In this document: in pieces, positions 1-64,000 of the stretch | How positions within the stretch are numbered: position 1 is the first letter of the stretch | How the letters are laid out: every line of letters starts with the position of its first letter | Assembly (NCBI RefSeq): GCF_026427355.1 | Contig: NZ_CP102665.1 | Coordinates: 310,001 to 374,000, forward strand | Source: Sphingobium sp. JS3065 | GTDB lineage: Bacteria > Pseudomonadota > Alphaproteobacteria > Sphingomonadales > Sphingomonadaceae | Reading direction: 5' to 3' | DNA: 64,000 nucleotides | The notes under the pieces: model-generated | Told to the model about the DNA's origin: nothing | Database searches by the model: none | The model's input: only the letters and a program-made list of their open reading frames with translations | Position numbers and translations under genes: made by a program

Positions 1-60
1 GCGTCTTCCCAAGGTAGCGCCACCGTCAGCGCCAGCGGGACAACACAGATCCAAGCTCGA

Positions 61-3006
61 TCACCGATCCAGGCCACGGCCGCCCTCCCTTTCATTGCCG
101 CGGGTCTGCTGCTCGCGCGCAGGAGCAGGCGTATCCCGTTTGCTGCGACGGTCGCTCAGCAAAGAATGAAGATGGTGATCGAGCGTCTCGAAAACCTTTT
201 GAGCCCGACCAGCGAGCTTGTCCGCCACGCTTTTGGGTTTTGCATTGCGGGTCCAAAGCTCGCGCTCAAGCCGACGATCGCTGCGCTGGCGTCTCTCCCT
301 GTCCTGATCTACCTTCAGTTGCTGGAGATGCGATCCTTGCCTGGCAGCCATTCGATCACGATGATCACGCTCCAGGCGCCCAAGGCCTTCAAGGCCTGAC
401 GTCTTCTCGCCCGATCGCTCATCGAGCCTCTCGACCAGTTTTTCCGGATTCTGGGTCCAGAGCTTTACCCCATATCGGGCGCGGGTGATCGCGGTATAGA
501 AATTCTGCGCGTTCACCAGCGGCGACCCGACAGGCGCCAGGACATAGACCCGGTCATAGGTCTTGGACTGGGCCGAATAGATGGTCTCGGCATAGCCATG
601 ATCCCAGGTCCTGTGCCGGGAAAGATCGATCGTCTGAACCCGTTTGTCGCGATCCCAGCGGATCGTTGCCAGCGAGCCATCGAGCGTCTCGACCGTCCCC
701 CGCTCCGCATTTTTGAGTTGGAGTTCGCGCGACGCCAGGCGCCACTGGATTCGGTCGCCTTCGCTGAGGTCTCTCTTCTCTTCCATAAAGACGTTGACCT
801 GCGAGGCTTTGGTCGAGCGCGGATCCCACAGATGGACGCCGCCCTGCCCATCGACCAACCGGACCAGTTGCCGACCTCGACCGTCCCGCACCATCCCAGC
901 GACGCGGTATTCGCTCGTCCGCCCCAATCCCGCTCCTGGCTGATCGCGGCCGAAGGTCACCACCTGTCCCCTTGAATAAAAGCGCGCCATGCGCTTTTCC
1001 TGATCGCTCAGCCCGCCGGGCGTCAGGACCGAAAGCCGCGTCTCCTTAGCTGCGACGACACCCTCGCGCTGGAGGACCTCCCTGATCTTGCTGTTCACGA
1101 TGAGGCGCGAGGCATTGTCGAGAACAAGAATGTTGGTCGCAGCGCGGCTCCTGGGGATGAGGCGCGTCCATTCCGCGACCACACCCGCAGCCAGCGTGGC
1201 GGCATCCTCACCGCCCACCACCTTGTCGAGCCGGCCAATCGAAGCCGCGTAATCCCCTGCCCTCGCATGCGCGACAGCCTGTCGCATCGCCTCGGTTTCC
1301 TGCCGACGCGACTCCGTCAGTTCGGCCGTTTCCATGCCCAGTTTCTGCATGAGCCAGAAGGCCTTGCCCTGCTCGATCGCGCCGGTCTGCTTGTTGTCGC
1401 CAAGGAGAATGAGGCGAGCGCCAGTGGCCCGGCTGATTTCCAGCACCCGCAACGCCTGGCGGCTTCCCAGCTGCCCCGCCTCGTCGAGAACCAGCACATG
1501 GTTGCCGCTGATTCCATAGCCATCGCCCGCAAGCAGGCTCGCGACCGTGCGCGACTCGATCTGCGCCTTCTCCCCCAGTTCGGCGGCGGCGGACGATGTC
1601 GGCGCCAGGGCGATGAAGGTCGTGCCCGGCAGCGCCGCATCTTTCAGTGATCGGACGAGCGTCGATTTTCCTGCACCCGCGACGCCGTGAAGGCCGGTGA
1701 CCCGGTCACGCGAGGTTCCCATGTCCACCAGCGCCCGTTCCTGCGCCGGAGAAAGCCCCGCCCGCTCCAATATGGGAAGCAGGCGATCGGCGCTCGCCAC
1801 GGGCCGACCGTCCCCGACGGCAAGCGCCAGATGCATGGCGAGAGACTGCTCCAGCCGCACCGTCCGCCGGGTGGTCCGGCCCCGTGTCAGTATCCCATCC
1901 CCAGTCTGGCCACGGGTAGCGAGGAGCTTGCGCCGTTCTTCATGCGCATCGATCAGGGGCCGCAGATCCTGAAAACGGATCTCCCCGACATGGGAGGCTA
2001 GCCCCGCGGTATAGAGACGGCCAAGCGGGTTCACGGCCTCCTTCCCCTCCGATTGCCTTATCCCGAACAGAGCTGCTCGGGCGGCATCGGCGCGGTCGAC
2101 CCGGACGGGATGCTCGCCCGATCGCGCGGCGCCCTCTCTCGCCGCTTCAAGCGGCTTTTCATATGGTCCCAGCCGCCCGCGCCACTGGATGAGCAGCGTA
2201 TCGATCCCGGTCTTCACCTTGGCGCCGCGGGTGGCATAAAAGGATTGGCGGCGCGACGCCTGACCGACCAGACCATGCTGCGCGGCATGTTCATTGATCT
2301 GCTCGGCCCGCTGCGACATCTCCTCGATGAGAGCCTTGGGAACACCCCTGATTTCGAAAAGACCCCGGCGCGGATCGAAGTCTATCTCATAGCCGAGCTC
2401 GCGCAGGCCATGGGCAAGTTCGTTCCTGTAGATCTGCCCGCTGGTCATCTGCTCGGCATACACGGCGCGGGTTTCGAGGCTTGCCACCGGATCGCCCGAT
2501 TGCCCGTTGGTCATGTTGAGGACGACGACATGGGTGTGGAGGTGGGGATCAAGTTCGCGGCTGGCATGTTCGGTGAACCGCGCCCACAGCAATCGGCCCG
2601 TCGTCTCGTGGACAATGTTGCCCTCTTCCCGTTTTCGCAGCTGGGCATGCTCTTCAAGATAGGCGAGCGTCACATCGACCGATCGCTCATGGAGCTGGAC
2701 GATCCGCTCATCCCCCAAGGCGAGCGCCATTACTGATACGGATTTGGGCGCACTGATCGCAAAGTCCCAGCCGGGATGATGCTGGATGCCGTCGGCGCGA
2801 TGTCGGCCCAACTGTTGGCCTGCAACCTTGCCAGCCAGCAGGGACCGAAAGGTTTCAGGATCGACATCGCCCGAAAGGTCGAGCTCGCTCGCCAGGGCAC
2901 CACCCCAGGACGACCGCTCCGCCTCCCCCTTCGTGTAATAATCGCCGATCGCGTAATAGCGCGCAATGTTACCGGGCGAACCCTTCAGGCGGCGCGGATG
3001 CATCAT
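61..3006 (-). CDS. MobF-family conjugative relaxase/helicase (TrwC/TraA-like)
   Basis: Relaxase that would nick oriT and unwind the transferred strand. The 981-aa protein starts with a TrwC-type domain: a tyrosine-rich N-terminus (ARYYAIGDYY, about residues 15-24), the SAPKSVSV motif and the metal-binding histidine cluster DPHLHTHVVV near residue 152. A superfamily-1 helicase follows, with Walker A GVAGAGKST, a LDEAGQL Walker B and a C-terminal YTAITRARYGVKL motif. Length and order fit compact MobF relaxases of alphaproteobacterial plasmids. The start overlaps the coupling-protein stop by 4 nt (ATGA), so the two are translationally coupled. ATG codons at positions 1 and 2 are both possible. 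The arginine- and lysine-rich tail (about 900-981) has no recognised domain. Confidence 0.93.
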   Translation of the reverse strand: MMHPRRLKGSPGNIARYYAIGDYYTKGEAERSSWGGALASELDLSGDVDPETFRSLLAGKVAGQQLGRHRADGIQHHPGWDFAISAPKSVSVMALALGDERIVQLHERSVDVTLAYLEEHAQLRKREEGNIVHETTGRLLWARFTEHASRELDPHLHTHVVVLNMTNGQSGDPVASLETRAVYAEQMTSGQIYRNELAHGLRELGYEIDFDPRRGLFEIRGVPKALIEEMSQRAEQINEHAAQHGLVGQASRRQSFYATRGAKVKTGIDTLLIQWRGRLGPYEKPLEAAREGAARSGEHPVRVDRADAARAALFGIRQSEGKEAVNPLGRLYTAGLASHVGEIRFQDLRPLIDAHEERRKLLATRGQTGDGILTRGRTTRRTVRLEQSLAMHLALAVGDGRPVASADRLLPILERAGLSPAQERALVDMGTSRDRVTGLHGVAGAGKSTLVRSLKDAALPGTTFIALAPTSSAAAELGEKAQIESRTVASLLAGDGYGISGNHVLVLDEAGQLGSRQALRVLEISRATGARLILLGDNKQTGAIEQGKAFWLMQKLGMETAELTESRRQETEAMRQAVAHARAGDYAASIGRLDKVVGGEDAATLAAGVVAEWTRLIPRSRAATNILVLDNASRLIVNSKIREVLQREGVVAAKETRLSVLTPGGLSDQEKRMARFYSRGQVVTFGRDQPGAGLGRTSEYRVAGMVRDGRGRQLVRLVDGQGGVHLWDPRSTKASQVNVFMEEKRDLSEGDRIQWRLASRELQLKNAERGTVETLDGSLATIRWDRDKRVQTIDLSRHRTWDHGYAETIYSAQSKTYDRVYVLAPVGSPLVNAQNFYTAITRARYGVKLWTQNPEKLVERLDERSGEKTSGLEGLGRLERDHRDRMAARQGSHLQQLKVDQDRERRQRSDRRLERELWTRNAKPKSVADKLAGRAQKVFETLDHHLHSLLSDRRSKRDTPAPAREQQTRGNEREGGRGLDR

Positions 3007-5009
3007 GCCGGCCTCGCATCACTACGGTCGCCCGATACGCGCCCGTGCTGCCGAAGGCGGAAGCCGCTCGTCCTTCCAAGGAGTCTGGGCAGTGCTCTTT
3101 CCGCGTTTTCATTTTCGCCCTCCGCAGGATCGGATGAGGAGCCATGCACGCTGATCTCGTCATGCGCGGGCGTGCTGCCCTCGTCCGCTTCGAGAGGGAG
3201 TTCGGGCGCTTCGCTCTTCTTTGCCCGTCGCCGTCTGGATGGCGGTGCCGGAGGTTGGGGAGCTGATGGCCTATCGCTATCCGGGTCGAGGCGGACGGGT
3301 GGCACGAGCCGCTCTACGAATGCGGCCTGCGGACTAGGCAAGGCATTATATCGATCGGTGAACCGCACGACCGGAAGGTTCCGACCGAACCGGAGGAAGC
3401 CCACAAGATTGGGAAGATTGGTGACCTCGGTATGCATCACCAGCGGGCGGGTCACCTGCATCCGCGACAGGTTGACCCCGTCGCGCATATCGTTGACGCC
3501 ATAGGACATGCCCTCATTGGCCTCGACCTGTTCGACCTGCCCCAGATTTTCCGAAACATGCTTGGCCGTGGGAGTGTCGTTGGCGCGCAGAGCCACCCAG
3601 GTCGAGCAATAGCCGGTGATCGCCGCGGCATCCTGAATGCCGTAGGTCGCTTCCAATTGCGGGTAGGACTGAAACCCCAATATGCCGCAGCCGCCATATT
3701 TGCGCGCGCGGGCGAGAAAGTCGCTGAGCGACGGCAGTTTCTGCAGCGTCGGGAGCTCGTCGATGACGCAATAAAGGCGGCGCTTACGATCCGGCGGGAG
3801 GCTCATGATGGCGCTGATCGCGATGTCGAGCCAGACGGTCACAAGAGGCCGGAGGGAGGGAAGCTGGTCCGCCTTCACGGTGATGAAGAGCCAGCTGTCA
3901 TCCTCCTCGTTCGCGACCCAGTCCCGGATCGAGAAGCCATCGGCCGTGTCATCGAGATAGGAGAAGCTGCGCATCACCGAGGCCAGTTCAGCCCGGATAC
4001 CGGCCGACGTACGGTCGCCTTCCATCGAGATGAAGGCTGCGGCATCGGTGCCTTCGGCAAAGCTTGCCAGCGTCTTCAGGGGGCTGCGCAGCACCGTTTC
4101 CAGGAGCGCGGAAACCAACGTCCGCTCATGCCGGGCGAGCTTGCGCAGGACCGCCACCAGCGTGCCGCGGGCCGCCTTCGCCCAGAAGGGATCGCCGCCT
4201 TTGTCTGGGATCGTCGACTCCGCGATCTGATCATAATGATAGTCACGCGGCACATCGACCCAGGGCGACCAGCAGTCGGAGCGGTCGTCCAGCGGATTGA
4301 GCAGAATGTCGTGCCCTGGCCGGTAGAATTTCTCAACGAAAGTGCCAGCCGTGTCATAAACGATCGCCCGCTTGCCTTGCTTTCGCATGCCGTCCAGCAT
4401 CTTGACGATGATGTTGGTCTTGCCCGTGCCGGGTGCACCACAGATGAGGATATGCTCAGGCTCGAAGGCGTCGGGAACAGGCACGCCGCCGATCGGAAAG
4501 CTGCCCTTCCGGCTGCGCCACAATTGCCGCCGCAGTTGCCGCGCGGTGCCAAAGCGCGCACCGCGAAGAAACTGATTGGAGCCGAGGCCCTTCCCTGTCC
4601 GGGTGAAGTAGAACCAGGCCCAGCCCAGCATCAGGAGGGCCAAGGCGCCCGCCAATGCCGCGCCGTACACCAGATGATGCTCCATCGCCTGCAGGGTATT
4701 CCTGGCGGTGCGGGAGCCCAGCAAGGCATCGGACGTCGTCCAATATTGGCTCCCCGATGGGGTCCGAAAGAGGACCGGCGCGCCACCAGGAACGTCGCTT
4801 TTGAGCGTCGCCTCGGCGATCTTGACGGCGACAAAGCGCTGATAGTCGGTGGACTTCTCCAGCACATACCAGAAGGTGCCGCCGACCCAGATGGCGATCC
4901 CCGCCAGCAGGGTCTGGAAGAAAACCTGCGTGGTCATGCGGACATTGTGGACGATGGCCTGCCCGCCTCTCGTCCAGGAACCCAACGTATCGTTCCGGAA
5001 GATGCTCAC
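3003..5009 (-). CDS. Type IV coupling protein (TraD/TrwB/VirD4-like)
   Basis: Inner-membrane ATPase that would hand the relaxase-DNA complex to a type IV secretion channel. The 668-aa protein has two N-terminal membrane segments (about residues 25-50 and 95-115), then the ATPase domain with Walker A GAPGTGKTN (about 192) and a Walker-B-like LYCVIDELPTL. A proline-, serine- and acid-rich tail follows from about residue 590. The start is GTG, overlapping the upstream stop as GTGA, with a good ribosome site (GGAGG, 7 nt spacing). It sits directly before the relaxase, the usual TraD-TraI order. No type IV secretion channel genes lie in this window. Confidence 0.92.
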   Translation of the reverse strand: MSIFRNDTLGSWTRGGQAIVHNVRMTTQVFFQTLLAGIAIWVGGTFWYVLEKSTDYQRFVAVKIAEATLKSDVPGGAPVLFRTPSGSQYWTTSDALLGSRTARNTLQAMEHHLVYGAALAGALALLMLGWAWFYFTRTGKGLGSNQFLRGARFGTARQLRRQLWRSRKGSFPIGGVPVPDAFEPEHILICGAPGTGKTNIIVKMLDGMRKQGKRAIVYDTAGTFVEKFYRPGHDILLNPLDDRSDCWSPWVDVPRDYHYDQIAESTIPDKGGDPFWAKAARGTLVAVLRKLARHERTLVSALLETVLRSPLKTLASFAEGTDAAAFISMEGDRTSAGIRAELASVMRSFSYLDDTADGFSIRDWVANEEDDSWLFITVKADQLPSLRPLVTVWLDIAISAIMSLPPDRKRRLYCVIDELPTLQKLPSLSDFLARARKYGGCGILGFQSYPQLEATYGIQDAAAITGYCSTWVALRANDTPTAKHVSENLGQVEQVEANEGMSYGVNDMRDGVNLSRMQVTRPLVMHTEVTNLPNLVGFLRFGRNLPVVRFTDRYNALPSPQAAFVERLVPPVRLDPDSDRPSAPQPPAPPSRRRRAKKSEAPELPLEADEGSTPAHDEISVHGSSSDPAEGENENAERALPRLLGRTSGFRLRQHGRVSGDRSDARPA

Positions 5010-5308
5010 TGGAGTACCTCCTCGGGATCGAGAAGGCCCCGCTCCAGAAGCAGGGCGCGCGCATCTTCCATTCCCTTCTCGAGAATATCGGGCCGGCGCG
5101 CGCTGACTGATGCGGCAAGGATGGCGAAGACCTGGATGAGGATCGCCTGCACTTCGTCGAAGCGGCCATGATAGCCCGCCGCGTCCATGCCTTCATAGCG
5201 GTTGAGAATGTCCCGGACATAGTCGGGTATGGTCGTGCCAGCTGCCTGAGCGCCGACGACGAGACGCCCGAAGAGGGCGTCCTTGAACCTGATGGTAATT
5301 CTGGGCAA
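5006..5308 (-). CDS. Small ribbon-helix-helix-like mobilisation accessory protein
   Basis: First gene of the mobilisation operon, about 100 aa. The N-terminus (PRITIRFKDALFGRL then an AAGTTIPDYVRDIL helix) looks like a ribbon-helix-helix DNA-binding domain, followed by helices. Such proteins bind oriT and assist the relaxase or repress the operon. That role is inferred from position. I place the start at TTG 5308 because AGGAG lies 8 nt upstream and the protein then begins at the beta-strand. The open frame continues back to an ATG at 5374, but the added residues are basic and unlike the rest. The stop overlaps the coupling-protein GTG. Confidence 0.72.
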   Translation of the reverse strand: MPRITIRFKDALFGRLVVGAQAAGTTIPDYVRDILNRYEGMDAAGYHGRFDEVQAILIQVFAILAASVSARRPDILEKGMEDARALLLERGLLDPEEVLQ

Positions 5309-5613
5309 GCGCCGAACTCCTGTTCGTCGCCTGGTCAATCGTGATGAAGCGCGGCCGTTATAACCGGATTTCAACCTGATCTCAATTGATTACATGTGTT
5401 CAGAGGGGCAGCCAAACGGTGCCAAGGCAGATCAAGGACTTAACTACTTGGCCGTCCGAAACGACAGCCAAAGCGTGCCAGGGGGCGTCAATCAGCGCCA
5501 TCAGCGTAAGACCTGTATTCGGCCGGAAACCCGCGCAAATGCTGGTGATTCGCGCCCGCAGCACCCGTGCGTACGGTGCATTACAAAACGCCCCCGGCGT
5601 GCGTCCCCTCCTC

Positions 5614-5633
5614 GCAGCGCGTTCGCGCGCTGC
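5614..5633. repeat. Perfect 8-bp hairpin with TTCG loop
   Basis: GCAGCGCG, loop TTCG, CGCGCTGC. On the plus strand this is a UUCG tetraloop hairpin of high stability. It could end transcripts of the minus-strand gene that stops at 5754, or belong to oriT. No T-run follows on either strand. Confidence 0.55.
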
Positions 5634-5673
5634 GCAGGCTTCGAGCCGGAAGGCGCGGGCCTCTTGGAAGAAT

Positions 5674-5702
5674 GGCCATGGGGGCTCAATGTCCCCATGG
5701 CC
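5674..5702. repeat. Perfect 10-bp inverted repeat
   Basis: GGCCATGGGG and CCCCATGGCC separated by 9 nt. It lies 52 nt beyond the stop of the minus-strand small gene, so it may be a terminator, or an oriT arm for the adjacent relaxase. Confidence 0.55.
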
Positions 5703-5753
5703 CTGCCCCTGAACAAGCGAAAAGCCGGAGGGGCGCGCGACCCCTCCTGACCT

Positions 5754-5969
5754 TCAGATTTCGTCGACCAGCCTTCCCGGTACGGTGTGGACGATCCGCT
5801 CGATGAGCGTCTCGGGAAGCGTCGAATAATCCCCCTCGTCGATGGCGACATAGCCCTGCTCGCCGTCATCCAGGACATGCTGGTCGAAGTAACTCGAAGC
5901 GGCGCGGCGTTCAGCGTTGCGGAGTGCGGCGAGAAAAGCGCTATGATTGTAAGCATTCGTCATCTGCAT
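5754..5969 (-). CDS. Small conserved plasmid-type protein, function unknown
   Basis: 71-aa protein beginning MQMTNAYNHSAF and rich in acidic and aromatic residues (EQGYVAIDEGDYSTLPE). I do not recognise a family. The start is fixed by AGGAGG 5 nt upstream of ATG 5969. A longer open frame exists, but the upstream part is low-complexity Pro/Arg sequence without a ribosome site. It lies between the mobilisation operon and the antirestriction genes, on the same strand as both, as small orphan genes of sphingomonad plasmids often do. Confidence 0.6.
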   Translation of the reverse strand: MQMTNAYNHSAFLAALRNAERRAASSYFDQHVLDDGEQGYVAIDEGDYSTLPETLIERIVHTVPGRLVDEI

Positions 5970-6078
5970 GGGAGCCTCCTTCATCTGGAAAAGACGGGAG
6001 GTCCGGCGGCGGGCCGACAAGCCCGGGTCAAGGAGCGCCGGTGCAGCCGGCGACCGCGCAGCGGGCGGTGGAGGAACC

Positions 6079-6131
6079 GATTTAGTTGCCGCCGCTGCCG
6101 CGCGAAGCGTGGCGGAGGCGGCGGCTAAATT
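6079..6131. repeat. Long imperfect stem-loop
   Basis: The arm starting GATTTAGTTGCCGCCG pairs with GGCGGCGGCTAAAT across a short GC-rich loop. Most mismatches are G-U compatible. It lies about 110 nt upstream of the 71-aa gene on the minus strand, so it could be a leader structure or attenuator of that gene. Confidence 0.5.
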
Positions 6132-6234
6132 GGAGGGGCCACGGATCCTTGAGGCGGGTGAAGGCAGCCTGCCAAGATGGGACTTTTGTGAAGTATCTAT
6201 GTGTGGCCTCCCCCCCCGCCGAGGCGTAGCGCCG

Positions 6235-6254
6235 TGCGGACCGGCCGGTCCGCA
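6235..6254. repeat. Perfect 20-bp palindrome
   Basis: TGCGGACCGGCCGGTCCGCA is fully self-complementary without a spacer. Uninterrupted palindromes of this size suit a dimeric DNA-binding protein (operator or partition site) better than a terminator. No gene starts within 200 nt, so its user is unknown. Confidence 0.55.
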
Positions 6255-6352
6255 TGACACGCGAGCGAGGCGGAAAGGCTCCCCCCTCAGGGATGCCACC
6301 CACAAAGACAGCAACAGTCGTCAATGCTGGTCAGCGTGCAGACGCCCGGCTC

Positions 6353-6440
6353 CTAGTCCGGCTCTTCCTCGCCATCGCCGTAACCGAACTCGGCGGCGAT
6401 CCGCAGCGCCTTATCCCGCAGCAAAGTGCAAGAGCGTGAA
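6353..6440 (-). pseudogene. Truncated gene tail, protein unknown
   Basis: Read on the minus strand, this stretch ends in a protein-like tail (LLRDKALRIAAEFGYG, then acidic residues) and a TAG at 6355-6353. No start exists upstream: the frame runs back into the IS21-like end at 6452-6503. It looks like the 3-prime end of a plasmid gene cut by a transposition event. The evidence is composition and protein-like character only. Confidence 0.35.
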
Positions 6441-6451
6441 CCGCAACCGTT

Positions 6452-6503
6452 CAGGGGGTCAACTTTGGACGCCCATCACCCCAAAACTGGGGTCAACATT
6501 GCA
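6452..6503. mobile_element. Remnant terminus resembling IS21-family ends
   Basis: Contains two GGGGTCAAC direct repeats (about 6456 and 6490) around a CACCCCAAAACTGGGG dyad, and finishes at a GCA. Multiple short end repeats of this kind with a TG...CA boundary are typical of IS21-family elements. No istA or istB gene is present, so only an end remains. The assignment is from memory of similar ends. Confidence 0.35.
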
Positions 6504-6622
6504 GGCTTATTCACAGATAGCATTTTGCCGTCCGTGTGCACCGTGCTGATGGAATTGTCGGTCATGTCATCCCCTATGTTGGCGGCGGGATTGCCCGGTG
6601 CGATCCCGCCTCCGTGCCGTGT

Positions 6623-7048
6623 TCAGTCTATGGCCTTGCCGCTTTCGGGTTCGTCGGGGAGGTTCCCGGCGATGGCCCAGATGAGGGGTTGGGCCTGGAT
6701 GATGGAACCTGCGACCCGCGCCGCGTCCGCCCAAAGGGACAGCGGAACAAGTCCGCTAAAGCCGATGTCCCGCTCGATCCGAAGCCCAAAGGGAAGGCGA
6801 AGGGCCGTGATCTCCGTGAGGCTGAAATAGCCCAGTTCAGGACACCCAAAGCCAAGGTCAGCGAGCCCAAACATGGCGTCGCCATCCTCGCAAAGCTCGG
6901 TCACAAGCCATGTCGCCGCGCCCACGGGATTGAAGAATTTGACCACTGGCACCGGGTCCGGCTCCCTTTCGCCCTTCTCCTGCGCGGCACGGCGCGCTGC
7001 GGTGTTCGCCTGAAGGGCTGCGATATGCTGGGGTTCAAGGAGGATCAT
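6623..7048 (-). CDS. DUF2958 family protein
   Basis: 141 aa starting MILLEPQHIAALQAN. The motifs PVVKFFNPVGAATWL and GLADLGFGCPELGYFSL are characteristic of DUF2958, a family carried with ArdC-type antirestriction genes on alphaproteobacterial plasmids. No activity is known to me. The start ATG 7048 overlaps the ardC stop (ATGA), so the two are coupled. A longer frame to 7192 is only ardC read in another phase. Confidence 0.85.
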   Translation of the reverse strand: MILLEPQHIAALQANTAARRAAQEKGEREPDPVPVVKFFNPVGAATWLVTELCEDGDAMFGLADLGFGCPELGYFSLTEITALRLPFGLRIERDIGFSGLVPLSLWADAARVAGSIIQAQPLIWAIAGNLPDEPESGKAID

Positions 7049-7989
7049 GCGGCCAGCCTCCCTTCGATGGTCATCGCTTCCTCGCCCGATTGCGCCGGGG
7101 GCAGGAAGCCCAGAAGAAAGTCGGCGGCCTTGCTCGCCTGACTGGCGGCGCGGAAAATGGCGCGGGCATCCTCGCGAAGGACGGAAAGCCACGATCCCAG
7201 ATAGTCGCTATGGCGGACGGTCGGCACGATCCCCAATTCGGCGCAAAGGAAGGCGCTCCCCATTTCCGCGATCAGTTCCTCGCGGGCATAATCGGGGCTG
7301 CCGAATCCGGTCTTGGGCAGGCGGTCGAGGCGCGAGCGATGACCAGAAAAATGGGTCAGTTCATGGAGGACCGTCCGATACCAGTTGATGGGTTCATAAT
7401 AGACTTCGGGCGGAGGAACGCAGATTTGATCGGTGGCCGGGGCATAATAGGCGTCGCTCCCGCCGATGCGGATTTCCGCACCGGTCGCATCGATCAATGC
7501 TTGCGCGCGGGGGATCAGGACCGCCGCATTATGCGTGGTTCTGATCCGGGCGGGTTCCAAATCCACCCCCTCGATCTGGTCCAGATTGAAGACCGTGAAG
7601 CGCTTCAGGAATGCGACCTGCCGGGCCTCGTCGCCGTCCCGTATCGGGTCGCCGTCCTTGGCCTTGGGCGTGAATTTGTCGGCATAGCAGACGGTCGTGC
7701 CCTGCTCGCCCTTGCGGACATGCCCCCCAAGCGCGACCACCTGCCGATAGGTAAGCCAGCCCTGCGACTGATAGCCCCGCTCGAAAAGGGTGCTCCAGAG
7801 AATGAGTATGTTTATGCCTGAATAGCGCCGTCCGGTTCCGGCGTTGCGCGGCAGGCCAAGCGTTGCCTTGCCATCATCCCAAGGCTTGACCCATGGCAGG
7901 GTTCCCGCTTCCAGTTCGGCAATGATGCGCTCCGTCACTTCGGCGTAGAGGGTGGAACCAAAGCGCTGCGGCTGATCCTGATAACTCAT
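7045..7989 (-). CDS. ardC: ArdC-family antirestriction protein
   Basis: 314 aa. The N-terminal half is the ssDNA-binding ArdC domain (ERIIAELEAGTLPWVKPWD and GINILILW). The C-terminal half is a zinc-metallopeptidase-like domain with HELTHFSGH near residue 210 and a downstream EELIAEMGSAFL helix supplying the third ligand. ArdC proteins protect incoming single-stranded plasmid DNA from host restriction after conjugation, which fits the relaxase and coupling protein nearby. AGGAG lies 8 nt before the ATG. DUF2958 follows with a 4-nt overlap. Confidence 0.92.
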   Translation of the reverse strand: MSYQDQPQRFGSTLYAEVTERIIAELEAGTLPWVKPWDDGKATLGLPRNAGTGRRYSGINILILWSTLFERGYQSQGWLTYRQVVALGGHVRKGEQGTTVCYADKFTPKAKDGDPIRDGDEARQVAFLKRFTVFNLDQIEGVDLEPARIRTTHNAAVLIPRAQALIDATGAEIRIGGSDAYYAPATDQICVPPPEVYYEPINWYRTVLHELTHFSGHRSRLDRLPKTGFGSPDYAREELIAEMGSAFLCAELGIVPTVRHSDYLGSWLSVLREDARAIFRAASQASKAADFLLGFLPPAQSGEEAMTIEGRLAA

Positions 7990-8029
7990 CGTTCTTACTC
8001 CTGTCGCATCGCACCGGCCGCCGGAACGG

Positions 8030-8180
8030 CGGGGGTGGGCGGCAGGAGCGAACCGACAGGCCCGCCGGCCGAGGCGGGCGGCACCCGCAGGGCCGCAACG
8101 CAGTGAAGGAGTTGGGGCTTAAGCCCCGAACTTGCGGCTCGCCGCGGTGGGCCTATAGGGCAGCGACGCCCACCCCCGCC
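8030..8180. repeat. Leader repeat copy A (upstream of ardC)
   Basis: Diverged copy of the block at 10537-10682, same orientation. Shared cores are GGGTGGGCGGCA, GAGCGAACCG, GAGGCGGGCGGCA and AGGGCAGCGACGCCCA, in the same order and nearly the same spacing. It lies just upstream of the ardC start on the minus strand, so it would be in the promoter or leader. The rest of 7990-8392 holds no gene that I can support. Confidence 0.6.
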
Positions 8181-8392
8181 TCCCCGGAGGCCGAGCAAAC
8201 CAACCGGCAAACATCGCCGCGCCCTGGCGCGGTGGCCGCCCGACCTTTTCGCGCTGCCACCCGCAGCGCTCCGCATTCCCTGATCAAGGCATTGGATGGA
8301 CGAAGCGGCGCATCAGGGAAAAACCGTCGCGGGATGCACCTGCTCAAACACTGCCGGGCGGCCGAGCCGCCCGGCGCGATTTCCTCCCTGCA

Positions 8393-8611
8393 TCAGCCCC
8401 CGAGATGCACGGCTTCGTCGAGATGGGCGAGCGCGGCAGCGAAATGTTCCTCGACGTCCCAGACCGAGCAGCCAAGACGGAAGGCGATTTCGGGGAAGGT
8501 AAAGTCGTCCTTCACGTGGAGATAATAGGTGATGCGGGGGAGATAGTTGAGGGTAGCGAGACCGATGCGGAAGCGGTCGGCCATGCAGCCTTCGGGCCTG
8601 CGGGCAGCCAT
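8393..8611 (-). CDS. Small protein with a possible helix-turn-helix
   Basis: 72 aa. ATG 8611 is chosen because AAGGAA sits 7 nt upstream; an upstream ATG at 8632 lacks one. The C-terminal half (FTFPEIAFRLGCSVWDVEEHF) looks like a sigma-region-4-type helix-turn-helix, and the N-terminal half has RITYYLHVKDD. It lies between ParB and ArdC on the same strand and could be a small regulator. I do not recognise the family. Confidence 0.55.
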   Translation of the reverse strand: MAARRPEGCMADRFRIGLATLNYLPRITYYLHVKDDFTFPEIAFRLGCSVWDVEEHFAAALAHLDEAVHLGG

Positions 8612-8674
8612 GAGACGGTTCCTTTCATGCAAAAAGGCAGGCGGCGGAACGGACCGCCACCTGCCCTGTGGTGA

Positions 8675-10492
8675 TCAGGCGGCCAGTTGCTCCGGCCCTT
8701 CGTCCTCGTCCGACACGGGATCGCTCACGGCTTCAGCCGACGCGTCGGCGGGTTCGATCATATCGGGCGTTGCCTGCCCTTCGGGCTGTTCGGGTGCCGG
8801 GGCCAGAGCCGCTTCCAGCGCCGCCCATTGATCGACCGGCGCGACCCCGCCCCGGCTGGTATAAGCGCTCGGCGGGAAGCTCATCCAGCGGGGCACCCAG
8901 CCCTCGCGCTTCTCCCATCCCATCTGGCCATGGAGGCAATTGAAGATGATCCCGCGCTGGACCTTGCCGCTTTCCTTGGCGTTCGACGCCGCCACTTCGG
9001 CCCCGGCCACATCGGCAAGAAGATGACCGACAAGCGCCTTGTCGCGCAGCAATTCGATAAAGGCATCGTCGGCCTCCCAGACCTGCGCCATATCGACCTC
9101 CAGCTGACTGCCCAGCAGTTCGATCAGCATGGTTCCCGACTGGAGCGACTCGGCCATCACCACCGCAAGCACGGCAAGAACGTCCTTGTCGGGAAGCGTC
9201 ATGAGCCTTGCGAAGAGAGGCACGATGTCCGCATCGCAGCCGACAAGACTGGGTTCGTCCTCGTCCAGCGCCAGCTTCGCCAGCGCCTCGCGCCGGAAGA
9301 AATCGGTCGAACCTTCCGAGAGGCAGCTTTCGACGCTTTCGCTGGTCGCCTCGTTCCGGCTCTTTTGCGACTGGCGCTCGACCCGCCACAAAGTGGAACC
9401 ACAGATCGCATGGGCGACCATCAACCGCAGCGCGACGGCAGGAGTTTCCGCGACCTTCGCCGCCACCGCCGCATGACGATGGAGGTTCAGATATTCGGTG
9501 AGCGGGGCGCTGAGTTCCGGACGCGCCGGACGCTCGATGCTCTCCCCCTTCTCGATCTTGCGCGCTTCCTTGGTGGTGACATAGCCTTCATGGAAGCTGA
9601 CGCTGCCGCGATGGTCGATGCTGATATAGACCCGTCCTCCCTTCTTCTTGGGGCAATGCTCATGTTCCCAGCCGTGGAAATAGGCTCCCGGCTCAAGGGT
9701 GATGACATCGGCCCAGCCAGCGTCCCGATAGCTGTCCGCTCTGGCCTCGATCGCGGCGTTCTGCGTTTCCCAGAACTGGTCGGCGCTGGCGAAGAAACTA
9801 TCCTCCCCGAACAGGTCCGCTACGATCTCGCCCTTATAGGCTTCGAGCGGGAAGATCGCCGCGCTGGTCGGAATGCTGGCCCCGCCGAACAGCCATTCCT
9901 TGAGACGGTGGCCGACAGGGACATAGGCGTCCTCATCATCGAGCAGGGCGAGCCATGCCTTCTGCTGCGGCTTCGAGGCAAGGGTCAGATGCCGCACCGT
10001 GGTCGCGTCGATCTTCTCGGCGCGATAAAGCCCCCGGATGCGCGGCAGAAGGTTGCCGAGCGCGAGGGTCCGTTTCACCTGCAAGGCCGTAAGCCCAAAG
10101 GTGTTGGAAATATCCTCCGGCGTCCGCCCTTCCTTGACGAGGCGGGTGAAGGTTTCCCAGCGAGTCACCTCATCGGGGTCCAACCTCGCGATATTCTCGA
10201 TGAGCGAGGCTTCGAGCGCGGCGGCGTCGTCCCCGGCCGCGATGACGGCGCAGGGAAGCGGATCGATCCCGCCATTTTCCTCAGCGACGACAAGGGCGGC
10301 ATGATAGCGCCGCTTGCCCGCGACGATCTCATAGGTTTCAGGGGTGCCGTTCTGCCGCACGATCAGCGGCACGAGAATCCCCCTCGCCCGGACGGAGGGC
10401 AGGATATTGGCGAGGTCGGGCGCCTTCTTCACGCCCCGCATATTGGCGGTCGAGACGGCAAGATTGGCGATGTCGATATGCTTGAGTTCCAT
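8675..10492 (-). CDS. Large ParB/RepB-family partition-like protein
   Basis: 605 aa. The N-terminal ParB domain has PLIVRQNGTPETYEIV, the GKRRYHA CTP/nucleotide-binding box (about 65-71) and IENIARLDPDE (about 105). A helix-turn-helix follows (EGRTPEDISNTFGLTALQVKRTL). The long C-terminal half is unassigned and ends in acidic sequence. ParB relatives of this length without an adjacent ParA occur on plasmids and ICEs as regulators or partition proteins. No parA is visible here. The start MELKHID is fixed by AAGGA 9 nt upstream. The longer frame back to 10591 runs into the leader repeat. Confidence 0.88.
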   Translation of the reverse strand: MELKHIDIANLAVSTANMRGVKKAPDLANILPSVRARGILVPLIVRQNGTPETYEIVAGKRRYHAALVVAEENGGIDPLPCAVIAAGDDAAALEASLIENIARLDPDEVTRWETFTRLVKEGRTPEDISNTFGLTALQVKRTLALGNLLPRIRGLYRAEKIDATTVRHLTLASKPQQKAWLALLDDEDAYVPVGHRLKEWLFGGASIPTSAAIFPLEAYKGEIVADLFGEDSFFASADQFWETQNAAIEARADSYRDAGWADVITLEPGAYFHGWEHEHCPKKKGGRVYISIDHRGSVSFHEGYVTTKEARKIEKGESIERPARPELSAPLTEYLNLHRHAAVAAKVAETPAVALRLMVAHAICGSTLWRVERQSQKSRNEATSESVESCLSEGSTDFFRREALAKLALDEDEPSLVGCDADIVPLFARLMTLPDKDVLAVLAVVMAESLQSGTMLIELLGSQLEVDMAQVWEADDAFIELLRDKALVGHLLADVAGAEVAASNAKESGKVQRGIIFNCLHGQMGWEKREGWVPRWMSFPPSAYTSRGGVAPVDQWAALEAALAPAPEQPEGQATPDMIEPADASAEAVSDPVSDEDEGPEQLAA

Positions 10493-10536
10493 GACGTGGT
10501 TCCTTCTCTTGACTAACACCACCGGCCCGGCCGAAG

Positions 10537-10682
10537 CGGGGTGGGCGGCAAGAGCGAACCGGCAAGGCCCGGCGACAGAGGCGGGCGGCATCTGTCAGGA
10601 CCGAAACGAAGTGGAGGAGCCGCGCCGAAGGCCGGCTTGTAGCCCGCCGCGACGGGCCTAGAGGGCAGCGACGCCCACAGCG
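10537..10682. repeat. Leader repeat copy B (upstream of parB-like gene)
   Basis: Second copy of the block at 8030-8180, directly upstream of the parB-like start on the minus strand. The cores GGGTGGGCGGCA, AGAGCGAACCGGCA, GAGGCGGGCGGCA and AGAGGGCAGCGACGCCCA recur in order. Conservation in front of two different genes suggests a shared regulatory leader. The remainder of 10493-10864 is non-coding. Confidence 0.6.
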
Positions 10683-10864
10683 CTTTGGACTGGCCGGCTC
10701 AAACCGGCACCATCGCGCATAGCGCGATGACCGCAGTGCGTCAGGGATCGCAGCCCGAAGGGGCGAGACGGCGCAGACGGCTCGATGGAGCCGTACGCGG
10801 AGCAGAGCCCGGTCCCCGACGGGGAGACGCTCATTCCCCTTGAACTCGTCAACGACCAAGCGGT

Positions 10865-11356
10865 CTAAATAATGGAAATCCCGACCTCCGCCTCGAACGC
10901 GCTCAGTCCCGCCGCCCCGAAAAAATGAGCGAAACCGGGCCGTGCCTCGGGAACGCCACCCACAAACCTGGCAGGTTCGCACCGCCAGCCCTTGCTGTGC
11001 TGCTTGATCTCTCCGCGCGGCATCCACGCGATCAGCATCGGGGCACCGAGGCTTTGCGAGGTGAAATAGGGCATGGCCAGGATCATGTCATTGTGGAAGG
11101 CGGTGACGCGCCCGACATAGCCGTATCTCGCCTTGTCGGTCTTCTCGTCGGTTGAATATTTGCCCTTCACCTGAACCGGGCGGACTATCGTCGATGCGCC
11201 GGACGGACGGCTGACGATCATGTCGAACCCCTTGTCGCGGCGGGGGAAATAGACGTCCCAACCGGCATCGGCGAGTATGCCGGCAACATACATCTCGGCG
11301 AAATAGTCGCGGGTTTGCGGCGCCCCGGTCGATCCAGTTGCGTCGTCCGTCAGCAT
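10865..11356 (-). CDS. Putative PD-(D/E)XK-fold protein of unknown role
   Basis: 163 aa from ATG 11356 (MLTDDATGSTG), chosen because sequence before it is not protein-like. The segment YFPRRDKGFDMIVSRP then VRPVQVKGKYS matches the D...(E/Q)xK core of restriction-endonuclease-like folds (Asp near residue 47, QVKGK about 20 residues later). The N-terminal helix DYFAEMYVAGIL also fits. Such small proteins occur on mobile elements. Substrate and activity are unknown, and the Q in place of E leaves catalysis uncertain. Confidence 0.6.
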   Translation of the reverse strand: MLTDDATGSTGAPQTRDYFAEMYVAGILADAGWDVYFPRRDKGFDMIVSRPSGASTIVRPVQVKGKYSTDEKTDKARYGYVGRVTAFHNDMILAMPYFTSQSLGAPMLIAWMPRGEIKQHSKGWRCEPARFVGGVPEARPGFAHFFGAAGLSAFEAEVGISII

Positions 11357-11412
11357 AACCGCTGTATTCCTGTATCCCCGATCAAAACAGCCTCCCCTCA
11401 AGATCGGCCAAT

Positions 11413-11733
11413 ATGTCGCACGCCGGTATCCCGATGGCCATCGACCAATATTCCGGCTATTATCCAGCCATGGCAAAATCTCCCCTGGAGCGCGCCGCCC
11501 GCGCCCTTTGCAGCTTCGATGGCCATGCCGAGAACATCAAGTTCGAAGGCAAGCCCATGTGGCAAAGCTATCTGCCGCAGGCGCGTGCGACGCTTGAAGC
11601 CATCAGGGATCCTGGCCCTGCCGCGTTGGAGGCCGGCGGCGAACAGATTTCGACCGAAGGCTTCAAAATTGGTGCGCAGGTCGCGGGCTGGACCTGGGAA
11701 CGCATGGTCGGGGCGATCCTCGAGAATGAATAA
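11413..11733 (+). CDS. Small hypothetical protein
   Basis: 106 aa. The core is AKSPLERAARALCSFDGH followed by NIKFEGKPMWQSYLPQA and a C-terminal GWTWERMVGAILENE. Short proteins with this LERAARALC...G.P.W..Y...A pattern are frequent hypothetical genes in sphingomonads and their phages. No function is known to me. ATG at 11413, 11434 or 11470 are all possible, and none has a strong ribosome site. It is transcribed away from the nuclease-fold gene. Confidence 0.5.
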   Translation: MSHAGIPMAIDQYSGYYPAMAKSPLERAARALCSFDGHAENIKFEGKPMWQSYLPQARATLEAIRDPGPAALEAGGEQISTEGFKIGAQVAGWTWERMVGAILENE

Positions 11734-11808
11734 CATCCGCGGCTGACGTGAGATCGGGCCGTGACCGATGGCGAAACGCTTTCATCCATATCCGCCAGAA
11801 AGACGGGT

Positions 11809-12603
11809 TCAGAACCCCAGTTCGCCAAGACAGGCCCCCACCTGCCGAGCATAGGCGTCCCCGAACAGGCGAAGATGGACCAGAAGCGGCCAGAGCCGAT
11901 AGACAGGCTGGCGCTGCTCCCAGCCTGCTTCCAGGCCACAGGCCTCGAAAAAGGCGGCCGGCGGATTATCGAACAGGCCGAGCATGGCACAATCAACCTC
12001 CCGATCGCCATAATAGCAGGCAGGGTCGATCAGCCCCGCAACCTGGTCGCCGTTGAAGAGGATATTCCCCGACCACAGATCGCCATGGAGGAGCGAGGGC
12101 ACCGGCTTCTCGGGAATAAGATCGCCCAGTCGATCGCAAAGTGCGGAAATCCGTTCGCCTACGACGAAACTGACATAGGGCAGATGGCAGCGCAGCCGCT
12201 CATCGGCCCAGAAGGTCACCCAGCTCGACGTCGGGCGATTGCAGATCGCGACGGCACCGAAGGCATAGTCCTCCTCCCATCCATAATGAATGCCGCTTCG
12301 GCCGTGCAGACTGTCCAGTATCTCGGCAAGCTCCGCCCAGGATCGGACGCCGCCACGCGAAGAGGGAAGATCCTCCATGATGAGGAGATCGCCATCCTGT
12401 GCGATCACGCCAGGCACTGGCACAGCGCGAAGCGCCAGGTGCCGCAACATGCGCGCCTCGATCGCAACACTTGGCGCCTGTTTCGCGATGGCCGTGTCGC
12501 CATTGCCGAGATCGAGCCGGAAGACGGTCGAAAGGTCGCCACCGGAAAGGCGACTGACCGCGCACACCTGGCGGCCCAGAAGGGTAGAGGCGCGTATCAG
12601 CAT
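11809..12603 (-). CDS. Fructosamine/ketosamine-3-kinase family protein
   Basis: 264 aa with the aminoglycoside-phosphotransferase-like kinase fold. Visible are GGDLSTVFRLDLGNG near the N-terminus, LLIMEDLPSS, the catalytic loop LLHGDLWSGN (about 175-184) and the metal-binding LIDPACYYGDREVDCAM. The family phosphorylates fructosamines or ribulosamines so that glycated proteins deglycate. Length matches the family. It is a single gene in the plasmid-like region with no pathway partner nearby, so it may be cargo. Confidence 0.88.
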   Translation of the reverse strand: MLIRASTLLGRQVCAVSRLSGGDLSTVFRLDLGNGDTAIAKQAPSVAIEARMLRHLALRAVPVPGVIAQDGDLLIMEDLPSSRGGVRSWAELAEILDSLHGRSGIHYGWEEDYAFGAVAICNRPTSSWVTFWADERLRCHLPYVSFVVGERISALCDRLGDLIPEKPVPSLLHGDLWSGNILFNGDQVAGLIDPACYYGDREVDCAMLGLFDNPPAAFFEACGLEAGWEQRQPVYRLWPLLVHLRLFGDAYARQVGACLGELGF

Positions 12604-12733
12604 GACAGGGACAAAGCTCGCCTCAGCCCGTCACACCTCCTTCCAGAAGTAGCGGCGCCCGCAATCATGGATCCCTGCCTCCCGCTCATGTCAGGATCGC
12701 GCGCTGCCATCGTCTTTCCCCTTCTATGCGCTC

Positions 12734-12961
12734 TCATCCCTTGGGCGTCACCCAGACCTCGACAGGCGCGGCGAACTTGCCGGGAGCGGGCTTGCCGACA
12801 TGGACCCGATCCGCGGTCACCCGCTCGCCCGTCTCGAGATTGAAGGTCGCCCAGGGCTTGGGCATGCGTCCGAAAGTCATCTTCTGGATGGGCTGGCCGG
12901 TCGCCGAGTTCATGATGGTTGCTATGATGCTCATGTCGCCCCGATAGCGGCGTGACGGCAT
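12734..12961 (-). CDS. Small hypothetical protein
   Basis: 75 aa, composed of short beta-like segments (MSIIATIMNSATGQPIQKM, ATFNLETGERVTADRV, PVEVWVTPKG). I do not recognise a family. AAGGG lies 9 nt before ATG 12961; an internal ATG at 12934 is the alternative. The 12604-12733 gap upstream of the kinase start shows nothing. Confidence 0.45.
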   Translation of the reverse strand: MPSRRYRGDMSIIATIMNSATGQPIQKMTFGRMPKPWATFNLETGERVTADRVHVGKPAPGKFAAPVEVWVTPKG

Positions 12962-13202
12962 GGGTGTAAGCCCTTCATATATGCCGATCTGCCGTGGCGG
13001 TCATCACGCACTTCCTGCGAGGCCCAGTTCTGAATTCCACAGCGCGCCGGTGGGAACGTCCCTTCATCGAGCCGGCGACGCCAGGATCAGGAAAGCCATG
13101 TTTGCCCCCCAAGTTGTCAAAGCGCCTTACCCCGACCTTGCATCGGCATGAAATCGTGCCACATTCGACACTGGCGGGCCGACCCATAAGGAAAAATGGA
13201 TC

Positions 13203-13546
13203 ATGCCCAAACAGAATGAACGTGAGCGCCTGGCCGACCTCGAGGCGCGCCAGCGCAGGAGGAGATTGCGGCGGCGCGCAGCGCGCTTCGCGCAAGATAT
13301 GGTGCGATCGTTGCCGAGCTTCCTATGGAGGCGATCGGCGAGCGGGATTTTCGGGACATCCTCCAGCACGCAATCCGCGCCGGCGGCACTGCCGCCCTTC
13401 AGGCGCTCAAAGCGTTGCCGCCCGCTCCGGAGCCAATGTCTCCCGCTTCTAAATCCGCGGTCGCATCCCAAGGTCAGAAACCGGCCCCCGCCCGGATCGT
13501 CCCGCCGCTATCGGCTCAGTCTCATTTGCCGTCTGAAGAGCGCTGA
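13203..13546 (+). pseudogene. Frameshifted TraC-like conjugation accessory gene
   Basis: The N-terminus (MPKQNERERLADLEARQR, frame of 13203) switches to low-complexity arginine after about residue 18. One frame over, beginning EEIAAARSALRARYGAIV at about 13259 and ending at the TGA at 13546, there is a protein-like continuation (GERDFRDILQHAIRAGG). Together they resemble small TraC-type proteins of alphaproteobacterial plasmids. The break falls at CAGCGCAGGAGGAG, consistent with a deletion of a few nucleotides. A good ribosome site (AAGGAA) precedes the ATG. Either a pseudogene or a sequencing slip. Confidence 0.5.
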
Positions 13547-13649
13547 ACAATGGCTTCGGGCAGGAAAGTCGCCGAGTCGCCCCCTCGACGGCCGGTCACC
13601 GTTTTGGCAACAAAAAGGGCCACGACTCGCATAACAGGAACCAGTATCC

Positions 13650-13925
13650 ATGTCGCTTTCCGACCTCATCGCCACGATCGCAGCCAATGAAGGTCTCGCC
13701 AAGACCGACGTCAAGAAGGTCGTCGACGGGCTTTTCGCGCAGATTGCCGAGGCGGCCGAAAAGGATGAGGAGGTTTCCGTACCCGGCTTCGGCAAGTTCA
13801 AGGTGAAGCACAGCGCCGCGCGCGACGGTCGCAACCCCTCCACGGGCGAGACGATCAGCATCGCGGCCTCCAGGAAGCTGGGCTTCACCCCTGCCAAGGC
13901 CCTCAAGGACCGGCTGAACGGCTGA
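13650..13925 (+). CDS. HU-family DNA-binding protein
   Basis: 91 aa, the standard length of HU/IHF subunits. The N-terminal helices (MSLSDLIATIAANEGL, KTDVKKVVDGLFAQI) precede the conserved VSVPGFGKFKVKHSAARDGRNP arm and end in KLGFTPAKALKDRLNG. It binds and bends DNA as a dimer. A plasmid-borne copy may supplement the host nucleoid protein. AGGA lies upstream of the ATG, and a terminator-like hairpin follows 53 nt after the stop. Confidence 0.95.
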   Translation: MSLSDLIATIAANEGLAKTDVKKVVDGLFAQIAEAAEKDEEVSVPGFGKFKVKHSAARDGRNPSTGETISIAASRKLGFTPAKALKDRLNG

Positions 13926-13978
13926 ACCGGACGGGCTCGGCCGACAGAGGCCGCGCTTCGATCAGCACTCCTGAAGCA

Positions 13979-14010
13979 GCGCCGGGCCGATCAGATCGAT
14001 CGTCCGGCGC
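13979..14010 (+). terminator. Terminator-like hairpin after HU gene
   Basis: GCGCCGG pairs with CCGGCGC, with further partial pairing of GCCGATC and GATCGTC inside, followed by CTTCTCT. Its position 3-prime of HU supports a terminator. The T-run is weak. Confidence 0.5.
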
Positions 14011-14309
14011 CTTCTCTATGGTGCGACATCGTCCCGCACACTCGCCTCCAGGACGCGGCAACGAGTGGCGGTCTCGATCGCGCTTTGCCTCCAACCTCGG
14101 TTCCAGCCTCCTGGCAATGCTGCCAGTCGTCAGCCTCGCCCGCTTAACGGGTACGCCCCCGTCAGGACAGCGATGCCTTGATGTGGTCGCGATGGGGTAT
14201 TCGCCCAGTTCACGGCATGTTTTCGAATGGTCGACACTCCAAAAAGTCGAAGTGAATGAGGGTCAATGTGGATGAAAGCTTCCCGTCCCGGAAACGGTCC
14301 ATGAAAAAT

Positions 14310-14327
14310 CGTTGCGATGCTGCAACG
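14310..14327. promoter_or_regulatory. Candidate lux-box-like dyad upstream of luxR
   Basis: CGTTGCGATGCTGCAACG: 6-bp perfect arms and a 6-nt spacer, 18 bp in all, the size of known LuxR-type operators. It lies 264 nt before the luxR start inside an otherwise empty 665-nt gap (13926-14590). Binding by this LuxR is inferred. Confidence 0.4.
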
Positions 14328-14590
14328 GCTATTCATGAAAATGTCACGAAATCCCGTTTCGGACGAAAACCCACTATCATCGCTGGTGAGGTACGATACT
14401 CTCAAATTGTCCCGTAGAGCGAAAGATTCCAGCCGGTTGCGCAAGCAGGCTGAGGGCAAGAGCCGGGCGGTGAGCGGGACATGCGACCGGAAATGCCCGG
14501 GCGCGTGCAACGCAGATGGCGCGTCTTGCGCGCCGCCCTGCCTGGAGAGAAGACTGCCCAAAGGCGCTGCCCCTAGTGAGGAGAACGCCC

Positions 14591-15349
14591 ATGTATATCG
14601 GTCCACAGCTCAGCGAATTCATTGGCAATTGCCGGATGGTGGAAGACGAATTTGCCTTGAAGGCCCTGCTTTGCGACATCACGCCATCGATCGGCTGCGA
14701 GCAGTTCGCGCTCGTCAGCCATGTCGATCTGGTCGGGCCGCCCCGCGAAGCGACCATCATCATGAACTATCATGAGGGTTGGGTCGAACGCTCGCTGCTC
14801 AGCAACTATTATATTGACGATCCGGTCCACGCGGCCAGCACGCGGACGGTCACCGCCTTCCTCTGGAGCCTCATTCCCTCGATGATCAGCCTCACCCAAC
14901 GTCAGCTGCGCATCCTCGATGAGGCCCGCCCCTTCGGCCTCGTCGAGGGCCTCACCGTTCCCGTGCATTCGCCCGGCGAATATCGCGGCACCTGCTCCTT
15001 TGGAGGACCCGGGCCGATCGAGCTTACCGCCCAACTGCTGGGCGCGGTGCAGGTCATCGGCATGTTCTCCTTCGAGGCCGCGCGGCGGATCCAGTGCAAG
15101 CGCTGGGGCCTTGCGACCGGCGACGATCGCGTGCCGACGCTCACTCCCAGACAGCTTGACTGCATCGCGCTCGTCGCCTGCGGCAAGACGGACAGGGAGA
15201 TCGGCATCATCCTCGAACTCTCCCCCCACACGGTACGGGATTATGTGGACGATGCGATGCGGCGCTACGATGTCTACAAGCGCACCGAGCTTGTAGCGCG
15301 ATGCCTTTTCGACGGGCAGATCTGCTACAGATCCTTTTGCCGCTCCTAG
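14591..15349 (+). CDS. LuxR-family quorum-sensing regulator
   Basis: 252 aa. The N-terminal autoinducer-binding domain includes MNYHEGWVERSLLSNYYIDDPV, which carries the Y/W/D ligand-pocket pattern of TraR/LuxR, and an EGLTVPVHSPGEYRG segment. The C-terminal domain is a LuxR helix-turn-helix (LTPRQLDCIALVACGKTDREIG then LSPHTVRDYVDDAM). It should bind the acyl-homoserine lactone made by the adjacent synthase. The start is ATG 14591 with GAGGAG 8 nt upstream; the upstream open frame is not protein-like. The luxI gene lies 283 nt downstream. Confidence 0.93.
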   Translation: MYIGPQLSEFIGNCRMVEDEFALKALLCDITPSIGCEQFALVSHVDLVGPPREATIIMNYHEGWVERSLLSNYYIDDPVHAASTRTVTAFLWSLIPSMISLTQRQLRILDEARPFGLVEGLTVPVHSPGEYRGTCSFGGPGPIELTAQLLGAVQVIGMFSFEAARRIQCKRWGLATGDDRVPTLTPRQLDCIALVACGKTDREIGIILELSPHTVRDYVDDAMRRYDVYKRTELVARCLFDGQICYRSFCRS

Positions 15350-15499
15350 GCTGACGCGGAGAAGCCCGGGCGTTGGGTAACGTCCTTGCCGCTGCCGCCC
15401 CTTGGATGGCCCCTTGCAACGGCAGACATGAGGTCTGACCGAATGCGCACACGCGCGCCCGGAGCGCCGCCGTCGCCTGTCACGCCATAACGGCGTCCA

Positions 15500-15537
15500 A
15501 TGACCCACATCCGTGGGGCGATGATGCCCCTGGTCAT
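15500..15537. promoter_or_regulatory. Nested dyads between luxR and luxI
   Basis: Three inverted repeats overlap here: the outer pair ATGACC/GGTCAT, the left inner CCACATCCGTGG and the right inner GGGGC-GATGAT-GCCCC. They lie about 95 nt before the luxI start. Candidate LuxR operator or mRNA leader structure. This is an inference from symmetry. Confidence 0.4.
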
Positions 15538-15632
15538 CGCTGCCCGCCATCCCCCTTTTTCGCGGGATGGCTCCCCTCCCCCATCTGCGCGAACCTCGAT
15601 CCGCAACAGGCAACAGCAGATAGGGAGCCAGA

Positions 15633-16247
15633 ATGACCCACATCATTGAGGGCAGTCGCGAGCAGGAACATGCAGCGCTGCGATCGATGTACGCGGCGCG
15701 CAAGAGCGTCTTCGTCGATCTTCTGGGCTGGGATGTCCCGGTCCTCGAGGGCCAATATGAGATCGACCAGTTTGACGGGCCGCAGACCCTCTATCTGATC
15801 GCGGCCGAGCCGGACGGCACGCATCTGGGCTCCCTGCGGCTGCTGCCCACCAGCGGCCCGACGCTGCTCGGTGACATTTTCGATTTCCTGTGCGAGGCAG
15901 GTCCCCCGGCCAGCAAGGCAGTCTGGGAAATCTCGCGCTTCTGCCTGTCGCGCGAACTCAGGGCCGCGCAGCGGCGGCAGGTCCGCAACCGGCTGGTGAC
16001 GATGGCGGCGCGCTTCGCGCTCGACAATGGCATCGAGCGCTATTGCTGCGTCGCCGACATGCCCTGGTTCAGCCAGATCCTGTCCTTCGGCTGGGAATGC
16101 CGCCCGCTCGGTCTCCCGCAGATGCTTCCCTGCGGCATGACGGGCGCCATGGAGATCAGCATCGACAGGGACACCCCTGCGCGCATGGCCGAAGCGGGCG
16201 TCTGGCAGGACACACCCGTTCATTTCGCGGCTGCTGCGGCGGCCTGA
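15633..16247 (+). CDS. Acyl-homoserine-lactone synthase (LuxI family)
   Basis: 204 aa with the GNAT-related LuxI fold. Diagnostic segments are MYAARKSVFVDLLGWDV (conserved R, F, W), the acidic EGQYEIDQFDGPQTLYL, GSLRLLPT and VWEISRFCLS (E and R). It makes the signal from S-adenosylmethionine and an acylated carrier. The acyl chain cannot be read from sequence. GGGAG precedes the ATG by 5 nt. The phyH-like gene starts 12 nt after the stop, so they form an operon. Confidence 0.94.
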   Translation: MTHIIEGSREQEHAALRSMYAARKSVFVDLLGWDVPVLEGQYEIDQFDGPQTLYLIAAEPDGTHLGSLRLLPTSGPTLLGDIFDFLCEAGPPASKAVWEISRFCLSRELRAAQRRQVRNRLVTMAARFALDNGIERYCCVADMPWFSQILSFGWECRPLGLPQMLPCGMTGAMEISIDRDTPARMAEAGVWQDTPVHFAAAAAA

Positions 16248-16259
16248 GGAGAAGCGACC

Positions 16260-17165
16260 ATGGCAAATTTACCCGACATTGCCCCGCTCGCCGATCTTCA
16301 CGCGAGCGCCCTGCTCGACCAGGGCTATTGCATCATTCCTGCCGCCCTCCCCGCCGCCTCGGCCCAAGACCTTGCCAAGGATCTCTCCGCGGATTTCGAG
16401 AGCGCTGCGGCCTCTACCGGTCCCTTCTACGGCAATGATACCAAGAGATTCGGCAGCCTGCTCAATCGCTCCCCGCATGCCCAGGCCTTCGTCCAGCATG
16501 ACCTCATACTGGCGGTGGTCCGCAGGATCCTTGGCCCCTGGTGCGACCATGTCGCGCTCAACCTCACGCAGGCGATCGAACTCATGCCCGGCTCGATCGA
16601 GCAGGTGCCGCACCGCGACCAGGACATGTGGCCGTGCAGCCGCCTCATTGATCCCGACCTCCATGTCGAATTCCTGGTCAATGTGATGTGGCCCTTCACA
16701 TCCTTTACCAGGGACAATGGCGCCACGCGGGTCTGGCCGGGCAGCCACCGGCGGCAGGAGGAGATGATCCTCGATCCAGACGACGCGATTGTCGCCGAGA
16801 TGGAGCCGGGTTCGGCCCTTCTGTTTCTCGGATCGACGCTTCACGCGGGCGGCGCCAACAGGACCGATAGCCCCCGTCGCGGCATGATCGTCAGCTATGC
16901 ACTGGGTTGGCTCAAGCCCTATGAGCTGCAATGGCTGGCTTATCCACCTGACGTGGCGAGGCAATTCGACCCGGACCTTTCGGACCTCGTCGGCTATCGC
17001 ATCCATCGTCCGAACCTCGGCAATTATGAGGGCCGTTGTCCCTCGACGATGCTGCGCAACCCCGATGCCAAGGTGGGCGCCGTCGACGCGCTGGGCGACG
17101 AGCAGCATGCGCTGATCGAGACCTATCGCCGCGAAGGACTGTTGCCCTCCGTCGCCCCGTCCTGA
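16260..17165 (+). CDS. Phytanoyl-CoA dioxygenase (PhyH) family protein
   Basis: 301-aa Fe(II)/2-oxoglutarate oxygenase. The iron ligands appear as VPHRDQDMW (His and Asp, about residues 119-121) and the distal His in GSTLHAGGANR (about 199), followed by the arginine that binds 2-oxoglutarate (TDSPRRGMIVSY). GAGGAG precedes the ATG. Genes of this family directly after luxI are a recurrent sphingomonad arrangement (from memory), so it may modify the acyl signal or a linked metabolite. The substrate is unknown. Confidence 0.88.
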   Translation: MANLPDIAPLADLHASALLDQGYCIIPAALPAASAQDLAKDLSADFESAAASTGPFYGNDTKRFGSLLNRSPHAQAFVQHDLILAVVRRILGPWCDHVALNLTQAIELMPGSIEQVPHRDQDMWPCSRLIDPDLHVEFLVNVMWPFTSFTRDNGATRVWPGSHRRQEEMILDPDDAIVAEMEPGSALLFLGSTLHAGGANRTDSPRRGMIVSYALGWLKPYELQWLAYPPDVARQFDPDLSDLVGYRIHRPNLGNYEGRCPSTMLRNPDAKVGAVDALGDEQHALIETYRREGLLPSVAPS

Positions 17166-17181
17166 CGAAAGGCGAACAAGC

Positions 17182-17580
17182 ATGGACATGACAAGGAACG
17201 GCGAGCCCATCGGTCCGCAGGAATCGGAAAAGGCCCGCCGCCAGGATCGCGCGCGGATCTGCCGGGCCCTCATGGAGGAACGGCGGCTGGTGCAGGCGGC
17301 CTTTGGGCAGAAATTATGCGCCAATTTCAATTGGGACATGCTGCTTGAACTTTATGAAGCGCAGAGCGAAGGACGGGACGTCTATCAGTCGGCGCTCTGC
17401 CTCTCGGCCGGCATACCGGATTCCAGCGCGCACCGTTGGGCAGCAAAGCTTGCCGCCCGAGGGGTGTTCGCGCGACGACATGACGATATGGACAAGCGGC
17501 GGATTATCGTCACCATGACGGACGACACCCGGCACGCTTTGGACCGCATCATGGACGGCCTTGCGCGATGGGCCCCGTGA
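17182..17580 (+). CDS. MarR-like winged-helix regulator
   Basis: 132 aa. The central part (MLLELYEAQSEGRDVYQSALC, then PDSSAHRWAAKLAARGVFARR and DKRRIIVTMTD) matches a winged helix with a recognition helix and a beta-wing, as in MarR-type regulators. It starts 16 nt after the phyH-like gene, so it is probably the last gene of the quorum-sensing operon. No effector can be inferred. Confidence 0.7.
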   Translation: MDMTRNGEPIGPQESEKARRQDRARICRALMEERRLVQAAFGQKLCANFNWDMLLELYEAQSEGRDVYQSALCLSAGIPDSSAHRWAAKLAARGVFARRHDDMDKRRIIVTMTDDTRHALDRIMDGLARWAP

Positions 17581-17648
17581 GCCGGGAGTTGCGTCGCCGC
17601 CGCGCATCTATTATGATGCGTGATGACAGATGCGACAGGAACGAGCCG

Positions 17649-17873
17649 ATGCGTACGACACTGGTCATAGATGATGATGTGATGGAAGCCGCGCGCGCCA
17701 TCGCGGAGCATCAGAACCGTTCGATCGGCCAGGTCGTTTCCGATCTGGCCCGGCGCTCGCTGCGCGCCCCCGAAGCCGCACGCAGCCGCAACGGCATCGC
17801 CCTCCTCGCCGCGAAACCCGGCGTCGTGGTGACGCCAGAGATCGTAAATGCGCTGCGAGACGAGGCGCCGTGA
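17649..17873 (+). CDS. Ribbon-helix-helix antitoxin (VapB-like)
   Basis: 74 aa beginning MRTTLVIDDDVMEAARAIAEHQ, a typical ribbon-helix-helix: a short beta-strand then two helices (RSIGQVVSDLARRSL). The C-terminal part would wrap the toxin. AGGA lies 8 nt before ATG 17649; the longer frame to 17568 lacks that support. Its stop overlaps the toxin GTG (GTGA), the usual coupling in vapBC operons. It would also repress the operon. Confidence 0.83.
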   Translation: MRTTLVIDDDVMEAARAIAEHQNRSIGQVVSDLARRSLRAPEAARSRNGIALLAAKPGVVVTPEIVNALRDEAP

Positions 17874-18307
17874 CCTATCTTCTCGACGTCAATGTGCTCG
17901 TTGCTCTGATCGATCCCAATCATGTCGGCCATGATGCCGCGCATCACTGGTTCGAGTCCATCGGCGCCAGGGCCTGGGCGACGTGCCCCATCACCGAAAA
18001 TGGGGTCATCCGCATCGTGGGGAACGTCAAATATCCCTCGACCCCCGGTTCGCCAGCCGAGGTGGCGCGCATCATCGGGCAGATGCGGCAGTTGCCAGGG
18101 CACAGCTTCTGGGCTGACGATATCAGCCTGCTGTCCGACGAGCGGGTCGACGAGAGCCGGCTTCTCACCTCTGCGCAGGTTACCGACACCTATCTCCTCG
18201 CGCTTGCCGTGGCGCATGATGGCAAGCTTGCCACCTTCGACCGGCGGCTCTCGCCCAGGGCCGTCAGCGGCGGCAAGGCAGCCCTCCACCTCATCGGACA
18301 TCAATGA
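17870..18307 (+). CDS. PIN-domain toxin (VapC-like ribonuclease)
   Basis: 145 aa. The acidic PIN active-site pattern is visible: LLDVNVLVALIDPNH (first Asp near residue 5), CPITENGVIRI (Glu) and VTDTYLLALAVAHDGKLATFDRRL (Asp residues). VapC toxins cleave RNA, often initiator tRNA. The target here is unknown. The GTG start overlaps the antitoxin stop. The stop overlaps the start of the next gene (ATGA), so three genes may be co-expressed. Confidence 0.86.
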   Translation: MTYLLDVNVLVALIDPNHVGHDAAHHWFESIGARAWATCPITENGVIRIVGNVKYPSTPGSPAEVARIIGQMRQLPGHSFWADDISLLSDERVDESRLLTSAQVTDTYLLALAVAHDGKLATFDRRLSPRAVSGGKAALHLIGHQ

Positions 18308-19227
18308 TGCGCACGGACCTCGACCATCTTCCCGCGGCCAAGCAGCGCGAGCTTGAGGAGGTCGTTCGCATTCTGTTCGCGGAATTTCGCGAGGCGACCG
18401 AAAATGCGACGGGCCGACGGAAATCGGCGCGCATCCTCAAGATCATCCTGTTCGGTTCCTATGCGCGAGGCGACTGGGTCGATGCGCCGTTCGACGCCAA
18501 CCAGTATAAGTCCGACATGGATATACTGGTGGTCGTCAACCAGAAGGAAATGACCGACGTCGCCGCCTACTGGTCGGTGGCGGAGCAAAGGCTGATCGAC
18601 GCCTATCTCATCGAGAAGCGGATCAATACGCCGGTGCATTTCGTCGTCCATTCGCTCCAGCAGGTGAACCAGGGCCTTGCCCATGGCCGGGTCTTCTTCA
18701 TGGAGATCGCCGAACAGGGCATCGCACTCTATGATGCTGACGGCCGCGAACTCGCCAAGCCCAAGCCCAAGACGCCAAACCAGGCGCTGGAGGCCGCCCA
18801 GGAATATTTTGACGAATATTTCGGCGAAGCGATGCAGTGTTTCGAGGTCGCGAAATTCGGAATTGGAAAGTCGTTTGTAAAGAAGGCAGCGTTCGATCTT
18901 CACCAAACAACTGAACGATTATATCAAGCAATTCTGCTCACGTTGACGTTCTATACGCCGTACGATCACAATATCGCGTTCCTGCGGCTTCAGGCAGAAG
19001 GCCGCAATCAGGCGCTGTTCGACGTCTGGCCGCGCGGTACCCGAAAGGAACGGGCGATGTTCCAGAAGCTCAAGGACGCCTATGTGAAGGCGCGCTATTC
19101 AAAGCACTACCGGATCACCTCTGAGGAATTGAACTGGCTCGCCGAGCGGATCGAGATTTTGGGGCAGATGACGCATGAGATCTGCACCGCCCATATCGCG
19201 AATCTGTGCAGGAATGCTGCCCATTGA
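18304..19227 (+). CDS. Nucleotidyltransferase (MNT) fused to HEPN domain
   Basis: 307 aa. The N-terminal half is a minimal nucleotidyltransferase: IILFGSYARGDWVD with SDMDILVVV about 15 residues later gives the GS...DxD active site. The C-terminal half is a HEPN helical bundle (FVKKAAFDLHQTTERLYQA, then KARYSKHYRITSEELNW). Separate MNT and HEPN genes form toxin-antitoxin pairs in which the MNT part modifies the HEPN ribonuclease. Here both are in one chain. It overlaps VapC by 4 nt. GC content drops near 18850-18960. Confidence 0.8.
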   Translation: MMRTDLDHLPAAKQRELEEVVRILFAEFREATENATGRRKSARILKIILFGSYARGDWVDAPFDANQYKSDMDILVVVNQKEMTDVAAYWSVAEQRLIDAYLIEKRINTPVHFVVHSLQQVNQGLAHGRVFFMEIAEQGIALYDADGRELAKPKPKTPNQALEAAQEYFDEYFGEAMQCFEVAKFGIGKSFVKKAAFDLHQTTERLYQAILLTLTFYTPYDHNIAFLRLQAEGRNQALFDVWPRGTRKERAMFQKLKDAYVKARYSKHYRITSEELNWLAERIEILGQMTHEICTAHIANLCRNAAH

Positions 19228-19603
19228 GGCGATGGAATTTAGGGCCACTACATCGTGATTTGTGCGTTGGCATTGGCTCTGACACCTTTACCAACGTCAA
19301 ACCCAGAGGCCCTACAACGGCAAGGACGGGGACTTTCGAGACTGTCCACTTTGGAGAACGGAATTGGAAAAGCCGACGCTAATCGCCGCTACTGGGAGTG
19401 ACGGGTAGAAGCTGAATGGGCGTAATTTCCGTCCATAACTCTCGCCCGGGAAATCCCCTGCTTGGATGGTTTTCTTGTTCCACCTATATCCTGCTGATGG
19501 CGGGGGCGCCGTGATCGGGGAACGACCGGACACTCCATCGCCGCGAGATTTCGAGATACTGCCGCAGTCACGGTGATGGCGGGCGTCGGCAAGGGGGTGC
19601 CGT
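19228..19603 (+). other. Non-coding gap before the sigma/ubiquitin/motor locus
   Basis: 376 nt with lower GC at the start and no supported gene on either strand. It separates the toxin-antitoxin block from the large plus-strand locus, so it should contain that locus's promoter. I could not pick -35/-10 boxes with confidence. Confidence 0.4.
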
Positions 19604-20416
19604 TTGGAGACTGGAGACGTAATACCGCTTGCCAAGTGCTTTCCGGACGGAAAGCCATACACGCGCCGCAGGGACGTCGAGGAGGATCTGAGGAGGCTCG
19701 TCGTCTTGCCGCGCGAGGAAATCCTTGCCGCGCTCAGGATCCGCGACAGGTCGTCACCGCAACATCTGAAGTCCGAATGCATCGTCCATCTGATACGCGA
19801 GACGCGCACGGACAATGACGAGCGCTACTTCGGTGAACTCTACAAGGAGCTCATGCGCCGGATCGATACCGCCTTGCCGCGCGTCGCCGGAGAGCGGGTC
19901 GACGGGCAGGAGAATGTCCACGCCTCAGCAGCGCGGGACCAGATCGCCGGCAGGTTCCGGGAGAAGCTGTCCGAGGACCGAACCTCACCTGGAACCTGGC
20001 TGGACTACTACGAGGTGATGTTCGCCGACGCTATCGCAGCTTTGCGCACAACCCACATGGGGCGGGCGCGAAAGCAGGCCGCGCGCACCGAGACGATAGA
20101 ATCCAACGATGATACGAATGAGCCCTCGCTCGCGGTGGAACGCGCCGTTGGAAGCTTCGACATTAAGGAGGAACTGCTCTCCGACGATCCGATTTACCGG
20201 TCGCGCCTCGCTGCTGCGATAAGAAACCTACCAGACAAGCACCGCAGAGTCATCGAGCTGACCATAAGGGATATACCAATCGATTCGTCCGACGATAGCG
20301 TCATGACGATCCGGAAGCTGATCGGCGTCAAATCCGAGAAGACCGTCCGGAACAGGCGAAACGAGGCAATCCTGATGATACGCCAGGCTCTGTCGATTGG
20401 AGACGACAATGACTGA
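19604..20416 (+). CDS. Sigma-factor-like regulator
   Basis: About 270 aa. The C-terminal segment (RLAAAIRNLPDKHRRVIELTI, then SVMTIRKLIGVKSEKTVRNRRNEAILMIRQAL) has the arrangement of sigma-70 region 4, including a helix-turn-helix. The N-terminal part (RRDVEEDLRRLVVLPREEILAAL, YFGELYKELMRRIDTALPRV) is helical and could replace region 2. I infer it drives or regulates this locus. The start is TTG 19604 with AAGGGGG about 6 nt upstream, an unusual start that would keep expression low. The next gene overlaps it by 8 nt. Confidence 0.62.
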   Translation: METGDVIPLAKCFPDGKPYTRRRDVEEDLRRLVVLPREEILAALRIRDRSSPQHLKSECIVHLIRETRTDNDERYFGELYKELMRRIDTALPRVAGERVDGQENVHASAARDQIAGRFREKLSEDRTSPGTWLDYYEVMFADAIAALRTTHMGRARKQAARTETIESNDDTNEPSLAVERAVGSFDIKEELLSDDPIYRSRLAAAIRNLPDKHRRVIELTIRDIPIDSSDDSVMTIRKLIGVKSEKTVRNRRNEAILMIRQALSIGDDND

Positions 20417-20996
20417 CAGCCACGACGCCGACGAGGAGGTTCTCCTCGCATTTGCGGTCGAACCCGAAAAGGACAACGCGACCCTGGAGCGCTATCTCAA
20501 GGCGTATCCGCACCTGACCGACCAGCTGATCGATCTATCCCTGAACCTGCGGCTGCAGCACGCCACGGAGGAATTGACGGGGCCAGCCGACGAGGCGTGG
20601 GTCGAGGCTTCCCTTGCGGCCTTTCGAGCTGCTTCCGGACCTCAGGAAACACAGCCGGTCATCGATCCGTTCGCGGGAATCGCTTCTTCAGAGCTGGTGG
20701 CGCTCCGCCAGTCGCTCGGCGTGCCGAGCGGGGTCATACAGGGTTTCAGTTCCAGGCTCGTCGACGTCGTCAGCGTGCCCGCATCGTTCATCGACGCACT
20801 CTCGCAGGGTCTGCGCACCACTGCGGAGGAACTGCGCCGCTTCATGGCCGGGCCACCGCGTCTCGCGCACGGGGCCAGCCACAAGGCCGACAATGCGCCA
20901 ACCGCCGGACAGGAGAAGATCACATTCGAGGATCTCCTCAGGCAGTGCCGAGTGCCGGAAGAGCGGAGGCATCAACTGCTGGGCTCTCGGGATTGA
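20409..20996 (+). CDS. Partner protein of the sigma-like factor, unknown family
   Basis: 195 aa from ATG 20409, with TGGAGA 5 nt upstream. The N-terminal part is acidic and helical (DEEVLLAFAVEPEKDNATLERYL). The middle (SSELVALRQSLGVPSGVI, VSVPASFIDALSQGL) resembles a diverged HTH. The end is KITFEDLLRQCRVPEERRHQLL. It is sandwiched between the sigma-like gene (8-nt overlap) and the ImmA-type peptidase fusion (3-nt gap), where ImmR/DdrO-type repressors cleaved by ImmA/IrrE peptidases normally sit. An anti-sigma or cleavable-repressor role is inferred only. Confidence 0.5.
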   Translation: MTDSHDADEEVLLAFAVEPEKDNATLERYLKAYPHLTDQLIDLSLNLRLQHATEELTGPADEAWVEASLAAFRAASGPQETQPVIDPFAGIASSELVALRQSLGVPSGVIQGFSSRLVDVVSVPASFIDALSQGLRTTAEELRRFMAGPPRLAHGASHKADNAPTAGQEKITFEDLLRQCRVPEERRHQLLGSRD

Positions 20997-20999
20997 CCG

Positions 21000-23900
21000 A
21001 TGAGCGCTGTCGAACTCACGCGGCAGCGTGCCGCTGCGCTGCATGATAAGATAATCTCGGAGGGAACCGACCCCTGGGATCCCGTGGCCATAGTCATTGC
21101 GGCCGCGTCCAACCTGGGGCTCGACATCGAACCTGTCGAGCCGGGCAGTGCAGTCCTCGAAGGTGGACGAGCACAGTTCGACCCGGTCAACAGGGCTATC
21201 CGGCACGAGGAGGCAGGATCGACCTTTTACAGGGCCTTCCTCGTGGGCCACGAACTCGGTCACGCCACGCTCGGTGATGACCGCGTCGAGCACATCGCGC
21301 ACGACGTCGATCCTACACGGGCAGCGGAAGCCGCCCCCGTCGGCGAGGATCGCGTCATCGATTACAGCCGACGTCAGCGGCGCGAGATCCAGATGGACCT
21401 CTTCGGTCGCGAACTCCTGCTTCCACGCGGATGGGTGCGGTCACTCCATCTTGAAGGCATGACGGCCACACAGATAGCGGAACGGATCGGCGCACCATTC
21501 GACGTCGTCGCGCTTCAGCTTCTCGACGCCCTGCTGCTGCCTCAGATCGAACCGGAACCAGAGGAAGGCGAGGTCAAGCCGCCAAAGCCATTGAACGAAG
21601 AGCAGAGCAAGGCTGCGATTCACCGCGGCCCACCCTATCTTCTGGAGGCCGGTCCGGGGACGGGCAAGACCCAGACGCTCGTTGGGCGCGTAGCCGACCT
21701 CGTCGACGAAGGCGTCGACCCGCGCAAGATCCTCGTCCTGACCTTCTCGAACAAGGCCGCCGGGGAACTGACCGAGCGTATCGCCGGTCTCCGTCCAGAG
21801 GCGGCGTCGGCGATGTGGATCGGCACGTTCCACGCGTTCGGCCTCGACCTGGTCCGCCGATATCACAGTCGGCTGGGGTTCCCGAAGGAACCCCGCATGA
21901 TGGATCGCAGCGAGGCGATTGCCATCATGGAGCGCGAATATCTTGCGCTCGATCTCAAGCACTATCGCGAATTCATGAATCCCGACCGTCCGCTCAAGGA
22001 CATGTTCACGGCGATCTCGCGCGCCAAGGACGAGGTGGCCGACGCCGACCGCTACGCCGCCCTTGCCAAGGACATGCTGGAGAAGGCGACCGATTCGGCT
22101 GCGCGAGAGGCGGCGGAGCGCTGCGCGGAAGTGGCGCTCGTCTACCGGAAATACGAGGAGCTGAAGCGCGGGGCATGCGCGGTAGACTTCGGCGATCTGG
22201 TATCCCTGCCCGTGAAGCTTCTGGACTCCGCGGCCGACGTCGTCTCCATGCTGCGCGGGACATACAGCCACGTCCTCGTCGACGAGTATCAGGACGTGAA
22301 CCGCAGCAGCGTGCGGCTTCTCCAGCGTCTGACGGATGGTGGAGATAACCTCTGGGCCGTCGGCGATGCACGGCAGGCCATCTACCGATTCCGTGGCGCA
22401 TCCTCTTTCAACATGTCGCGCTTTAGGTCCAACGACTTCTCCGGTGGCACTGGCAGTCGGCTCCGGCTCAACTATCGGTCGACACCCGAGATCGTCGGGG
22501 CCTTCTCCCGCTTCGGCGCCACCATGCAGGCTGGGACCAGCGACGCATCGCTCGATGCCTATCGACCGTCCAGCGGGATAGCGCCCGAGCATGTGACCTT
22601 CGGCGACAATGACGACGAGGCTGCGGCGCTCGCCGACGAGATTCTGCGCTGCTCGGAGGACGTGGCCTTCCGAGAGCAGGCCGTGCTCTGCTCCGGAAAC
22701 GACCGGCTCAACCGCATGGGACGCGAGCTGGAACGTCGCGGAATCCCGGTTCTCTATCTGGGAAATCTCTTCGAGCGGCCCGAGGTAAAGGACTTGCTGT
22801 CCATCCTGTCACTGCTCGTCGACCGGCGTGCAATGGGCCTCGTCCGCAAACCCTCGCTGCCGGATCTGGCGACGGGCATCACCCTGACTGGCGCCGCGGC
22901 GGTCGTCGACCATCTTCGGCTGACCGAAGCCGACCCACTCGCATGGGCGGGCGCCTCCCCGTCGCTACAGGTTCTCGATGCGGCCGACATGGCGGCGGTG
23001 AGCAAAGCATCGGCCATGGTGACCGGCTTCGATAGTCAATCGAATCCCTGGACAGTGCTTGCGCACGTCCTCCTGGACCGCACGCGGACTGCGGCATCGC
23101 TGGCTTCGACGGCCGATGTTGCCAGCCGATCGATGGGCGTCGCCATCTGGCAGCTCATGGGTTTCCTGCGTGCCGAGCGTCCAGCGCCGGAACCGGGACT
23201 TCCAGTTCAACGCACCCTCGATGGCATAAGGCGTCTGATCCAGCTCGCCGACGAGAGGGACCTTCGCCAGCTGCCTCAGGCTGCGCAGGGTATCGACGCC
23301 GTCCGGCTCATGACCATCCACGGCAGCAAGGGGCTAGAATTCCCCGTCGTGCATGTGATGGGCCTGAACAAGAACAGCATGCCGAACACCTGGCGAAAGC
23401 CTGCCTGCCCTGTGCCGGATGGCATGATCGAGGGCGGCAAGGGTGGCACGATGGAGATCAGTGCCGCCGATCATGCGCTTGAGCAGGAGTGCCTCTTCTA
23501 TGTTGCCACCTCCCGCGCCCGGGACAGGCTCCTCCTCTACTCGGCAAGGCACACCACCACAAACGCAAGACGCGACCCTTCGCCATTCATTGGTCGACTG
23601 GGTGTCAGCGTCGCCAGGGCGGCAATGGCAACCGCAACCTCAAGCCCCGACCCGGAGGATCTACCGCTGCCGATCACGATGGGGTCAGCCATCAAGATCA
23701 CGATCGCACAGCTGAGCCTCTATGATCGGTGCCCGCGGCGCTTCCTCTACACCCACGTTCTCGGGGTCGGCGGACGCCGCACGCCTACGACCATGACGAG
23801 GATGCACGATCTGGTGCGCGCGGTCGTGACGGAGATCGCCTCCACGCAGCCCTCCTCGACCTCGCTCGACGAAATGGAGAGACTGCTGGATGAGCGCTGG

Positions 23901-24410
23901 TCCGAAGGATCATTGGCCGGTGACGAGTATCGGCTGCACCGCGATGTGGCAGCGACGCTTCTTCGGCGATTCGTGAGGATGAGGGCGGGCACGACCCGCA
24001 CGGGAGCCGCGGGCCTGAGGGCGGGCATTGGAACTAACACGATCACGGCGGATGCGGACGATGTCGTGACCACCGCCAGCGGGGCACATTGCGTCCGCAT
24101 GGTGAGAACGGGGCATAGTTCGTCGACGACCGGGAAGAGCCTCGCCGATGCCGCCTTCCAGATGGCGGCCTCCGCATCGCTCCCGGGGTGTGCAGCCGAG
24201 ATCATTCACCTTGGGGATGACGATCCATCGACGTCGGTTTCGTTCAGTCCGAAGCTGCTTGGTACGAAGGAGGAGAAGCTGACCGAGTTGTTCAAGTCCA
24301 TTGGTGGCGGCCATTTCGCACCTGAGCGATCGGGTCGAACCTGCCCCTTCTGCCCGGCCTTCTTCACCTGTGGTCCAGTGGCAGAGGGCAACCTCCAAAA
24401 AAATCTCTGA
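21000..24410 (+). CDS. ImmA/IrrE metallopeptidase fused to UvrD-type helicase with C-terminal Fe-S nuclease-like domain
   Basis: 1136 aa. Residues 1-170 are an ImmA/IrrE zinc peptidase with LVGHELGHATLGDD (HExxH at 84-88) and a second conserved helix (RREIQMDLFGRELLLPR). Residues about 205-860 are a superfamily-1A helicase: LEAGPGTGKTQT, LTFSNKAAGEL, LVDEYQDVNRSS, GDARQAIYRFRGA, LRLNYRST, MTIHGSKGLEFPVVHV and YVATSRARDRLLLY. The C-terminus has an AddB/Cas4-like cysteine set, DRCPRRF near 910 and CPFCPAFFTC near 1115. Together this suggests a cleavage-competent sensor attached to a DNA motor. The nuclease residues look degenerate. It lies 87 nt upstream of the ubiquitin-like operon. Confidence 0.87.
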   Translation: MSAVELTRQRAAALHDKIISEGTDPWDPVAIVIAAASNLGLDIEPVEPGSAVLEGGRAQFDPVNRAIRHEEAGSTFYRAFLVGHELGHATLGDDRVEHIAHDVDPTRAAEAAPVGEDRVIDYSRRQRREIQMDLFGRELLLPRGWVRSLHLEGMTATQIAERIGAPFDVVALQLLDALLLPQIEPEPEEGEVKPPKPLNEEQSKAAIHRGPPYLLEAGPGTGKTQTLVGRVADLVDEGVDPRKILVLTFSNKAAGELTERIAGLRPEAASAMWIGTFHAFGLDLVRRYHSRLGFPKEPRMMDRSEAIAIMEREYLALDLKHYREFMNPDRPLKDMFTAISRAKDEVADADRYAALAKDMLEKATDSAAREAAERCAEVALVYRKYEELKRGACAVDFGDLVSLPVKLLDSAADVVSMLRGTYSHVLVDEYQDVNRSSVRLLQRLTDGGDNLWAVGDARQAIYRFRGASSFNMSRFRSNDFSGGTGSRLRLNYRSTPEIVGAFSRFGATMQAGTSDASLDAYRPSSGIAPEHVTFGDNDDEAAALADEILRCSEDVAFREQAVLCSGNDRLNRMGRELERRGIPVLYLGNLFERPEVKDLLSILSLLVDRRAMGLVRKPSLPDLATGITLTGAAAVVDHLRLTEADPLAWAGASPSLQVLDAADMAAVSKASAMVTGFDSQSNPWTVLAHVLLDRTRTAASLASTADVASRSMGVAIWQLMGFLRAERPAPEPGLPVQRTLDGIRRLIQLADERDLRQLPQAAQGIDAVRLMTIHGSKGLEFPVVHVMGLNKNSMPNTWRKPACPVPDGMIEGGKGGTMEISAADHALEQECLFYVATSRARDRLLLYSARHTTTNARRDPSPFIGRLGVSVARAAMATATSSPDPEDLPLPITMGSAIKITIAQLSLYDRCPRRFLYTHVLGVGGRRTPTTMTRMHDLVRAVVTEIASTQPSSTSLDEMERLLDERWSEGSLAGDEYRLHRDVAATLLRRFVRMRAGTTRTGAAGLRAGIGTNTITADADDVVTTASGAHCVRMVRTGHSSSTTGKSLADAAFQMAASASLPGCAAEIIHLGDDDPSTSVSFSPKLLGTKEEKLTELFKSIGGGHFAPERSGRTCPFCPAFFTCGPVAEGNLQKNL

Positions 24411-24497
24411 GCGAAATTACCGGTCGGATCCCGCTGCCGAGATTGACCCTGTGAGACCGCCGCAATCACGCCTCGGTCCGCAGGAACACACGACACA

Positions 24498-25241
24498 ATG
24501 TCCATTCTCGAAAACCACGACATCGATGATGTAGAACTCGCCGTGCAGCAGGATCGCCCGCTGCGTCCCGGTCGCTATCGCGTCCATCTGGCTGTTGACA
24601 GCATTGGCTTCACCCCCCTGGTTCTTGACGATCCGGTGCCGCTCGGCCGTCAGATCCTCAAGAAAGCGGGTATTATCGACCTCGATGGCCACTCGCTCTT
24701 CCTCATCAGGCCCGAGGGCGACTTCGAGGATGTTCGCGCCGACGAGGAGGTCGATCTGCGTGACCGCGGTGCCTACCGCTTCATCGCATTCAGCACCGAT
24801 CCCCTCTACCGCGTCAAGCTGAACGAGGCACGCATCGTCTGGGGCCGCTCGTCCATCCCCGAGGCGGTGCTGCGTGCGCTCGCCGGCATCGGCGACGACG
24901 AGGCGGTCTTCCTGGAGGTGCGCGGCGGCAAGGACAAGCTGATCAAACCCGGCACCGAAGCGGACCTCTCGGCCGGTGGCGTCGAGAAGTTCATCACGGC
25001 ACCCAACAAGGTCACCTACACCTTCTTCGTCAACGGCAAGCCCTATGAGACCGAGAAGAAGAAGCTGACCGGTGCGCAGATCAAGGAGATGGTGCCCGAC
25101 TGGGATCCGCAGCACGATCTGTCGCTGGAGGGTGAAGGCGACGAGCCCGACCGCACCATCGCCGACGACGAGGCGGTGAGCCTCGACCCGAAGCACGGCG
25201 TCCGCCGCTTCTCGTCGGTGCCGAAGGCGAACTTCGGCTGA
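24498..25241 (+). CDS. Triple beta-grasp ubiquitin-like modifier (multiubiquitin family)
   Basis: 247 aa made of three ubiquitin-like units: about 24-97 (YRVHLAVDSIGFTPLVL...), about 102-166 (YRVKLNEARIVWGRSS...) and about 170-247 (YTFFVNGKPYETEKKKLTG...). Each begins with a strand pair and has a helix with hydrophobic spacing. The protein ends in PKANFG, with glycine at the very C-terminus, so it could be activated by the E1 without trimming. Neighbours are E2, E1-JAMM and DUF6527 with 1-4 nt overlaps, so this is the modifier (BubA-like position). The target is unknown. Confidence 0.87.
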   Translation: MSILENHDIDDVELAVQQDRPLRPGRYRVHLAVDSIGFTPLVLDDPVPLGRQILKKAGIIDLDGHSLFLIRPEGDFEDVRADEEVDLRDRGAYRFIAFSTDPLYRVKLNEARIVWGRSSIPEAVLRALAGIGDDEAVFLEVRGGKDKLIKPGTEADLSAGGVEKFITAPNKVTYTFFVNGKPYETEKKKLTGAQIKEMVPDWDPQHDLSLEGEGDEPDRTIADDEAVSLDPKHGVRRFSSVPKANFG

Positions 25242-25624
25242 TGTCCGGCATCCTCGATATGCAGCTGGAGCAGCTGCGGGAGCGCTTCGGCGACGTTCAG
25301 ACCCGGCGCTTGCCGAGCGGCACCACACTCGTCATCGTGCCGGGTGTCCGTCTGCCGGAGGGGTGGTCGAAGGTTTCGGCTACCATCCGCTTCATTGTCC
25401 CGCCGGGGTATCCGTTCGCGCAGCTCGACTGCTTCTGGGCGGATCCCGACCTGCGGCTCGCCCATGGTGGAGTGCCGCAGAACTCTGCGACGAGCCCCAT
25501 TCCCGAGACGGTCGAGCCGGCCCTGTGGTTCTCGTGGCATCTGACTGGCCCTTGGAACGCCAACCGCGACACGCTCTCGACATGGATGAACGTCGTGATC
25601 GAACGCATGAGGCAGATCCGATGA
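25241..25624 (+). CDS. E2-like ubiquitin-conjugating protein (prokaryotic E2 family E)
   Basis: 127 aa with a reduced E2 fold: VSATIRFIVPPGYPFAQLDCFW corresponds to the strand and YPxxxP region of UBC proteins, then PALWFSWHLTGPWN and the terminal helix (TLSTWMNVVIERMRQI). The only cysteine is Cys64, directly after the YP segment, and nothing cysteine-like occupies the usual catalytic position. From memory, related Bub pathways work through oxyester (Ser/Thr) intermediates, which would fit. The start overlaps the modifier stop by 1 nt (TGATG). Confidence 0.82.
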   Translation: MSGILDMQLEQLRERFGDVQTRRLPSGTTLVIVPGVRLPEGWSKVSATIRFIVPPGYPFAQLDCFWADPDLRLAHGGVPQNSATSPIPETVEPALWFSWHLTGPWNANRDTLSTWMNVVIERMRQIR

Positions 25625-26967
25625 GCCGCGTCCGCTTTCCCGCGCCCCTCTATTCCCATCTGGCGTCGAGGCTGCTCGATGCCAACGGTCTGGAGAGCTG
25701 CGCCATCGCTTATGCCCATCACGATGGGCATAGCGACACCTGGATCGTCGCCGACGCCAGTCCAGTGCCAGAGGACGCCTATGAGCGCCGCGACCGCCTG
25801 TCCGCGGTGCTCAAGCCTTCCTTCCTGGTCGAGGTCGCCAACCGTAGCCGCGTCACAGGAATGGCGGTAATTGCCATCCACACCCACCCGGCCAGCCCCG
25901 GTTATACTTGCTTCTCATCGACCGACAATGCAGGCGAGACGGAACTCAGCACATACTTCGCCCGCCGCGCGGCCAAGGTTCCGCATGTCGCGCTGGTCAT
26001 CGGACCTGAGGGATGCCGCGCCCGCCTACTCGGACAAGAAGAGGAGGTCGAGGTCTGGGAGGTCGGACAGTCCCTCACGCTCCATTCCCCTCTCGCAGAC
26101 CTCGCGAACCATGAACGGGATGATCGGCAGGTCCGCGCCTTTGGCGCGCCTGGACAGCGTCTGGTGCGCCGTCTCCGGTTCGCCGTCATCGGTGCCGGTG
26201 GCACCGGATCGATCGAATGCCAGCAGCTGGCCCATCTCGGCGCGGCATTGATCACCGTGATTGACCCCGACCTCGTGGAGGAGACGAACCTCAACCGGCT
26301 GGTCGGCTCCGTCCCGTCGGACGTGGGACGCCCCAAGGTCGAGATCGCTGCCAGGATGATCCGTGCCATCAATCCCGATGCCATGGTGATTCCGCTTCAG
26401 GCGGACATCGTCGACGAGGATTTGGCGAAGCTGATAGCCACCTTCGACTTCGTCCTGCTCTGCACGGACTCGCACGCGAGCCGAGCGGTGGTGAACCAGG
26501 CAGCCTATCAGTATCTGGTTCCCGTGATCGACATGGGCGTCAGCATCACCGTGGCCGACGGCGCCGTCACCCATATCACCGGCAGGGTTCAGATGCTGGC
26601 CCCCGAGCTTCCGTGCCTCACATGCTCGAATGCGCTCGACAGCGAGGCGATCCGGCGGGAAATGCTGACGCCGGAACAGCGGGCGGCGGATCCCTATGTC
26701 CAGGGCGTGCGCGAGCCGCAGCCGGCCGTTCTCTCCATCAACTCGACCGTGAGCTCGCTGGCGATGACCATGATGCTCGGCGCTGTGACGCCCGTTCCCG
26801 TAAAGCCGCGTTATCAGATCTATGATGGCATTCGCGGGCGGGTGAAGCAAATGGTGGTGGCGGTGCAGCCACACTGTGTTGTCTGTTCATCCATGGGAGC
26901 CTTCGCCAAGGGCCCGACTTGGGATCTGCCGGTCCGGCCTACCAGCCATGAGGGGAAAGATAAATGA
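25621..26967 (+). CDS. JAMM peptidase fused to ThiF/E1-type activating enzyme
   Basis: 448 aa from ATG 25621, which overlaps the E2 stop (ATGA). Earlier in-frame codons lie inside the E2 gene in another phase and are rejected. Residues 1-150 are a Prok-JAB deubiquitinase-like domain with HTHPASPGYTCFSSTD (His87, His89, Asp102 as zinc ligands). Residues 183-440 are the adenylating E1: VIGAGGTGSIECQQL, DPDLVEETNLNR, VLLCTDSHASR. Two cysteine pairs, CLTC and CVVC, form the usual structural zinc site. It activates the modifier and can remove it again. Confidence 0.9.
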   Translation: MSRVRFPAPLYSHLASRLLDANGLESCAIAYAHHDGHSDTWIVADASPVPEDAYERRDRLSAVLKPSFLVEVANRSRVTGMAVIAIHTHPASPGYTCFSSTDNAGETELSTYFARRAAKVPHVALVIGPEGCRARLLGQEEEVEVWEVGQSLTLHSPLADLANHERDDRQVRAFGAPGQRLVRRLRFAVIGAGGTGSIECQQLAHLGAALITVIDPDLVEETNLNRLVGSVPSDVGRPKVEIAARMIRAINPDAMVIPLQADIVDEDLAKLIATFDFVLLCTDSHASRAVVNQAAYQYLVPVIDMGVSITVADGAVTHITGRVQMLAPELPCLTCSNALDSEAIRREMLTPEQRAADPYVQGVREPQPAVLSINSTVSSLAMTMMLGAVTPVPVKPRYQIYDGIRGRVKQMVVAVQPHCVVCSSMGAFAKGPTWDLPVRPTSHEGKDK

Positions 26968-27506
26968 CGGAACCTGCACGCATGGTCCGAATGCTTGCCC
27001 CGGCGGAATACCGGGATCAGGCCGAAGCTGCCCTATCCGCTCCGGGGGATGCCGCCATGGTCGTCCGCGCCCGACCAAGGTCGGTCATCATGGCATGCCC
27101 GGATGGATGCGGCGAGACCCTGGTGATCAATCTGGACAGCCGCGCCGATAAAGCTTGGCGCTTCGACATGCGCGGAGAAGGACTCACGCTCTTTCCCTCG
27201 GTCTGGCGCGAAGGCGGTTGCGAAAGCCATTTTATCCTATGGCGCGGTCACATCCTGTGGTGCGACCGTTTCGAGCGAGGAAATCGCGAGCCGACCTACA
27301 ACCCCGAGATCGAAGCTGCCGTTCTCGGTGCTATGGACGAGGTTCAGCCGCGCAGCGCGGTTGAGCTTGCGGATGCGATCGACGAACTCGTCTGGGACGT
27401 CAACCGCGTGGCAGGTAGGCTCGTCGGACGCGGACTCGCACGATCTTTTAGGATCGACGGTGGATGGATGTTTGCTCGGATCGCGCTTCCCGACCGGGAC
27501 ACATGA
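26964..27506 (+). CDS. DUF6527 protein of the ubiquitin-like operon (BubE-like)
   Basis: 180 aa. The core has CPDGCGETLVINL, then LFPSVWREGGCESHFILWRGHILWC, the cysteine, serine and histidine pattern of DUF6527. From memory, the serine proteases in Bub operons use a Ser-His dyad; CESHF here is one candidate, not proven. A C-terminal winged-helix-like part follows (AIDELVWDVNRVAGRLVGRGLARSF). The start overlaps the E1-JAMM stop by 4 nt. It would process or remove the modifier. Confidence 0.78.
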   Translation: MTEPARMVRMLAPAEYRDQAEAALSAPGDAAMVVRARPRSVIMACPDGCGETLVINLDSRADKAWRFDMRGEGLTLFPSVWREGGCESHFILWRGHILWCDRFERGNREPTYNPEIEAAVLGAMDEVQPRSAVELADAIDELVWDVNRVAGRLVGRGLARSFRIDGGWMFARIALPDRDT

Positions 27507-27751
27507 CACCCCCCTCGAGCGCGAGTCGCTTCAGATAGCGCATGACAAAGAGGTCCTGCGCCATCACTGCTCCGCGGATTCCATAATCGATCACCTGTCC
27601 GAACTCTTTTGGAATATCGACTTGGGGTTGCAGCTCTTCAGCACCGAGAGACACGACGATGATTGAATGAGGCAGGGCACTTTCTCAGATGGAAAATCGG
27701 GCGGTTGCGCTGATGCCTCGCTACACTTATCGTCACATCGTTGGGGGGATC
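27507..27751. other. Gap with probable promoter and a possible gene remnant
   Basis: The plus strand is non-coding. On the minus strand, about 27500-27660 reads as protein-like sequence (EELQPQVDIPKEFGQVIDYG, then GAVMAQDLFVMRYLKRLALEGG) without a good start or ribosome site, possibly a gene fragment. The next 90 nt are AT-richer and may hold the promoter of the motor block. Confidence 0.35.
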
Positions 27752-28264
27752 ATGAGTAAAGCTTGTAGACTTGTTCGCGCCGCCATTTTGCTTGCGGTAT
27801 TCGCGGTTTCGTGTCCTGCCTGGGCGTCATATGTGACTACAGAGGGTGTTAACTGCCGGTCGCGTCCAGATGTTGGAGCGCGCGTGGTAGCTAAACTTTT
27901 TAAGGGGCAGTCTGTCTCGATATCAGAGGCTGGCGACGGTTGGTCGAAACTGGATCGGCCCTACTGTTGGGTCAGTTCGCGCTTCCTCGCATCCGAGTAT
28001 GTTGGTGCGATTCGATCCTACCCGCAAACAGCTCGCGGGACGGGTTCGGCCAGATCGCCGGGCTTCTCCGCGCCTAGATCCTACTCATTCAGCTCAGCGG
28101 CCAAGAAGTCGCGGAAGAAATCCTCAGCAAAGCAGCTAAGCGGCCGGGGCGGAAGCTACGGCGGCTCGTCCGGCTGCCCCTGCAGCGGTGGAACCGTCTG
28201 CATAGGTCCGCGCGGCGGGCGCTACTGCATCACAAGTGGTGGCAACAAGCGGTATGGAGTGTAG
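27752..28264 (+). CDS. Secreted SH3-domain protein with Cys-rich C-terminus
   Basis: 170 aa from ATG 27752. A signal peptide (CRLVRAAILLAVFAVSCPAWA) is followed by a bacterial SH3 domain (VNCRSRPDVGARVVAKLFKG ... CWVSSRFL), a basic Ser-rich linker and a C-terminal CPCSGG...CIGPRGGRYCITSGG module found at the end of many secreted alphaproteobacterial proteins. SH3b domains often bind peptidoglycan. GC is lower than in the neighbouring genes. It starts the block that contains the motor proteins, 10 nt before the next gene. Confidence 0.72.
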   Translation: MSKACRLVRAAILLAVFAVSCPAWASYVTTEGVNCRSRPDVGARVVAKLFKGQSVSISEAGDGWSKLDRPYCWVSSRFLASEYVGAIRSYPQTARGTGSARSPGFSAPRSYSFSSAAKKSRKKSSAKQLSGRGGSYGGSSGCPCSGGTVCIGPRGGRYCITSGGNKRYGV

Positions 28265-28273
28265 ATACCGCTC

Positions 28274-29674
28274 ATGGGGGCATGGTATAAATTAGCGCAG
28301 TTCTTCGACCGGAGCGAGCCGATGCGCGCTCCGATGGACGATCCGTTCATCCAGATCGACCGGGCAGAGGTGTCTGCGGCGCTCAAGCTCAAGGAGCGCG
28401 GTGCGGAGCAGGGGGCGTTGGAACTCCCACCGTCGTCGTCGGAAACCCTAGATGCCGTCGAAGCGGAGGTCGCCACCTTTATACAGGAGCATTTCGGCCG
28501 GGCGCAGATCGATGCCGCCAACAGCGTCCGTACTTACGATTCGCGGCTGAACGGGCTCTCGCTCATCGCGAATCTCGGATCCATCCGGACGCAAGCCAAG
28601 CTCGCCGTCGGCGACTTCAAGGCCGAGGTTCTCGTCAGGCGCGGCCGGCTGACGAACAGCCGCGACGCCATCAGAGACAGCTATTCGGAACTGCGCGACT
28701 TCCGGAAGGAGAACGGTCTCAAGCGCCCGGCCCACGATGCTGCCGCGCCGATCAGTACCTATGGCACCATGGCGGTCTGCTGGTTGATCGAGACGATCGC
28801 CAACTCCATGCTCCTGCGCCTCAACGATAGCATGGGCTATCTGGGCGGCGTTCTCGCCGCGGCGATAGTCGGCGCCATCAATGTTTTCGTCGCCGGCGTG
28901 GCGGGGCGGCTGCTCTGGCCGCGTAAGAATCTCCAGGATCCGACCGCACGGAACCTTGCGTGGGTTGGAATAGGCCTGTGGATACTCTTCACGCTCGCAT
29001 GGAACCTGACGGCCGCCCACTATCGTGATGCCAAATCCCTCGGCATTCCTCATCCGGAGACCGCCGCGCTCGGCATGCTGGGGGGTGGTCTGGACAGCCT
29101 CTATTCCTACGGCCTCGTCGTCGCCGGCCTCGTCTTCGCCGTCACGGCCGCCATGGCGGGCTACAGGATGGACGACCCCTATCCAGGATATGGTGCCGTC
29201 TCGACCAGGCATGCGAAGCGCTGCGACGACTATGTGGCGGAATTCGAAGACGCAAGGCACGAGCTGACAGACATCCGGGACGACGCCATCGACCAGGCGA
29301 CCGACGTGCGCGAGGAACTGGCGCGACAGCACGCCGAGCGGCAGCAGATACTTACCGCAAGGGAGGCCTTCCGTCGCCGCTATGACGAATACGGGATACA
29401 GCTCGAAGCGGTCGCCAATGCGCTGCTGCAGGAATATCGGAACGCGAACCGCGCCGCTCGATCCACGCCCGCGCCGGATCACTTCGAATCCACCTGGCGC
29501 CTATCCCGGACAGCGCTCCCGCTGCCCTCTGGCGAGGAGATCCCGCGTTCAGCGATCGATGCCGCCGAGGCGAATCTTGAGGCCGCGGTCGACGACATAT
29601 CGACCGCATTCGACGAGGCGATCGCCAGCTTCGAGCCCTTGGACGAACTGAAGAAGCGCATCGCGGATGACTAG
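28274..29674 (+). CDS. Membrane protein with long coiled-coil flanks, unknown
   Basis: 466 aa. About four membrane segments lie between residues 155 and 300 (TMAVCWLIETIANSMLL, LGGVLAAAIVGAINVFVAGV, LAWVGIGLWILFTLAWNL, GLVVAGLVFAVTAAMAGY). The N-terminal arm (60-150) and C-terminal arm (315-466) are helical and charged, probably coiled coils. No family recognised. It overlaps the vWA-like gene by 8 nt and is in the same operon as the MotA- and MotB-like genes, so it may be a scaffold or regulator of that envelope complex. Confidence 0.65.
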   Translation: MGAWYKLAQFFDRSEPMRAPMDDPFIQIDRAEVSAALKLKERGAEQGALELPPSSSETLDAVEAEVATFIQEHFGRAQIDAANSVRTYDSRLNGLSLIANLGSIRTQAKLAVGDFKAEVLVRRGRLTNSRDAIRDSYSELRDFRKENGLKRPAHDAAAPISTYGTMAVCWLIETIANSMLLRLNDSMGYLGGVLAAAIVGAINVFVAGVAGRLLWPRKNLQDPTARNLAWVGIGLWILFTLAWNLTAAHYRDAKSLGIPHPETAALGMLGGGLDSLYSYGLVVAGLVFAVTAAMAGYRMDDPYPGYGAVSTRHAKRCDDYVAEFEDARHELTDIRDDAIDQATDVREELARQHAERQQILTAREAFRRRYDEYGIQLEAVANALLQEYRNANRAARSTPAPDHFESTWRLSRTALPLPSGEEIPRSAIDAAEANLEAAVDDISTAFDEAIASFEPLDELKKRIADD

Positions 29675-30518
29675 ATCACCGAGGAACCGTCGTCCCAGAC
29701 GGGCGCCCACGAAGTCGGCTGCCGTCGCCCGGAGGGACGCGGATAGCAGGAGCGCTCTGTTCAAGATCATGCTGGTGGCGAGCGTGGTGATAGCGTTCGG
29801 CTCGGTCTATTTCGTCGTGGCATCCTCCAAGCAGGACTTGGACGAGGAGACCCGCTGCCCGAGCAAGGTGACGAGCGTGACGGTGCTCCTCGTCGATGTC
29901 ACCGACCCCATGAACACGCCCCAACGGCAGGACTTCTCAAACCAGCTGACAAAGCTGAAGAACTCGATCCCGCGCTACGGGCAGTTGATGGTGGCGAAGG
30001 TGGATGCGACCAAGGACAGTCTGCTCACGCCGGTGATCACCCGTTGCAATCCCGGCACCGCCAACGACGTGAGCGCCGCGACCGGCGACCCAGACGCTAC
30101 CCAGAAGGACTGGGAGGAGAACTTCGACAAGCCGCTGACACAGGCGTTCGAGAGGATCGCGACCGCCAGCAACGCCAACCAATCCCCCATCCTCGAGTCC
30201 ATCCAGTCGGTCGCGCTGACGCAATTACAGAAGCCCGGCCAGGAAGGACTTCCAAAGCGTCTCGTCGTCGCCTCCGACCTTCTCCAGAACACCGGTGACG
30301 TCAGCTTCTATCGGGGATTGCCGGACGCGCGGGAATTCACCGATGGGGCAACATTCCGTCGGCTTCGCACAGATCTTCGCGGTGTCGATGTCGAGCTGTG
30401 GATGCTCGAACGCAGCGACGCCGCCTCGACGCAACCGCGGTCTCTTGCCGACCTATGGGACAACATCATCGGCGCCGAGGGTGGGACAGTGCGCCGCATC
30501 TACAACGTGAGCGGGTGA
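29667..30518 (+). CDS. Membrane-anchored vWA-like periplasmic protein
   Basis: 283 aa. A basic N-terminus is followed by one membrane segment (FKIMLVASVVIAFGSVYFVV, about 32-51). The rest has a von Willebrand A-like pattern: VTVLLVDVTDPMNTPQRQDF supplies the first metal-binding strand, and KRLVVASDLLQNTGDVSFY a second conserved one. The MIDAS serines are only partly conserved. vWA proteins next to ion-driven motors may sense or clamp partners; that role is inferred. It starts within the preceding gene and ends 1 nt before the MotA-like gene. Confidence 0.65.
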   Translation: MTRSPRNRRPRRAPTKSAAVARRDADSRSALFKIMLVASVVIAFGSVYFVVASSKQDLDEETRCPSKVTSVTVLLVDVTDPMNTPQRQDFSNQLTKLKNSIPRYGQLMVAKVDATKDSLLTPVITRCNPGTANDVSAATGDPDATQKDWEENFDKPLTQAFERIATASNANQSPILESIQSVALTQLQKPGQEGLPKRLVVASDLLQNTGDVSFYRGLPDAREFTDGATFRRLRTDLRGVDVELWMLERSDAASTQPRSLADLWDNIIGAEGGTVRRIYNVSG

Positions 30519-31802
30519 ATGAGCGAGATCGAGACCCACCAGCGGGACCTACTGGAGGAGCGCGGCTGGATCGACCGCTGGGGCTTCCTGCTCTTCGCCT
30601 TCGGCGGCGCGGCAGCCATCCTCATCGTGAAGTATCTGGGCATCTCCCCAATCATCGTCGCGGCCGGTGCTGCCATCGCGATGCTCGGATACGCCTATGT
30701 CGTCCAGACCACCGGCACCGGACGGCTCCGCGCCGATCAGGCCGGCGACAACTGCTACTATCTCGGGCTGATCTACACCCTGACCAGCCTGGCATACGCC
30801 ATCTTCTTCTTCGACCCGGCGAACACGGCAACCACCATCGTCCAAGGTTTCGGCATCGCGCTGGCCACCACGATCATGGGCCTGGTGCTTCGCGTGTTCT
30901 TTAACCAGAGCAGAGTCGATCTGGTCGAGACTGAGGACACGGCCCGCGTCGAGCTCGCCGACGCCGCCGGTCGCCTCAAGGCCGAACTGCAGGCCATGAC
31001 CGTCAGCATGAACGACTATGGCCGGGAGACGCGGCAGGCATTGGTGGAGCTGCGCGAGCACATAGTGGCTTCGCTTGTCGATGTGCAGGAACAGGCGACC
31101 AAGTCGATAGCCGATGCATCCGCTGTGGCTGGCACCGCCATCAGCACGATGGCGACCAACGCCACCAACACGACGGCGGAGCAGGCCAACGCGACACTGG
31201 CCAGCGCCCGCCGCCTGACGGCTGCGACGGAAAAGGTCATCACTGGCATCGAGGAGCATGTCGATGCCATGGAGGACATACAGGATTCGACCAGTGCGAT
31301 CGCCGAAAGCCTGAAGTCGCTGGAGGCCGCAGCGGAGAAGACCCAGCAGAATCTCGCCGAATTGGCTGGCCGGGCCGAGCAGCTTGCGGAGACGCAGGGG
31401 GCACTCGGCGAGACCGGGAGGAAGCTGCAGGAGGTCGTCGAAGAGGTGGCTAAGCACATTGTCGGCTTCGACGCCTCCACGACACGTTTCGAGGAATCGC
31501 TTTCGGCGCGTCTGGCGGAGGTCAAGACCGTCCCCGCAGACATGGCGACCAAGACCTCCGATGCCTTCATGCGTGCTACGTCCGCCATGGAGGAGCAGTT
31601 TCAGCTGATCTCGAAGGCCCACCAGACCTTTGCCGAAGACCTATCCCGCAAGGCGGAGGCGGGCGTGGAAAGGCTAGAGCGGCACAATGCCGCGCTCGAG
31701 CGTGAGCTGGATCGCTCGCGGGACAATGTCGCCAAGGTGCATGGCGCGCTCGTCGAAATGACGGGCACCCTCGTAAATCGCGTGCAGGCTACCAACCCGT
31801 GA
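30519..31802 (+). CDS. MotA/ZorA-like membrane channel with long coiled-coil tail
   Basis: 427 aa. Four membrane segments lie in the first 130 residues (GFLLFAFGGAAAILIVKYLG, PIIVAAGAAIAMLGYAYVV, LGLIYTLTSLAYAIFFF, GFGIALATTIMGLVLRVFF). An Ala/Glu/Gln-rich coiled coil of about 290 residues follows, with no breaks. This layout is that of ZorA, the MotA relative whose tail extends into the cytoplasm. The downstream gene overlaps by 4 nt and encodes the matching MotB/ZorB-type partner, so I call a proton- or sodium-driven motor pair. Sequence similarity to MotA itself is weak. Confidence 0.66.
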   Translation: MSEIETHQRDLLEERGWIDRWGFLLFAFGGAAAILIVKYLGISPIIVAAGAAIAMLGYAYVVQTTGTGRLRADQAGDNCYYLGLIYTLTSLAYAIFFFDPANTATTIVQGFGIALATTIMGLVLRVFFNQSRVDLVETEDTARVELADAAGRLKAELQAMTVSMNDYGRETRQALVELREHIVASLVDVQEQATKSIADASAVAGTAISTMATNATNTTAEQANATLASARRLTAATEKVITGIEEHVDAMEDIQDSTSAIAESLKSLEAAAEKTQQNLAELAGRAEQLAETQGALGETGRKLQEVVEEVAKHIVGFDASTTRFEESLSARLAEVKTVPADMATKTSDAFMRATSAMEEQFQLISKAHQTFAEDLSRKAEAGVERLERHNAALERELDRSRDNVAKVHGALVEMTGTLVNRVQATNP

Positions 31803-32713
31803 GCGACCAACAGCTGGACCTGCGCCAGGACAAATCCTACCGACGCGGTCTCGTCCTCGGCCTCACCATGGCCGAGATCATGATACTGCTCCTGTTCGTG
31901 CTGCTCATGGCGCTGGCCGCAGCGCTCCAGAATCGCGATGCTCGCATCAAGGTACTCGACAGCGGTGGGGCGTCCCAGCTCGTCGAGGAACTGCAGCGCG
32001 CGTATCCCGACGCCAAGGATTCCAATGATTACTTCAAGGAACTGAAGCGGGCCATCGAGGCCAGGAAGCGCGTCGAGGCGGGCGCAGTCGACAGCAAGCA
32101 CCTGCTGGAGGACGCGGAGGTCGGACGTCAGGTCAGGGAGGCCGCCGCCGCCAGCGGCGTCAAAGACCCCGAGCGCTTCGTGAAGGAGGTGGTCGCCGCC
32201 TCGTCCAAGGGGAGAAAGGGACAGTGGCCGCCCTTCTTCAGCCTGAGCGAGGCCGGTGGCTACTTCTTCGACAGCGGCAAGGCGACGCTTCGACCTGAGT
32301 TCGAGAGGAACCTCAAGGCCGAGGTCGTCCCTATGCTTGCCCGGAGCGTGGCAGACTACGACGTCGATGTCGTCGAGGTCATCGGGCATACCGATGAGGT
32401 CCCGATGTCGGGGTCGAGCAACCTCGATGCCGCACTGATCCCGGCATCGGTCGGGCGGACTCCCATCGGCGCGCTGCGCTCCACGGACAACGCCGGTCTT
32501 GCCATGGCTCGGGCGGTCGCCGTGGTTCACCTACTTCGTGCCGACTCTCGACTGCGGAACGTGGCGATCCTTCCCCTGTCCGGCGCGCAGATGATCGTGC
32601 CGGTCGATAAGGTTGCGAACGGGACTGCAAGGGGTGATGACCAGCGCCGCCGTCGCATCGAAATCCGCCTTCGGAAGTCGACGCAGCAGGCGTCGCCGAC
32701 CATTCGGAAGTGA
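31799..32713 (+). CDS. MotB/ZorB-like stator with OmpA domain
   Basis: 304 aa. A short cytoplasmic N-terminus leads into one membrane helix, GLTMAEIMILLLFVLLMALA (about 21-40), which carries a glutamate near its inner end where MotB, ExbD and ZorB carry the ion-binding aspartate. A linker (40-145) precedes an OmpA-type peptidoglycan-binding domain: YFFDSGKATLRPEF, VIGHTDEVPMSG and GDDQRRRRIEIRL. It would anchor the motor to the cell wall. Start overlaps the MotA-like gene (GTGA). Confidence 0.76.
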   Translation: MSDQQLDLRQDKSYRRGLVLGLTMAEIMILLLFVLLMALAAALQNRDARIKVLDSGGASQLVEELQRAYPDAKDSNDYFKELKRAIEARKRVEAGAVDSKHLLEDAEVGRQVREAAAASGVKDPERFVKEVVAASSKGRKGQWPPFFSLSEAGGYFFDSGKATLRPEFERNLKAEVVPMLARSVADYDVDVVEVIGHTDEVPMSGSSNLDAALIPASVGRTPIGALRSTDNAGLAMARAVAVVHLLRADSRLRNVAILPLSGAQMIVPVDKVANGTARGDDQRRRRIEIRLRKSTQQASPTIRK

Positions 32714-32715
32714 CC

Positions 32716-32928
32716 ATGGATCAACTTGATGCTAACCTTCTGGAACTTCGCCAGCTGATCAAGCGCAGTGATGAGAGACAAAATTCGGTCATGCACGGGG
32801 ATCAACAGGTGCTACCTCCGCCATCCTTGGAAACGGCGCCAGCTTCCCTGTCCGTAGAGAGGCGGATCAGGCCATACGAACCAGTACCTCGCACGTGGTT
32901 TGCACGAATGTTCGGCGGCAGGAGCTGA
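32716..32928 (+). CDS. Small hypothetical protein in the motor operon
   Basis: 70 aa, MDQLDANLLELRQLIKRSD at the start and PRTWFARMFGGRS at the end, with a proline-rich middle. No family recognised; the basic aromatic C-terminus could be membrane-associating. It lies 2 nt after the OmpA-domain gene and its stop overlaps the thermonuclease start (TGATG). Confidence 0.5.
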   Translation: MDQLDANLLELRQLIKRSDERQNSVMHGDQQVLPPPSLETAPASLSVERRIRPYEPVPRTWFARMFGGRS

Positions 32929-33566
32929 TGAGGCGCCCGACACGCAGATCCCGGCGGCGCATTCATAGTTGGCGAAGTGCAGATCGACGAGGGCGTATAG
33001 GTCCCGCGGAAAGACTGGCGCTGGTGTGCGTGTCGCTGATTTTCATCGGAGTGTTCGTCTTCACCTACATGGCGACTGAAGCTGGTCGAGTCCGTTTTGA
33101 GTCGTCGGCCAATGCGTCGACAAAGGCGGCGGCGGTGATGAATCGCGTCGACGCGTCCGATATGTCTGCTGCATTGACTATGGCGAGAAGCAAGATTGGC
33201 GGCGGTTCTCTATCGAATGCCAATGCCAAATTCTCCATTTGCCATACAGGCGGTGGCATCAACTGTGTCGTGGATGGCGATACGGCTTGGATCGTTGGTG
33301 AAAAAGTGCGGGTCGCGGATATCGACGCGCCGGAAACGCACCCGCCCCGGTGTTCATTAGAAGCAAATTTGGGCGAGAAAGCCACCAAGCGACTGGCGGA
33401 ATTGATGAACGACGGCCCGTTCGATCAGATCGTAGTTGACAGGGATCGTGATCGATATGGCAGAAAGCTCCGGGTCCTCACACGCAACGGCAAATCCTTG
33501 GGTCAGCAGCTAGTGGCAGAAGGGCTCGCGAGATCATGGGAAGGTCGGCGGCGTCCGTGGTGTTGA
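32928..33566 (+). CDS. Membrane-anchored thermonuclease (SNase family)
   Basis: 212 aa from ATG 32928. One membrane segment (LALVCVSLIFIGVFVFTYMA, about 32-51) anchors a staphylococcal-nuclease domain: CVVDGDTAWIVGEKVRVADI with DAPETHPP, then GEKATKRLAEL and DRDRYGRKLRVL. The catalytic Arg, Asp and Glu positions look intact, so it should cleave nucleic acid outside the inner membrane. Lower GC than the motor genes. As the last gene of the block it could degrade DNA entering through the envelope. Convergent with the SbcC-like gene. Confidence 0.82.
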   Translation: MRRPTRRSRRRIHSWRSADRRGRIGPAERLALVCVSLIFIGVFVFTYMATEAGRVRFESSANASTKAAAVMNRVDASDMSAALTMARSKIGGGSLSNANAKFSICHTGGGINCVVDGDTAWIVGEKVRVADIDAPETHPPRCSLEANLGEKATKRLAELMNDGPFDQIVVDRDRDRYGRKLRVLTRNGKSLGQQLVAEGLARSWEGRRRPWC

Positions 33567-33756
33567 CTGCCCTCAGGTTGCGACAGTTGTCATGAGTGGA
33601 ACTGGCTTCGCGACCGCGCTCCGATGGCAGAAATCCTGCGACCACTTCCTACTTCTCGTCCGTCAGATCGGCCCGTGCCATCGCTACTCTCGTAATGAGC
33701 AGCCTTAAACCACACTTCAGATCGTTTGTGAATCCACGTTGTCAACGCGACCTAGA

Positions 33757-36381
33757 TCATGGCTGCCAGTCCGTCATCTGGAGCACGTTGCCGCCGAGCT
33801 TCTGAAACGCGCGCTGGCGGCAGGAGAAGACGATGATCTGCTGATCGCGCGCTTGCCGGTGCAGTGCGTCGAACATGCGCTCGATCCGATCATCGTCCGA
33901 ATAGACGAGCGCGTCGTCGAGGATTACCGGTGCGGGTCGCCCGTCGCGCGCAAGTAGGCGCGCAAAGGCAAGGCGCGTGAGGACCGACAATTGTTCGCGC
34001 ATGCCGCCGCTGAGGCGATCAACATCTTCCTGCAGACCCGCGCGCACGATCGTCTGCGGTAGCAGCGTCTTATCGTCGAAGGTGATTGTGACATCGTCGA
34101 AGAGCAGACCGAGCAGCGGCCGCAGCTCGTTCATCACCGGCTTGAGATAGAGATCGCGCGCGCCCGAACGCGCCGCCTCTAACGCCTGCGTCAATCGCGT
34201 CAGCACGGCGACTTCCCGTTCGAATGCCGAAACGCGTGTCTCGGCGGCGGACAAAGCATCGGCCGTCTCACGCCATGCCTCCTCCACCGCCTCGTCGGAT
34301 CGCGCGGTAATGCGGGCGTTCAATCCAGCGATGGTCTCACGCAGCTGCTGGATTTCAGTTGCTGCCGCCTGCTCGACGGAGCGCACCCGGCGCAGCGACG
34401 CATCAGCCGCGTCCAGATCGAGCGCTTCGGCGCTCCGCTCCTCGAAATTCCGCTGAGCATCCGCCAGCGCGGCATCGCGTTCCGCGAGACGCGCCGTCAG
34501 ATCCTGCCCTCTCGCCTCTCGCTCGTCTAAGGGGCCGATGATCGCGACCACTTGCTCGTCGCGCGTCTGCAGGCGCGCGAGCACAGTCTCCGCCTTGATG
34601 AAGGCCTCGTCGGCTTGGGCTCGGGCAGGTTCGGCCGCGCGTATCGCCTGCGCGGCCTCGCGCCGGCGCTGCTCTGCTGCGTCACGGGCGGCGCGTGTTT
34701 CGTCGGGATCGGCCTTCAACTCGTCCGGAGATGGATCCACGCCGGCTAGCGCGGCCACCGTCTCGCGCAACGCATCCAGCCCCTCGGGCGCGATGACCTT
34801 GAGTTGCGCCCGAGCTTCGCTGGCCTGCGCCTCGATCGACCGGGCAAGAACCTGCTGGGCGCGCGCCGCCGCCAGATCAGCGACCCCCATCGAAGCGAGC
34901 AAGGTCCTGCGCTGCGTCTCGGCGGCGGCAAGACGGCCGTCATCATCGCCGGCGGTGTGGGAGCGCAGCGTGATCGTACCGATGCCCGGCGCGACGAGCT
35001 GGGCGTGGTCGTTATAACCGCGCTCCTCGCCGTCGCCCAGCGTCGCGCCGCCCATCGTTACACGTGCGGAGGCGGAGGCATCATAGGCGACCGTCACGGA
35101 TGGACGCGCGGCATCCTGCACCGCCCGGATGCGGGCGATCTCGACATCCAGATCGGCAAGCTCGTCGATCGCGCCGTCAGGCAGCCGGACGCTGGAGAGT
35201 TGCGCATCGCAGGTTTCGATCGTGCCGCGCATCGCTTCGGCACTCTGTAGCCGCTCCTCCCACTCCGCACGTCGCGCAGCCGCCTCACGCGCCTTGATCG
35301 CCGCATCCAGCAGGACGAGCAACTCGCGTGCCGCCGTTTCGTCCGCCTCGGCCGCCTCGATCTTTGCCTGCGCCCGGGCGATCGCCTCGCCAGCCGACCG
35401 CCGGCGCTCAACCGCCTCGTCGCGGCGGCGATGGGCTTCGCGGCTATCCTCCGCCACCTGCCGCGCTTCGACAAGCGCCTCGTCGAACTGCCGATGCTCG
35501 CGCGAGGCGGTATCGCGTAGTTCGCACGCCAGACCGAGCTGGGCCTGCGCCGCCTTCAGCCGCTCGGCCTGCGCGCGGGCGGCATCGAAGGCGATTTCGG
35601 CGGCATCCACCGCTTGCTTGCGGGCATCGCGCGCATCGCGGCTTTCCAGCTCGGCAAGCCGACGCTGGGCGGCGCCTCGCCGGTCGAGTTCGTCACGCAG
35701 GGTGATCACTTCACCAGCCAACCGCTGTTCCTCTGCCGCCAGCCGGTCGCGTGCATCGATCGCAGCGGCATAACGGCCGCCGGCCTTGGGGCGACCAGTG
35801 GCGGTTACAAGTTGCCCGGCAGCCTCCCCGGCTGCGGCCATGATCTCGGCCATGCGCCGGCCGCCGGTCATCGCCTCCACTTCGCCCTGCACGGATTCTA
35901 GCAGGCTGGTTCGGACCTGCCGGTCGCTCTCTTCCTCGGTCCGGCTGCGCGGTTCGATGCCGGTGAGCCCCTGGCGGACCCACAGCAGGCCCGCCGGCCC
36001 GCCGACGCCGCCATGGATCAGCGTCGCGATGAAATTCTCCGCCTCGTCTGTCTGCGCGATCAGACGTCCGGACGCGAGATCCACGACCCTGGCGAACTTC
36101 CCCGAATAATATTGCTTAGTGATCCTGTAGCGGGCATCGCCGACGATGATGTCAGCCTCGATCAGCGGATTGCCGCCGCTATAGGGGCGCAAGGCACGCA
36201 CGCCGCCAGCGGTGCTGGAATGCGGCTGGAAGAACAGCCCGTGCAACGCCTCGAAGCTGGTCGATTTGCCGAATTCGTTGGCGGCGCACAGCACGTTGAC
36301 GCCGTCGCCGATTCCTTCGATCGCCACGCCGCGCCCGGCGAACCGCTTGACATTGTGGAAGCGGAGCGCTGCGACCTTCAT
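33757..36381 (-). CDS. SbcC/YhaN-like SMC-type ATPase
   Basis: 874 aa with ABC ATPase halves at both ends and a long helical middle. The N-terminus has CAANEFGKST (Walker A) and the C-terminus has DRLSGGMREQLSVL (signature) with PVILDDALVYSDDDR (Walker B) and a terminal His/Arg strand. The middle 170-740 is Ala/Glu/Arg-rich coiled coil. No CxxC zinc-hook motif is visible, unlike SbcC/Rad50. It starts at an ATGA overlap with the phosphoesterase, its expected nuclease partner. The intergenic 33567-33756 contains nothing that I can name. Confidence 0.85.
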   Translation of the reverse strand: MKVAALRFHNVKRFAGRGVAIEGIGDGVNVLCAANEFGKSTSFEALHGLFFQPHSSTAGGVRALRPYSGGNPLIEADIIVGDARYRITKQYYSGKFARVVDLASGRLIAQTDEAENFIATLIHGGVGGPAGLLWVRQGLTGIEPRSRTEEESDRQVRTSLLESVQGEVEAMTGGRRMAEIMAAAGEAAGQLVTATGRPKAGGRYAAAIDARDRLAAEEQRLAGEVITLRDELDRRGAAQRRLAELESRDARDARKQAVDAAEIAFDAARAQAERLKAAQAQLGLACELRDTASREHRQFDEALVEARQVAEDSREAHRRRDEAVERRRSAGEAIARAQAKIEAAEADETAARELLVLLDAAIKAREAAARRAEWEERLQSAEAMRGTIETCDAQLSSVRLPDGAIDELADLDVEIARIRAVQDAARPSVTVAYDASASARVTMGGATLGDGEERGYNDHAQLVAPGIGTITLRSHTAGDDDGRLAAAETQRRTLLASMGVADLAAARAQQVLARSIEAQASEARAQLKVIAPEGLDALRETVAALAGVDPSPDELKADPDETRAARDAAEQRRREAAQAIRAAEPARAQADEAFIKAETVLARLQTRDEQVVAIIGPLDEREARGQDLTARLAERDAALADAQRNFEERSAEALDLDAADASLRRVRSVEQAAATEIQQLRETIAGLNARITARSDEAVEEAWRETADALSAAETRVSAFEREVAVLTRLTQALEAARSGARDLYLKPVMNELRPLLGLLFDDVTITFDDKTLLPQTIVRAGLQEDVDRLSGGMREQLSVLTRLAFARLLARDGRPAPVILDDALVYSDDDRIERMFDALHRQARDQQIIVFSCRQRAFQKLGGNVLQMTDWQP

Positions 36382-37502
36382 TGCGATACCTGCTCGACAT
36401 AGCCGTAGAGACGGGCCAGCGCGGCGACGGCGATCGCCCGGTCAGCGGACGAGCGACCCGCATCTTCACTCTCGGCGAGCAGAGCGTCGGCCGCATCTCG
36501 CAGGGCACCGGCGCGATCGATCCGGTCGAGATCGCCGACGTCGCATTCGGTTGCCAGTCCGGTCTCGTCAAGGTCGAGCCACGCGAAATCGGGGGAGACG
36601 CGTTCGATCCCGGCTGTCAGCACGGTGCGAGCGGCAAGCCCGGTGCGGCCGCTGGCAACCACCCGGGCCAGCGTCTGCCGGCGATCCCGCAGATCGGGCA
36701 GCAGCGCATCGAGCGCCGCATCCGGATCGTCTTCCGCCAGCATATGAAGGTCCAGCGTGCGCCAGGCAAAGCTCCCGGTGGGGACCGAAGTCACCGCGGG
36801 TATCGCGCCGACTCCTGCGATATCGACCAACAACGCCGTGCCGGATCGATCATGTTTGAACCGATCCTGTTCGGGCGAGCCACTATAGTGGGTGCGGGGA
36901 TCGACCTCGATGGCACCGTGCCAATCGCCCAGCGCGAGATAGTCCAGCCCGGCGCGGCGCGCACGATCCGGGGCGATTACCTCCGCGCTGATGGCGTCTT
37001 CGGAAAAGCTCTGGATCGCGCCATGGGCAAGGCCGATGCGGATCGCGCCATCGGCGGTGGCTGCGCCATCCATCCATTCGCTGAGATCGCGACCCGGCCG
37101 CCTTGTCGTGCAGGGTGCAGGCAGAAGGACCGCGTCGCCCGCCAGATCGATCGGCTCTGCCCGTGTCGCCAGCACGACATTGTCCGGCGCCTCGCGGGCC
37201 AGCAGCGTCCACAATTCGGTCGCTTGCAGTGAATCGTGATTGCCCGGGAGGATGACCCAGCGGATCGGCGCATGATGCGCCATCTCGGTCAGCGCCTGTC
37301 GCCGGACATCCGCAGCGGGGGTCTCGGTATCGAATGTGTCGCCCGCCAGTAGGATCGTGTCCACCCCGTTCAGGCGCGCCTGTTCGGCCAGCTTGCCGAG
37401 CACCGCGTGGCGGGCCTCCCGCAGGCGGCCGGGCAGATCGCCAGAGAAGTTTCCGAAGCGCTTGCCGAGATGCAGGTCACTCGAGTGGATGAAACGCGCC
37501 AT
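36378..37502 (-). CDS. SbcD/YhaO-like metallophosphoesterase
   Basis: 374 aa. The dinuclear-metal motifs are in order: SSDLHLGKRF (about 8-17), LLAGDTFDTE (about 52), LPGNHDS (about 85), GLAHGAIQSF and LALGDWHGAIEV. This is the Mre11/SbcD exonuclease type. GTG 37508 is a possible start overlapping the helicase stop, but ATG 37502 has GGAG 5 nt upstream and is preferred. The SbcC-like ATPase follows with a 4-nt overlap. The pair would process DNA ends or hairpins. Confidence 0.87.
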   Translation of the reverse strand: MARFIHSSDLHLGKRFGNFSGDLPGRLREARHAVLGKLAEQARLNGVDTILLAGDTFDTETPAADVRRQALTEMAHHAPIRWVILPGNHDSLQATELWTLLAREAPDNVVLATRAEPIDLAGDAVLLPAPCTTRRPGRDLSEWMDGAATADGAIRIGLAHGAIQSFSEDAISAEVIAPDRARRAGLDYLALGDWHGAIEVDPRTHYSGSPEQDRFKHDRSGTALLVDIAGVGAIPAVTSVPTGSFAWRTLDLHMLAEDDPDAALDALLPDLRDRRQTLARVVASGRTGLAARTVLTAGIERVSPDFAWLDLDETGLATECDVGDLDRIDRAGALRDAADALLAESEDAGRSSADRAIAVAALARLYGYVEQVSQ

Positions 37503-37504
37503 GC

Positions 37505-40500
37505 TCACTCCACCTCAGGCATGGCGGGATCGATCGACGCAGCCGCGCCGTCTCCACGCCCGCGCGCGATCGCTTCGTCGAGGCGAGCGCGCGATCCGGC
37601 TGCCAGCCGCTCGACCCCCAGCATGCGCGCCAGCTCGCGCGCAGGATCTGGCTCCTCAAGCAGGTCTAGATTATCGCGGACGACCGCCGACAGTTCCGCA
37701 AGCGGGATATCCGGGATCGCCCGGCGTGCTTCATCGCCATGGGGAGGGCGATACGGGTGGAAATCGAGGATGGCGCCGGCCTTCCAGATGAACTCGCCGC
37801 TCGATTCCCGCGTCCGGTCATAGTCGCGCAGGTGCATGTCGATCCGCTCGCGGATCTTGCCTCCGGTACGCAGCCAGCCATGCGCGCGGGCGACGCGCTG
37901 GCATAATATATCGGTGCGCAGCGGGCTCTCGGTCTCGATCACCGCAACGACCATCGCGCGCAGCGAATCGCGATATGCGAAATCGAAAAACTGGTTCGGA
38001 TCGGCCGCAAACCCCGTCAGATCGGTGATGCGATAACGGCCAACCAGATCATCTGATACGACCGAGGCCGGGGCGGGGGCGGGAGCCTTGTCGGTGATCC
38101 TGACCGGCATGACCGAGTCACAGACCTCCGCGGACACCAGCTCGATCTCGATCGGCACGGGCGCGGGCGCCACCTCATCGGTGTGCGCTGCCGCCTCGTC
38201 GTTGCGAATGCCCTCGATCCCCTCGACCTCGTGTCCCATGTCCCAGTGCGCAGTGACGCTGCTGTCCGGTTCCGCCGCGCGGCTTGCCTCCAAGAGCGCC
38301 TCCAGCGCCATGTGCAGCCGATCCGCGCAACCGGCGGCATCGTACCACCAGTCGGTCGACCAGACGCGCAGCATGTTCCAGCCGAGACCCGTCAGCACCT
38401 GTTCGCGCACCTTGTCGCGATCACGGGCAGTCGCCGCGCTGTGGTAGGACGCGCCGTCGCATTCGACCCCGGCGAGATAGGCTCCAGGCAGATCCGGGTG
38501 CCGGACACCCAGGTCGATGCGAAAGCCCGAGATGCCGACCTGCGGCACGATCTGCCAGCCCCGTTGTTCGAGCTGTGCGGCCACCGCCTCCTCGAAGGGA
38601 GACTCGAAGCCCCCCACCGAACCCGCGGTCTGGGCCGGCAACGCGATCGCGCCACGCTCCGCATAGTCGAGAAAGGTCTTGAGGTGGTTCACCGCCAGCG
38701 CCTTGGTCCGCGTCGGATCGATCTGGTCGGCGGTGAAGCCCGAGAAGACGATTAGTTCCTGCCGTGCGCGCGTTACGGCGACGTTCAGGCGCCGCTCACC
38801 GCCGTCGCGGTTGAGCGCGCCGAAGTCCATCGTCAGCTTGCCCGCCGCATCCTTCCAGAAGGTGATCGAGAACAGCATGACGTCACGTTCGTCGCCCTGT
38901 ACATTCTCCAGATTCTTGACGATGGTTGCCTCGACCCGCTCATCGGCAAAGAACCATTCGAGCGCCGGCTCGTCGCGCCGGGCGACGTCCAGCAGATCGA
39001 GGATCAGCGACTGTTGCTGCGCATTGAAGGTGATGATGCCCAGCGTCGGTCGGCTCTTTTCGGGAAGCTCCAGCCACCCGCGCATGCGCGCGACCGCCTC
39101 ATCCGCGACGGCCTGCGCCTCGATCCGGTTGGTCCGGCTCTTGCCGCGATCATAGATGCCGTGCGGCACCTTGCGCAGACGCACTGCCCGGTCCTCAACC
39201 TGCGGCGACGGGAAGGTCACGAGCCGGTTCTGATAATAGTGGTTGTTGGAGAAGGCGATCAGTGACTCGCTGCGGCTGCGATAATGCCAGCGCAGGTCGC
39301 GCACCGGGATGCCCGACGCCTTTGCCTCGTCGAGGATGCTCTCCATATCCCGCTCATGGTCAGCGACATCCTCGTCGTCGTCGTTCCTGCCAAAGAAGTT
39401 GGTTGGCGGCAGCTGCTTGGGATCGCCGACAATGATCGTCTGGCGCCCGCGCGCGATCGCGCCGACCGCATCCCAGGTCGTGATCTGCGAGGCCTCGTCG
39501 AAGATAACGACGTCGAACAAGGCCTGGTTGGGCGGCAGATATTGCGCGATCGAAAGCGGCGACATCAGCATGCAGGGGGCGAGCTTCGAGAAAGTTTCCG
39601 GCATCTTGCCGATCATGTCGCGGATCGACTGGCTCGGGCGCTGCAGCTCCATCTGGTAGCGCAGCAGGCCCAATTCGGAGTTGCGCGGCACGCTCTGCAC
39701 CGCAGGCAGGTTGTGCGCGAGCGCGCCGATCACGCGGCCTGTGGCATGGGAGCGTACCAAATCGTCGATCTCGCGGAATTCGGCAATCGCATTCTCATGC
39801 TGGAAGCGCCGGAAATCGCGCAGCACTGGATCACTGTCCAGCACCATAGGCAGCCACCAGCGCGCATAGCCCAGCCGGAATGCCTTGCGCGCGCCCTCGG
39901 CGGACACGACTCCGGCTTCGATCTGCTCGACCAGCGCGATAAGCCCGGAAGCGATCGCCCGGTTGCGAACACGGCACCATGCCGACCAGTCGCGCAGCAG
40001 GTGGCGTGCTTCCACAAGCGCCGTCAGCGATACCGAAAGGGTGGTCAGCGCGCTCGGTGCGGCTTCGAGCGTGACATTGCGTCCCGCCGCCCTGGCGAAG
40101 CGGCTCCGCGCGTCGTCGAAGCCCTGTCGCGCCGCCAGCAGCTTGGCGCCGTCCTGCCAGAGGCGATCGCTCTGATCGCGCTCGTGCAATGCGGTCGCGA
40201 TCCGCCGGGTGGCAGTCTCCACCGCGCCCGCGTCGCGACCCTCCAGACGTAGTGCCGCGCGCAGCCTTTCCGCGTGAGCGAGGATGTCGGCGATGGCGGT
40301 CAGATCGGTGTCGAGGCCAGTGAACGGAAGCGACCGGCCGGCCAATGGGCTCTTGTCGATCGCCGCCAAATGCTCCTTCATCCTGCGTAACTGGGGCAGA
40401 TCACTTTCAGGGTCGGCCGCGCCGCCACTGGCATAGGTCTGGAGCAGGCGCGACACCTTGCGCTTGCCGAGCGCCGAAAGCGGCCAGAGGGACGCGTTCG

Positions 40501-43500
40501 CCTCGCGCCATTGGCGATCGAGCGTTTCGATTTCAATCGCCCGCACACTATCCAGCGGGAAGGGCGCGGCGAGTTGGTTTTCGGCTTCCCGATATTTGCC
40601 GATCGCGCCGGTCAATGCGGCCAGATCGCCCGCCGATCGAGGGATTTCGGGATCGAACGCGATCGAGATGTCGCGATCGCGCCCCGCCTCCATCGCTTCA
40701 GCCAGAGAGGCAAATGTCGCGATCTCGGCGCTCACAGGCTGATTGTCGGCACCAAGTCCGATAGCGCTGCGCCATGCGTCGAGCGCGCCGGCCAGCAGGT
40801 CGGCGGCGTTGCGCAGCGACTGGGCGGCAGCGATCAGTTCCTCCTGCTGAGCTGCGCCAGGCTCTTCGATGTCGACCAGATCCAGCGCGGGCCGCCGTTC
40901 GACCGATGCGAAGATCAGACCCAATTCCCCCGCCAGTTCTTCCAGAGCCGCCAATGCCGGCGTGTCGTGCACCTGCCCCCACGGCCAATCGAACTCCGGG
41001 GCCGGGGTATCCGCCTCGCGTAGAGCGATGCCCAGTGCGAGATAAGGCGTCCAGCCACTGGGCGCAGGCCTGTGCAATGCCTCTACATAGGCGTTGAGCG
41101 TATCGCGGCGCAGCTTCAGCCGCTCGTTGACGGCGATCCATTCCGCAGGATCAACACGTCCACCATGTTCCCACGCAGCCTTGAGCTGCGCCAGGAAATG
41201 GCGTCGGTCAGCCTTGCTGGAATGCAGCTCGATACACTGGTCGCCCAGCCCATGTTCGCGCAGGCGGCGATAGACGACGTCGAGGGCAGCCGTCTTTTCC
41301 GCCACGAACAGCACCGTCTTCCCGACGCCCAGGCAATTGGCGATCATGTTCGCGATGGTCTGGCTCTTGCCCGTGCCCGGCGGCCCCACGATCACGAAAT
41401 CGCGGCCCGCCGCCGCCGCCAGGCTGGCGGCGGTCTGCGAGGAGTCGGACGGCAACAGGCTGATAATATCCGCCGGCGCATAGTCGCGATCGAGGTCACG
41501 CTCGTCACGGATAGCGGGCTGCCCGTCATCCGCCCCAAACGGCTTGTCCGGTGTATCGATCAGGTGGCGGACGACCCGGTTCTCGCGCAATGCCTCGGTG
41601 CGCTCGACCAGGTCCTTCCACATCAGGAACTTGGCGAAGCTGAACGTCGACAGAGCAGTGTCGTCGATGACCTCCATGCCTGGAACATCGCGCACCGCCT
41701 GCCGCATCATCGCCAGCACACGCGGCACATCGATGCCGCTGTCGTCAAGCGGCAGATCGCCACCGAACTGGGGCAGCCGGAGATCGAAATCGCGTTCCAG
41801 GAACTGAAGGAGTGTCGCGTTGAAGCGCGGCTCATCTTCATGGAAGCGCAGGCGGAAGGGGGCGGTCGCGCTGCGGCGCTCCACCTTGACGGGAATCAGC
41901 AGTAACGGCGCGCGATAGCTGCGCTCGTCCTCCGGCTTTTTCTTCCAGCGCAGGAAGCCGACCGCCAGAAACAGGGTGTTGGCTCCGCCCTCGGCGAAAT
42001 CGTTGCGCACCTGCCGATATAGGTCGATCAGGCGCGCTTCAAGCTGGGGTGCGTCCAGCGGCGACGGCAACTCGTCCCGTTGCAGGGCTTCGGCTGCAAA
42101 GCCGCGCTGGAGATCGCGGCCATGCACCTCGCGATACAGGACCGCGTCGCGCTCACCTAAAGGGTTTTGCTGGGGCAATGACACGATCTGGATTGCGGCA
42201 CCGTCCGCCAGTCTGTCCTCGAGATAGGCGACATCGGTGCAAAGGAACGGAATCGTCTTTTTCGATTCCGGGAAGTTCAGCAGCCGGTTGCGGAGCGTCA
42301 GGTCAAGCAGCTTCTTTTGCCAGCGATCAATGCGGCCAGCGGCGGTCGTCGGTTTCTCCTCGACCTGCATGTCCGGCAATTCGTTGAACGAGGGGGCAGC
42401 GGGCAGCGACAATGCTGCGACCGACGCGCCTTCTTCATCCCCCGACGCATCATGCCGCGATGCCTCGTGGGAGGCGAGCGGGGTGATGCCGCCACTGCGC
42501 GCGCGCCGCACATCAATTGCCGCGACGAAGGCGTGCGCCTCCTCCTCTCTCATACGATGATCGAGAGCCCGCTGCGCCATGTCCAGAGCCATAGCCGGAC
42601 GATGGGTGACGCCGGTCGTCTCGAACACGATCAATTCGCGCGACGCCAGCGCCTTGCGAATCTCCATCTGGTCGGTTTCAATCGTGTTGCCCAAGGTCCG
42701 CTTCGTCAGCCAGACGCCCACCGCCGCATGGCCCAGGAACATCAGGATCACTGGATACAGGCCCGCCCCTTCCAGGGTTGCAGCGATCAGCAAAGTCGTA
42801 TCCAGGCAGGTGCCAAGCCGCTCTTCTGCAATCGTGGCGGGCCGCCGCACCTTCTGCCCGCGATCTTCGAAGCTGGCCGGCGGCTCGGCGTAATGGATCC
42901 CCATCGCGGCAACAGCGGAATAGATCGCCGCCGCGAGCATGTAGCTGCGCTGCGGATCGCCCGACTGATAGCCGTCCAGCCCACTGGGATGGCCATGCTC
43001 GGCCAGTCGGTCGGCTGCGCTGCGCAGGATACGGGCGACGGCGGGGTCGTTCGGCATCACGAAGGCGGGCAGCAATTGCGCCATGTCGGTGACGCCACCC
43101 CATTCGTCACGGGCGAGCAGGCGGACCGGAAAGCGTTGCTCGTTGAGCACCGCATCGCCGGCCGACAGCCTTAAGGTGATCTCGCCGCGCTCGGCTTCGT
43201 TCAGTCCAGCAAGATAGCCAGAGTCGAGATCGACCTTGCGATCGCCCAGCGGAAGGCTGTCGCCCGGTACAAGCCGATCGATTGTCCAGGACTTGGCACG
43301 CAGAAACGCAGGTGATGAGGTGAGATCGACACGGATATTTTCGTGATGTCGTCCGTCGGCATTTTCTATCCGGATGGATCGGATGACGGGTATCGCGTTC
43401 TGATAGGAAGCATAGGTGAAGCTACCTGCAATGTCTGCGGCGACTGTCGGATCGTTCACACTCGCGCTGCTAGGATTACCCGCCATGAAATCTTGATCGT

Positions 43501-43513
43501 TAGAATCGCGCAT
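37505..43513 (-). CDS. Giant DUF4011/SF1 helicase/REase/DUF3320 protein
   Basis: 2002 aa. The DUF4011 region begins near residue 390 (KLLDLTLRNRLLNF). A superfamily-1 helicase follows: VGPPGTGKSQTIANMIANC (about 710), FDEASQITTWDAV, VGDPKQLPPTNFF and RDVMLFSITFWKDA. A PD-(D/E)XK nuclease domain has FRIDLGVRHP and GVECDGASYH (about 1690). DUF3320-like sequence ends the protein (YRITDLTGFAADPNQFFDF). Such proteins recur in defence islands. It is the first gene of an operon with SbcD- and SbcC-like partners, so together they could sense and destroy foreign DNA. The promoter should lie in 43514-43600. Confidence 0.87.
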   Translation of the reverse strand: MRDSNDQDFMAGNPSSASVNDPTVAADIAGSFTYASYQNAIPVIRSIRIENADGRHHENIRVDLTSSPAFLRAKSWTIDRLVPGDSLPLGDRKVDLDSGYLAGLNEAERGEITLRLSAGDAVLNEQRFPVRLLARDEWGGVTDMAQLLPAFVMPNDPAVARILRSAADRLAEHGHPSGLDGYQSGDPQRSYMLAAAIYSAVAAMGIHYAEPPASFEDRGQKVRRPATIAEERLGTCLDTTLLIAATLEGAGLYPVILMFLGHAAVGVWLTKRTLGNTIETDQMEIRKALASRELIVFETTGVTHRPAMALDMAQRALDHRMREEEAHAFVAAIDVRRARSGGITPLASHEASRHDASGDEEGASVAALSLPAAPSFNELPDMQVEEKPTTAAGRIDRWQKKLLDLTLRNRLLNFPESKKTIPFLCTDVAYLEDRLADGAAIQIVSLPQQNPLGERDAVLYREVHGRDLQRGFAAEALQRDELPSPLDAPQLEARLIDLYRQVRNDFAEGGANTLFLAVGFLRWKKKPEDERSYRAPLLLIPVKVERRSATAPFRLRFHEDEPRFNATLLQFLERDFDLRLPQFGGDLPLDDSGIDVPRVLAMMRQAVRDVPGMEVIDDTALSTFSFAKFLMWKDLVERTEALRENRVVRHLIDTPDKPFGADDGQPAIRDERDLDRDYAPADIISLLPSDSSQTAASLAAAAGRDFVIVGPPGTGKSQTIANMIANCLGVGKTVLFVAEKTAALDVVYRRLREHGLGDQCIELHSSKADRRHFLAQLKAAWEHGGRVDPAEWIAVNERLKLRRDTLNAYVEALHRPAPSGWTPYLALGIALREADTPAPEFDWPWGQVHDTPALAALEELAGELGLIFASVERRPALDLVDIEEPGAAQQEELIAAAQSLRNAADLLAGALDAWRSAIGLGADNQPVSAEIATFASLAEAMEAGRDRDISIAFDPEIPRSAGDLAALTGAIGKYREAENQLAAPFPLDSVRAIEIETLDRQWREANASLWPLSALGKRKVSRLLQTYASGGAADPESDLPQLRRMKEHLAAIDKSPLAGRSLPFTGLDTDLTAIADILAHAERLRAALRLEGRDAGAVETATRRIATALHERDQSDRLWQDGAKLLAARQGFDDARSRFARAAGRNVTLEAAPSALTTLSVSLTALVEARHLLRDWSAWCRVRNRAIASGLIALVEQIEAGVVSAEGARKAFRLGYARWWLPMVLDSDPVLRDFRRFQHENAIAEFREIDDLVRSHATGRVIGALAHNLPAVQSVPRNSELGLLRYQMELQRPSQSIRDMIGKMPETFSKLAPCMLMSPLSIAQYLPPNQALFDVVIFDEASQITTWDAVGAIARGRQTIIVGDPKQLPPTNFFGRNDDDEDVADHERDMESILDEAKASGIPVRDLRWHYRSRSESLIAFSNNHYYQNRLVTFPSPQVEDRAVRLRKVPHGIYDRGKSRTNRIEAQAVADEAVARMRGWLELPEKSRPTLGIITFNAQQQSLILDLLDVARRDEPALEWFFADERVEATIVKNLENVQGDERDVMLFSITFWKDAAGKLTMDFGALNRDGGERRLNVAVTRARQELIVFSGFTADQIDPTRTKALAVNHLKTFLDYAERGAIALPAQTAGSVGGFESPFEEAVAAQLEQRGWQIVPQVGISGFRIDLGVRHPDLPGAYLAGVECDGASYHSAATARDRDKVREQVLTGLGWNMLRVWSTDWWYDAAGCADRLHMALEALLEASRAAEPDSSVTAHWDMGHEVEGIEGIRNDEAAAHTDEVAPAPVPIEIELVSAEVCDSVMPVRITDKAPAPAPASVVSDDLVGRYRITDLTGFAADPNQFFDFAYRDSLRAMVVAVIETESPLRTDILCQRVARAHGWLRTGGKIRERIDMHLRDYDRTRESSGEFIWKAGAILDFHPYRPPHGDEARRAIPDIPLAELSAVVRDNLDLLEEPDPARELARMLGVERLAAGSRARLDEAIARGRGDGAAASIDPAMPEVE

Positions 43514-44084
43514 AAGCCCCCCATCCAGAGGGAATCTAATAAAGCACGCTCGCTAAAAAAAGATAAAATCACGGTCTACGGCTTTGTTGAATGGGGCTGA
43601 GCAAATGACAGCTCTTTTCGGTTGATCCCGTAGATGCGGCCATTCAGATTTCTATTAGAACACGACAATTGGCACGTCATGAACGAACGGCTGTTTTTGG
43701 GATTAGCGCTCGATTGCCCAGCGGCCAAAATTACGGCGCACTGTTGGCAGTCCGTTCTGCAACGCCCGATCGGCAGCTTCTTTTAGGACCGGACTTTCAT
43801 AAAGCTGCTGTAAACGACCGGCTCTGGTCGCCTGCCGCCGGAAACCTGACCGTCCGGAGCTGAGCACCGAAAATTGGCACCTGAACGGCCGACAAGGGTC
43901 GTAGTCTGGAGACGAACTGATCAGTTATCGCATAGCCCATCGCCCCGATCGCAGCCAGCCGAACCAACGTGATCATATCCTTTGATGAGCGCGCTACTCC
44001 TTGGCATCGACAAGAAACACAGGTGAGGCGTGGAAGTCTCACATGCAATTATTGTCCTCGGGTTCCGCACTGCTATGAAACGCC
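43514..44084. other. Gene-free region with repeat debris
   Basis: 571 nt between the helicase start and the MFS stop. Short open frames on both strands are not protein-like. It contains the first copy of the 53-nt repeat (43848-43901), and the helicase promoter should be near 43514-43600, where AT content rises. Confidence 0.5.
43848..43901 (+). repeat. 53-nt dispersed repeat, copy 1
   Basis: Starts ACCGTCCGGAGCTGAGC and ends CTGAACGGCC...GGGTCG. Further copies, all in the same orientation, lie at 46204, 49113 and 55192. Shared positions are ACCGTC at the start, a GAAA-TT block in the middle, and (C)TGAACGGC then GGGTCG at the end. Confidence 0.65.
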
Positions 44085-45761
44085 TCAGACGCCAGCGGGC
44101 GGAGACAGATTGCCCGAACCATCCTGGTCCGGCGTCCGGTCCTTCCAGCGGACCGAACCCAGCGGGCGATCGAGCTTGCGACGGACCAGGCGGGGCACCG
44201 GTCCCTTGTGATAGGCGGCGGCCTGACGCTCGGTCATGCGCTCCGCCTCGGTCGCGCGGGTGCGCTGGCGAAGGTAGTCAAGCCAAGTCGGGCAGTGGAA
44301 ACGCTCCGTCCATAGTTCTGGCTGCGCAATGTCGCGGGCGAGCGACCAGCCGTAGGCCCCGTTGCGCTGGCGGCTGAGCTGCACCTTCTGCATGACGGCG
44401 TAGAAGGAACGAGCGTCGGCCGGATCGACCTGATATTCGATTTCGATGATGATCGGGCCGCTTCGGGGCGTGAGCTTCAGGGTCACTTCCGGATCGGCAG
44501 GCAGTTCCTGCGCTTCGGCTGCCAAGACATCGCTCGCCGGCATGGGCAGCCAGTGGCCGAACAGAGGCAGCAGAGCCAGGGCGATGCCCGAACCTAGCAG
44601 CGCCGTTTCGACGCCCCACCCGGTCGCGACATGGCCCCAAAACCAGCTGCCGAAGGCGATGCCGCCCGCGATCGCGGCCTGAAACCCCGCCAGCGCCCTT
44701 CCCGCCACCCAGCGCGGGACGCGCAGCTGAATGCCGATGTTGAAGATCGTGATGCCTACCATCCACCCTGCCCCCGCGAGGATAAGGGCGAGGCCGGTCA
44801 GGATGCTGGAGTGGCTTAATGCAATGACGGAAATCGCCAAGCCCATGAGCATTGCGGCAAGGCGGATCGTCCATTCCGCGCTCAAGGTGCGGCGGACGAG
44901 GGCGATGTTCACCGCACCCGAAACAGCACCCATCCCGAACATGCCAAGCATGATGCCATAGATTTGCGCGCTGCCACCGAGCAGATCGCGGGCGACCAAG
45001 GGCATTAGCGCCGAAACCGACCCACCCGCAACGCCGGTCAGGAAAGTGCGGAACAGTACGATCCGGATCGTCGGGGAATGAAAAATGTAGCGCGCGCCCG
45101 AGATGATCGCGCCGCTCATGCTTTCGGGTGGCAGCCGTGGCGGCACTTCAACGCGCTGCCAGCGCGCAATAACGGCGAGGAGCGGCAGGTAGAGAATGGC
45201 GTTGGCGAAGAAGGCCCCCACCGCGCCCGCGACGGCAACGATGATGCCCCCGACGGCCGGCCCGAAACTGCGGGCAATGTTGAAGCTGATGCTGTTGAGG
45301 GCGACGGCCGACGCCAACGCCTCAGGCGGGACCTGTTCGCTGACAGAAGCCTGCCAGGCAGGACCGAAAAGGGCCATGCCGCTGCCAATCACGAACGTCA
45401 GCAAGAGCAGTAGCGCGGGAGAGACAAGGCCGAGCAGCGCGAGCGTGGATAGCAGGCTGGCCCCGCCAAGGGACAGGAGCAGCGCTGCGAGGATCACCTT
45501 GCGCCGGTCATACATATCCGCCGCCGCCCCAGCTGGGATGGCGATCAGCATCACAGGCAGCATCAGGGCCGTCTGCACCAGCGCGACCATTTGAGCGGAC
45601 GAGGCCATTTCGGTCATCGCCCATGCAGCGCCGACGCCTTGCACGAGGAGGCCGAAGTTGGACATTAGGCTGGCCAGCCAGATCGCCCGATAGACGGGAT
45701 ATCGCAGCGGGGCGACGATGCTGTCGTGGCCTGCTGCTGAAGTAGAAATCGCGCGGTTCAT
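44085..45761 (-). CDS. MFS transporter (EntS-like exporter family) with C-terminal antibiotic-monooxygenase-like domain
   Basis: 558 aa. About 11-12 membrane helices fill residues 15-410, with the MFS loop signature AAADMYDRRKVILAALLL between helices 2 and 3. Family features (GPAWQASVSEQVPPEALASA, FNIARSFGPAVGGIIV) match the MFS_3 group that includes enterobactin exporters. The C-terminal 130 residues (IIIEIEYQVDPADARSFYAV) form an extra soluble domain seen in this group. GGAG before ATG 45761 supports that start over 45773. Substrate unknown. Confidence 0.85.
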   Translation of the reverse strand: MNRAISTSAAGHDSIVAPLRYPVYRAIWLASLMSNFGLLVQGVGAAWAMTEMASSAQMVALVQTALMLPVMLIAIPAGAAADMYDRRKVILAALLLSLGGASLLSTLALLGLVSPALLLLLTFVIGSGMALFGPAWQASVSEQVPPEALASAVALNSISFNIARSFGPAVGGIIVAVAGAVGAFFANAILYLPLLAVIARWQRVEVPPRLPPESMSGAIISGARYIFHSPTIRIVLFRTFLTGVAGGSVSALMPLVARDLLGGSAQIYGIMLGMFGMGAVSGAVNIALVRRTLSAEWTIRLAAMLMGLAISVIALSHSSILTGLALILAGAGWMVGITIFNIGIQLRVPRWVAGRALAGFQAAIAGGIAFGSWFWGHVATGWGVETALLGSGIALALLPLFGHWLPMPASDVLAAEAQELPADPEVTLKLTPRSGPIIIEIEYQVDPADARSFYAVMQKVQLSRQRNGAYGWSLARDIAQPELWTERFHCPTWLDYLRQRTRATEAERMTERQAAAYHKGPVPRLVRRKLDRPLGSVRWKDRTPDQDGSGNLSPPAGV

Positions 45762-46549
45762 CCACGTCTCCATGCGACAGCTGCGGTCTATATGCAAACT
45801 GTGCCATGTGAGGAACCGTCGCTTTGCAAGGGCGCGGGAGTGGTCAAAGGCGGCAGGAGATCGTTGTTCTAGATCGAAGCCATCGGACAGTAAAAGCAAT
45901 CCTCCCCTTCGATCTCTTCATTGGCACAGCCAGCATAGAGTCGTCCGTCAGGGCTAGGGCATGGGCAGTGCGGCGCGCAACGCAGCGATGGAAGAGCGGT
46001 TCGATTGCATCAAACTGTCGGTGCCGGAGGCCGACGTCCCGCTGAGCGGCCTCGGCCGCGAACCGGCCTGGGCGCTGGCCACTGGTTCGCATCGGAGGAT
46101 CATTCGTTCCGAGTTCCTGCTGTCCTCCACCTATTTGCGCGCGCCACAGACGGGACAGACAATCCGGGCGCGGCCAGTGTTGAGGGCCGATTTCGGATAG
46201 CCGACCGTCTGGACCTGAGCATCGAAACTTGGCCCCTGAACGGCAAAGAAGGGTCGGCTGTGGGAAGGTAGGATTGGGCCACTATCGCTATAGCGGAATG
46301 GTCCAGAGTGGCATCGCGGAACGCCATTCTCTTTTCGCTCGGGATACCGATCGACGAGTTGCGCTGTATGCGGCCTCATCAGTAGAGTGATGCGCTGCCC
46401 CGCTGCCGGGTATGTAGGAGGTAGTTGGCGCCGCACCGGCAAGCTGGTGACGAACTTGGCAAATCCACCACCGGCGCCCTTAACGCAAAATCGGGCTCGG
46501 GTCTGGGCTGGAGTGGCCGCGGCTAGGCGCAGCAGGAAGCCGACGCGCC
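45762..46549. other. Gene-free region with repeat debris
   Basis: 788 nt upstream of the exporter with no supported gene on either strand. It holds 53-nt repeat copy 2 at 46204-46256. Short frames such as 45961-46200 run into the repeat and have no ribosome site. The region appears to be decayed intergenic material. Confidence 0.5.
46204..46256 (+). repeat. 53-nt dispersed repeat, copy 2
   Basis: ACCGTCTGGACCTGAGC at the start, CGAAACTTGG in the middle, CTGAACGGC and GGGTCG at the end. Same orientation as copies 1, 3 and 4. Confidence 0.65.
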
Positions 46550-47682
46550 CTACCGCGTCCAGGTCCGGCTGATCGCATATTCGCTTTCAATCGGATCGCC
46601 CTTCTCATCGCTGCCCGGCACGAATTTCGCCCGTCGCGTCCACCCCGCGCAGCTGGCTGCGTCTAGTTCGGCAAAGCCGCTAGAAGCGGTAATGGTGCAG
46701 CCGCTCACCTTGCCGTGCGGGTCGATCCGCAGGGTCGCGGCTACCGTGCCTGTCGCTTGGGTGCGATAGCCGCTGACCGGATAATCGACCAGCGAGAGCC
46801 AGCTCTTTTCATCGCCCAGCGGGCGGGGCTTTTGCAACGGCGAGAAGGCACCGATCCTGCAGGACCAAACTTCCTTGCCGGTCCCGTCCAGGATGATGAG
46901 TTGCTCGGGTCGTGCGTGTACGGTGATCGTCTGGGTGGCGATGTCATATGGATTGTCAAGGCTGGGTTCGCCGGGGCTTACTTCCTCACTGACATAGGGG
47001 GAAATGAGTCTGGCAATGAAGGCGATCTTGCCGCCGGCCTTGAGGGCCGGCGCACCTGCGATGGGCTGGGGCACGGCGAACTTGTAGCCATAGTCTCCCG
47101 ATACACAGCCCATGAGATTGGTGGGCATTTCGAGCGCGACATCATATTCGAATTCCGCCGACGACTTGACCGTCACTGGAATGCCCATGCGCGTCTTAGT
47201 GCGGTAGCTGCCCGGCGGTTTTACATCGCGCCAAACATTATGGTTTTTGTAGAAACTGCCTTCGAACAGTTGTTCGTCCGCCTTGTAGGCAAAGGGCACA
47301 TCTTCATTGTCATTGAGGGACTCGCAAAACAGTATCGGTTCACCGCCCAGCAGGGTCTGCAGCCGATCGGATCTTTCGGAGAACTGCGCGCTGGTTTCGA
47401 ACTCGTTCTTCGCCGACGTGAGCAGCTCGCGGTTCATGTTAAGCGCGATCGCCAGATTCTTGAAACTCGCCTGGCGGCAGGCAGTACCGATTAGCGTGGC
47501 TGGCGTGTAGCGGTTGAGCAAAGATGTCCTGCGAGCACCTGCGAGGGCGACAAAGGTTTGGGGGCAGGCGTGGCCGCCCGTTGCTTTGCCGCAGGTCGGC
47601 GCATCGGCGCGCCCTGCGCCGTCGTCGCTGCGATCATCATGGCAAGCGCGCCTGATAAGAGCGCCAAGCGTCCGGTCTTCAT
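46550..47682 (-). pseudogene. Frameshifted secreted protein with TonB-type C-terminal domain
   Basis: The first part (47682 to about 47520) encodes a signal peptide, MKTGRLALLSGALAMMIAAT, and a Pro/Ala-rich start reaching SPSQVLAGHL. It then leaves frame. From about 47521 another frame continues LNRYTPATLIGTACRQ and runs 320 residues to a TonB_C-like end (GTVAATLRIDPHGKVSGC, then RRAKFVPGSDEKG). Adding one base near 47521-47526 would join the two. Either an inactivated gene or a sequence error. The intact protein would be a periplasmic protein of unknown role. Confidence 0.6.
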
Positions 47683-47880
47683 AGCTCTATTCCCCGTTCG
47701 CCATCTTCACGCCCCCCGTAACGATGATCGCTCTCGATAGAACAGGCTGATGGCGGGGGGCAATGGCATAGTTCGCGATCGCAGCCCTCGGGGCCGGGCC
47801 CCAGGCGGTCCTCCCTTACTCGTGTAGTGTCTGCCGGGCTTGCGATCCGGGTGGGCGAGGCGGTACGATGCGCCGACGGC

Positions 47881-48978
47881 CTAGTCACCTGAATCCGAAG
47901 TTCGGCTCATTGTTTTTTGGCAGAAGCGTCTGACCGAGGCGAGGATATCGTCGGCGGATTTGACCCATTTGTAGGGCTTGGGTTTTTCGTTGTGAGCGGC
48001 GATGAAGGCGGCGATATCGGCTTCGAGTTCGGCCGTTGAGCGGTGGACGGCTCGCTGCAATTGCTTGCGCGTCAACTCGGCGAACCAGCGTTCGACCTGA
48101 TTGATCCACGATGCTGACGTCGGCGTGAAGTGCACGTGCCAGTGCGGACGACGGGCGAGCCAGGCCTTGATCCGGGGCGTCTTGTGGGTGGCGTAGTTGT
48201 CCATCACAAGGTGGACCTCGGGGCCTTTGGGCATTGCCGCATCGATCTGCTTGAGAAAATCGAGGAACTCTGTCGCGCGATGCCGCTTGTAGCATTTTCC
48301 GATCACGGCGCCCGTGGCAATGTCGAGCGCGGCGAACAGCGATGTCGTGCCGTTGCGGACGTAGGTATGGGTGCGTCGCTCGGGTATGCCGGGCGCCATC
48401 GGCAATACCGGCTGTTCGCGATCGAGTGCCTGGATTTGCGATTTCTCGTCCACGCATAGCACCACCGCACGGTTCGGAGGTGACAGGTACAGCCCGACGA
48501 TGTCCTGCACCTTGTCGACGAACAGTGGATCACTCGACAGTTTGAACGTCTCCGAGCGGTGCGGCTGCAGGCCGAATGCGACCCAGATACGGCGGATCGT
48601 CGTGTGCGACAGACCAGCCTCCGCCGCCATCGAACGGATCGACCAATGCGTAGCATCCTTGGGCGTGGTGTTCAGCGTGCGCTCGATTACTTGCGCGACT
48701 TGCGCATCGCTCACCGTGCGCGGCCGACCCGCCCGATACTCGTCGGTCAGCCCTTCAACGCCGGCTTGCGCAAAACGACGACGCCACTTGCCGACCGTGT
48801 GCTCGTGAACCCCAAGCCGCTCGGCAACCTCCTTGCTCTGCAGCCCGTCCGCGCAAAGCAGGACCATCCGGCAGCGGTCCGATAACGAGCGAGGTGCCTT
48901 GTGACGCCGCACCTGCGATTCCAGAAACGTGCGTTCAGCGGCACTCAATGCCAACACGTCCGCCTGACGACCAACCAT
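47881..48978 (-). CDS. IS630-family transposase
   Basis: 365 aa. N-terminal helix-turn-helix domains ([21 protein letters not shown] and [16 protein letters not shown]) precede the DDE domain: [35 protein letters not shown] and [17 protein letters not shown] (D, D, E). It appears intact. The last codon reads through the element end, so the TAG stop is made by the target-site TA and the next host base. Confidence 0.93.
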
Positions 48979-49039
48979 CCATGCCTCCTGCCACCACCAA
49001 GAAGCATATACAATGTAACTTATTTCAGTTCCAGGTGAC
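47884..49039 (-). mobile_element. IS630-family insertion sequence
   Basis: 1156 bp bounded by inverted ends GTCACCTG (47884) and CAGGTGAC (to 49039), each flanked by TA. Reading outward, both sides show CTAG, the target preferred by IS630 elements. The TA at 47882-47883 and at 49040-49041 is the 2-bp duplication. It contains one intact transposase on the minus strand. Confidence 0.85.
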
Positions 49040-49112
49040 TAGCTGTCCAGGCCACACCGTGAACCGCCGCGAGTTTACCGGAGGCTTATAATCTTAACAG
49101 TTCAGCAAGCCA

Positions 49113-49165
49113 ACCGTCAGCTTGTCGGGATTAAAAATCGGCGGCTAAACGGCCGGGATGTGTCG
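49113..49165 (+). repeat. 53-nt dispersed repeat, copy 3
   Basis: ACCGTCAGCTTGTCGGG at the start, TAAACGGCCGGGATGTGTCG at the end. It is the most diverged copy in the middle and lies 71 nt beyond the IS630 right flank. Confidence 0.55.
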
Positions 49166-49170
49166 CGGTA

Positions 49171-49470
49171 TTATTCGCAGCCGATCCCGTCGCCATCTCG
49201 ATCCAGGTGACGCCCATATCCCGGATCGCCCGCGCGAACCGGCGCAGCTCCAGCGGCCCGGGCAGCGGCACAGTTGCGGAATGCGCCGCCTCCCGCGCTT
49301 GATAAAGCTTGGCGCGGTGGTTGTGACGGGACGTGCCGATGGCAATGATAGCCGCCCGTACGCCTATCGTTGTGGCAACCCTCAGCGTTCAGTCCGCCTG
49401 GATGGCCGTGAACTGAAAATGAGGCTGCCAACACCAAGGCTAGGCCTGAGGCGGTCAACCTTCGCACCAT
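49171..49470 (-). CDS. Secreted His-rich protein with Excalibur-type calcium-binding end
   Basis: 99 aa from ATG 49470 (GAGGTG 7 nt upstream). A signal peptide precedes HPGGLNAEGCHNDRRTGGYHCH, a His/Cys motif common in small secreted proteins. The C-terminus FRNCAAARAAGAAPVRAGDP then DRDGDGIGCE is an Excalibur calcium-binding motif. Probably an envelope or extracellular protein; no enzymatic function visible. Confidence 0.8.
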   Translation of the reverse strand: MVRRLTASGLALVLAASFSVHGHPGGLNAEGCHNDRRTGGYHCHRHVPSQPPRQALSSAGGGAFRNCAAARAAGAAPVRAGDPGYGRHLDRDGDGIGCE

Positions 49471-49512
49471 TTTGCTCACCTCGATCCGATCAAGCATGTC
49501 GTTTCAAAGGAT

Positions 49513-50094
49513 TCAGAGCTTCAGTGTCGCGGCTAGCTTTCGGAATTTCTCGACATCCTTATCGAAGAAATAAAGGGCGGGAGCTTCGTAGATCACTAGG
49601 AAAAGTTGGCCGTTGACCATTGCGCCGATGCCTTCGCCCTTGCGCTGAACCTCGTCATCGGCGCGTGAAAAGGCATAGGTGAAGCGAATTCCCTTATTTC
49701 CATCAAGAAGTGCCGGCTCTTGGGTGTCGATCTGCATCTGGTTGACCGAGAACTGGCTGCGATAGGTCGATTCCAACAACGCTGGAATGTCCGTGATCAG
49801 CATATTGCCCGCGACCTTGGGCAACGGACGGTTCTTCCGATCAATCTCGCGCAGCAACGGCTCGCCTACTGGGATGCCGCCAAAAAATGAGACTTTGTTC
49901 AGCGAATCGCCGTCCAGCGTCCACAACTCGACGTTCTTGCCGTCCTTGCGGCTCAGCCGATTCCATTCGCCATCCGGGGTCGCTGACAATCGGGATTTAG
50001 CGATGCCTGCCTTTAGGCCGGGGGCAATAAGGGAGTTGGCGATTGCCGGCGACGCGATGAGGCTGAAAATGGCCGCGATGATTACAGTGCGCAT
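49513..50094 (-). CDS. Secreted hypothetical protein
   Basis: 193 aa from ATG 50094 (AAGGAA 8 nt upstream). The N-terminus is a signal peptide (RTVIIAAIFSLIASPAIA). The mature part has EWNRLSRKDGKNVELWTLD and a hydrophobic GQLFLVIYEAPALYFF near the end. No family recognised. It follows the M48 peptidase gene by 12 nt on the same strand, with a third secreted protein before that, so the three probably form an operon. Confidence 0.7.
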   Translation of the reverse strand: MRTVIIAAIFSLIASPAIANSLIAPGLKAGIAKSRLSATPDGEWNRLSRKDGKNVELWTLDGDSLNKVSFFGGIPVGEPLLREIDRKNRPLPKVAGNMLITDIPALLESTYRSQFSVNQMQIDTQEPALLDGNKGIRFTYAFSRADDEVQRKGEGIGAMVNGQLFLVIYEAPALYFFDKDVEKFRKLAATLKL

Positions 50095-50106
50095 GATCAA
50101 AATTCC

Positions 50107-51282
50107 TTAGTTCGCCATGAGGGCTTGGATCGCCTTGGCATCCGATGCCTCTGGACGGGCGGTAAGATAGGCAGATAGCGCAGCGCGTGCCTCGTCGGTC
50201 TGGCCGTTTCGCATCAGTGAGAGGCCAAGATTGCGGTCGAGTTCGGGTTCGGCATAACCGGCCTCCTTGGCTTGGCGATAAAATTGGCTCGCCAGTTGCA
50301 GGTCTCGCGGATTTGCGCGCGCCCGATATAATTCCGCTCGGGCAAAGAGGAGGTCACCTGTCCAGCCGGTTCGTTGAGCAAGATTGTCGAGGATATACTG
50401 GCTACCGCCGAAATCATTGAGTTTGGTTTGAGCGGCCAGGAAGCGCGGAAGATAGGGTTTTACCGCCTCGTTGAATTCCTTCGCCCTTGCGTCGCCGCCG
50501 GGAGGTAGCTTTGCCGCTTCAGCGGCAAGATAGGTGGCCCGTTGGAGCGATGCGGGATGTGTGTCGAAGAATCCCGCGGAATATTTCACCTTCGCCTTTT
50601 GATTGCGTCCGGCTGACGTTGCATCCGCTTCGGCCATTAGCGATCTCCACACTTCTGCTGCGGCCGCTGAAGGATAGCCAGACTGCGCAAGATATTTCAG
50701 TCCGAGGAGATCGGCTTCCGTTTCTTGCGCGCGGTTGAACTGATACATCGACCCAAGCAGCGTCAGATTTGTATCGCCGATCGGCGTATTGCTGATGCCG
50801 CCCAATACCGTGATCCACGCCATCGCATCACCGGTGCCTCGCCGGTTCTTGAAGCCGTTAAGGCCATGGCGCAGTTCGAAATGAGCAAATTCATGACCAA
50901 GAACGGCAGCCAGCTCTGCTTCGCTCCGTGATCTTAGCAGTAGGCCGGATTGCACCTGCATGGCGCCGTTAGCCATCATCGAAGCGTTAAAATCAGGAAC
51001 TTCCATCGCGTATATGCGAATGCCCTTGCATCGATCCGAGCCGACTTCACGGCAGAGGACATCCAGCAGATAAGCCTCCAGCTTGCCTTCTCGAATCCGG
51101 AGCGGGCTGTCCCGCAGCTGCCTTTCGATCTCATCTGCCTGCATCCACTGGCCACGCTCGTCGACCGTGGTCGGTTCATAAGCCGGTGTATAAGGCGGAA
51201 GTGCAAACTTTTCTGCTGCTTGGGCCGGCGATACCGCGCAAAGACCGGCCAATAATGCGACCGCTGAAAGGATCCGCTTCAT
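50107..51282 (-). CDS. Periplasmic M48-family zinc metallopeptidase with TPR-like repeats
   Basis: 391 aa. The signal peptide is MKRILSAVALLAGLCAVSPAQA. The active site is AAVLGHEFAHFELRHG (HExxH), with the third ligand in RAQETEADLLGLKYL. The C-terminal half has TPR-like helical repeats (AQTDEARAALSAYLTARPEA pattern). BepA-type relatives maintain outer-membrane protein quality. The ATG lies 1 nt after the upstream stop, so the genes are coupled. Confidence 0.85.
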   Translation of the reverse strand: MKRILSAVALLAGLCAVSPAQAAEKFALPPYTPAYEPTTVDERGQWMQADEIERQLRDSPLRIREGKLEAYLLDVLCREVGSDRCKGIRIYAMEVPDFNASMMANGAMQVQSGLLLRSRSEAELAAVLGHEFAHFELRHGLNGFKNRRGTGDAMAWITVLGGISNTPIGDTNLTLLGSMYQFNRAQETEADLLGLKYLAQSGYPSAAAAEVWRSLMAEADATSAGRNQKAKVKYSAGFFDTHPASLQRATYLAAEAAKLPPGGDARAKEFNEAVKPYLPRFLAAQTKLNDFGGSQYILDNLAQRTGWTGDLLFARAELYRARANPRDLQLASQFYRQAKEAGYAEPELDRNLGLSLMRNGQTDEARAALSAYLTARPEASDAKAIQALMAN

Positions 51283-51283
51283 G

Positions 51284-52027
51284 TCACTGTCCCGCAAGGG
51301 CAACTTCGGCCGGTTTGCCTGGGAACCCTTCGAGCAGCTGCTTCACCCGCTTTTGCGCCCCTTCGGCTGTTCGAACGTCGCCGCCCATTTGACGGTCCGC
51401 GTTAAGCCACACAAGTTGACCTGTCTTCAGATCTACAAGTCCAGCGTGCCCCACATGAACACCAGACGTTACCCCCACGCCCCCGAGCATTCCGACGATC
51501 TGCAGCACTTTTCGGCCGGTAGACCCATATTCATCATGGGTGGAGATGAAGAGCGCATAATCTGCGCCCTCAAGCGATTTCAATGACGCGATCCCCGGAC
51601 CGATTGCCCATTCAAAGCCTTTATCACGCTTCTTGGTGGGAAGCCGATTTCCTGGAAAGAACTGATATTCGATCACAGAGTCAGCGACAGCGCTGAACAG
51701 GTGCGAATATTGAGTGACGATTGGCCCTTCGCCGCTGGCGGCTTCGGAATAGGCCACTACCTGATTACCGAGCTGAGATTGAGCCTGAGCCAGCGCAGCG
51801 GCGATATTCTCGCGAGCCTGGTTCGTCCAGTCAGCGTTGGGTTCGTACATGCCGCCCGTCGACTGCTCGCCCGCACCAATAACGGGGCGCATGAGGACGA
51901 TCCTCGCAGTGCCGGGCTTCAACGAGAAGCCTTCCTTATTGCCGGTTTTCTCTTGTCCGAGCGCCGCCGATGAAGCGCAAAGCGCAAGCGCGAGCAAAGT
52001 TGCCCGCGCGCAATGATTGAGTCGCAC
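51284..52027 (-). CDS. Secreted hypothetical protein upstream of M48 peptidase
   Basis: About 247 aa. A signal peptide (RATLLALALCASSAALG) precedes a mature part with TARIVLMRPVIGAGEQSTGG and GADYALFISTHDEYGSTGRK. GTG 52027 has AGGGGG 5 nt upstream; GTG 52033 is the alternative. No family recognised. It is first in the operon with the M48 peptidase, a probable partner in envelope maintenance. Confidence 0.65.
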   Translation of the reverse strand: MRLNHCARATLLALALCASSAALGQEKTGNKEGFSLKPGTARIVLMRPVIGAGEQSTGGMYEPNADWTNQARENIAAALAQAQSQLGNQVVAYSEAASGEGPIVTQYSHLFSAVADSVIEYQFFPGNRLPTKKRDKGFEWAIGPGIASLKSLEGADYALFISTHDEYGSTGRKVLQIVGMLGGVGVTSGVHVGHAGLVDLKTGQLVWLNADRQMGGDVRTAEGAQKRVKQLLEGFPGKPAEVALAGQ

Positions 52028-52254
52028 TAACACCCCCTGTAATACCCCAGCCCTTCCTAACTAACTGATGTACGCAGGTAAATACTGCTGAATCCTAAAC
52101 ATGCGAAATGCGCTTATGATCACGCCAGAAATCGAGATAATAAGCCAAAGCTTGGGTTTCCGCCCAGGATTTCATAAGCTTTCTCCTGTCGATAGCTTGC
52201 AATGCGCTCATCCTTGGTGAATTTGTTGAAGCTGCCGAATTTGAGGGGGAATAT

Positions 52255-53745
52255 ATGAGCGCTCCGATTGGAAGCACGAGTGACGCGGCCTCAAATGAGA
52301 CCAGACCGAGCGGCCGCAATATCGTCATCTTCTCCGATGGCACCGGCCAGGATGGCAGCGTCCGCGCTGACCAACGGCTTAGCAACATTTACAAGATGTA
52401 TCGCGCCGCGCGCGTGGGGTCGGATAACAGCATTAATCCAACCGAGCAGGTAGTTTTTTACGACCCGGGTCTGGGAACGGAGACGAGCGCCGTTGGGGTG
52501 ACCGGCATGCGAAGGACGATCACGAAGCTCATTTCGTCGGTCACGGGGCGTGGCATCACCACCAACATTGCCGACTGTTATGAATTCATCATCAATCATT
52601 ATCGGCCCGGGGATCGCATCTGGCTGTTTGGTTTCAGCCGGGGTGCGTACACCGTTCGCTGCATCGCCAATGTGCTGATGCTCTGTGGCGTGCCGACACG
52701 AACACCCACTGGGTCGCTTCCACGATTCCGAAAACAAATCCGGGAAATTGCCGACAAAGCAGTTTTGCGGGTTTATGAGCATGGTGCCGGCCATCCGCGC
52801 GCGAAATATGAGGAGGAACGACTGGAACTGGCGCGCCGCTTCCGCCGGGATTTCGGTGCAGGTAGTGAAGATGAAGCAAACGCCGCACCCTATTTCATTG
52901 GCGCCTTTGACACGGTCGCTTCGCTCGGAGCGAAGGGGCCGCTTCGGATTTTCCTGGCTATGCTACTGGTATCGCTGATTGCGGTATTGGCCGGTGCTGC
53001 TGCCAGTGCGATTCACTGGCTGTTCGACGCAAACTGGGTTACCTCATTCGCTGCGAGCGCACTGTTGATCGGAACCTATTCGCTGGTGTCCCATCTTCGC
53101 ACTGCGCTCAAGTTCGTGTGGCCGCCAATGCCGGGAAGGCGGTGGCCGCGCTTTCATATTGCTCAATGGAGCGGAAAGAATTTCGACAGATTGTTGAGCA
53201 AGTCGGTCATCTATGCGCGCCATGCTATTTCTATTGACGAGAACCGCGCTGACTTTCCGAGGCTGAAATGGGGGTGGGGCACTTCGGTAGCGGCGCCTGA
53301 GGAAATCGATGGTGAGGCCAAGCCGTTCGTTCAACTCTGGTTTGCAGGCAACCACTCCGACATTGGGGGCAGCTACCCCGAAGCTGAGTCACGGCTTTCC
53401 GATATCGCCCTGCAGTGGATGACCGAAGAGGCTAGGTCGGTGCCATTTCCGCTTCTCCTCAACGATCGGCGACTCCAGCTATACCCGTCACCTGCTGGCG
53501 TGCAGCATGATGAGATCGCAGGCATGGCGGATACGATAAGCGGCAGGACGCCAGCCTTTTTGCGATGGCTGACCAAGGGCTGGACCTGGCCGGTCAGGCA
53601 ACGAGATCCAGCGGATAACGCGACCCTCCACCCTTCGGTTGCTCAGCGCTTCGCTATGGAAACCGTGCCGAGCCAAGGCGCGGATGAACCCTATCGCCCC
53701 GAAGCGCTTCGAAATCACGAGCTTTTCAAGCACCTATATTCCTGA
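52255..53745 (+). CDS. DUF2235 alpha/beta-hydrolase (Tle1-type phospholipase domain)
   Basis: 496 aa. NIVIFSDGTGQDG begins the DUF2235 domain, and the nucleophile elbow is IWLFGFSRGAYTVRCI (GxSxG). Two membrane segments lie near 240-290 (FLAMLLVSLIAVLAGAAASA and SFAASALLIGTYSLV), and the acid/His region reads FAGNHSDIGGSYPE. DUF2235 occurs in type VI lipase effectors, but no type VI genes are near, so a housekeeping or defence lipase is also possible. The SH3-MBL gene follows 49 nt later. Confidence 0.85.
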   Translation: MSAPIGSTSDAASNETRPSGRNIVIFSDGTGQDGSVRADQRLSNIYKMYRAARVGSDNSINPTEQVVFYDPGLGTETSAVGVTGMRRTITKLISSVTGRGITTNIADCYEFIINHYRPGDRIWLFGFSRGAYTVRCIANVLMLCGVPTRTPTGSLPRFRKQIREIADKAVLRVYEHGAGHPRAKYEEERLELARRFRRDFGAGSEDEANAAPYFIGAFDTVASLGAKGPLRIFLAMLLVSLIAVLAGAAASAIHWLFDANWVTSFAASALLIGTYSLVSHLRTALKFVWPPMPGRRWPRFHIAQWSGKNFDRLLSKSVIYARHAISIDENRADFPRLKWGWGTSVAAPEEIDGEAKPFVQLWFAGNHSDIGGSYPEAESRLSDIALQWMTEEARSVPFPLLLNDRRLQLYPSPAGVQHDEIAGMADTISGRTPAFLRWLTKGWTWPVRQRDPADNATLHPSVAQRFAMETVPSQGADEPYRPEALRNHELFKHLYS

Positions 53746-53794
53746 GGTCAGTAAGCGTGTGGATGTTGACGCGGATGTTCCGGAGAGGATCACA

Positions 53795-55072
53795 ATGAAG
53801 CTCATCGGAGTGATTGTTCCGTTCTTAATGATGCTGATGAGCGCCACCTCCGCATTTGCCCAGCCGGAAGTAAGCCCAAGCGAGCGGGTTCGACGTAATG
53901 TCGTCGTGCGGGTCGAGCCCAATGCCGCTTCGCAGCCGATCGGCGCGCTGTCTCCAGGCGACAGTGTTTCGGTGGTCGGTGACGCGCCCGGCTGGCATCA
54001 AGTCCGGCTTAGCGATGGCCGGATCGGCTTCGTTAGTAAGGCCTGGACCATTATCAGAAGTGGGCCGGAGCCGCTGATCGACACCGCCGCGCTTAAACTG
54101 CATGTCATCGATGTAGGCACTGGTCTAGCCGTGTTCGTGGAGGGCCCATCATTCACGATCCTTTATGACGGCGGGAGTCAGGATGATCTGGCGGACGGTC
54201 CTGACAATCGCATCCTGAATTATATCCAAGCGGTCCGTCCCGGCCTTCAGACGATCGATCATCTGATCCTTAGTCATCCGCACAAGGATCATCTGGAACT
54301 GCTGCCAGACATATTCGACCGCTTTATGATACACAATGTGTGGGACTCAGGAGCCGTCAACAGAACGCGTGGCTATTGCAGATTCCTGAAGAAAGTCGCA
54401 GCCGAACCGGGAGTTCAATACCATAATGCGATTGCCACTGGGGGGACGCATCGCGTCGTGTTCACTGGCAAAACCTGTTCGGGGGAAGTTGTCTTGCCGC
54501 AGGCGGCGATGATGACAGCATCACCTGTTGCGCTTGGTCCGGGTGGGACCATGTCGATCTTGTACCGCGATGCCTCGAAGCATCATGATCCCAACGAGAA
54601 TAGCGTCGTTATTCGCCTGGATTATGCGGGGCGGCGGATTCTTATCGCCGGCGATGCCGAAGGCGGAGCACGTAAGGCGCCGTCGCAGCCGGCCGACGCC
54701 AACAGTGTCGAAGGAAAGTTGATTGCCTGCTGCTCAGCAGATTTGCGTTCAGACGTGCTCGTCGTTGGGCATCACGGCAGTATGACGTCGTCACGCCAGG
54801 AATTCCTCGACAAGGTTCAGGCATCGACTTTCATCATATCTTCGGGACCACACCCCTACAGCAAGGTCGTCCTTCCCGATGTGGCAATTGAGGATGAGCT
54901 TCGGGCACGGGGCGCGCTTTTTCAAACAGACCTTGCTGATGACGATTGCCCAGCCAGCGAAGCCAAGATCGGACCCGATAATGATGAGAGTCCGGGTGGT
55001 TGCGACAACGTCATCGTGACTGTCAGCTCAACTGGTCAGGTTGCAACCGGCTATTTCAGGGAAGCGGACTAA
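53795..55072 (+). CDS. Secreted SH3-domain metallo-beta-lactamase-fold hydrolase
   Basis: 425 aa from ATG 53795 (GAGAGGA 5 nt upstream). A signal peptide is followed by an SH3b domain (about 30-85: VVVRVEPNAASQPIGALSPG) and an MBL domain: HVIDVGTGLAVFVEG, the metal motif LSHPHKDHLELL, and LIAGDAEGGARK with VLVVGHHGSMTSS. This matches the ComEC-type MBL subclass. As an exported protein it could be a nuclease or lipid-related hydrolase. Probably co-expressed with the DUF2235 gene. Confidence 0.85.
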   Translation: MKLIGVIVPFLMMLMSATSAFAQPEVSPSERVRRNVVVRVEPNAASQPIGALSPGDSVSVVGDAPGWHQVRLSDGRIGFVSKAWTIIRSGPEPLIDTAALKLHVIDVGTGLAVFVEGPSFTILYDGGSQDDLADGPDNRILNYIQAVRPGLQTIDHLILSHPHKDHLELLPDIFDRFMIHNVWDSGAVNRTRGYCRFLKKVAAEPGVQYHNAIATGGTHRVVFTGKTCSGEVVLPQAAMMTASPVALGPGGTMSILYRDASKHHDPNENSVVIRLDYAGRRILIAGDAEGGARKAPSQPADANSVEGKLIACCSADLRSDVLVVGHHGSMTSSRQEFLDKVQASTFIISSGPHPYSKVVLPDVAIEDELRARGALFQTDLADDDCPASEAKIGPDNDESPGGCDNVIVTVSSTGQVATGYFREAD

Positions 55073-55191
55073 GCATCGCAAACTTGCGCTGATCGTCGCT
55101 TGCGTTTGTAAATTGGGGCAGCTGTCCTACTTTCGCTCGTCGCACGTCTCGTCCCCGGAGCGGATGTCTTTAGGATGTGATCTCATTGCGG

Positions 55192-55244
55192 ACCGTCCGG
55201 ACCCAGGGATTGAAATTTTGACTCTGAACGGCCGGGATGGGTCG
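55192..55244 (+). repeat. 53-nt dispersed repeat, copy 4
   Basis: ACCGTCCGGACCCAGGG at the start, TGAAATTTTG in the middle, CTGAACGGCCGGGATGGG then TCG at the end. Lies between the SH3-MBL gene and the mucR-like gene. Confidence 0.65.
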
Positions 55245-55283
55245 AAATCCCCGGATGTCGTTGAATCATCTGCAGATTAGCGA

Positions 55284-55308
55284 AGCGCGGCGCCCACGGC
55301 GCCGCGCT
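55284..55308 (-). terminator. Hairpin terminator of the mucR-like gene
   Basis: AGCGCGGCGCC, loop of 3, GGCGCCGCGCT: an 11-bp perfect stem 8 nt after the minus-strand stop. No T-run follows, so termination may be partial. Confidence 0.6.
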
Positions 55309-55316
55309 CTACTCGT

Positions 55317-56213
55317 TCACGCCTTCCCAGCTACGGCTTGCTTCAATTCGCCACCGTCCGTGACAGGCGCAGTGCCTGCTTTCACGGTCGGTGCCGACGA
55401 TTTCGGCTTTGCCGCTGGCTTGGCCGCCTTCGGTGAGCTCGGAGCTTTCCCGGTCCTCTTTGGCTTGATCGTTTCAGCCTCGACCCCAAGGGAAACTGCT
55501 TGATCTTTCCTGCCAGCTTTGGGCGCGGGGGCGGGGGCGGGCTTGTCGTCCGTTGGCGTAGCAATAGACAAACGCTTTCGCGCTGTTTGCTTGTCCGCAG
55601 ATGGTTCCTTTTTTCCGGGCTTGGCCGAGGCAGTCTCTGGAGCAGCTATCTTCGTCGTTTTTGATGCTGTCTTGGCCCTGTCCGCCTTACCCTTTTTTAT
55701 GCCGACATCGGCTGCTTCGGCGGCGACCACTGTGGTGGGCGGAGCTGGATTGATCTTCGAAGCCGCATCCTTCGGCTGAGCGTCCTCCTTGCCGTTCTTT
55801 GTAATCTTCGTGGGCTTTCTACCCAGACCCAGCTTTTCGGCGACGGCTCGCCGGGCATCGGAATAGGCTGGGGCGACCATAGGATAGGACTTGGGTAGAT
55901 TAAACCGATCGCGATACTGATCCGGCGTCAAACCATGCTGTGCCAGATGTCGCTTCAATGTCTTGTAGGGCTTTCCGTCGATCAGGCTCAGAATGAAATC
56001 GCGCGACGCAGTGCTTCTGCGGATCGATACGGCGGGTACGTAACCTTGCGCTTCCGGCTCGACCTGGATCGCGACCGGGTTTGTGGCCAATGCCGCACGT
56101 GTCGACTTGATCAGGTCAGCCAGACCGTCGGCAGGAACCGTATTGTTGGAGACGAAGGCGCTCAGTAGCTGGACGGTGAGCGTCGTGAATTCATTGGGTG
56201 TTTCATCTGCCAT
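55317..56213 (-). CDS. MucR/Ros-like regulator with long basic C-terminal tail
   Basis: 298 aa. Residues 1-135 follow the MucR layout: LTVQLLSAFVSNNTVPAD, then FILSLIDGKPYKTLKRHLAQ and LTPDQYRDRFNLPKSYPMV. In MucR the CLEDG cysteine binds zinc; here it is SLIDG, so that ligand is missing while the histidines remain. Residues 135-298 are a Lys/Ala/Pro-rich low-complexity tail (KPAAKPKSSAPTVKAG type), like histone H1. MucR proteins silence AT-rich promoters. The tail may add non-specific DNA binding. Confidence 0.82.
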   Translation of the reverse strand: MADETPNEFTTLTVQLLSAFVSNNTVPADGLADLIKSTRAALATNPVAIQVEPEAQGYVPAVSIRRSTASRDFILSLIDGKPYKTLKRHLAQHGLTPDQYRDRFNLPKSYPMVAPAYSDARRAVAEKLGLGRKPTKITKNGKEDAQPKDAASKINPAPPTTVVAAEAADVGIKKGKADRAKTASKTTKIAAPETASAKPGKKEPSADKQTARKRLSIATPTDDKPAPAPAPKAGRKDQAVSLGVEAETIKPKRTGKAPSSPKAAKPAAKPKSSAPTVKAGTAPVTDGGELKQAVAGKA

Positions 56214-56601
56214 TTATGCGAATCCATGGTGTGGAGGGAGGGAATGGATTACTGCGTGACCAAGAATAATTTGTAAATGCCAGGACCAGACTAGATCGAC
56301 TTGATGCAGAATGTTGCGCATCCAAAACCGAGGAACACCAATTGAGTACAGCCGGTCTGCTGATACGCCCCATCCGAGCATGTAAAACTTCCCCTCACTT
56401 CGTCTTGAAATCGTCCTGTAGACCATGCATCATCCTTTTGCCGGACGGAGAATGCTGACAGCCTTCCGGTAGGATTTCCCTGTCAGGCATCAATACGTCC
56501 GTCGTGCGTGTCGGACGGTCAGAACAGATGCGGCAGCATCGTTCGAGACACACCTAGCCAATTCACCCCCGAGTTTTCGGGGCTGTGATGCTGTCGGTCG
56601 C
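56214..56601 (+). other. Divergent intergenic region of mucR-like gene and fecI
   Basis: 388 nt with no supported gene. It must contain both promoters. The fecI-proximal part holds the stem-loop at 56567-56582 and the flanking CAGCATC/GATGCTG dyad. Confidence 0.6.
56534..56593 (+). promoter_or_regulatory. Nested stem-loop just upstream of fecI
   Basis: Inner hairpin CCCCGA-GTTT-TCGGGG (56567-56582), enclosed by CAGCATC (56534-56540) and GATGCTG (56587-56593). It ends 8 nt before the first possible fecI start, so it could control translation or be a regulator site. Confidence 0.4.
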
Positions 56602-57225
56602 ATGGCCAGGTGTTTTGTGTCCCGTCCCATTCGTGCTTCCGTCCTGGATGAAGGCTATGGCGAAGAAGTCCCCCAATGCGTCGACGAGCGCTCCATGGAC
56701 GTCGTCTTGCTGGCGGACGAAGAGATCGACACACCTCTATTAGCCCAGACCTACCGCACCCAGGCGCCGGGTCTGCTCCGTTACTTCAAGCGTCAGACCC
56801 GAAACAGCGATGACGCTTGCGATCTGATGCAGGAGGCTTTCGTGAGGCTCACCGCCCATATGCGAAAGACCCCCCTCTCCCATCCGGCATCCTACCTGCA
56901 GAAAATTGCGCGCAATCTTCTCGTTGATCGCATCCGCCTTTCCAAGCGCGCGGAAGCCGCCTTCGGGAAACAGACATCAGAAGATGTCGAAATCGCAGTG
57001 GAGCCGGATCAGGGGCTTGCGATCGAAGGAGTCGACACCCTGCGTCTCTACCGACAGGCCGTGGCCGCCCTTCCCCAAAAGACGCGGCAGGTCTTTATCA
57101 TGCAGCGTGCCAAAGGCATGACCTACAAGCAGATATCCGAGGAACTTGGCATTTCTATCCCGACTGTCCAATATCATTTCGGTCGCGCGCTTGCGCGGAT
57201 CGCGCAGGCACTGGATGGTGAATGA
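56602..57225 (+). CDS. FecI-type ECF sigma factor of the lasso-peptide uptake locus
   Basis: 207 aa from 56602, or about 176 aa if ATG 56695 is used; neither has a strong ribosome site. Region 2 is RYFKRQTRNSDDACDLMQEAFVRLTAH, and region 4 is LPQKTRQVFIMQRAKGMTYKQISEELGIS, then TVQYHFGRAL. It would direct RNA polymerase to the receptor and isopeptidase genes when released by the FecR partner, which overlaps it by 4 nt. Confidence 0.88.
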   Translation: MARCFVSRPIRASVLDEGYGEEVPQCVDERSMDVVLLADEEIDTPLLAQTYRTQAPGLLRYFKRQTRNSDDACDLMQEAFVRLTAHMRKTPLSHPASYLQKIARNLLVDRIRLSKRAEAAFGKQTSEDVEIAVEPDQGLAIEGVDTLRLYRQAVAALPQKTRQVFIMQRAKGMTYKQISEELGISIPTVQYHFGRALARIAQALDGE

Positions 57226-58229
57226 TGATGGATAGGCCTTCAGATTTCTTGCGCGACGAGGCGGCAGCATGGTTCGCCGCCATGCGCGGTCCGGCTGCAG
57301 CGGACCGGAAGATGGAGTTTGACGCCTGGATGGCCGCCAGCCCATCGCATCGGGCAGCCTATGCGAGGATTAGCGAAATATATAATCTCGGAAAGTGCCT
57401 GGAATTCGGTCACGAACCTGCCATCCCGGCCCATCGGCGCCAACGACGGCAGCTGTCCGTTCTGGCTGCCGCCCTGTGTCTCGGCATCATATCGCTCGCC
57501 GCTTTTGTCTGGAAACCTCTCCACCCTGGGCCATCAAGCGATGCCTCGCGCTCGATGGCAGTGGCAGCAAATGCGTCGAACCCGATGCAGACCGCCATTG
57601 GCGAAATCCGCAGGATCAAACTGGCCGATGGGTCCACCCTCACGCTCGACACCGACAGCCTCGTTCGAGCCGAATTCACGGATTCAGCCAGGACTCTCCA
57701 TCTCGAGCGCGGGCAGGCCCGCTTCGACGTCGCGCACGAGGCCCGGCCCTTCACAGTCATGGCAGGCGTCCTGTCGGTCACAGCTCATGGCACAGTCTTC
57801 GATGTCAGTGCGCGTTCCAACGGGCGCTCTGCTGTGCATCTGCTGCGCGGTTCCGTCGAGGTCACCCAAAGAGCCGGCGTTGAAGGTCGACGAATATTGA
57901 CGACGAAAATGCTTGCCCCGGGGCAAGCGGCCGAAACCGGATCCGCAGGGCTCAACCTTCTGAAGCAATTTCCCACAAATCCCGCAGGGACCGACTGGCC
58001 TTCGCTGCTGCGCCAGTTCGACAAGATTGAACTGGGCGAACTGATCCAGGAAGCGAACCGCTATTCGCGCGTGAAGATCCGGCCGCCTGCGCCCGAAGTT
58101 GCGGCAATGCGGGCGTCGGGCACGTTCAGGATCAACGATCCCCAGCGTCTGGCCAGCAATCTTGCACTTCTTCTCGATCTGCGCGCCCGGAATGAGCCAG
58201 ACGGCACGATCAGTATCACGGCCCAATAA
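57222..58229 (+). CDS. FecR-type anti-sigma/signal transducer
   Basis: 335 aa. The N-terminal cytoplasmic domain (AAAWFAAMRGPAAADRKMEF, DAWMAASPSHRAAYARIS) is the DUF4880-type FecR head. One membrane segment follows (QLSVLAAALCLGIISLAAFVW, about 85-105), then the periplasmic FecR domain (LADGSTLTLDTDSLVRAEF, TVMAGVLSVTAHGTVFDVS). The C-terminal part is secretin/TonB-short-like. It passes the receptor's signal to FecI. Confidence 0.9.
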   Translation: MMMDRPSDFLRDEAAAWFAAMRGPAAADRKMEFDAWMAASPSHRAAYARISEIYNLGKCLEFGHEPAIPAHRRQRRQLSVLAAALCLGIISLAAFVWKPLHPGPSSDASRSMAVAANASNPMQTAIGEIRRIKLADGSTLTLDTDSLVRAEFTDSARTLHLERGQARFDVAHEARPFTVMAGVLSVTAHGTVFDVSARSNGRSAVHLLRGSVEVTQRAGVEGRRILTTKMLAPGQAAETGSAGLNLLKQFPTNPAGTDWPSLLRQFDKIELGELIQEANRYSRVKIRPPAPEVAAMRASGTFRINDPQRLASNLALLLDLRARNEPDGTISITAQ

Positions 58230-58327
58230 ATTTTTCGCGAGCCGGCAGCCCTCTCATAAATCGGTAAATTCGAGCGTGGTCCCCGTCATGCGCCGCAATC
58301 GGCGCGCGACAGACAAAGGGGGACATA

Positions 58328-61273
58328 GTGCGACAGATATTCCATGGATTGGCTTCCTCGGTGTTCAGCATCGCAGCGATCACAACCGCCAGCTATGCCC
58401 CGATCGCGATCTCGCAGAGTGATCAAAGGATTGAACTGCATATCGCAGAGCAGGATCTGGCCGCCTCGCTCCAGGCGCTGGGCGCCGCGACGGGGCGTGA
58501 GATCCTGTTCCGGCCCGAAGCCGTAGCGGGCAGAACCGCGCCGGCAATCGAGGGCCATTTTACAGCCACGCAGGCGCTCACCATTCTTCTCAGGTCGAGC
58601 GATCTGCGCTTTCGCGAGAATGGCAGGAGCCTGGTGATCCGGGGGCGATCGGAAGCGTCGGCGGCGCTAAGTGACGGCGCTGACGCGGCGAACACGCTCT
58701 TCGTCACCGGCTCCCGCATAAGAGGCGCGGATGCGCCAGGATCGAACGTCATCCGTCTCGATCGAAAGGCTATCGGCGAAAGCGGCTATGCGTCTGCGCA
58801 GCAGATCCTCCAGTCGATCCCCCAAGCCTATGGCGGCGGCGCCAACGAAGCGACGAGCGGCGCCACCGGCGCGAGCGGCGCAAATCTCAACGCGTCCTAT
58901 GGATCCTCGATCAATCTGCGCGGTCTTGGCCCCTCCTCCACGCTGGTGCTCCTCAACGGCAATCGTCCAGCCCTGGGCGGCTCCGGCGGCGTCTTTGCAG
59001 ACATATCGATGCTGCCCGTCAGCGCGATCGAGCGGATCGAGGTCCTTCCCGATGGCGCATCCGCGATCTACGGATCCGATGCGGTCGCCGGCGTCGTCAA
59101 CCTCATCACACGCCGAAAATTCGAGGGGCTCGAAACCGGCCTTCGCTATGGCACGGCTGACGGAGATTTTTCGGAGATCCAGGCCAGCCAGGTCGCCGGC
59201 ACCAAATGGAGTTCGGGTCGCGCCGTGCTTGCGATCGAATATTATCGTCGCGGTAGCCTTGCGGCAGATGATCGTGATTTCGCAACACAGGACCTGCGCC
59301 GTTGGGGCGGTAGCGACTATCGCGTTCAGTTCGCCAACCCCGGAAACATCGTGGCTGGCGGCAAGACCTACGCGATTCCCTCCGGCCAGGACGGAAGTTC
59401 GCTTGTTGCATCGGACCTGGTCGCAGGGTCGCTCAACCGACAGGACGGATGGGAGCAGGCCGACCTTCTCCCACGCCAGACGCGCTATTCCGTCTATGGT
59501 CGGGTCGAACAGGATGTGACCGACGGCATCACGCTGGACATTGAGGGTCTGTACGCCCGGCGGTCCTTCTCCAAACGCGTGAACCCCGCAGGCTATCAAT
59601 CCTCCATCACCGTCACACCCGACAATCCCTATTATATCGATCCTATCGGGACAGGCCGCGCGATCAGCGTCCGCTATGATTTCACCGACGAGCTTGGCCC
59701 GCGTACCGATCAGGGCAAGGTCGAGGCCCTGGGGTTCAACGGCGGCGGTACGATCGCTCTTGGCGGCTGGGCAATCGATATCCGTGGCACCTATGGGAAA
59801 CAGATCGAGAATTTCGGGACGATCAATCTTCCCAATACCGCTCGACTGGCCGTCGCTGCGGCGAGCAGCAATCCCTCGATTGCCGTCAATCTCCTTGGGG
59901 ACGGCAAGGTCAACAGTGCCACGGTGCTCGACTATATTCGCGGATCGACACACTCGCGCTTCGCGTCGACAATATGGTCGGGCGCGGTGCGTGGTGACGG
60001 TCCGCTGGTCAACCTCCCCGGTGGCCAGGCGCGCCTTGCCTTGGGCGCCGAGCATCGCGATGAACGCTTCAAATCGCGGTCCGTTTCGGACCAGAGCCGG
60101 CTCGAGCCATATGTTTTCACCGGCACGCAGGGCGCGCGCAATATCGAAGCCGTTTATGGCGAAATCTTCGTGCCGGTCATCGGCGCAGCGAACGCCCTGC
60201 CCGCATTCCAATCGCTGAGCCTGTCCGCAGCAGTCAGGCACGAGCGGTATAACGACTTCGGCTCCACGACGAACCCGAAGTTCGGGCTATCCTGGAAACC
60301 TGTGTCCGGTCTGGAGCTTAAAGGCAGCTTCGGCACCTCTTTCCGGGCGCCGGGGTTCGTGGAACTGCGGCAGACACCGGATTCGGACGTCTATTTCATC
60401 TATCCCGTCAGCGATCCGCAGTCACCCACTGGCACCAGCAACGTGATGTACTATCGCGGCAACAAGACCGGCATGAAGCCGGAAAAGGCGCGCACATTCA
60501 CCCTGGGCTTTGTTTTGGAGCCAGCACTGCTTCCTGGCCTGCGCCTTTCGTCGAGCTATTTTGATATCCGCTATAAAGATCAGATCGTCGATCTGACATC
60601 CGCCCTGCTGCAGATGCTGAACAATCGGGCAACCTATGCCGCGCTGATCAACGACAATCCCTCGCTGGAGATGCTGCAGGCCGCCATCAACTCGCCGAAT
60701 TTCATCGACTATCTTGGCCTGCAAGCCGCCGATGTCGATGTTTTCATCGATGCCCGAACGCAAAATCTCGCGGTTGTCCGGCAGAAAGGCCTGGACTTCG
60801 ATGCCCAATATCAATTTCCAGCGGGGAGCGGCACAGCCCGGCTTGGCATCGATGGCACCTATCTCTTCCGCTTCACACGTGCCGCGAGCGCATCGGCGCC
60901 AGCCATCGACATATTGAACAGCATCAACAATCCGGTCGACCTGCGTCTGCGCGCGCATGCGGGATGGACCTCTGGCCCCCTCTCTGCGCTCACCAGCCTT
61001 AACTATGTGCGCGGCTATACCAACAGCATCGTCAGTCCGGCCGAGCATGTGGATGCGTGGACCACCATCGACGCGCAGCTCAGCTACCGCTTCGAGAACA
61101 AGACAGGCGTGCTGCAGGACCTTGCTGTTGCGCTCAGTGCGACGAATCTGTTCGACAAGGATCCGCCCTACGCGGCCTTCTCTTTCAACGGGATCACGGC
61201 GGTTGGCTATGATCCGCAAAACGCCAATCCGCTGGGCCGGGTTGTTTCGCTTCAGCTGACCAAGGCGTGGTGA
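58328..61273 (+). CDS. TonB-dependent receptor with STN signalling domain
   Basis: 981 aa. GTG start with GGGGGA upstream. A signal peptide precedes an STN domain (about 38-105: ELHIAEQDLAASLQALGAAT), a plug (LFVTGSRIRGADAPG ... RIEVLPDGASAIYGSDAVAGVVN) and a beta-barrel ending in an aromatic residue (SLQLTKAW). The STN domain contacts FecR, so ligand binding induces the locus. Next to an AtxE isopeptidase the expected ligand is a lasso peptide. No iron-siderophore gene is nearby. Confidence 0.92.
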   Translation: MRQIFHGLASSVFSIAAITTASYAPIAISQSDQRIELHIAEQDLAASLQALGAATGREILFRPEAVAGRTAPAIEGHFTATQALTILLRSSDLRFRENGRSLVIRGRSEASAALSDGADAANTLFVTGSRIRGADAPGSNVIRLDRKAIGESGYASAQQILQSIPQAYGGGANEATSGATGASGANLNASYGSSINLRGLGPSSTLVLLNGNRPALGGSGGVFADISMLPVSAIERIEVLPDGASAIYGSDAVAGVVNLITRRKFEGLETGLRYGTADGDFSEIQASQVAGTKWSSGRAVLAIEYYRRGSLAADDRDFATQDLRRWGGSDYRVQFANPGNIVAGGKTYAIPSGQDGSSLVASDLVAGSLNRQDGWEQADLLPRQTRYSVYGRVEQDVTDGITLDIEGLYARRSFSKRVNPAGYQSSITVTPDNPYYIDPIGTGRAISVRYDFTDELGPRTDQGKVEALGFNGGGTIALGGWAIDIRGTYGKQIENFGTINLPNTARLAVAAASSNPSIAVNLLGDGKVNSATVLDYIRGSTHSRFASTIWSGAVRGDGPLVNLPGGQARLALGAEHRDERFKSRSVSDQSRLEPYVFTGTQGARNIEAVYGEIFVPVIGAANALPAFQSLSLSAAVRHERYNDFGSTTNPKFGLSWKPVSGLELKGSFGTSFRAPGFVELRQTPDSDVYFIYPVSDPQSPTGTSNVMYYRGNKTGMKPEKARTFTLGFVLEPALLPGLRLSSSYFDIRYKDQIVDLTSALLQMLNNRATYAALINDNPSLEMLQAAINSPNFIDYLGLQAADVDVFIDARTQNLAVVRQKGLDFDAQYQFPAGSGTARLGIDGTYLFRFTRAASASAPAIDILNSINNPVDLRLRAHAGWTSGPLSALTSLNYVRGYTNSIVSPAEHVDAWTTIDAQLSYRFENKTGVLQDLAVALSATNLFDKDPPYAAFSFNGITAVGYDPQNANPLGRVVSLQLTKAW

Positions 61274-61274
61274 G

Positions 61275-63344
61275 ATGCGCCTTCCATACTGCCTCGTCGC
61301 TGTCCTGTTTGCGGCAGTCGGCGCCCTGCCGTCCGCTGCCGCCGCGCTCTGCTCCCCCCCGCCGACACGCGCGGAGCAGAGCGCCACAAATGGCGCCAAT
61401 GTCAGCCCCGAGGATCTGCTCGGCCTCTGGGACTTTGGCGATGGTGGATCCAGCCCTCTGAATGCCTCCCATATCGCGCTGTCCCCCAACAAGAAGCAAC
61501 TGGCGGTGCAGATGCGCCGTGCTGACGCAGCAACCAATCGCTACTGCATGGCGCTTGTGATCATCGACCGAAGCGGGCAGAGCGCGCCTATCATAGCCGA
61601 TCAGGGCGGAGACTTCATAAAGGCGCAATTTTCCAACCGCCGTCTGGCGGGATTCCCGATCGGCCTGCCCATGCCGCTGACGCCGCGCTGGTCGCCGGAC
61701 GGACATCATATCGCCTATGTGCGGCGCGACCAGGGGCAGACCCGGCTTTGGATCGCCAATGCGGATGGCAGCGGGGCAGAAGCGGCAACGTCCGGGGACC
61801 TGCCGATTTCCGATCTGAGATGGTCGGCAGATGGGCGGCATGTGCTTCTGGCAGCCGACACGAACCGCCTGGAAGCTGAACGTCGCATCGAGGAAGAAGG
61901 GCTTTCCGGCTTTCACTATGATTATCGAATATGGCAGGCGGCCCGCGCCCTTCCCTTTCCGCCCGGCCCGTACCCGCCCATCTATTATCAGGTCGATCGC
62001 GAGACGAAACAGCTGATGAGCCTTCCGGCAGACGCCGCCAGCAAGGCTTTCGGATCGCGCGGCGAAGGCATTCCGGCAAACGCCAGGCTTGGCACGTTCA
62101 GTGATGATGGAAATGCCGCAGCGTGGGTCGAGCGTGAGCAGCCGGATCAGCTGCGCTCACCCTCAAGGCTTCACGCAGTCGTCGATGGCGTTCCCATCGC
62201 ATGTCAAAGCGAAGCGTGTGCAGGCGAATTGCTCGGCATCTGGTGGACCGATCGGCGCGAAATCCTGTTCCTGCGAACGGAAGGTCCAGCCGACCGGAGC
62301 CACCTTGCACTTTACAAATGGCACCCACGGCGTGGACGACCCACCCTCCTCCTGCGGACGGAGGATCTCATTCTCGGCTGCCAGGCAGGCAAGGGCGAAC
62401 TGTTTTGCGGCTATGAGCGCAGCCTCGAGCCGCGCCGGGTCGTCGCCATTTCGGCGCGGGACGGCGCCGTCTCCACCGTCTATGAGCCTAACCCCGATTT
62501 CGCGCGGCATCGCTTCGGCGCGGTGCAACGCCTCTATTGGAAATTCCAGGGCGGTGAAGCCTTTGGCGATCTTGTCCTGCCGCCCGACTATCGGAACGAC
62601 AGGAAGCTTCCCCTTATCGTCGTCCAATATACGAGCCGCGGCTTTCTGCGGGGCGGAACCGGCGATGAATATCCCATATTGCCGCTGGCCGCGGCAGGCT
62701 TTGCCGTGCTGAGTTTTCAGAGGCCGACGGATTATGCCAATCGCATCCCTGCCGCGAATATTGCGGAGTTCAGCCAAAACAATGTCACTGGCTGGGCGGA
62801 TCGGCGTCATGTCCTGAACGCTCTTGAAGCCGGTGTCTCACAACTGATTGACCGCGGACTGGTAGACCCGGCGCGCATTGGCATCTCTGGCCTCAGCGAC
62901 GGGGCGTCGACGGTCCAGTTCGCCCTGGTCAATTCCAGTATGTTCCGCGCCGCAGCCGTCAGCTCCTGCTGCGAAGACCCGAGCAATTACGACAGCGCCG
63001 GCGAGGAATATTATCGCGATCTCGTCAGTTGGGGCTACCCGCCCCGAGGCACGGACGGCCGCAAATTCTGGCAGCGCTATTCGCTTCTGCAAAATGCCGA
63101 CAAGATTGCGGCGCCCATTCTCATGCAGCTTTCAGACGACGAGTTTCGTCTTGCGCTCCCCGCCTATCACGCCCTTGAGGCTGCGGGAAAAACCGTGGAC
63201 ATGTATGTTTTTCCCGACGAGCATCATATCAAATGGCAGCCGGCGCATCGCCTCGCGATCTACCGGCGATCGATTGCCTGGTTTCGCGGATGGCTGACCC
63301 CTCAAGGAGACCCCGCGTCACCTTCCGCCGGCGAACGGCCCTGA
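61275..63344 (+). CDS. Lasso-peptide isopeptidase (AtxE type, S9-related)
   Basis: 689 aa. A signal peptide precedes a beta-propeller (HIALSPNKKQLAVQM, TPRWSPDGHHIAYVRR, DLRWSADGRHVLLAAD) and an S9 hydrolase domain with the nucleophile GISGLSDGASTV, then Asp in LSDDEFRLALPA and His in FPDEHHIKWQP. AtxE enzymes hydrolyse the isopeptide that closes the lasso ring, letting the cell use imported peptide. Starts 1 nt after the receptor stop. It overlaps the opposing cyclase by 116 nt. Confidence 0.88.
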   Translation: MRLPYCLVAVLFAAVGALPSAAAALCSPPPTRAEQSATNGANVSPEDLLGLWDFGDGGSSPLNASHIALSPNKKQLAVQMRRADAATNRYCMALVIIDRSGQSAPIIADQGGDFIKAQFSNRRLAGFPIGLPMPLTPRWSPDGHHIAYVRRDQGQTRLWIANADGSGAEAATSGDLPISDLRWSADGRHVLLAADTNRLEAERRIEEEGLSGFHYDYRIWQAARALPFPPGPYPPIYYQVDRETKQLMSLPADAASKAFGSRGEGIPANARLGTFSDDGNAAAWVEREQPDQLRSPSRLHAVVDGVPIACQSEACAGELLGIWWTDRREILFLRTEGPADRSHLALYKWHPRRGRPTLLLRTEDLILGCQAGKGELFCGYERSLEPRRVVAISARDGAVSTVYEPNPDFARHRFGAVQRLYWKFQGGEAFGDLVLPPDYRNDRKLPLIVVQYTSRGFLRGGTGDEYPILPLAAAGFAVLSFQRPTDYANRIPAANIAEFSQNNVTGWADRRHVLNALEAGVSQLIDRGLVDPARIGISGLSDGASTVQFALVNSSMFRAAAVSSCCEDPSNYDSAGEEYYRDLVSWGYPPRGTDGRKFWQRYSLLQNADKIAAPILMQLSDDEFRLALPAYHALEAAGKTVDMYVFPDEHHIKWQPAHRLAIYRRSIAWFRGWLTPQGDPASPSAGERP

Positions 63345-64000
63345 CCCACATTTCCGTATCCCACAGCACCATCAGCCGGTTGATGCCGCCACTTCCGCTT
63401 TCCTGGAATCGGAAAAACTCCTCATCCACGGCGTCTACATCGATGATTTTTTCCGTAGCAAGCCAGCCATCGTGCAGATGCGCCTTCATTTCTCCGCTGC
63501 GCTCCTTGAAGATATCGCGGATCACAGCATCAAAGCCGCCCTTCGACCGGCGACCCGAGATCATCGGGGGCAATCTGTCGGCGAGCAATCGGCGAACCGG
63601 GGCACGGTTGCGCCCGCCCTCAAACCATTGCCAGGTCGGTATCTGAAGCGCCGTTTCGACCACCGGCTTCGACACGAGCGGGAACCGAAGGGCGTCGTGG
63701 CGAGGCGCGCTGTAGGCATCCAGGTGATTATGGATGCCGATCATGTGCTTGAGATGATCGCATTTGCCTCTCGGCGCGCAGCCCAGATCGATCCCCCGGT
63801 GATAGGCCCGGCGCGACAGCGACCGCCGCGTATCACGGGACAGGAATGAGCCATCCCTTTTCCAGGAAAGCCGATGCGGCAGGCTCATCCTGCGCAATGC
63901 CCGCCAGATAATCTCCGCGCTGGTGGTATCATGGGCGCGCGCAAGATCATGGACAACCGCCGGACTGTTCAACATCGTTTTCCAACTGCCCAGACAATCG
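63229..64000 (-). CDS. Lasso-peptide cyclase (asparagine-synthetase-like), partial
   Basis: C-terminal 256 residues, in frame to the window edge with no start: residues before ATG 63975 (CLGSWKT) continue the same protein. The class B asparagine-synthetase synthetase domain is visible: LNSPAVVHDLARAHDT, NHLDAYSAPRHDALRFP, LVSKPVVETALQIPTWQWFEG, RRSKGGFDAVIRDIF and VLWDTEMWVRAV. It would form the macrolactam of the precursor. Precursor and B-protease genes should be further upstream, outside the window. Confidence 0.86.
   Translation of the reverse strand, partial: DCLGSWKTMLNSPAVVHDLARAHDTTSAEIIWRALRRMSLPHRLSWKRDGSFLSRDTRRSLSRRAYHRGIDLGCAPRGKCDHLKHMIGIHNHLDAYSAPRHDALRFPLVSKPVVETALQIPTWQWFEGGRNRAPVRRLLADRLPPMISGRRSKGGFDAVIRDIFKERSGEMKAHLHDGWLATEKIIDVDAVDEEFFRFQESGSGGINRLMVLWDTEMWVRAVRRRKVTRGLLEGSAIRETRQSIAGRSRGDAPAAI

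Follow-up and report, generated by a model that had tools for sequence, protein, structure and literature searches.

A polyubiquitin-like operon and a separate Zorya-like motor cassette with linked nucleases in Sphingobium sp. JS3065

Genes at the locus

The window analysed here, a whole stretch of 64,000 nucleotides from Sphingobium sp. JS3065, carries at 19604-33566 a block of thirteen plus-strand genes (g01 to g13), to which a conserved 72-residue frame, g12b, must be added (Table 1). The genes are real and present as first described, and most neighbours overlap or nearly touch, as the initial annotation had it. The biggest gap is 245 nt when g08 is read from 27752, the start that gives it a signal peptide. 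This gap, already flagged then, is the limit between unit I (g01-g07, 19604-27506), which is one operon, and unit II (g08-g13, 27752-33566), a second cassette. A simple pattern scan of the 245 nt found neither a sigma-70-type nor a terminator-like site.

Table 1. Genes and unit boundary of the block, with the evidence for each call
Feature	Description	Position	Strand	Evidence
g01	Putative sigma-like regulator, first gene of the polyubiquitin-like (polyUbl) operon	19604..20416	+	Match and annotations in relatives
g02	Small conserved protein of the polyUbl operon	20397..20996	+	Between g01 and g03 in 11/11 g03-carrying relatives
g03	ImmA/IrrE peptidase, UvrD helicase and C-terminal PD-(D/E)XK-like domain	21000..24410	+	Pfam
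g04	Polyubiquitin-like protein, three repeats	24498..25241	+	Multi_ubiq 6e-38, 3 stretches
g05	E2-like protein	25241..25624	+	Prok-E2_E 1e-11
g06	JAB (JAMM) and E1/ThiF fusion	25621..26967	+	ThiF 9e-44; Prok-JAB 4e-4, below cut-off
g07	DUF6527 protein	26964..27506	+	DUF6527 7e-18
Boundary	245 nt between unit I and unit II	27507..27751	+	Largest gap of the block
g08	Secreted SH3 and Cys-rich protein, motor-cassette accessory	27752..28264	+	SH3_3 1e-6
g09	Membrane and coiled-coil protein, conserved DPYPGYG-type motif	28274..29674	+	Alignment of 13
g10	Transmembrane (TM)-anchored protein, predicted vWA fold, predicted periplasmic	29667..30518	+	AF2 pLDDT 85, Foldseek
g11	Candidate MotA/TolQ/ZorA-like subunit, long helical tail	30519..31802	+	
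g12	MotB/ZorB-like subunit, TM with invariant Glu26, OmpA-type domain	31799..32713	+	OmpA, ZorB1 matches
g12b	Small conserved frame, MDQLDxNL...WFARxFGG	32710..32928	+	Related frames in relatives
g13	TM-anchored staphylococcal-nuclease (SNase) domain, predicted periplasmic	32895..33566	+	SNase 1.4e-9

The polyubiquitin-like operon

Unit I opens with three genes that stand ahead of the ubiquitin-like part. The ImmA/IrrE-UvrD fusion proposed for g03 is borne out by Pfam (M78 2e-8, UvrD 1e-62, PDDEXK_1 3e-7), and its HExxH and Walker A motifs are kept in 11/11 aligned rows, the window copy among them; in the nuclease domain, inspection of the alignment by eye shows no catalytic Lys of the usual kind. 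The sigma-like regulator proposed for g01 is less secure: the window copy has no Pfam match above the cut-off, and the call comes from a single Sigma70_r4 match in one relative (L024, E 0.0028, below the cut-off) and from public annotations of relatives as sigma-70 or DNA-binding response regulator. For g02, one relative (L023) gives an Xre-like HTH match, also below the cut-off (E 0.0034). The order and strand of g01-g04 are kept in all 11 relatives carrying g03, and UvrD-ImmA adjoins polyubiquitin in 33/33 plasmid records among the matches listed in both searches, while g01-g03 are missing at two other polyUbl loci (L069 and L081).

The rest of this operon has largely been known since 2006: its polyUbl/E2/JAB-E1/metal-binding part belongs to operon type 6e (Iyer 2006, PMC1779556), as far as that type is set out there, with the tandem ubiquitin-like repeats (Multi_ubiq), the E2/RWD-like protein (Prok-E2_E) and the JAB-E1 fusion all present. 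At the place of the metal-binding protein Y of type 6e stands the DUF6527 gene g07, which is probably its equivalent; DUF6527 was not mentioned in the open-access literature searched. The difference lies upstream, since unit I has g01-g03, whereas the words “uvrd” and “sigma” are absent from the main text of PMC1779556. The JAMM motif of g06 (HTH...S..D) is present in all five aligned rows. The conjugation set had been called complete, but the only Cys conserved in g05 (alignment of five) reads as lying at a non-catalytic place, so that this E2 probably has no catalytic Cys; the E2 of this operon type is termed inactive (“inactive E2/RWD”) in that part of PMC1779556 which deals with it.

The C-terminal end of g04 is ...FSSVPKANFG. 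Counting that of the window, 5/5 JAB-E1 operons read have a polyUbl ending in Gly, and Ser is its last residue in 5/5 operons whose E1 shows no JAMM motif; the count omits L080 (polyUbl end not read in frame) and L077 (broken reading frames). This match between C terminus and E1 type, together with the fixed ImmA-UvrD switch, suggests which operons conjugate. Bub operons, as outlined in PMC13373217, are likewise bacterial ubiquitination-like operons with a regulatory module upstream, but the regulators given there are CapW, CapH+CapP and CapK+CapS, in place of the sigma-like and ImmA-UvrD set of unit I.

The motor cassette and its nuclease

The initial annotation had seen in unit II a MotA/MotB-like motor with a vWA protein and an anchored nuclease. 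The MotB-like subunit, the vWA fold and the SNase domain stand, with a topology that is predicted, while the MotA-like fold is only suggested. The g12 protein matches ZorB1 at 2.5e-7 and OmpA at 3e-4, below the cut-off, and its TM Glu is kept in 17/17 aligned rows and in 8/8 further proteins. No Pfam model detects vWA in g10; its predicted structure has 81 PDB matches at E<=0.001, the best 50 of which are mostly of vWA/integrin-I type, and the modelled vWA fold is supported in this way. K and R are richer before the TM than after it in 14/15 rows of the g10 family. For g11, Foldseek gave no match at E<=0.001, ZorA stands below designed helical proteins in the VIA list, and the fold match is no better than helical bundles yield by chance. 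When solved structures were searched with profiles, the best 60 of 492 matches of g11 were nearly all coiled-coil noise, with one ZorA-type chain (8vvn) matching the tail, and there was no credible match for g09, g10 or g12. A MotA/ZorA-like fold is thus suggested, not proved. The nuclease g13 has 12 K/R before its TM and 4 after, and keeps in alignment the motifs which we take to be catalytic. Among the smaller pieces, g09 has about four TMs by eye; L013 and L088 too have SH3 genes beside the motor, and a g08 motif is shared with sequence upstream of the motor in L011; frames related to g12b occur in the five relatives compared and in L013.

In loci with g11/g12, the order g09-g10-g11-g12 holds as far as the contigs reach, the exception being L017, which is without g09/g10; in L084, g12 is evident only from its annotation as an OmpA gene. 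On plasmids, g09 and g11 match identical records (24/24). The cassette is rare, being found in 1/298 family genomes and 14/385 class genomes; five of the weaker g09 matches, from sampling at class and phylum level (G373, G385, G482, G957 and G1033, the locus being retrieved for G482 alone), are partial. Some copies lie beside transposases or recombinases, some beside Type I R-M, Argonaute-associated, DUF4041, Cas10 or AbiEii genes, and several rhizobial and Paracoccus copies among metabolic genes. By raw count, defence-like neighbours are not enriched: about 6 of 105 proteins, a figure derived from the kinds of 25 of 56 families listed, against up to 5 of 74 in six arbitrary control regions. 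A search of 50,697 phage records gave no match to g10.

Of the 39 informative motor loci, 31 have a nuclease near the motor, adjacent to it or fused with it, although close or near-identical copies (L027/L089/L090, L083/L122, L132/L133) were counted separately, so that this figure overstates independence. There is none nearby in the other 8. The count leaves out the loci with g09 and g10 only (L128, L129, L136, L137) and the truncated loci L126 and L116; L121 (a record of L083) and L131 (a near copy of L130) were not recounted. The nuclease may be downstream, upstream, on the opposite strand or fused. A model built from 13 SNases of motor loci had no match in 21 control loci totalling 391 kb, of which 15 surround polyUbl operons and 6 were chosen arbitrarily; the linkage between nuclease and motor is well supported. 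In four genomes the two are a single protein, MotB-OmpA-SNase in L120, L127 and L134 and MotB-OmpA-GmrSD_C in L135; the nuclease there lies beyond the peptidoglycan-binding domain of the MotB-like subunit and should therefore be periplasmic. The proteins of L127, L134 and L135 match ZorB2 (E 1.4e-27, 3.9e-27 and 1.7e-33), a model that the window copy does not match, while L120 has ZorB1 only (8e-5); the OmpA match is below the cut-off also in L120 and L127. In L019, a gene for an S1/P1 nuclease, a family typically secreted, lies immediately 3′ of g12. The SNase rows are clearly positive-inside around the TM in 8/13 cases; a clear anchor of this kind was not seen in L016, L025, L026, L027 and L014. 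No N-terminal TM is evident in L014, and in L025 and L027 it is weak.

How close is unit II to known systems? With Zorya (ZorAB and ZorCD, ZorE or ZorFG) it shares a candidate MotA-like protein with a long tail, a MotB-like one with a peptidoglycan-binding domain, and an associated nuclease. The single TM and OmpA-type domain of ZorB are found in g12, and relatives match ZorB2 down to 1.7e-33. Two defining features of Zorya were however not found, and membership was rejected. The essential TM Asp of ZorB, given as Asp24 in the relevant passage of PMC11890865, is replaced by the invariant Glu, the positions being equated by eye. The partners ZorC/D, ZorE or ZorF/G (ZorF/G being DUF3348/DUF2894 where PMC8565338 names them) are missing from the listed PADLOC matches of the 13 block genes (E<=0.01; for g03, the best 25 of 55), with none for g09 and g10. 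Unit II has instead the additional g09 and vWA protein g10, and a nuclease whose predicted place is the periplasm and which at some loci forms one protein with the MotB-like subunit. In TolQ and TPH-vWA motors, as presented in PMC12204202, a vWA protein also adjoins a TolQ/MotA-type motor gene, but it is proposed there to replace the TolR/ExbD-type partner, whereas unit II has a separate MotB-like g12. SNIPE, as summarised in PMC13190303, is a membrane-bound nuclease that cuts incoming DNA and spares the chromosome through its location, much as proposed below for unit II; it is a single DUF4041 protein with a cytoplasm-facing GIY-YIG domain, and Pfam matches neither domain in the block genes. 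In the relative L085, a SNIPE-type DUF4041 gene lies beside the motor cassette. The motor-vWA-nuclease cassette itself was not described in the open-access text searched, and it is seemingly undescribed.

One system or two, and a possible mechanism

The initial annotation had taken the whole block for a single defence system in which sensing, tagging and envelope arms are combined. The sensing and tagging parts are indeed joined in one conserved operon; the envelope motor is, by co-occurrence, a separate unit. In favour of a composite, the two units share a strand in the window and are almost contiguous there, and Multi_ubiq is commoner in motor genomes: it occurs in 5 of the 12 further motor genomes sampled earlier against 29 of 297 family genomes other than the window's own (Fisher P 0.005) or, over the cut-off, in 4 of 12 against 28 of 297 (P 0.026). 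The units are near each other also in L011, where the same polyUbl operon lies 4 kb from the motor, the sole such case among the 12, but on the opposite strand and in another order than in the window; in L069, a different polyUbl operon is found ~9.5 kb away. Against it, Multi_ubiq is absent from 17/17 further genomes with g09 (14 with g11, 3 with g09 and g10 only) and from all 13 motor plasmid records searched of the 24, and motor genes are absent from 10 of the 11 g03-type operon relatives within the stretches retrieved. The largest gap of the block, moreover, is the boundary itself. The ubiquitin-like operon and the motor are thus apart in other genomes, the very finding by which the initial annotation would have held them to be unrelated neighbours. 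A composite system, already largely refuted and rejected here, is very improbable; these are two independent mobile units, head to tail and side by side by chance.

The reading that we favour, and hold to be somewhat probable, is that of a polyUbl operon with a built-in switch, next to a separate Zorya-like motor that gates a periplasmic nuclease directed at incoming DNA. In unit I, the regulator g01, g02 and the ImmA-UvrD protein g03 would be the switch ahead of the type 6e operon. CapP is an ImmA-type peptidase and, purely by analogy with CapH+CapP, g03 might sense DNA damage or phage DNA and then lift repression. For unit II, we infer stator assembly, topology, trigger and defence role as follows. 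The g11 protein would assemble as a stator that encloses the g12 helix, with Glu26, from its motif, at the place of the MotB/ZorB Asp and the OmpA-type domain holding peptidoglycan. The vWA protein and the nuclease would be on the periplasmic side, g09 and the g11 tail on the inner one. A breach of the envelope by an injecting phage or incoming DNA would engage the motor, which would release the nuclease or drive it onto the DNA, and the chromosome would be spared since the nuclease is kept in the periplasm. The wider version of this idea is tentative, and we lean slightly against it: a PMF-driven, peptidoglycan-anchored motor family that carries or gates interchangeable periplasmic nucleases (SNase, HNH-type GmrSD_C, S1/P1) and destroys the DNA of phages or plasmids on its way in, with compartment as the sole means of distinguishing self from non-self. 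Such confinement would explain how a sequence-blind nuclease is tolerated.

Should unit II be phage-directed at all? It could be a PMF-driven envelope or DNA-handling machine that degrades or takes up periplasmic or extracellular DNA, or excludes conjugative DNA. Nucleases predicted to be secreted or anchored, copies among metabolic genes and the empty search of phage records all agree with this, but the rarity of the cassette, its presence on plasmids and beside transposases or recombinases, the defence genes next to some copies and the kinship of its MotB-like part with ZorB speak against it, and we consider it rather unlikely. A Zorya-like unit II whose nuclease is cytoplasmic, as proposed for ZorE or ZorCD, would suit the ZorA-like tail, the ZorB-like domain and the absent or weak TMs of L014, L025 and L027; it is improbable given the TM and N-terminal positive charge of most SNase rows, the secreted family of the L019 enzyme, and the four fusions in which the nuclease stands after the OmpA-type domain. 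The Zorya nuclease is proposed to act inside the cell, while a motor-nuclease fusion on the outer side would make the periplasm a DNA kill zone. Finally, that the motor acts alone and has nothing to do with the neighbouring nuclease, as the loci without one might indicate, is hardly credible beside a linkage that recurs at changing positions, with three nuclease families and with four fusions, which make the link directly testable.

Two units in the block

The genes listed for the block in the initial annotation are all present, together with one additional small frame, g12b, and the largest gap is indeed 245 nt (between g07 and g08), given the signal-peptide start of g08. The proposal that all of them form a single composite defence system was not borne out: the motor cassette (unit II, g08-g13) occurs without Multi_ubiq in most of the motor genomes and plasmids searched. 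The block is two units rather than one system, and unit II travels alone. Multi_ubiq is absent from all 17 further genomes with g09, 14 of which also show g11. Of the 24 motor plasmid records, 13 were searched for it, without any match, though the same search does match the window's own genome; one record is common to the two sets. Counting against the two-unit reading is an excess in the first 12 motor genomes: five carry Multi_ubiq (four over the cut-off), compared with 29 among 297 genomes of the family (28 if the cut-off is applied), which gives Fisher P 0.005 for all matches and 0.026 for those over the cut-off. At one motor locus, L011, a unit I-type operon lies 4 kb from the motor on the opposite strand, and in genome G303 a different polyUbl operon lies ~9.5 kb away. 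We read this co-occurrence as one of shared islands, not of a single system.

The motor cassette and its nuclease

Scanning genome contigs with g11 yielded 12 relatives, and the order g09-g10-g11-g12 is kept wherever the contig covers the cassette, except at L017, where a prophage may have inserted. On plasmids, g09 and g11 match the identical 24 of 24 records. The g09 profile matches 1/298 family genomes (the window's own), 14/385 class genomes and 12/398 phylum genomes, some genomes being common to several samples and some matches partial. Accessory genes of the motor recur, encoding SH3 proteins in the window, L013 and L088 and Excalibur proteins in L011 and L026. Four loci (L128, L129, L136, L137) have relatives of g09 and g10 with g11 and g12 not detectable, possibly a further variant with another motor partner.

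The nuclease belongs to the motor cassette. Among 41 loci with g11/g12 relatives, two are truncated, and 31 of the 39 informative ones have a nuclease: SNase as a separate gene (26), SNase fused to the MotB-like subunit (three: L120, L127, L134), a GmrSD_C nuclease fused likewise (L135), or an S1/P1 nuclease gene directly 3' of the MotB-like gene (L019). None was found at the other eight (L020, L028, L083, L084, L087, L122, L123, L125). The separate SNase gene may stand downstream, upstream or on the opposite strand; at three loci it is non-adjacent, lying 4.8 kb (L014), 1.5 kb (L018) or 1.2 kb (L130) away. The same SNase model gave 0 matches in 391 kb of control sequence from 21 loci, of which 15 surround polyUbl operons and 6 are arbitrary. 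Lying C-terminal to the peptidoglycan-binding domain, the fused nuclease should, from domain order, sit outside the inner membrane. The OmpA match of the fused proteins is over the cut-off in L134 and L135 and below it in L120 and L127. Transmembrane charge patterns agree with an outside location for g10 in 14/15 rows and for SNase in 8/13, including the window, the others not being clear.

Of the single proteins, g09 combines membrane and coiled-coil parts and has no family over the cut-off, while g10 carries a transmembrane segment and a vWA fold (predicted structure pLDDT 85; 81 matches at E<=0.001). In g13, a transmembrane segment is combined with an SNase domain that retains its catalytic residues. 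The AF2 model of g11 predicts the membrane part with confidence and a long helical tail less confidently. Foldseek gives no match at E<=0.001; the best Foldseek and VIA matches include ZorA, TolQ, ExbB and PomA chains, with designed helical proteins ahead of them and scores within reach of helical bundles by chance. One relative has a MotA_ExbB match, below the cut-off. A single transmembrane helix and an OmpA-type domain make up g12, and the helix Glu is invariant (17/17 aligned rows and 8/8 further proteins); by our reading, it would occupy the position of the MotB/ZorB Asp, which in Zorya is described as crucial to defence (PMC11890865). In the MotB-like proteins of L123, L124 and L125 another C-terminal region seems to replace the OmpA-type one; those of L123 and L125 have no Pfam family over the cut-off.

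Strong ZorB2 matches of three of the four fused proteins (1.7e-33, 3.9e-27 and 1.4e-27) tie the motor family to Zorya; the fourth, from L120, matches ZorB1 only (8e-5). Unit II looks like a Zorya-kind variant with a predicted periplasmic nuclease. In its predicted mode of working it resembles both Zorya and SNIPE; it is classed with neither, and no description of a motor-vWA-nuclease cassette was found in the open-access literature searched.

Evidence for a defence role of unit II is suggestive only. Some motor copies adjoin Type I R-M, Argonaute-associated, DUF4041 (SNIPE-type), Cas10 or AbiEii genes, and others are surrounded by metabolic genes. Raw counts show no enrichment of defence-like genes next to the motor (~6/105 neighbouring proteins, judged from family kinds, vs <=5/74 in six arbitrary regions, though the matches there are to the broad families mad3, PycC and SoFic). 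No match to g10 appeared in 50,697 phage records, and three did in viral contigs. Locus L014 also has a Class I Argonaute match, probably from a neighbour of its REase-type gene, a placement we infer.

The polyUbl operon and its proposed switch

Unit I belongs to an operon type already described, here joined by a putative ImmA-UvrD switch in a fixed place. Row 6e of Iyer et al. (2006; PMC1779556) comprises polyUbl, an inactive E2/RWD-like protein, a JAB-E1 fusion and a metal-binding protein, JAB being replaced by another domain in some versions. Both forms are represented among the loci read. E2 and JAB-E1 genes occur in the window, L011, L073, L075/76 and, in pieces, L021, and in these five polyUbl ends in ...FSSVPKANFG. 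The ending is ...T(V/I)QS in L022, L023, L024, L078 and L079, in whose ThiF proteins the JAMM motif was not found; that of L023 bears DUF6791.

Upstream, the order and strand of g01, g02 and g03 are kept in 11/11 relatives with g03 (L021-L024, G300, G168, G026, G007 with broken frames, G005, G021, G148), all picked since polyUbl or g03 was already known there; g01-g03 are absent from two other polyUbl loci read, L069 (G303) and L081 (G308). On plasmids, polyUbl lies 81-141 nt from the g03 homologue in 33/33 records listed for both, among 40 polyUbl and 60 g03 rows listed out of 150 and 85 records; the remaining 7/40 polyUbl rows have no counterpart in the g03 rows listed. Multi_ubiq occurs in 30/298 family genomes, and g03 clearly adjoins it in 7 of the 30 short loci, window counted, so the form with g03 is one of several polyUbl operon kinds.

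Setting of the block

Features with coordinates in the window and in related loci
Sequence	Position	Strand	Feature
Window	17870-19227		PIN-domain gene, then nucleotidyltransferase-HEPN gene, immediately 5' of the block
Window	33757-43513	-	Cassette: SMC-like, calcineurin-like, DUF4011/MTES_1575 (PDC-S37)
Window	52255-53745		Tle1-like T6SS phospholipase effector gene
L014	4613-7398		Argonaute-associated REase-type gene near motor cassette
L017	~9315-11056		g11 shortened, g09/g10 absent, phage-like genes adjoining (by eye)
L085 (Sinorhizobium fredii plasmid)	3324-13028		Motor, SNase, DUF4041 + T5orf172 (SNIPE-type) gene and CHAT-domain gene together

The source genome measures 5.1 Mb in 5 contigs, the window being C2:310001-374000, and genes for conjugation, encoding a TrwC relaxase and a coupling protein, stand at the start of the window. 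In L021 and L080, relatives of parts of the minus-strand cassette adjoin a polyUbl operon; in L130 such relatives adjoin the motor.
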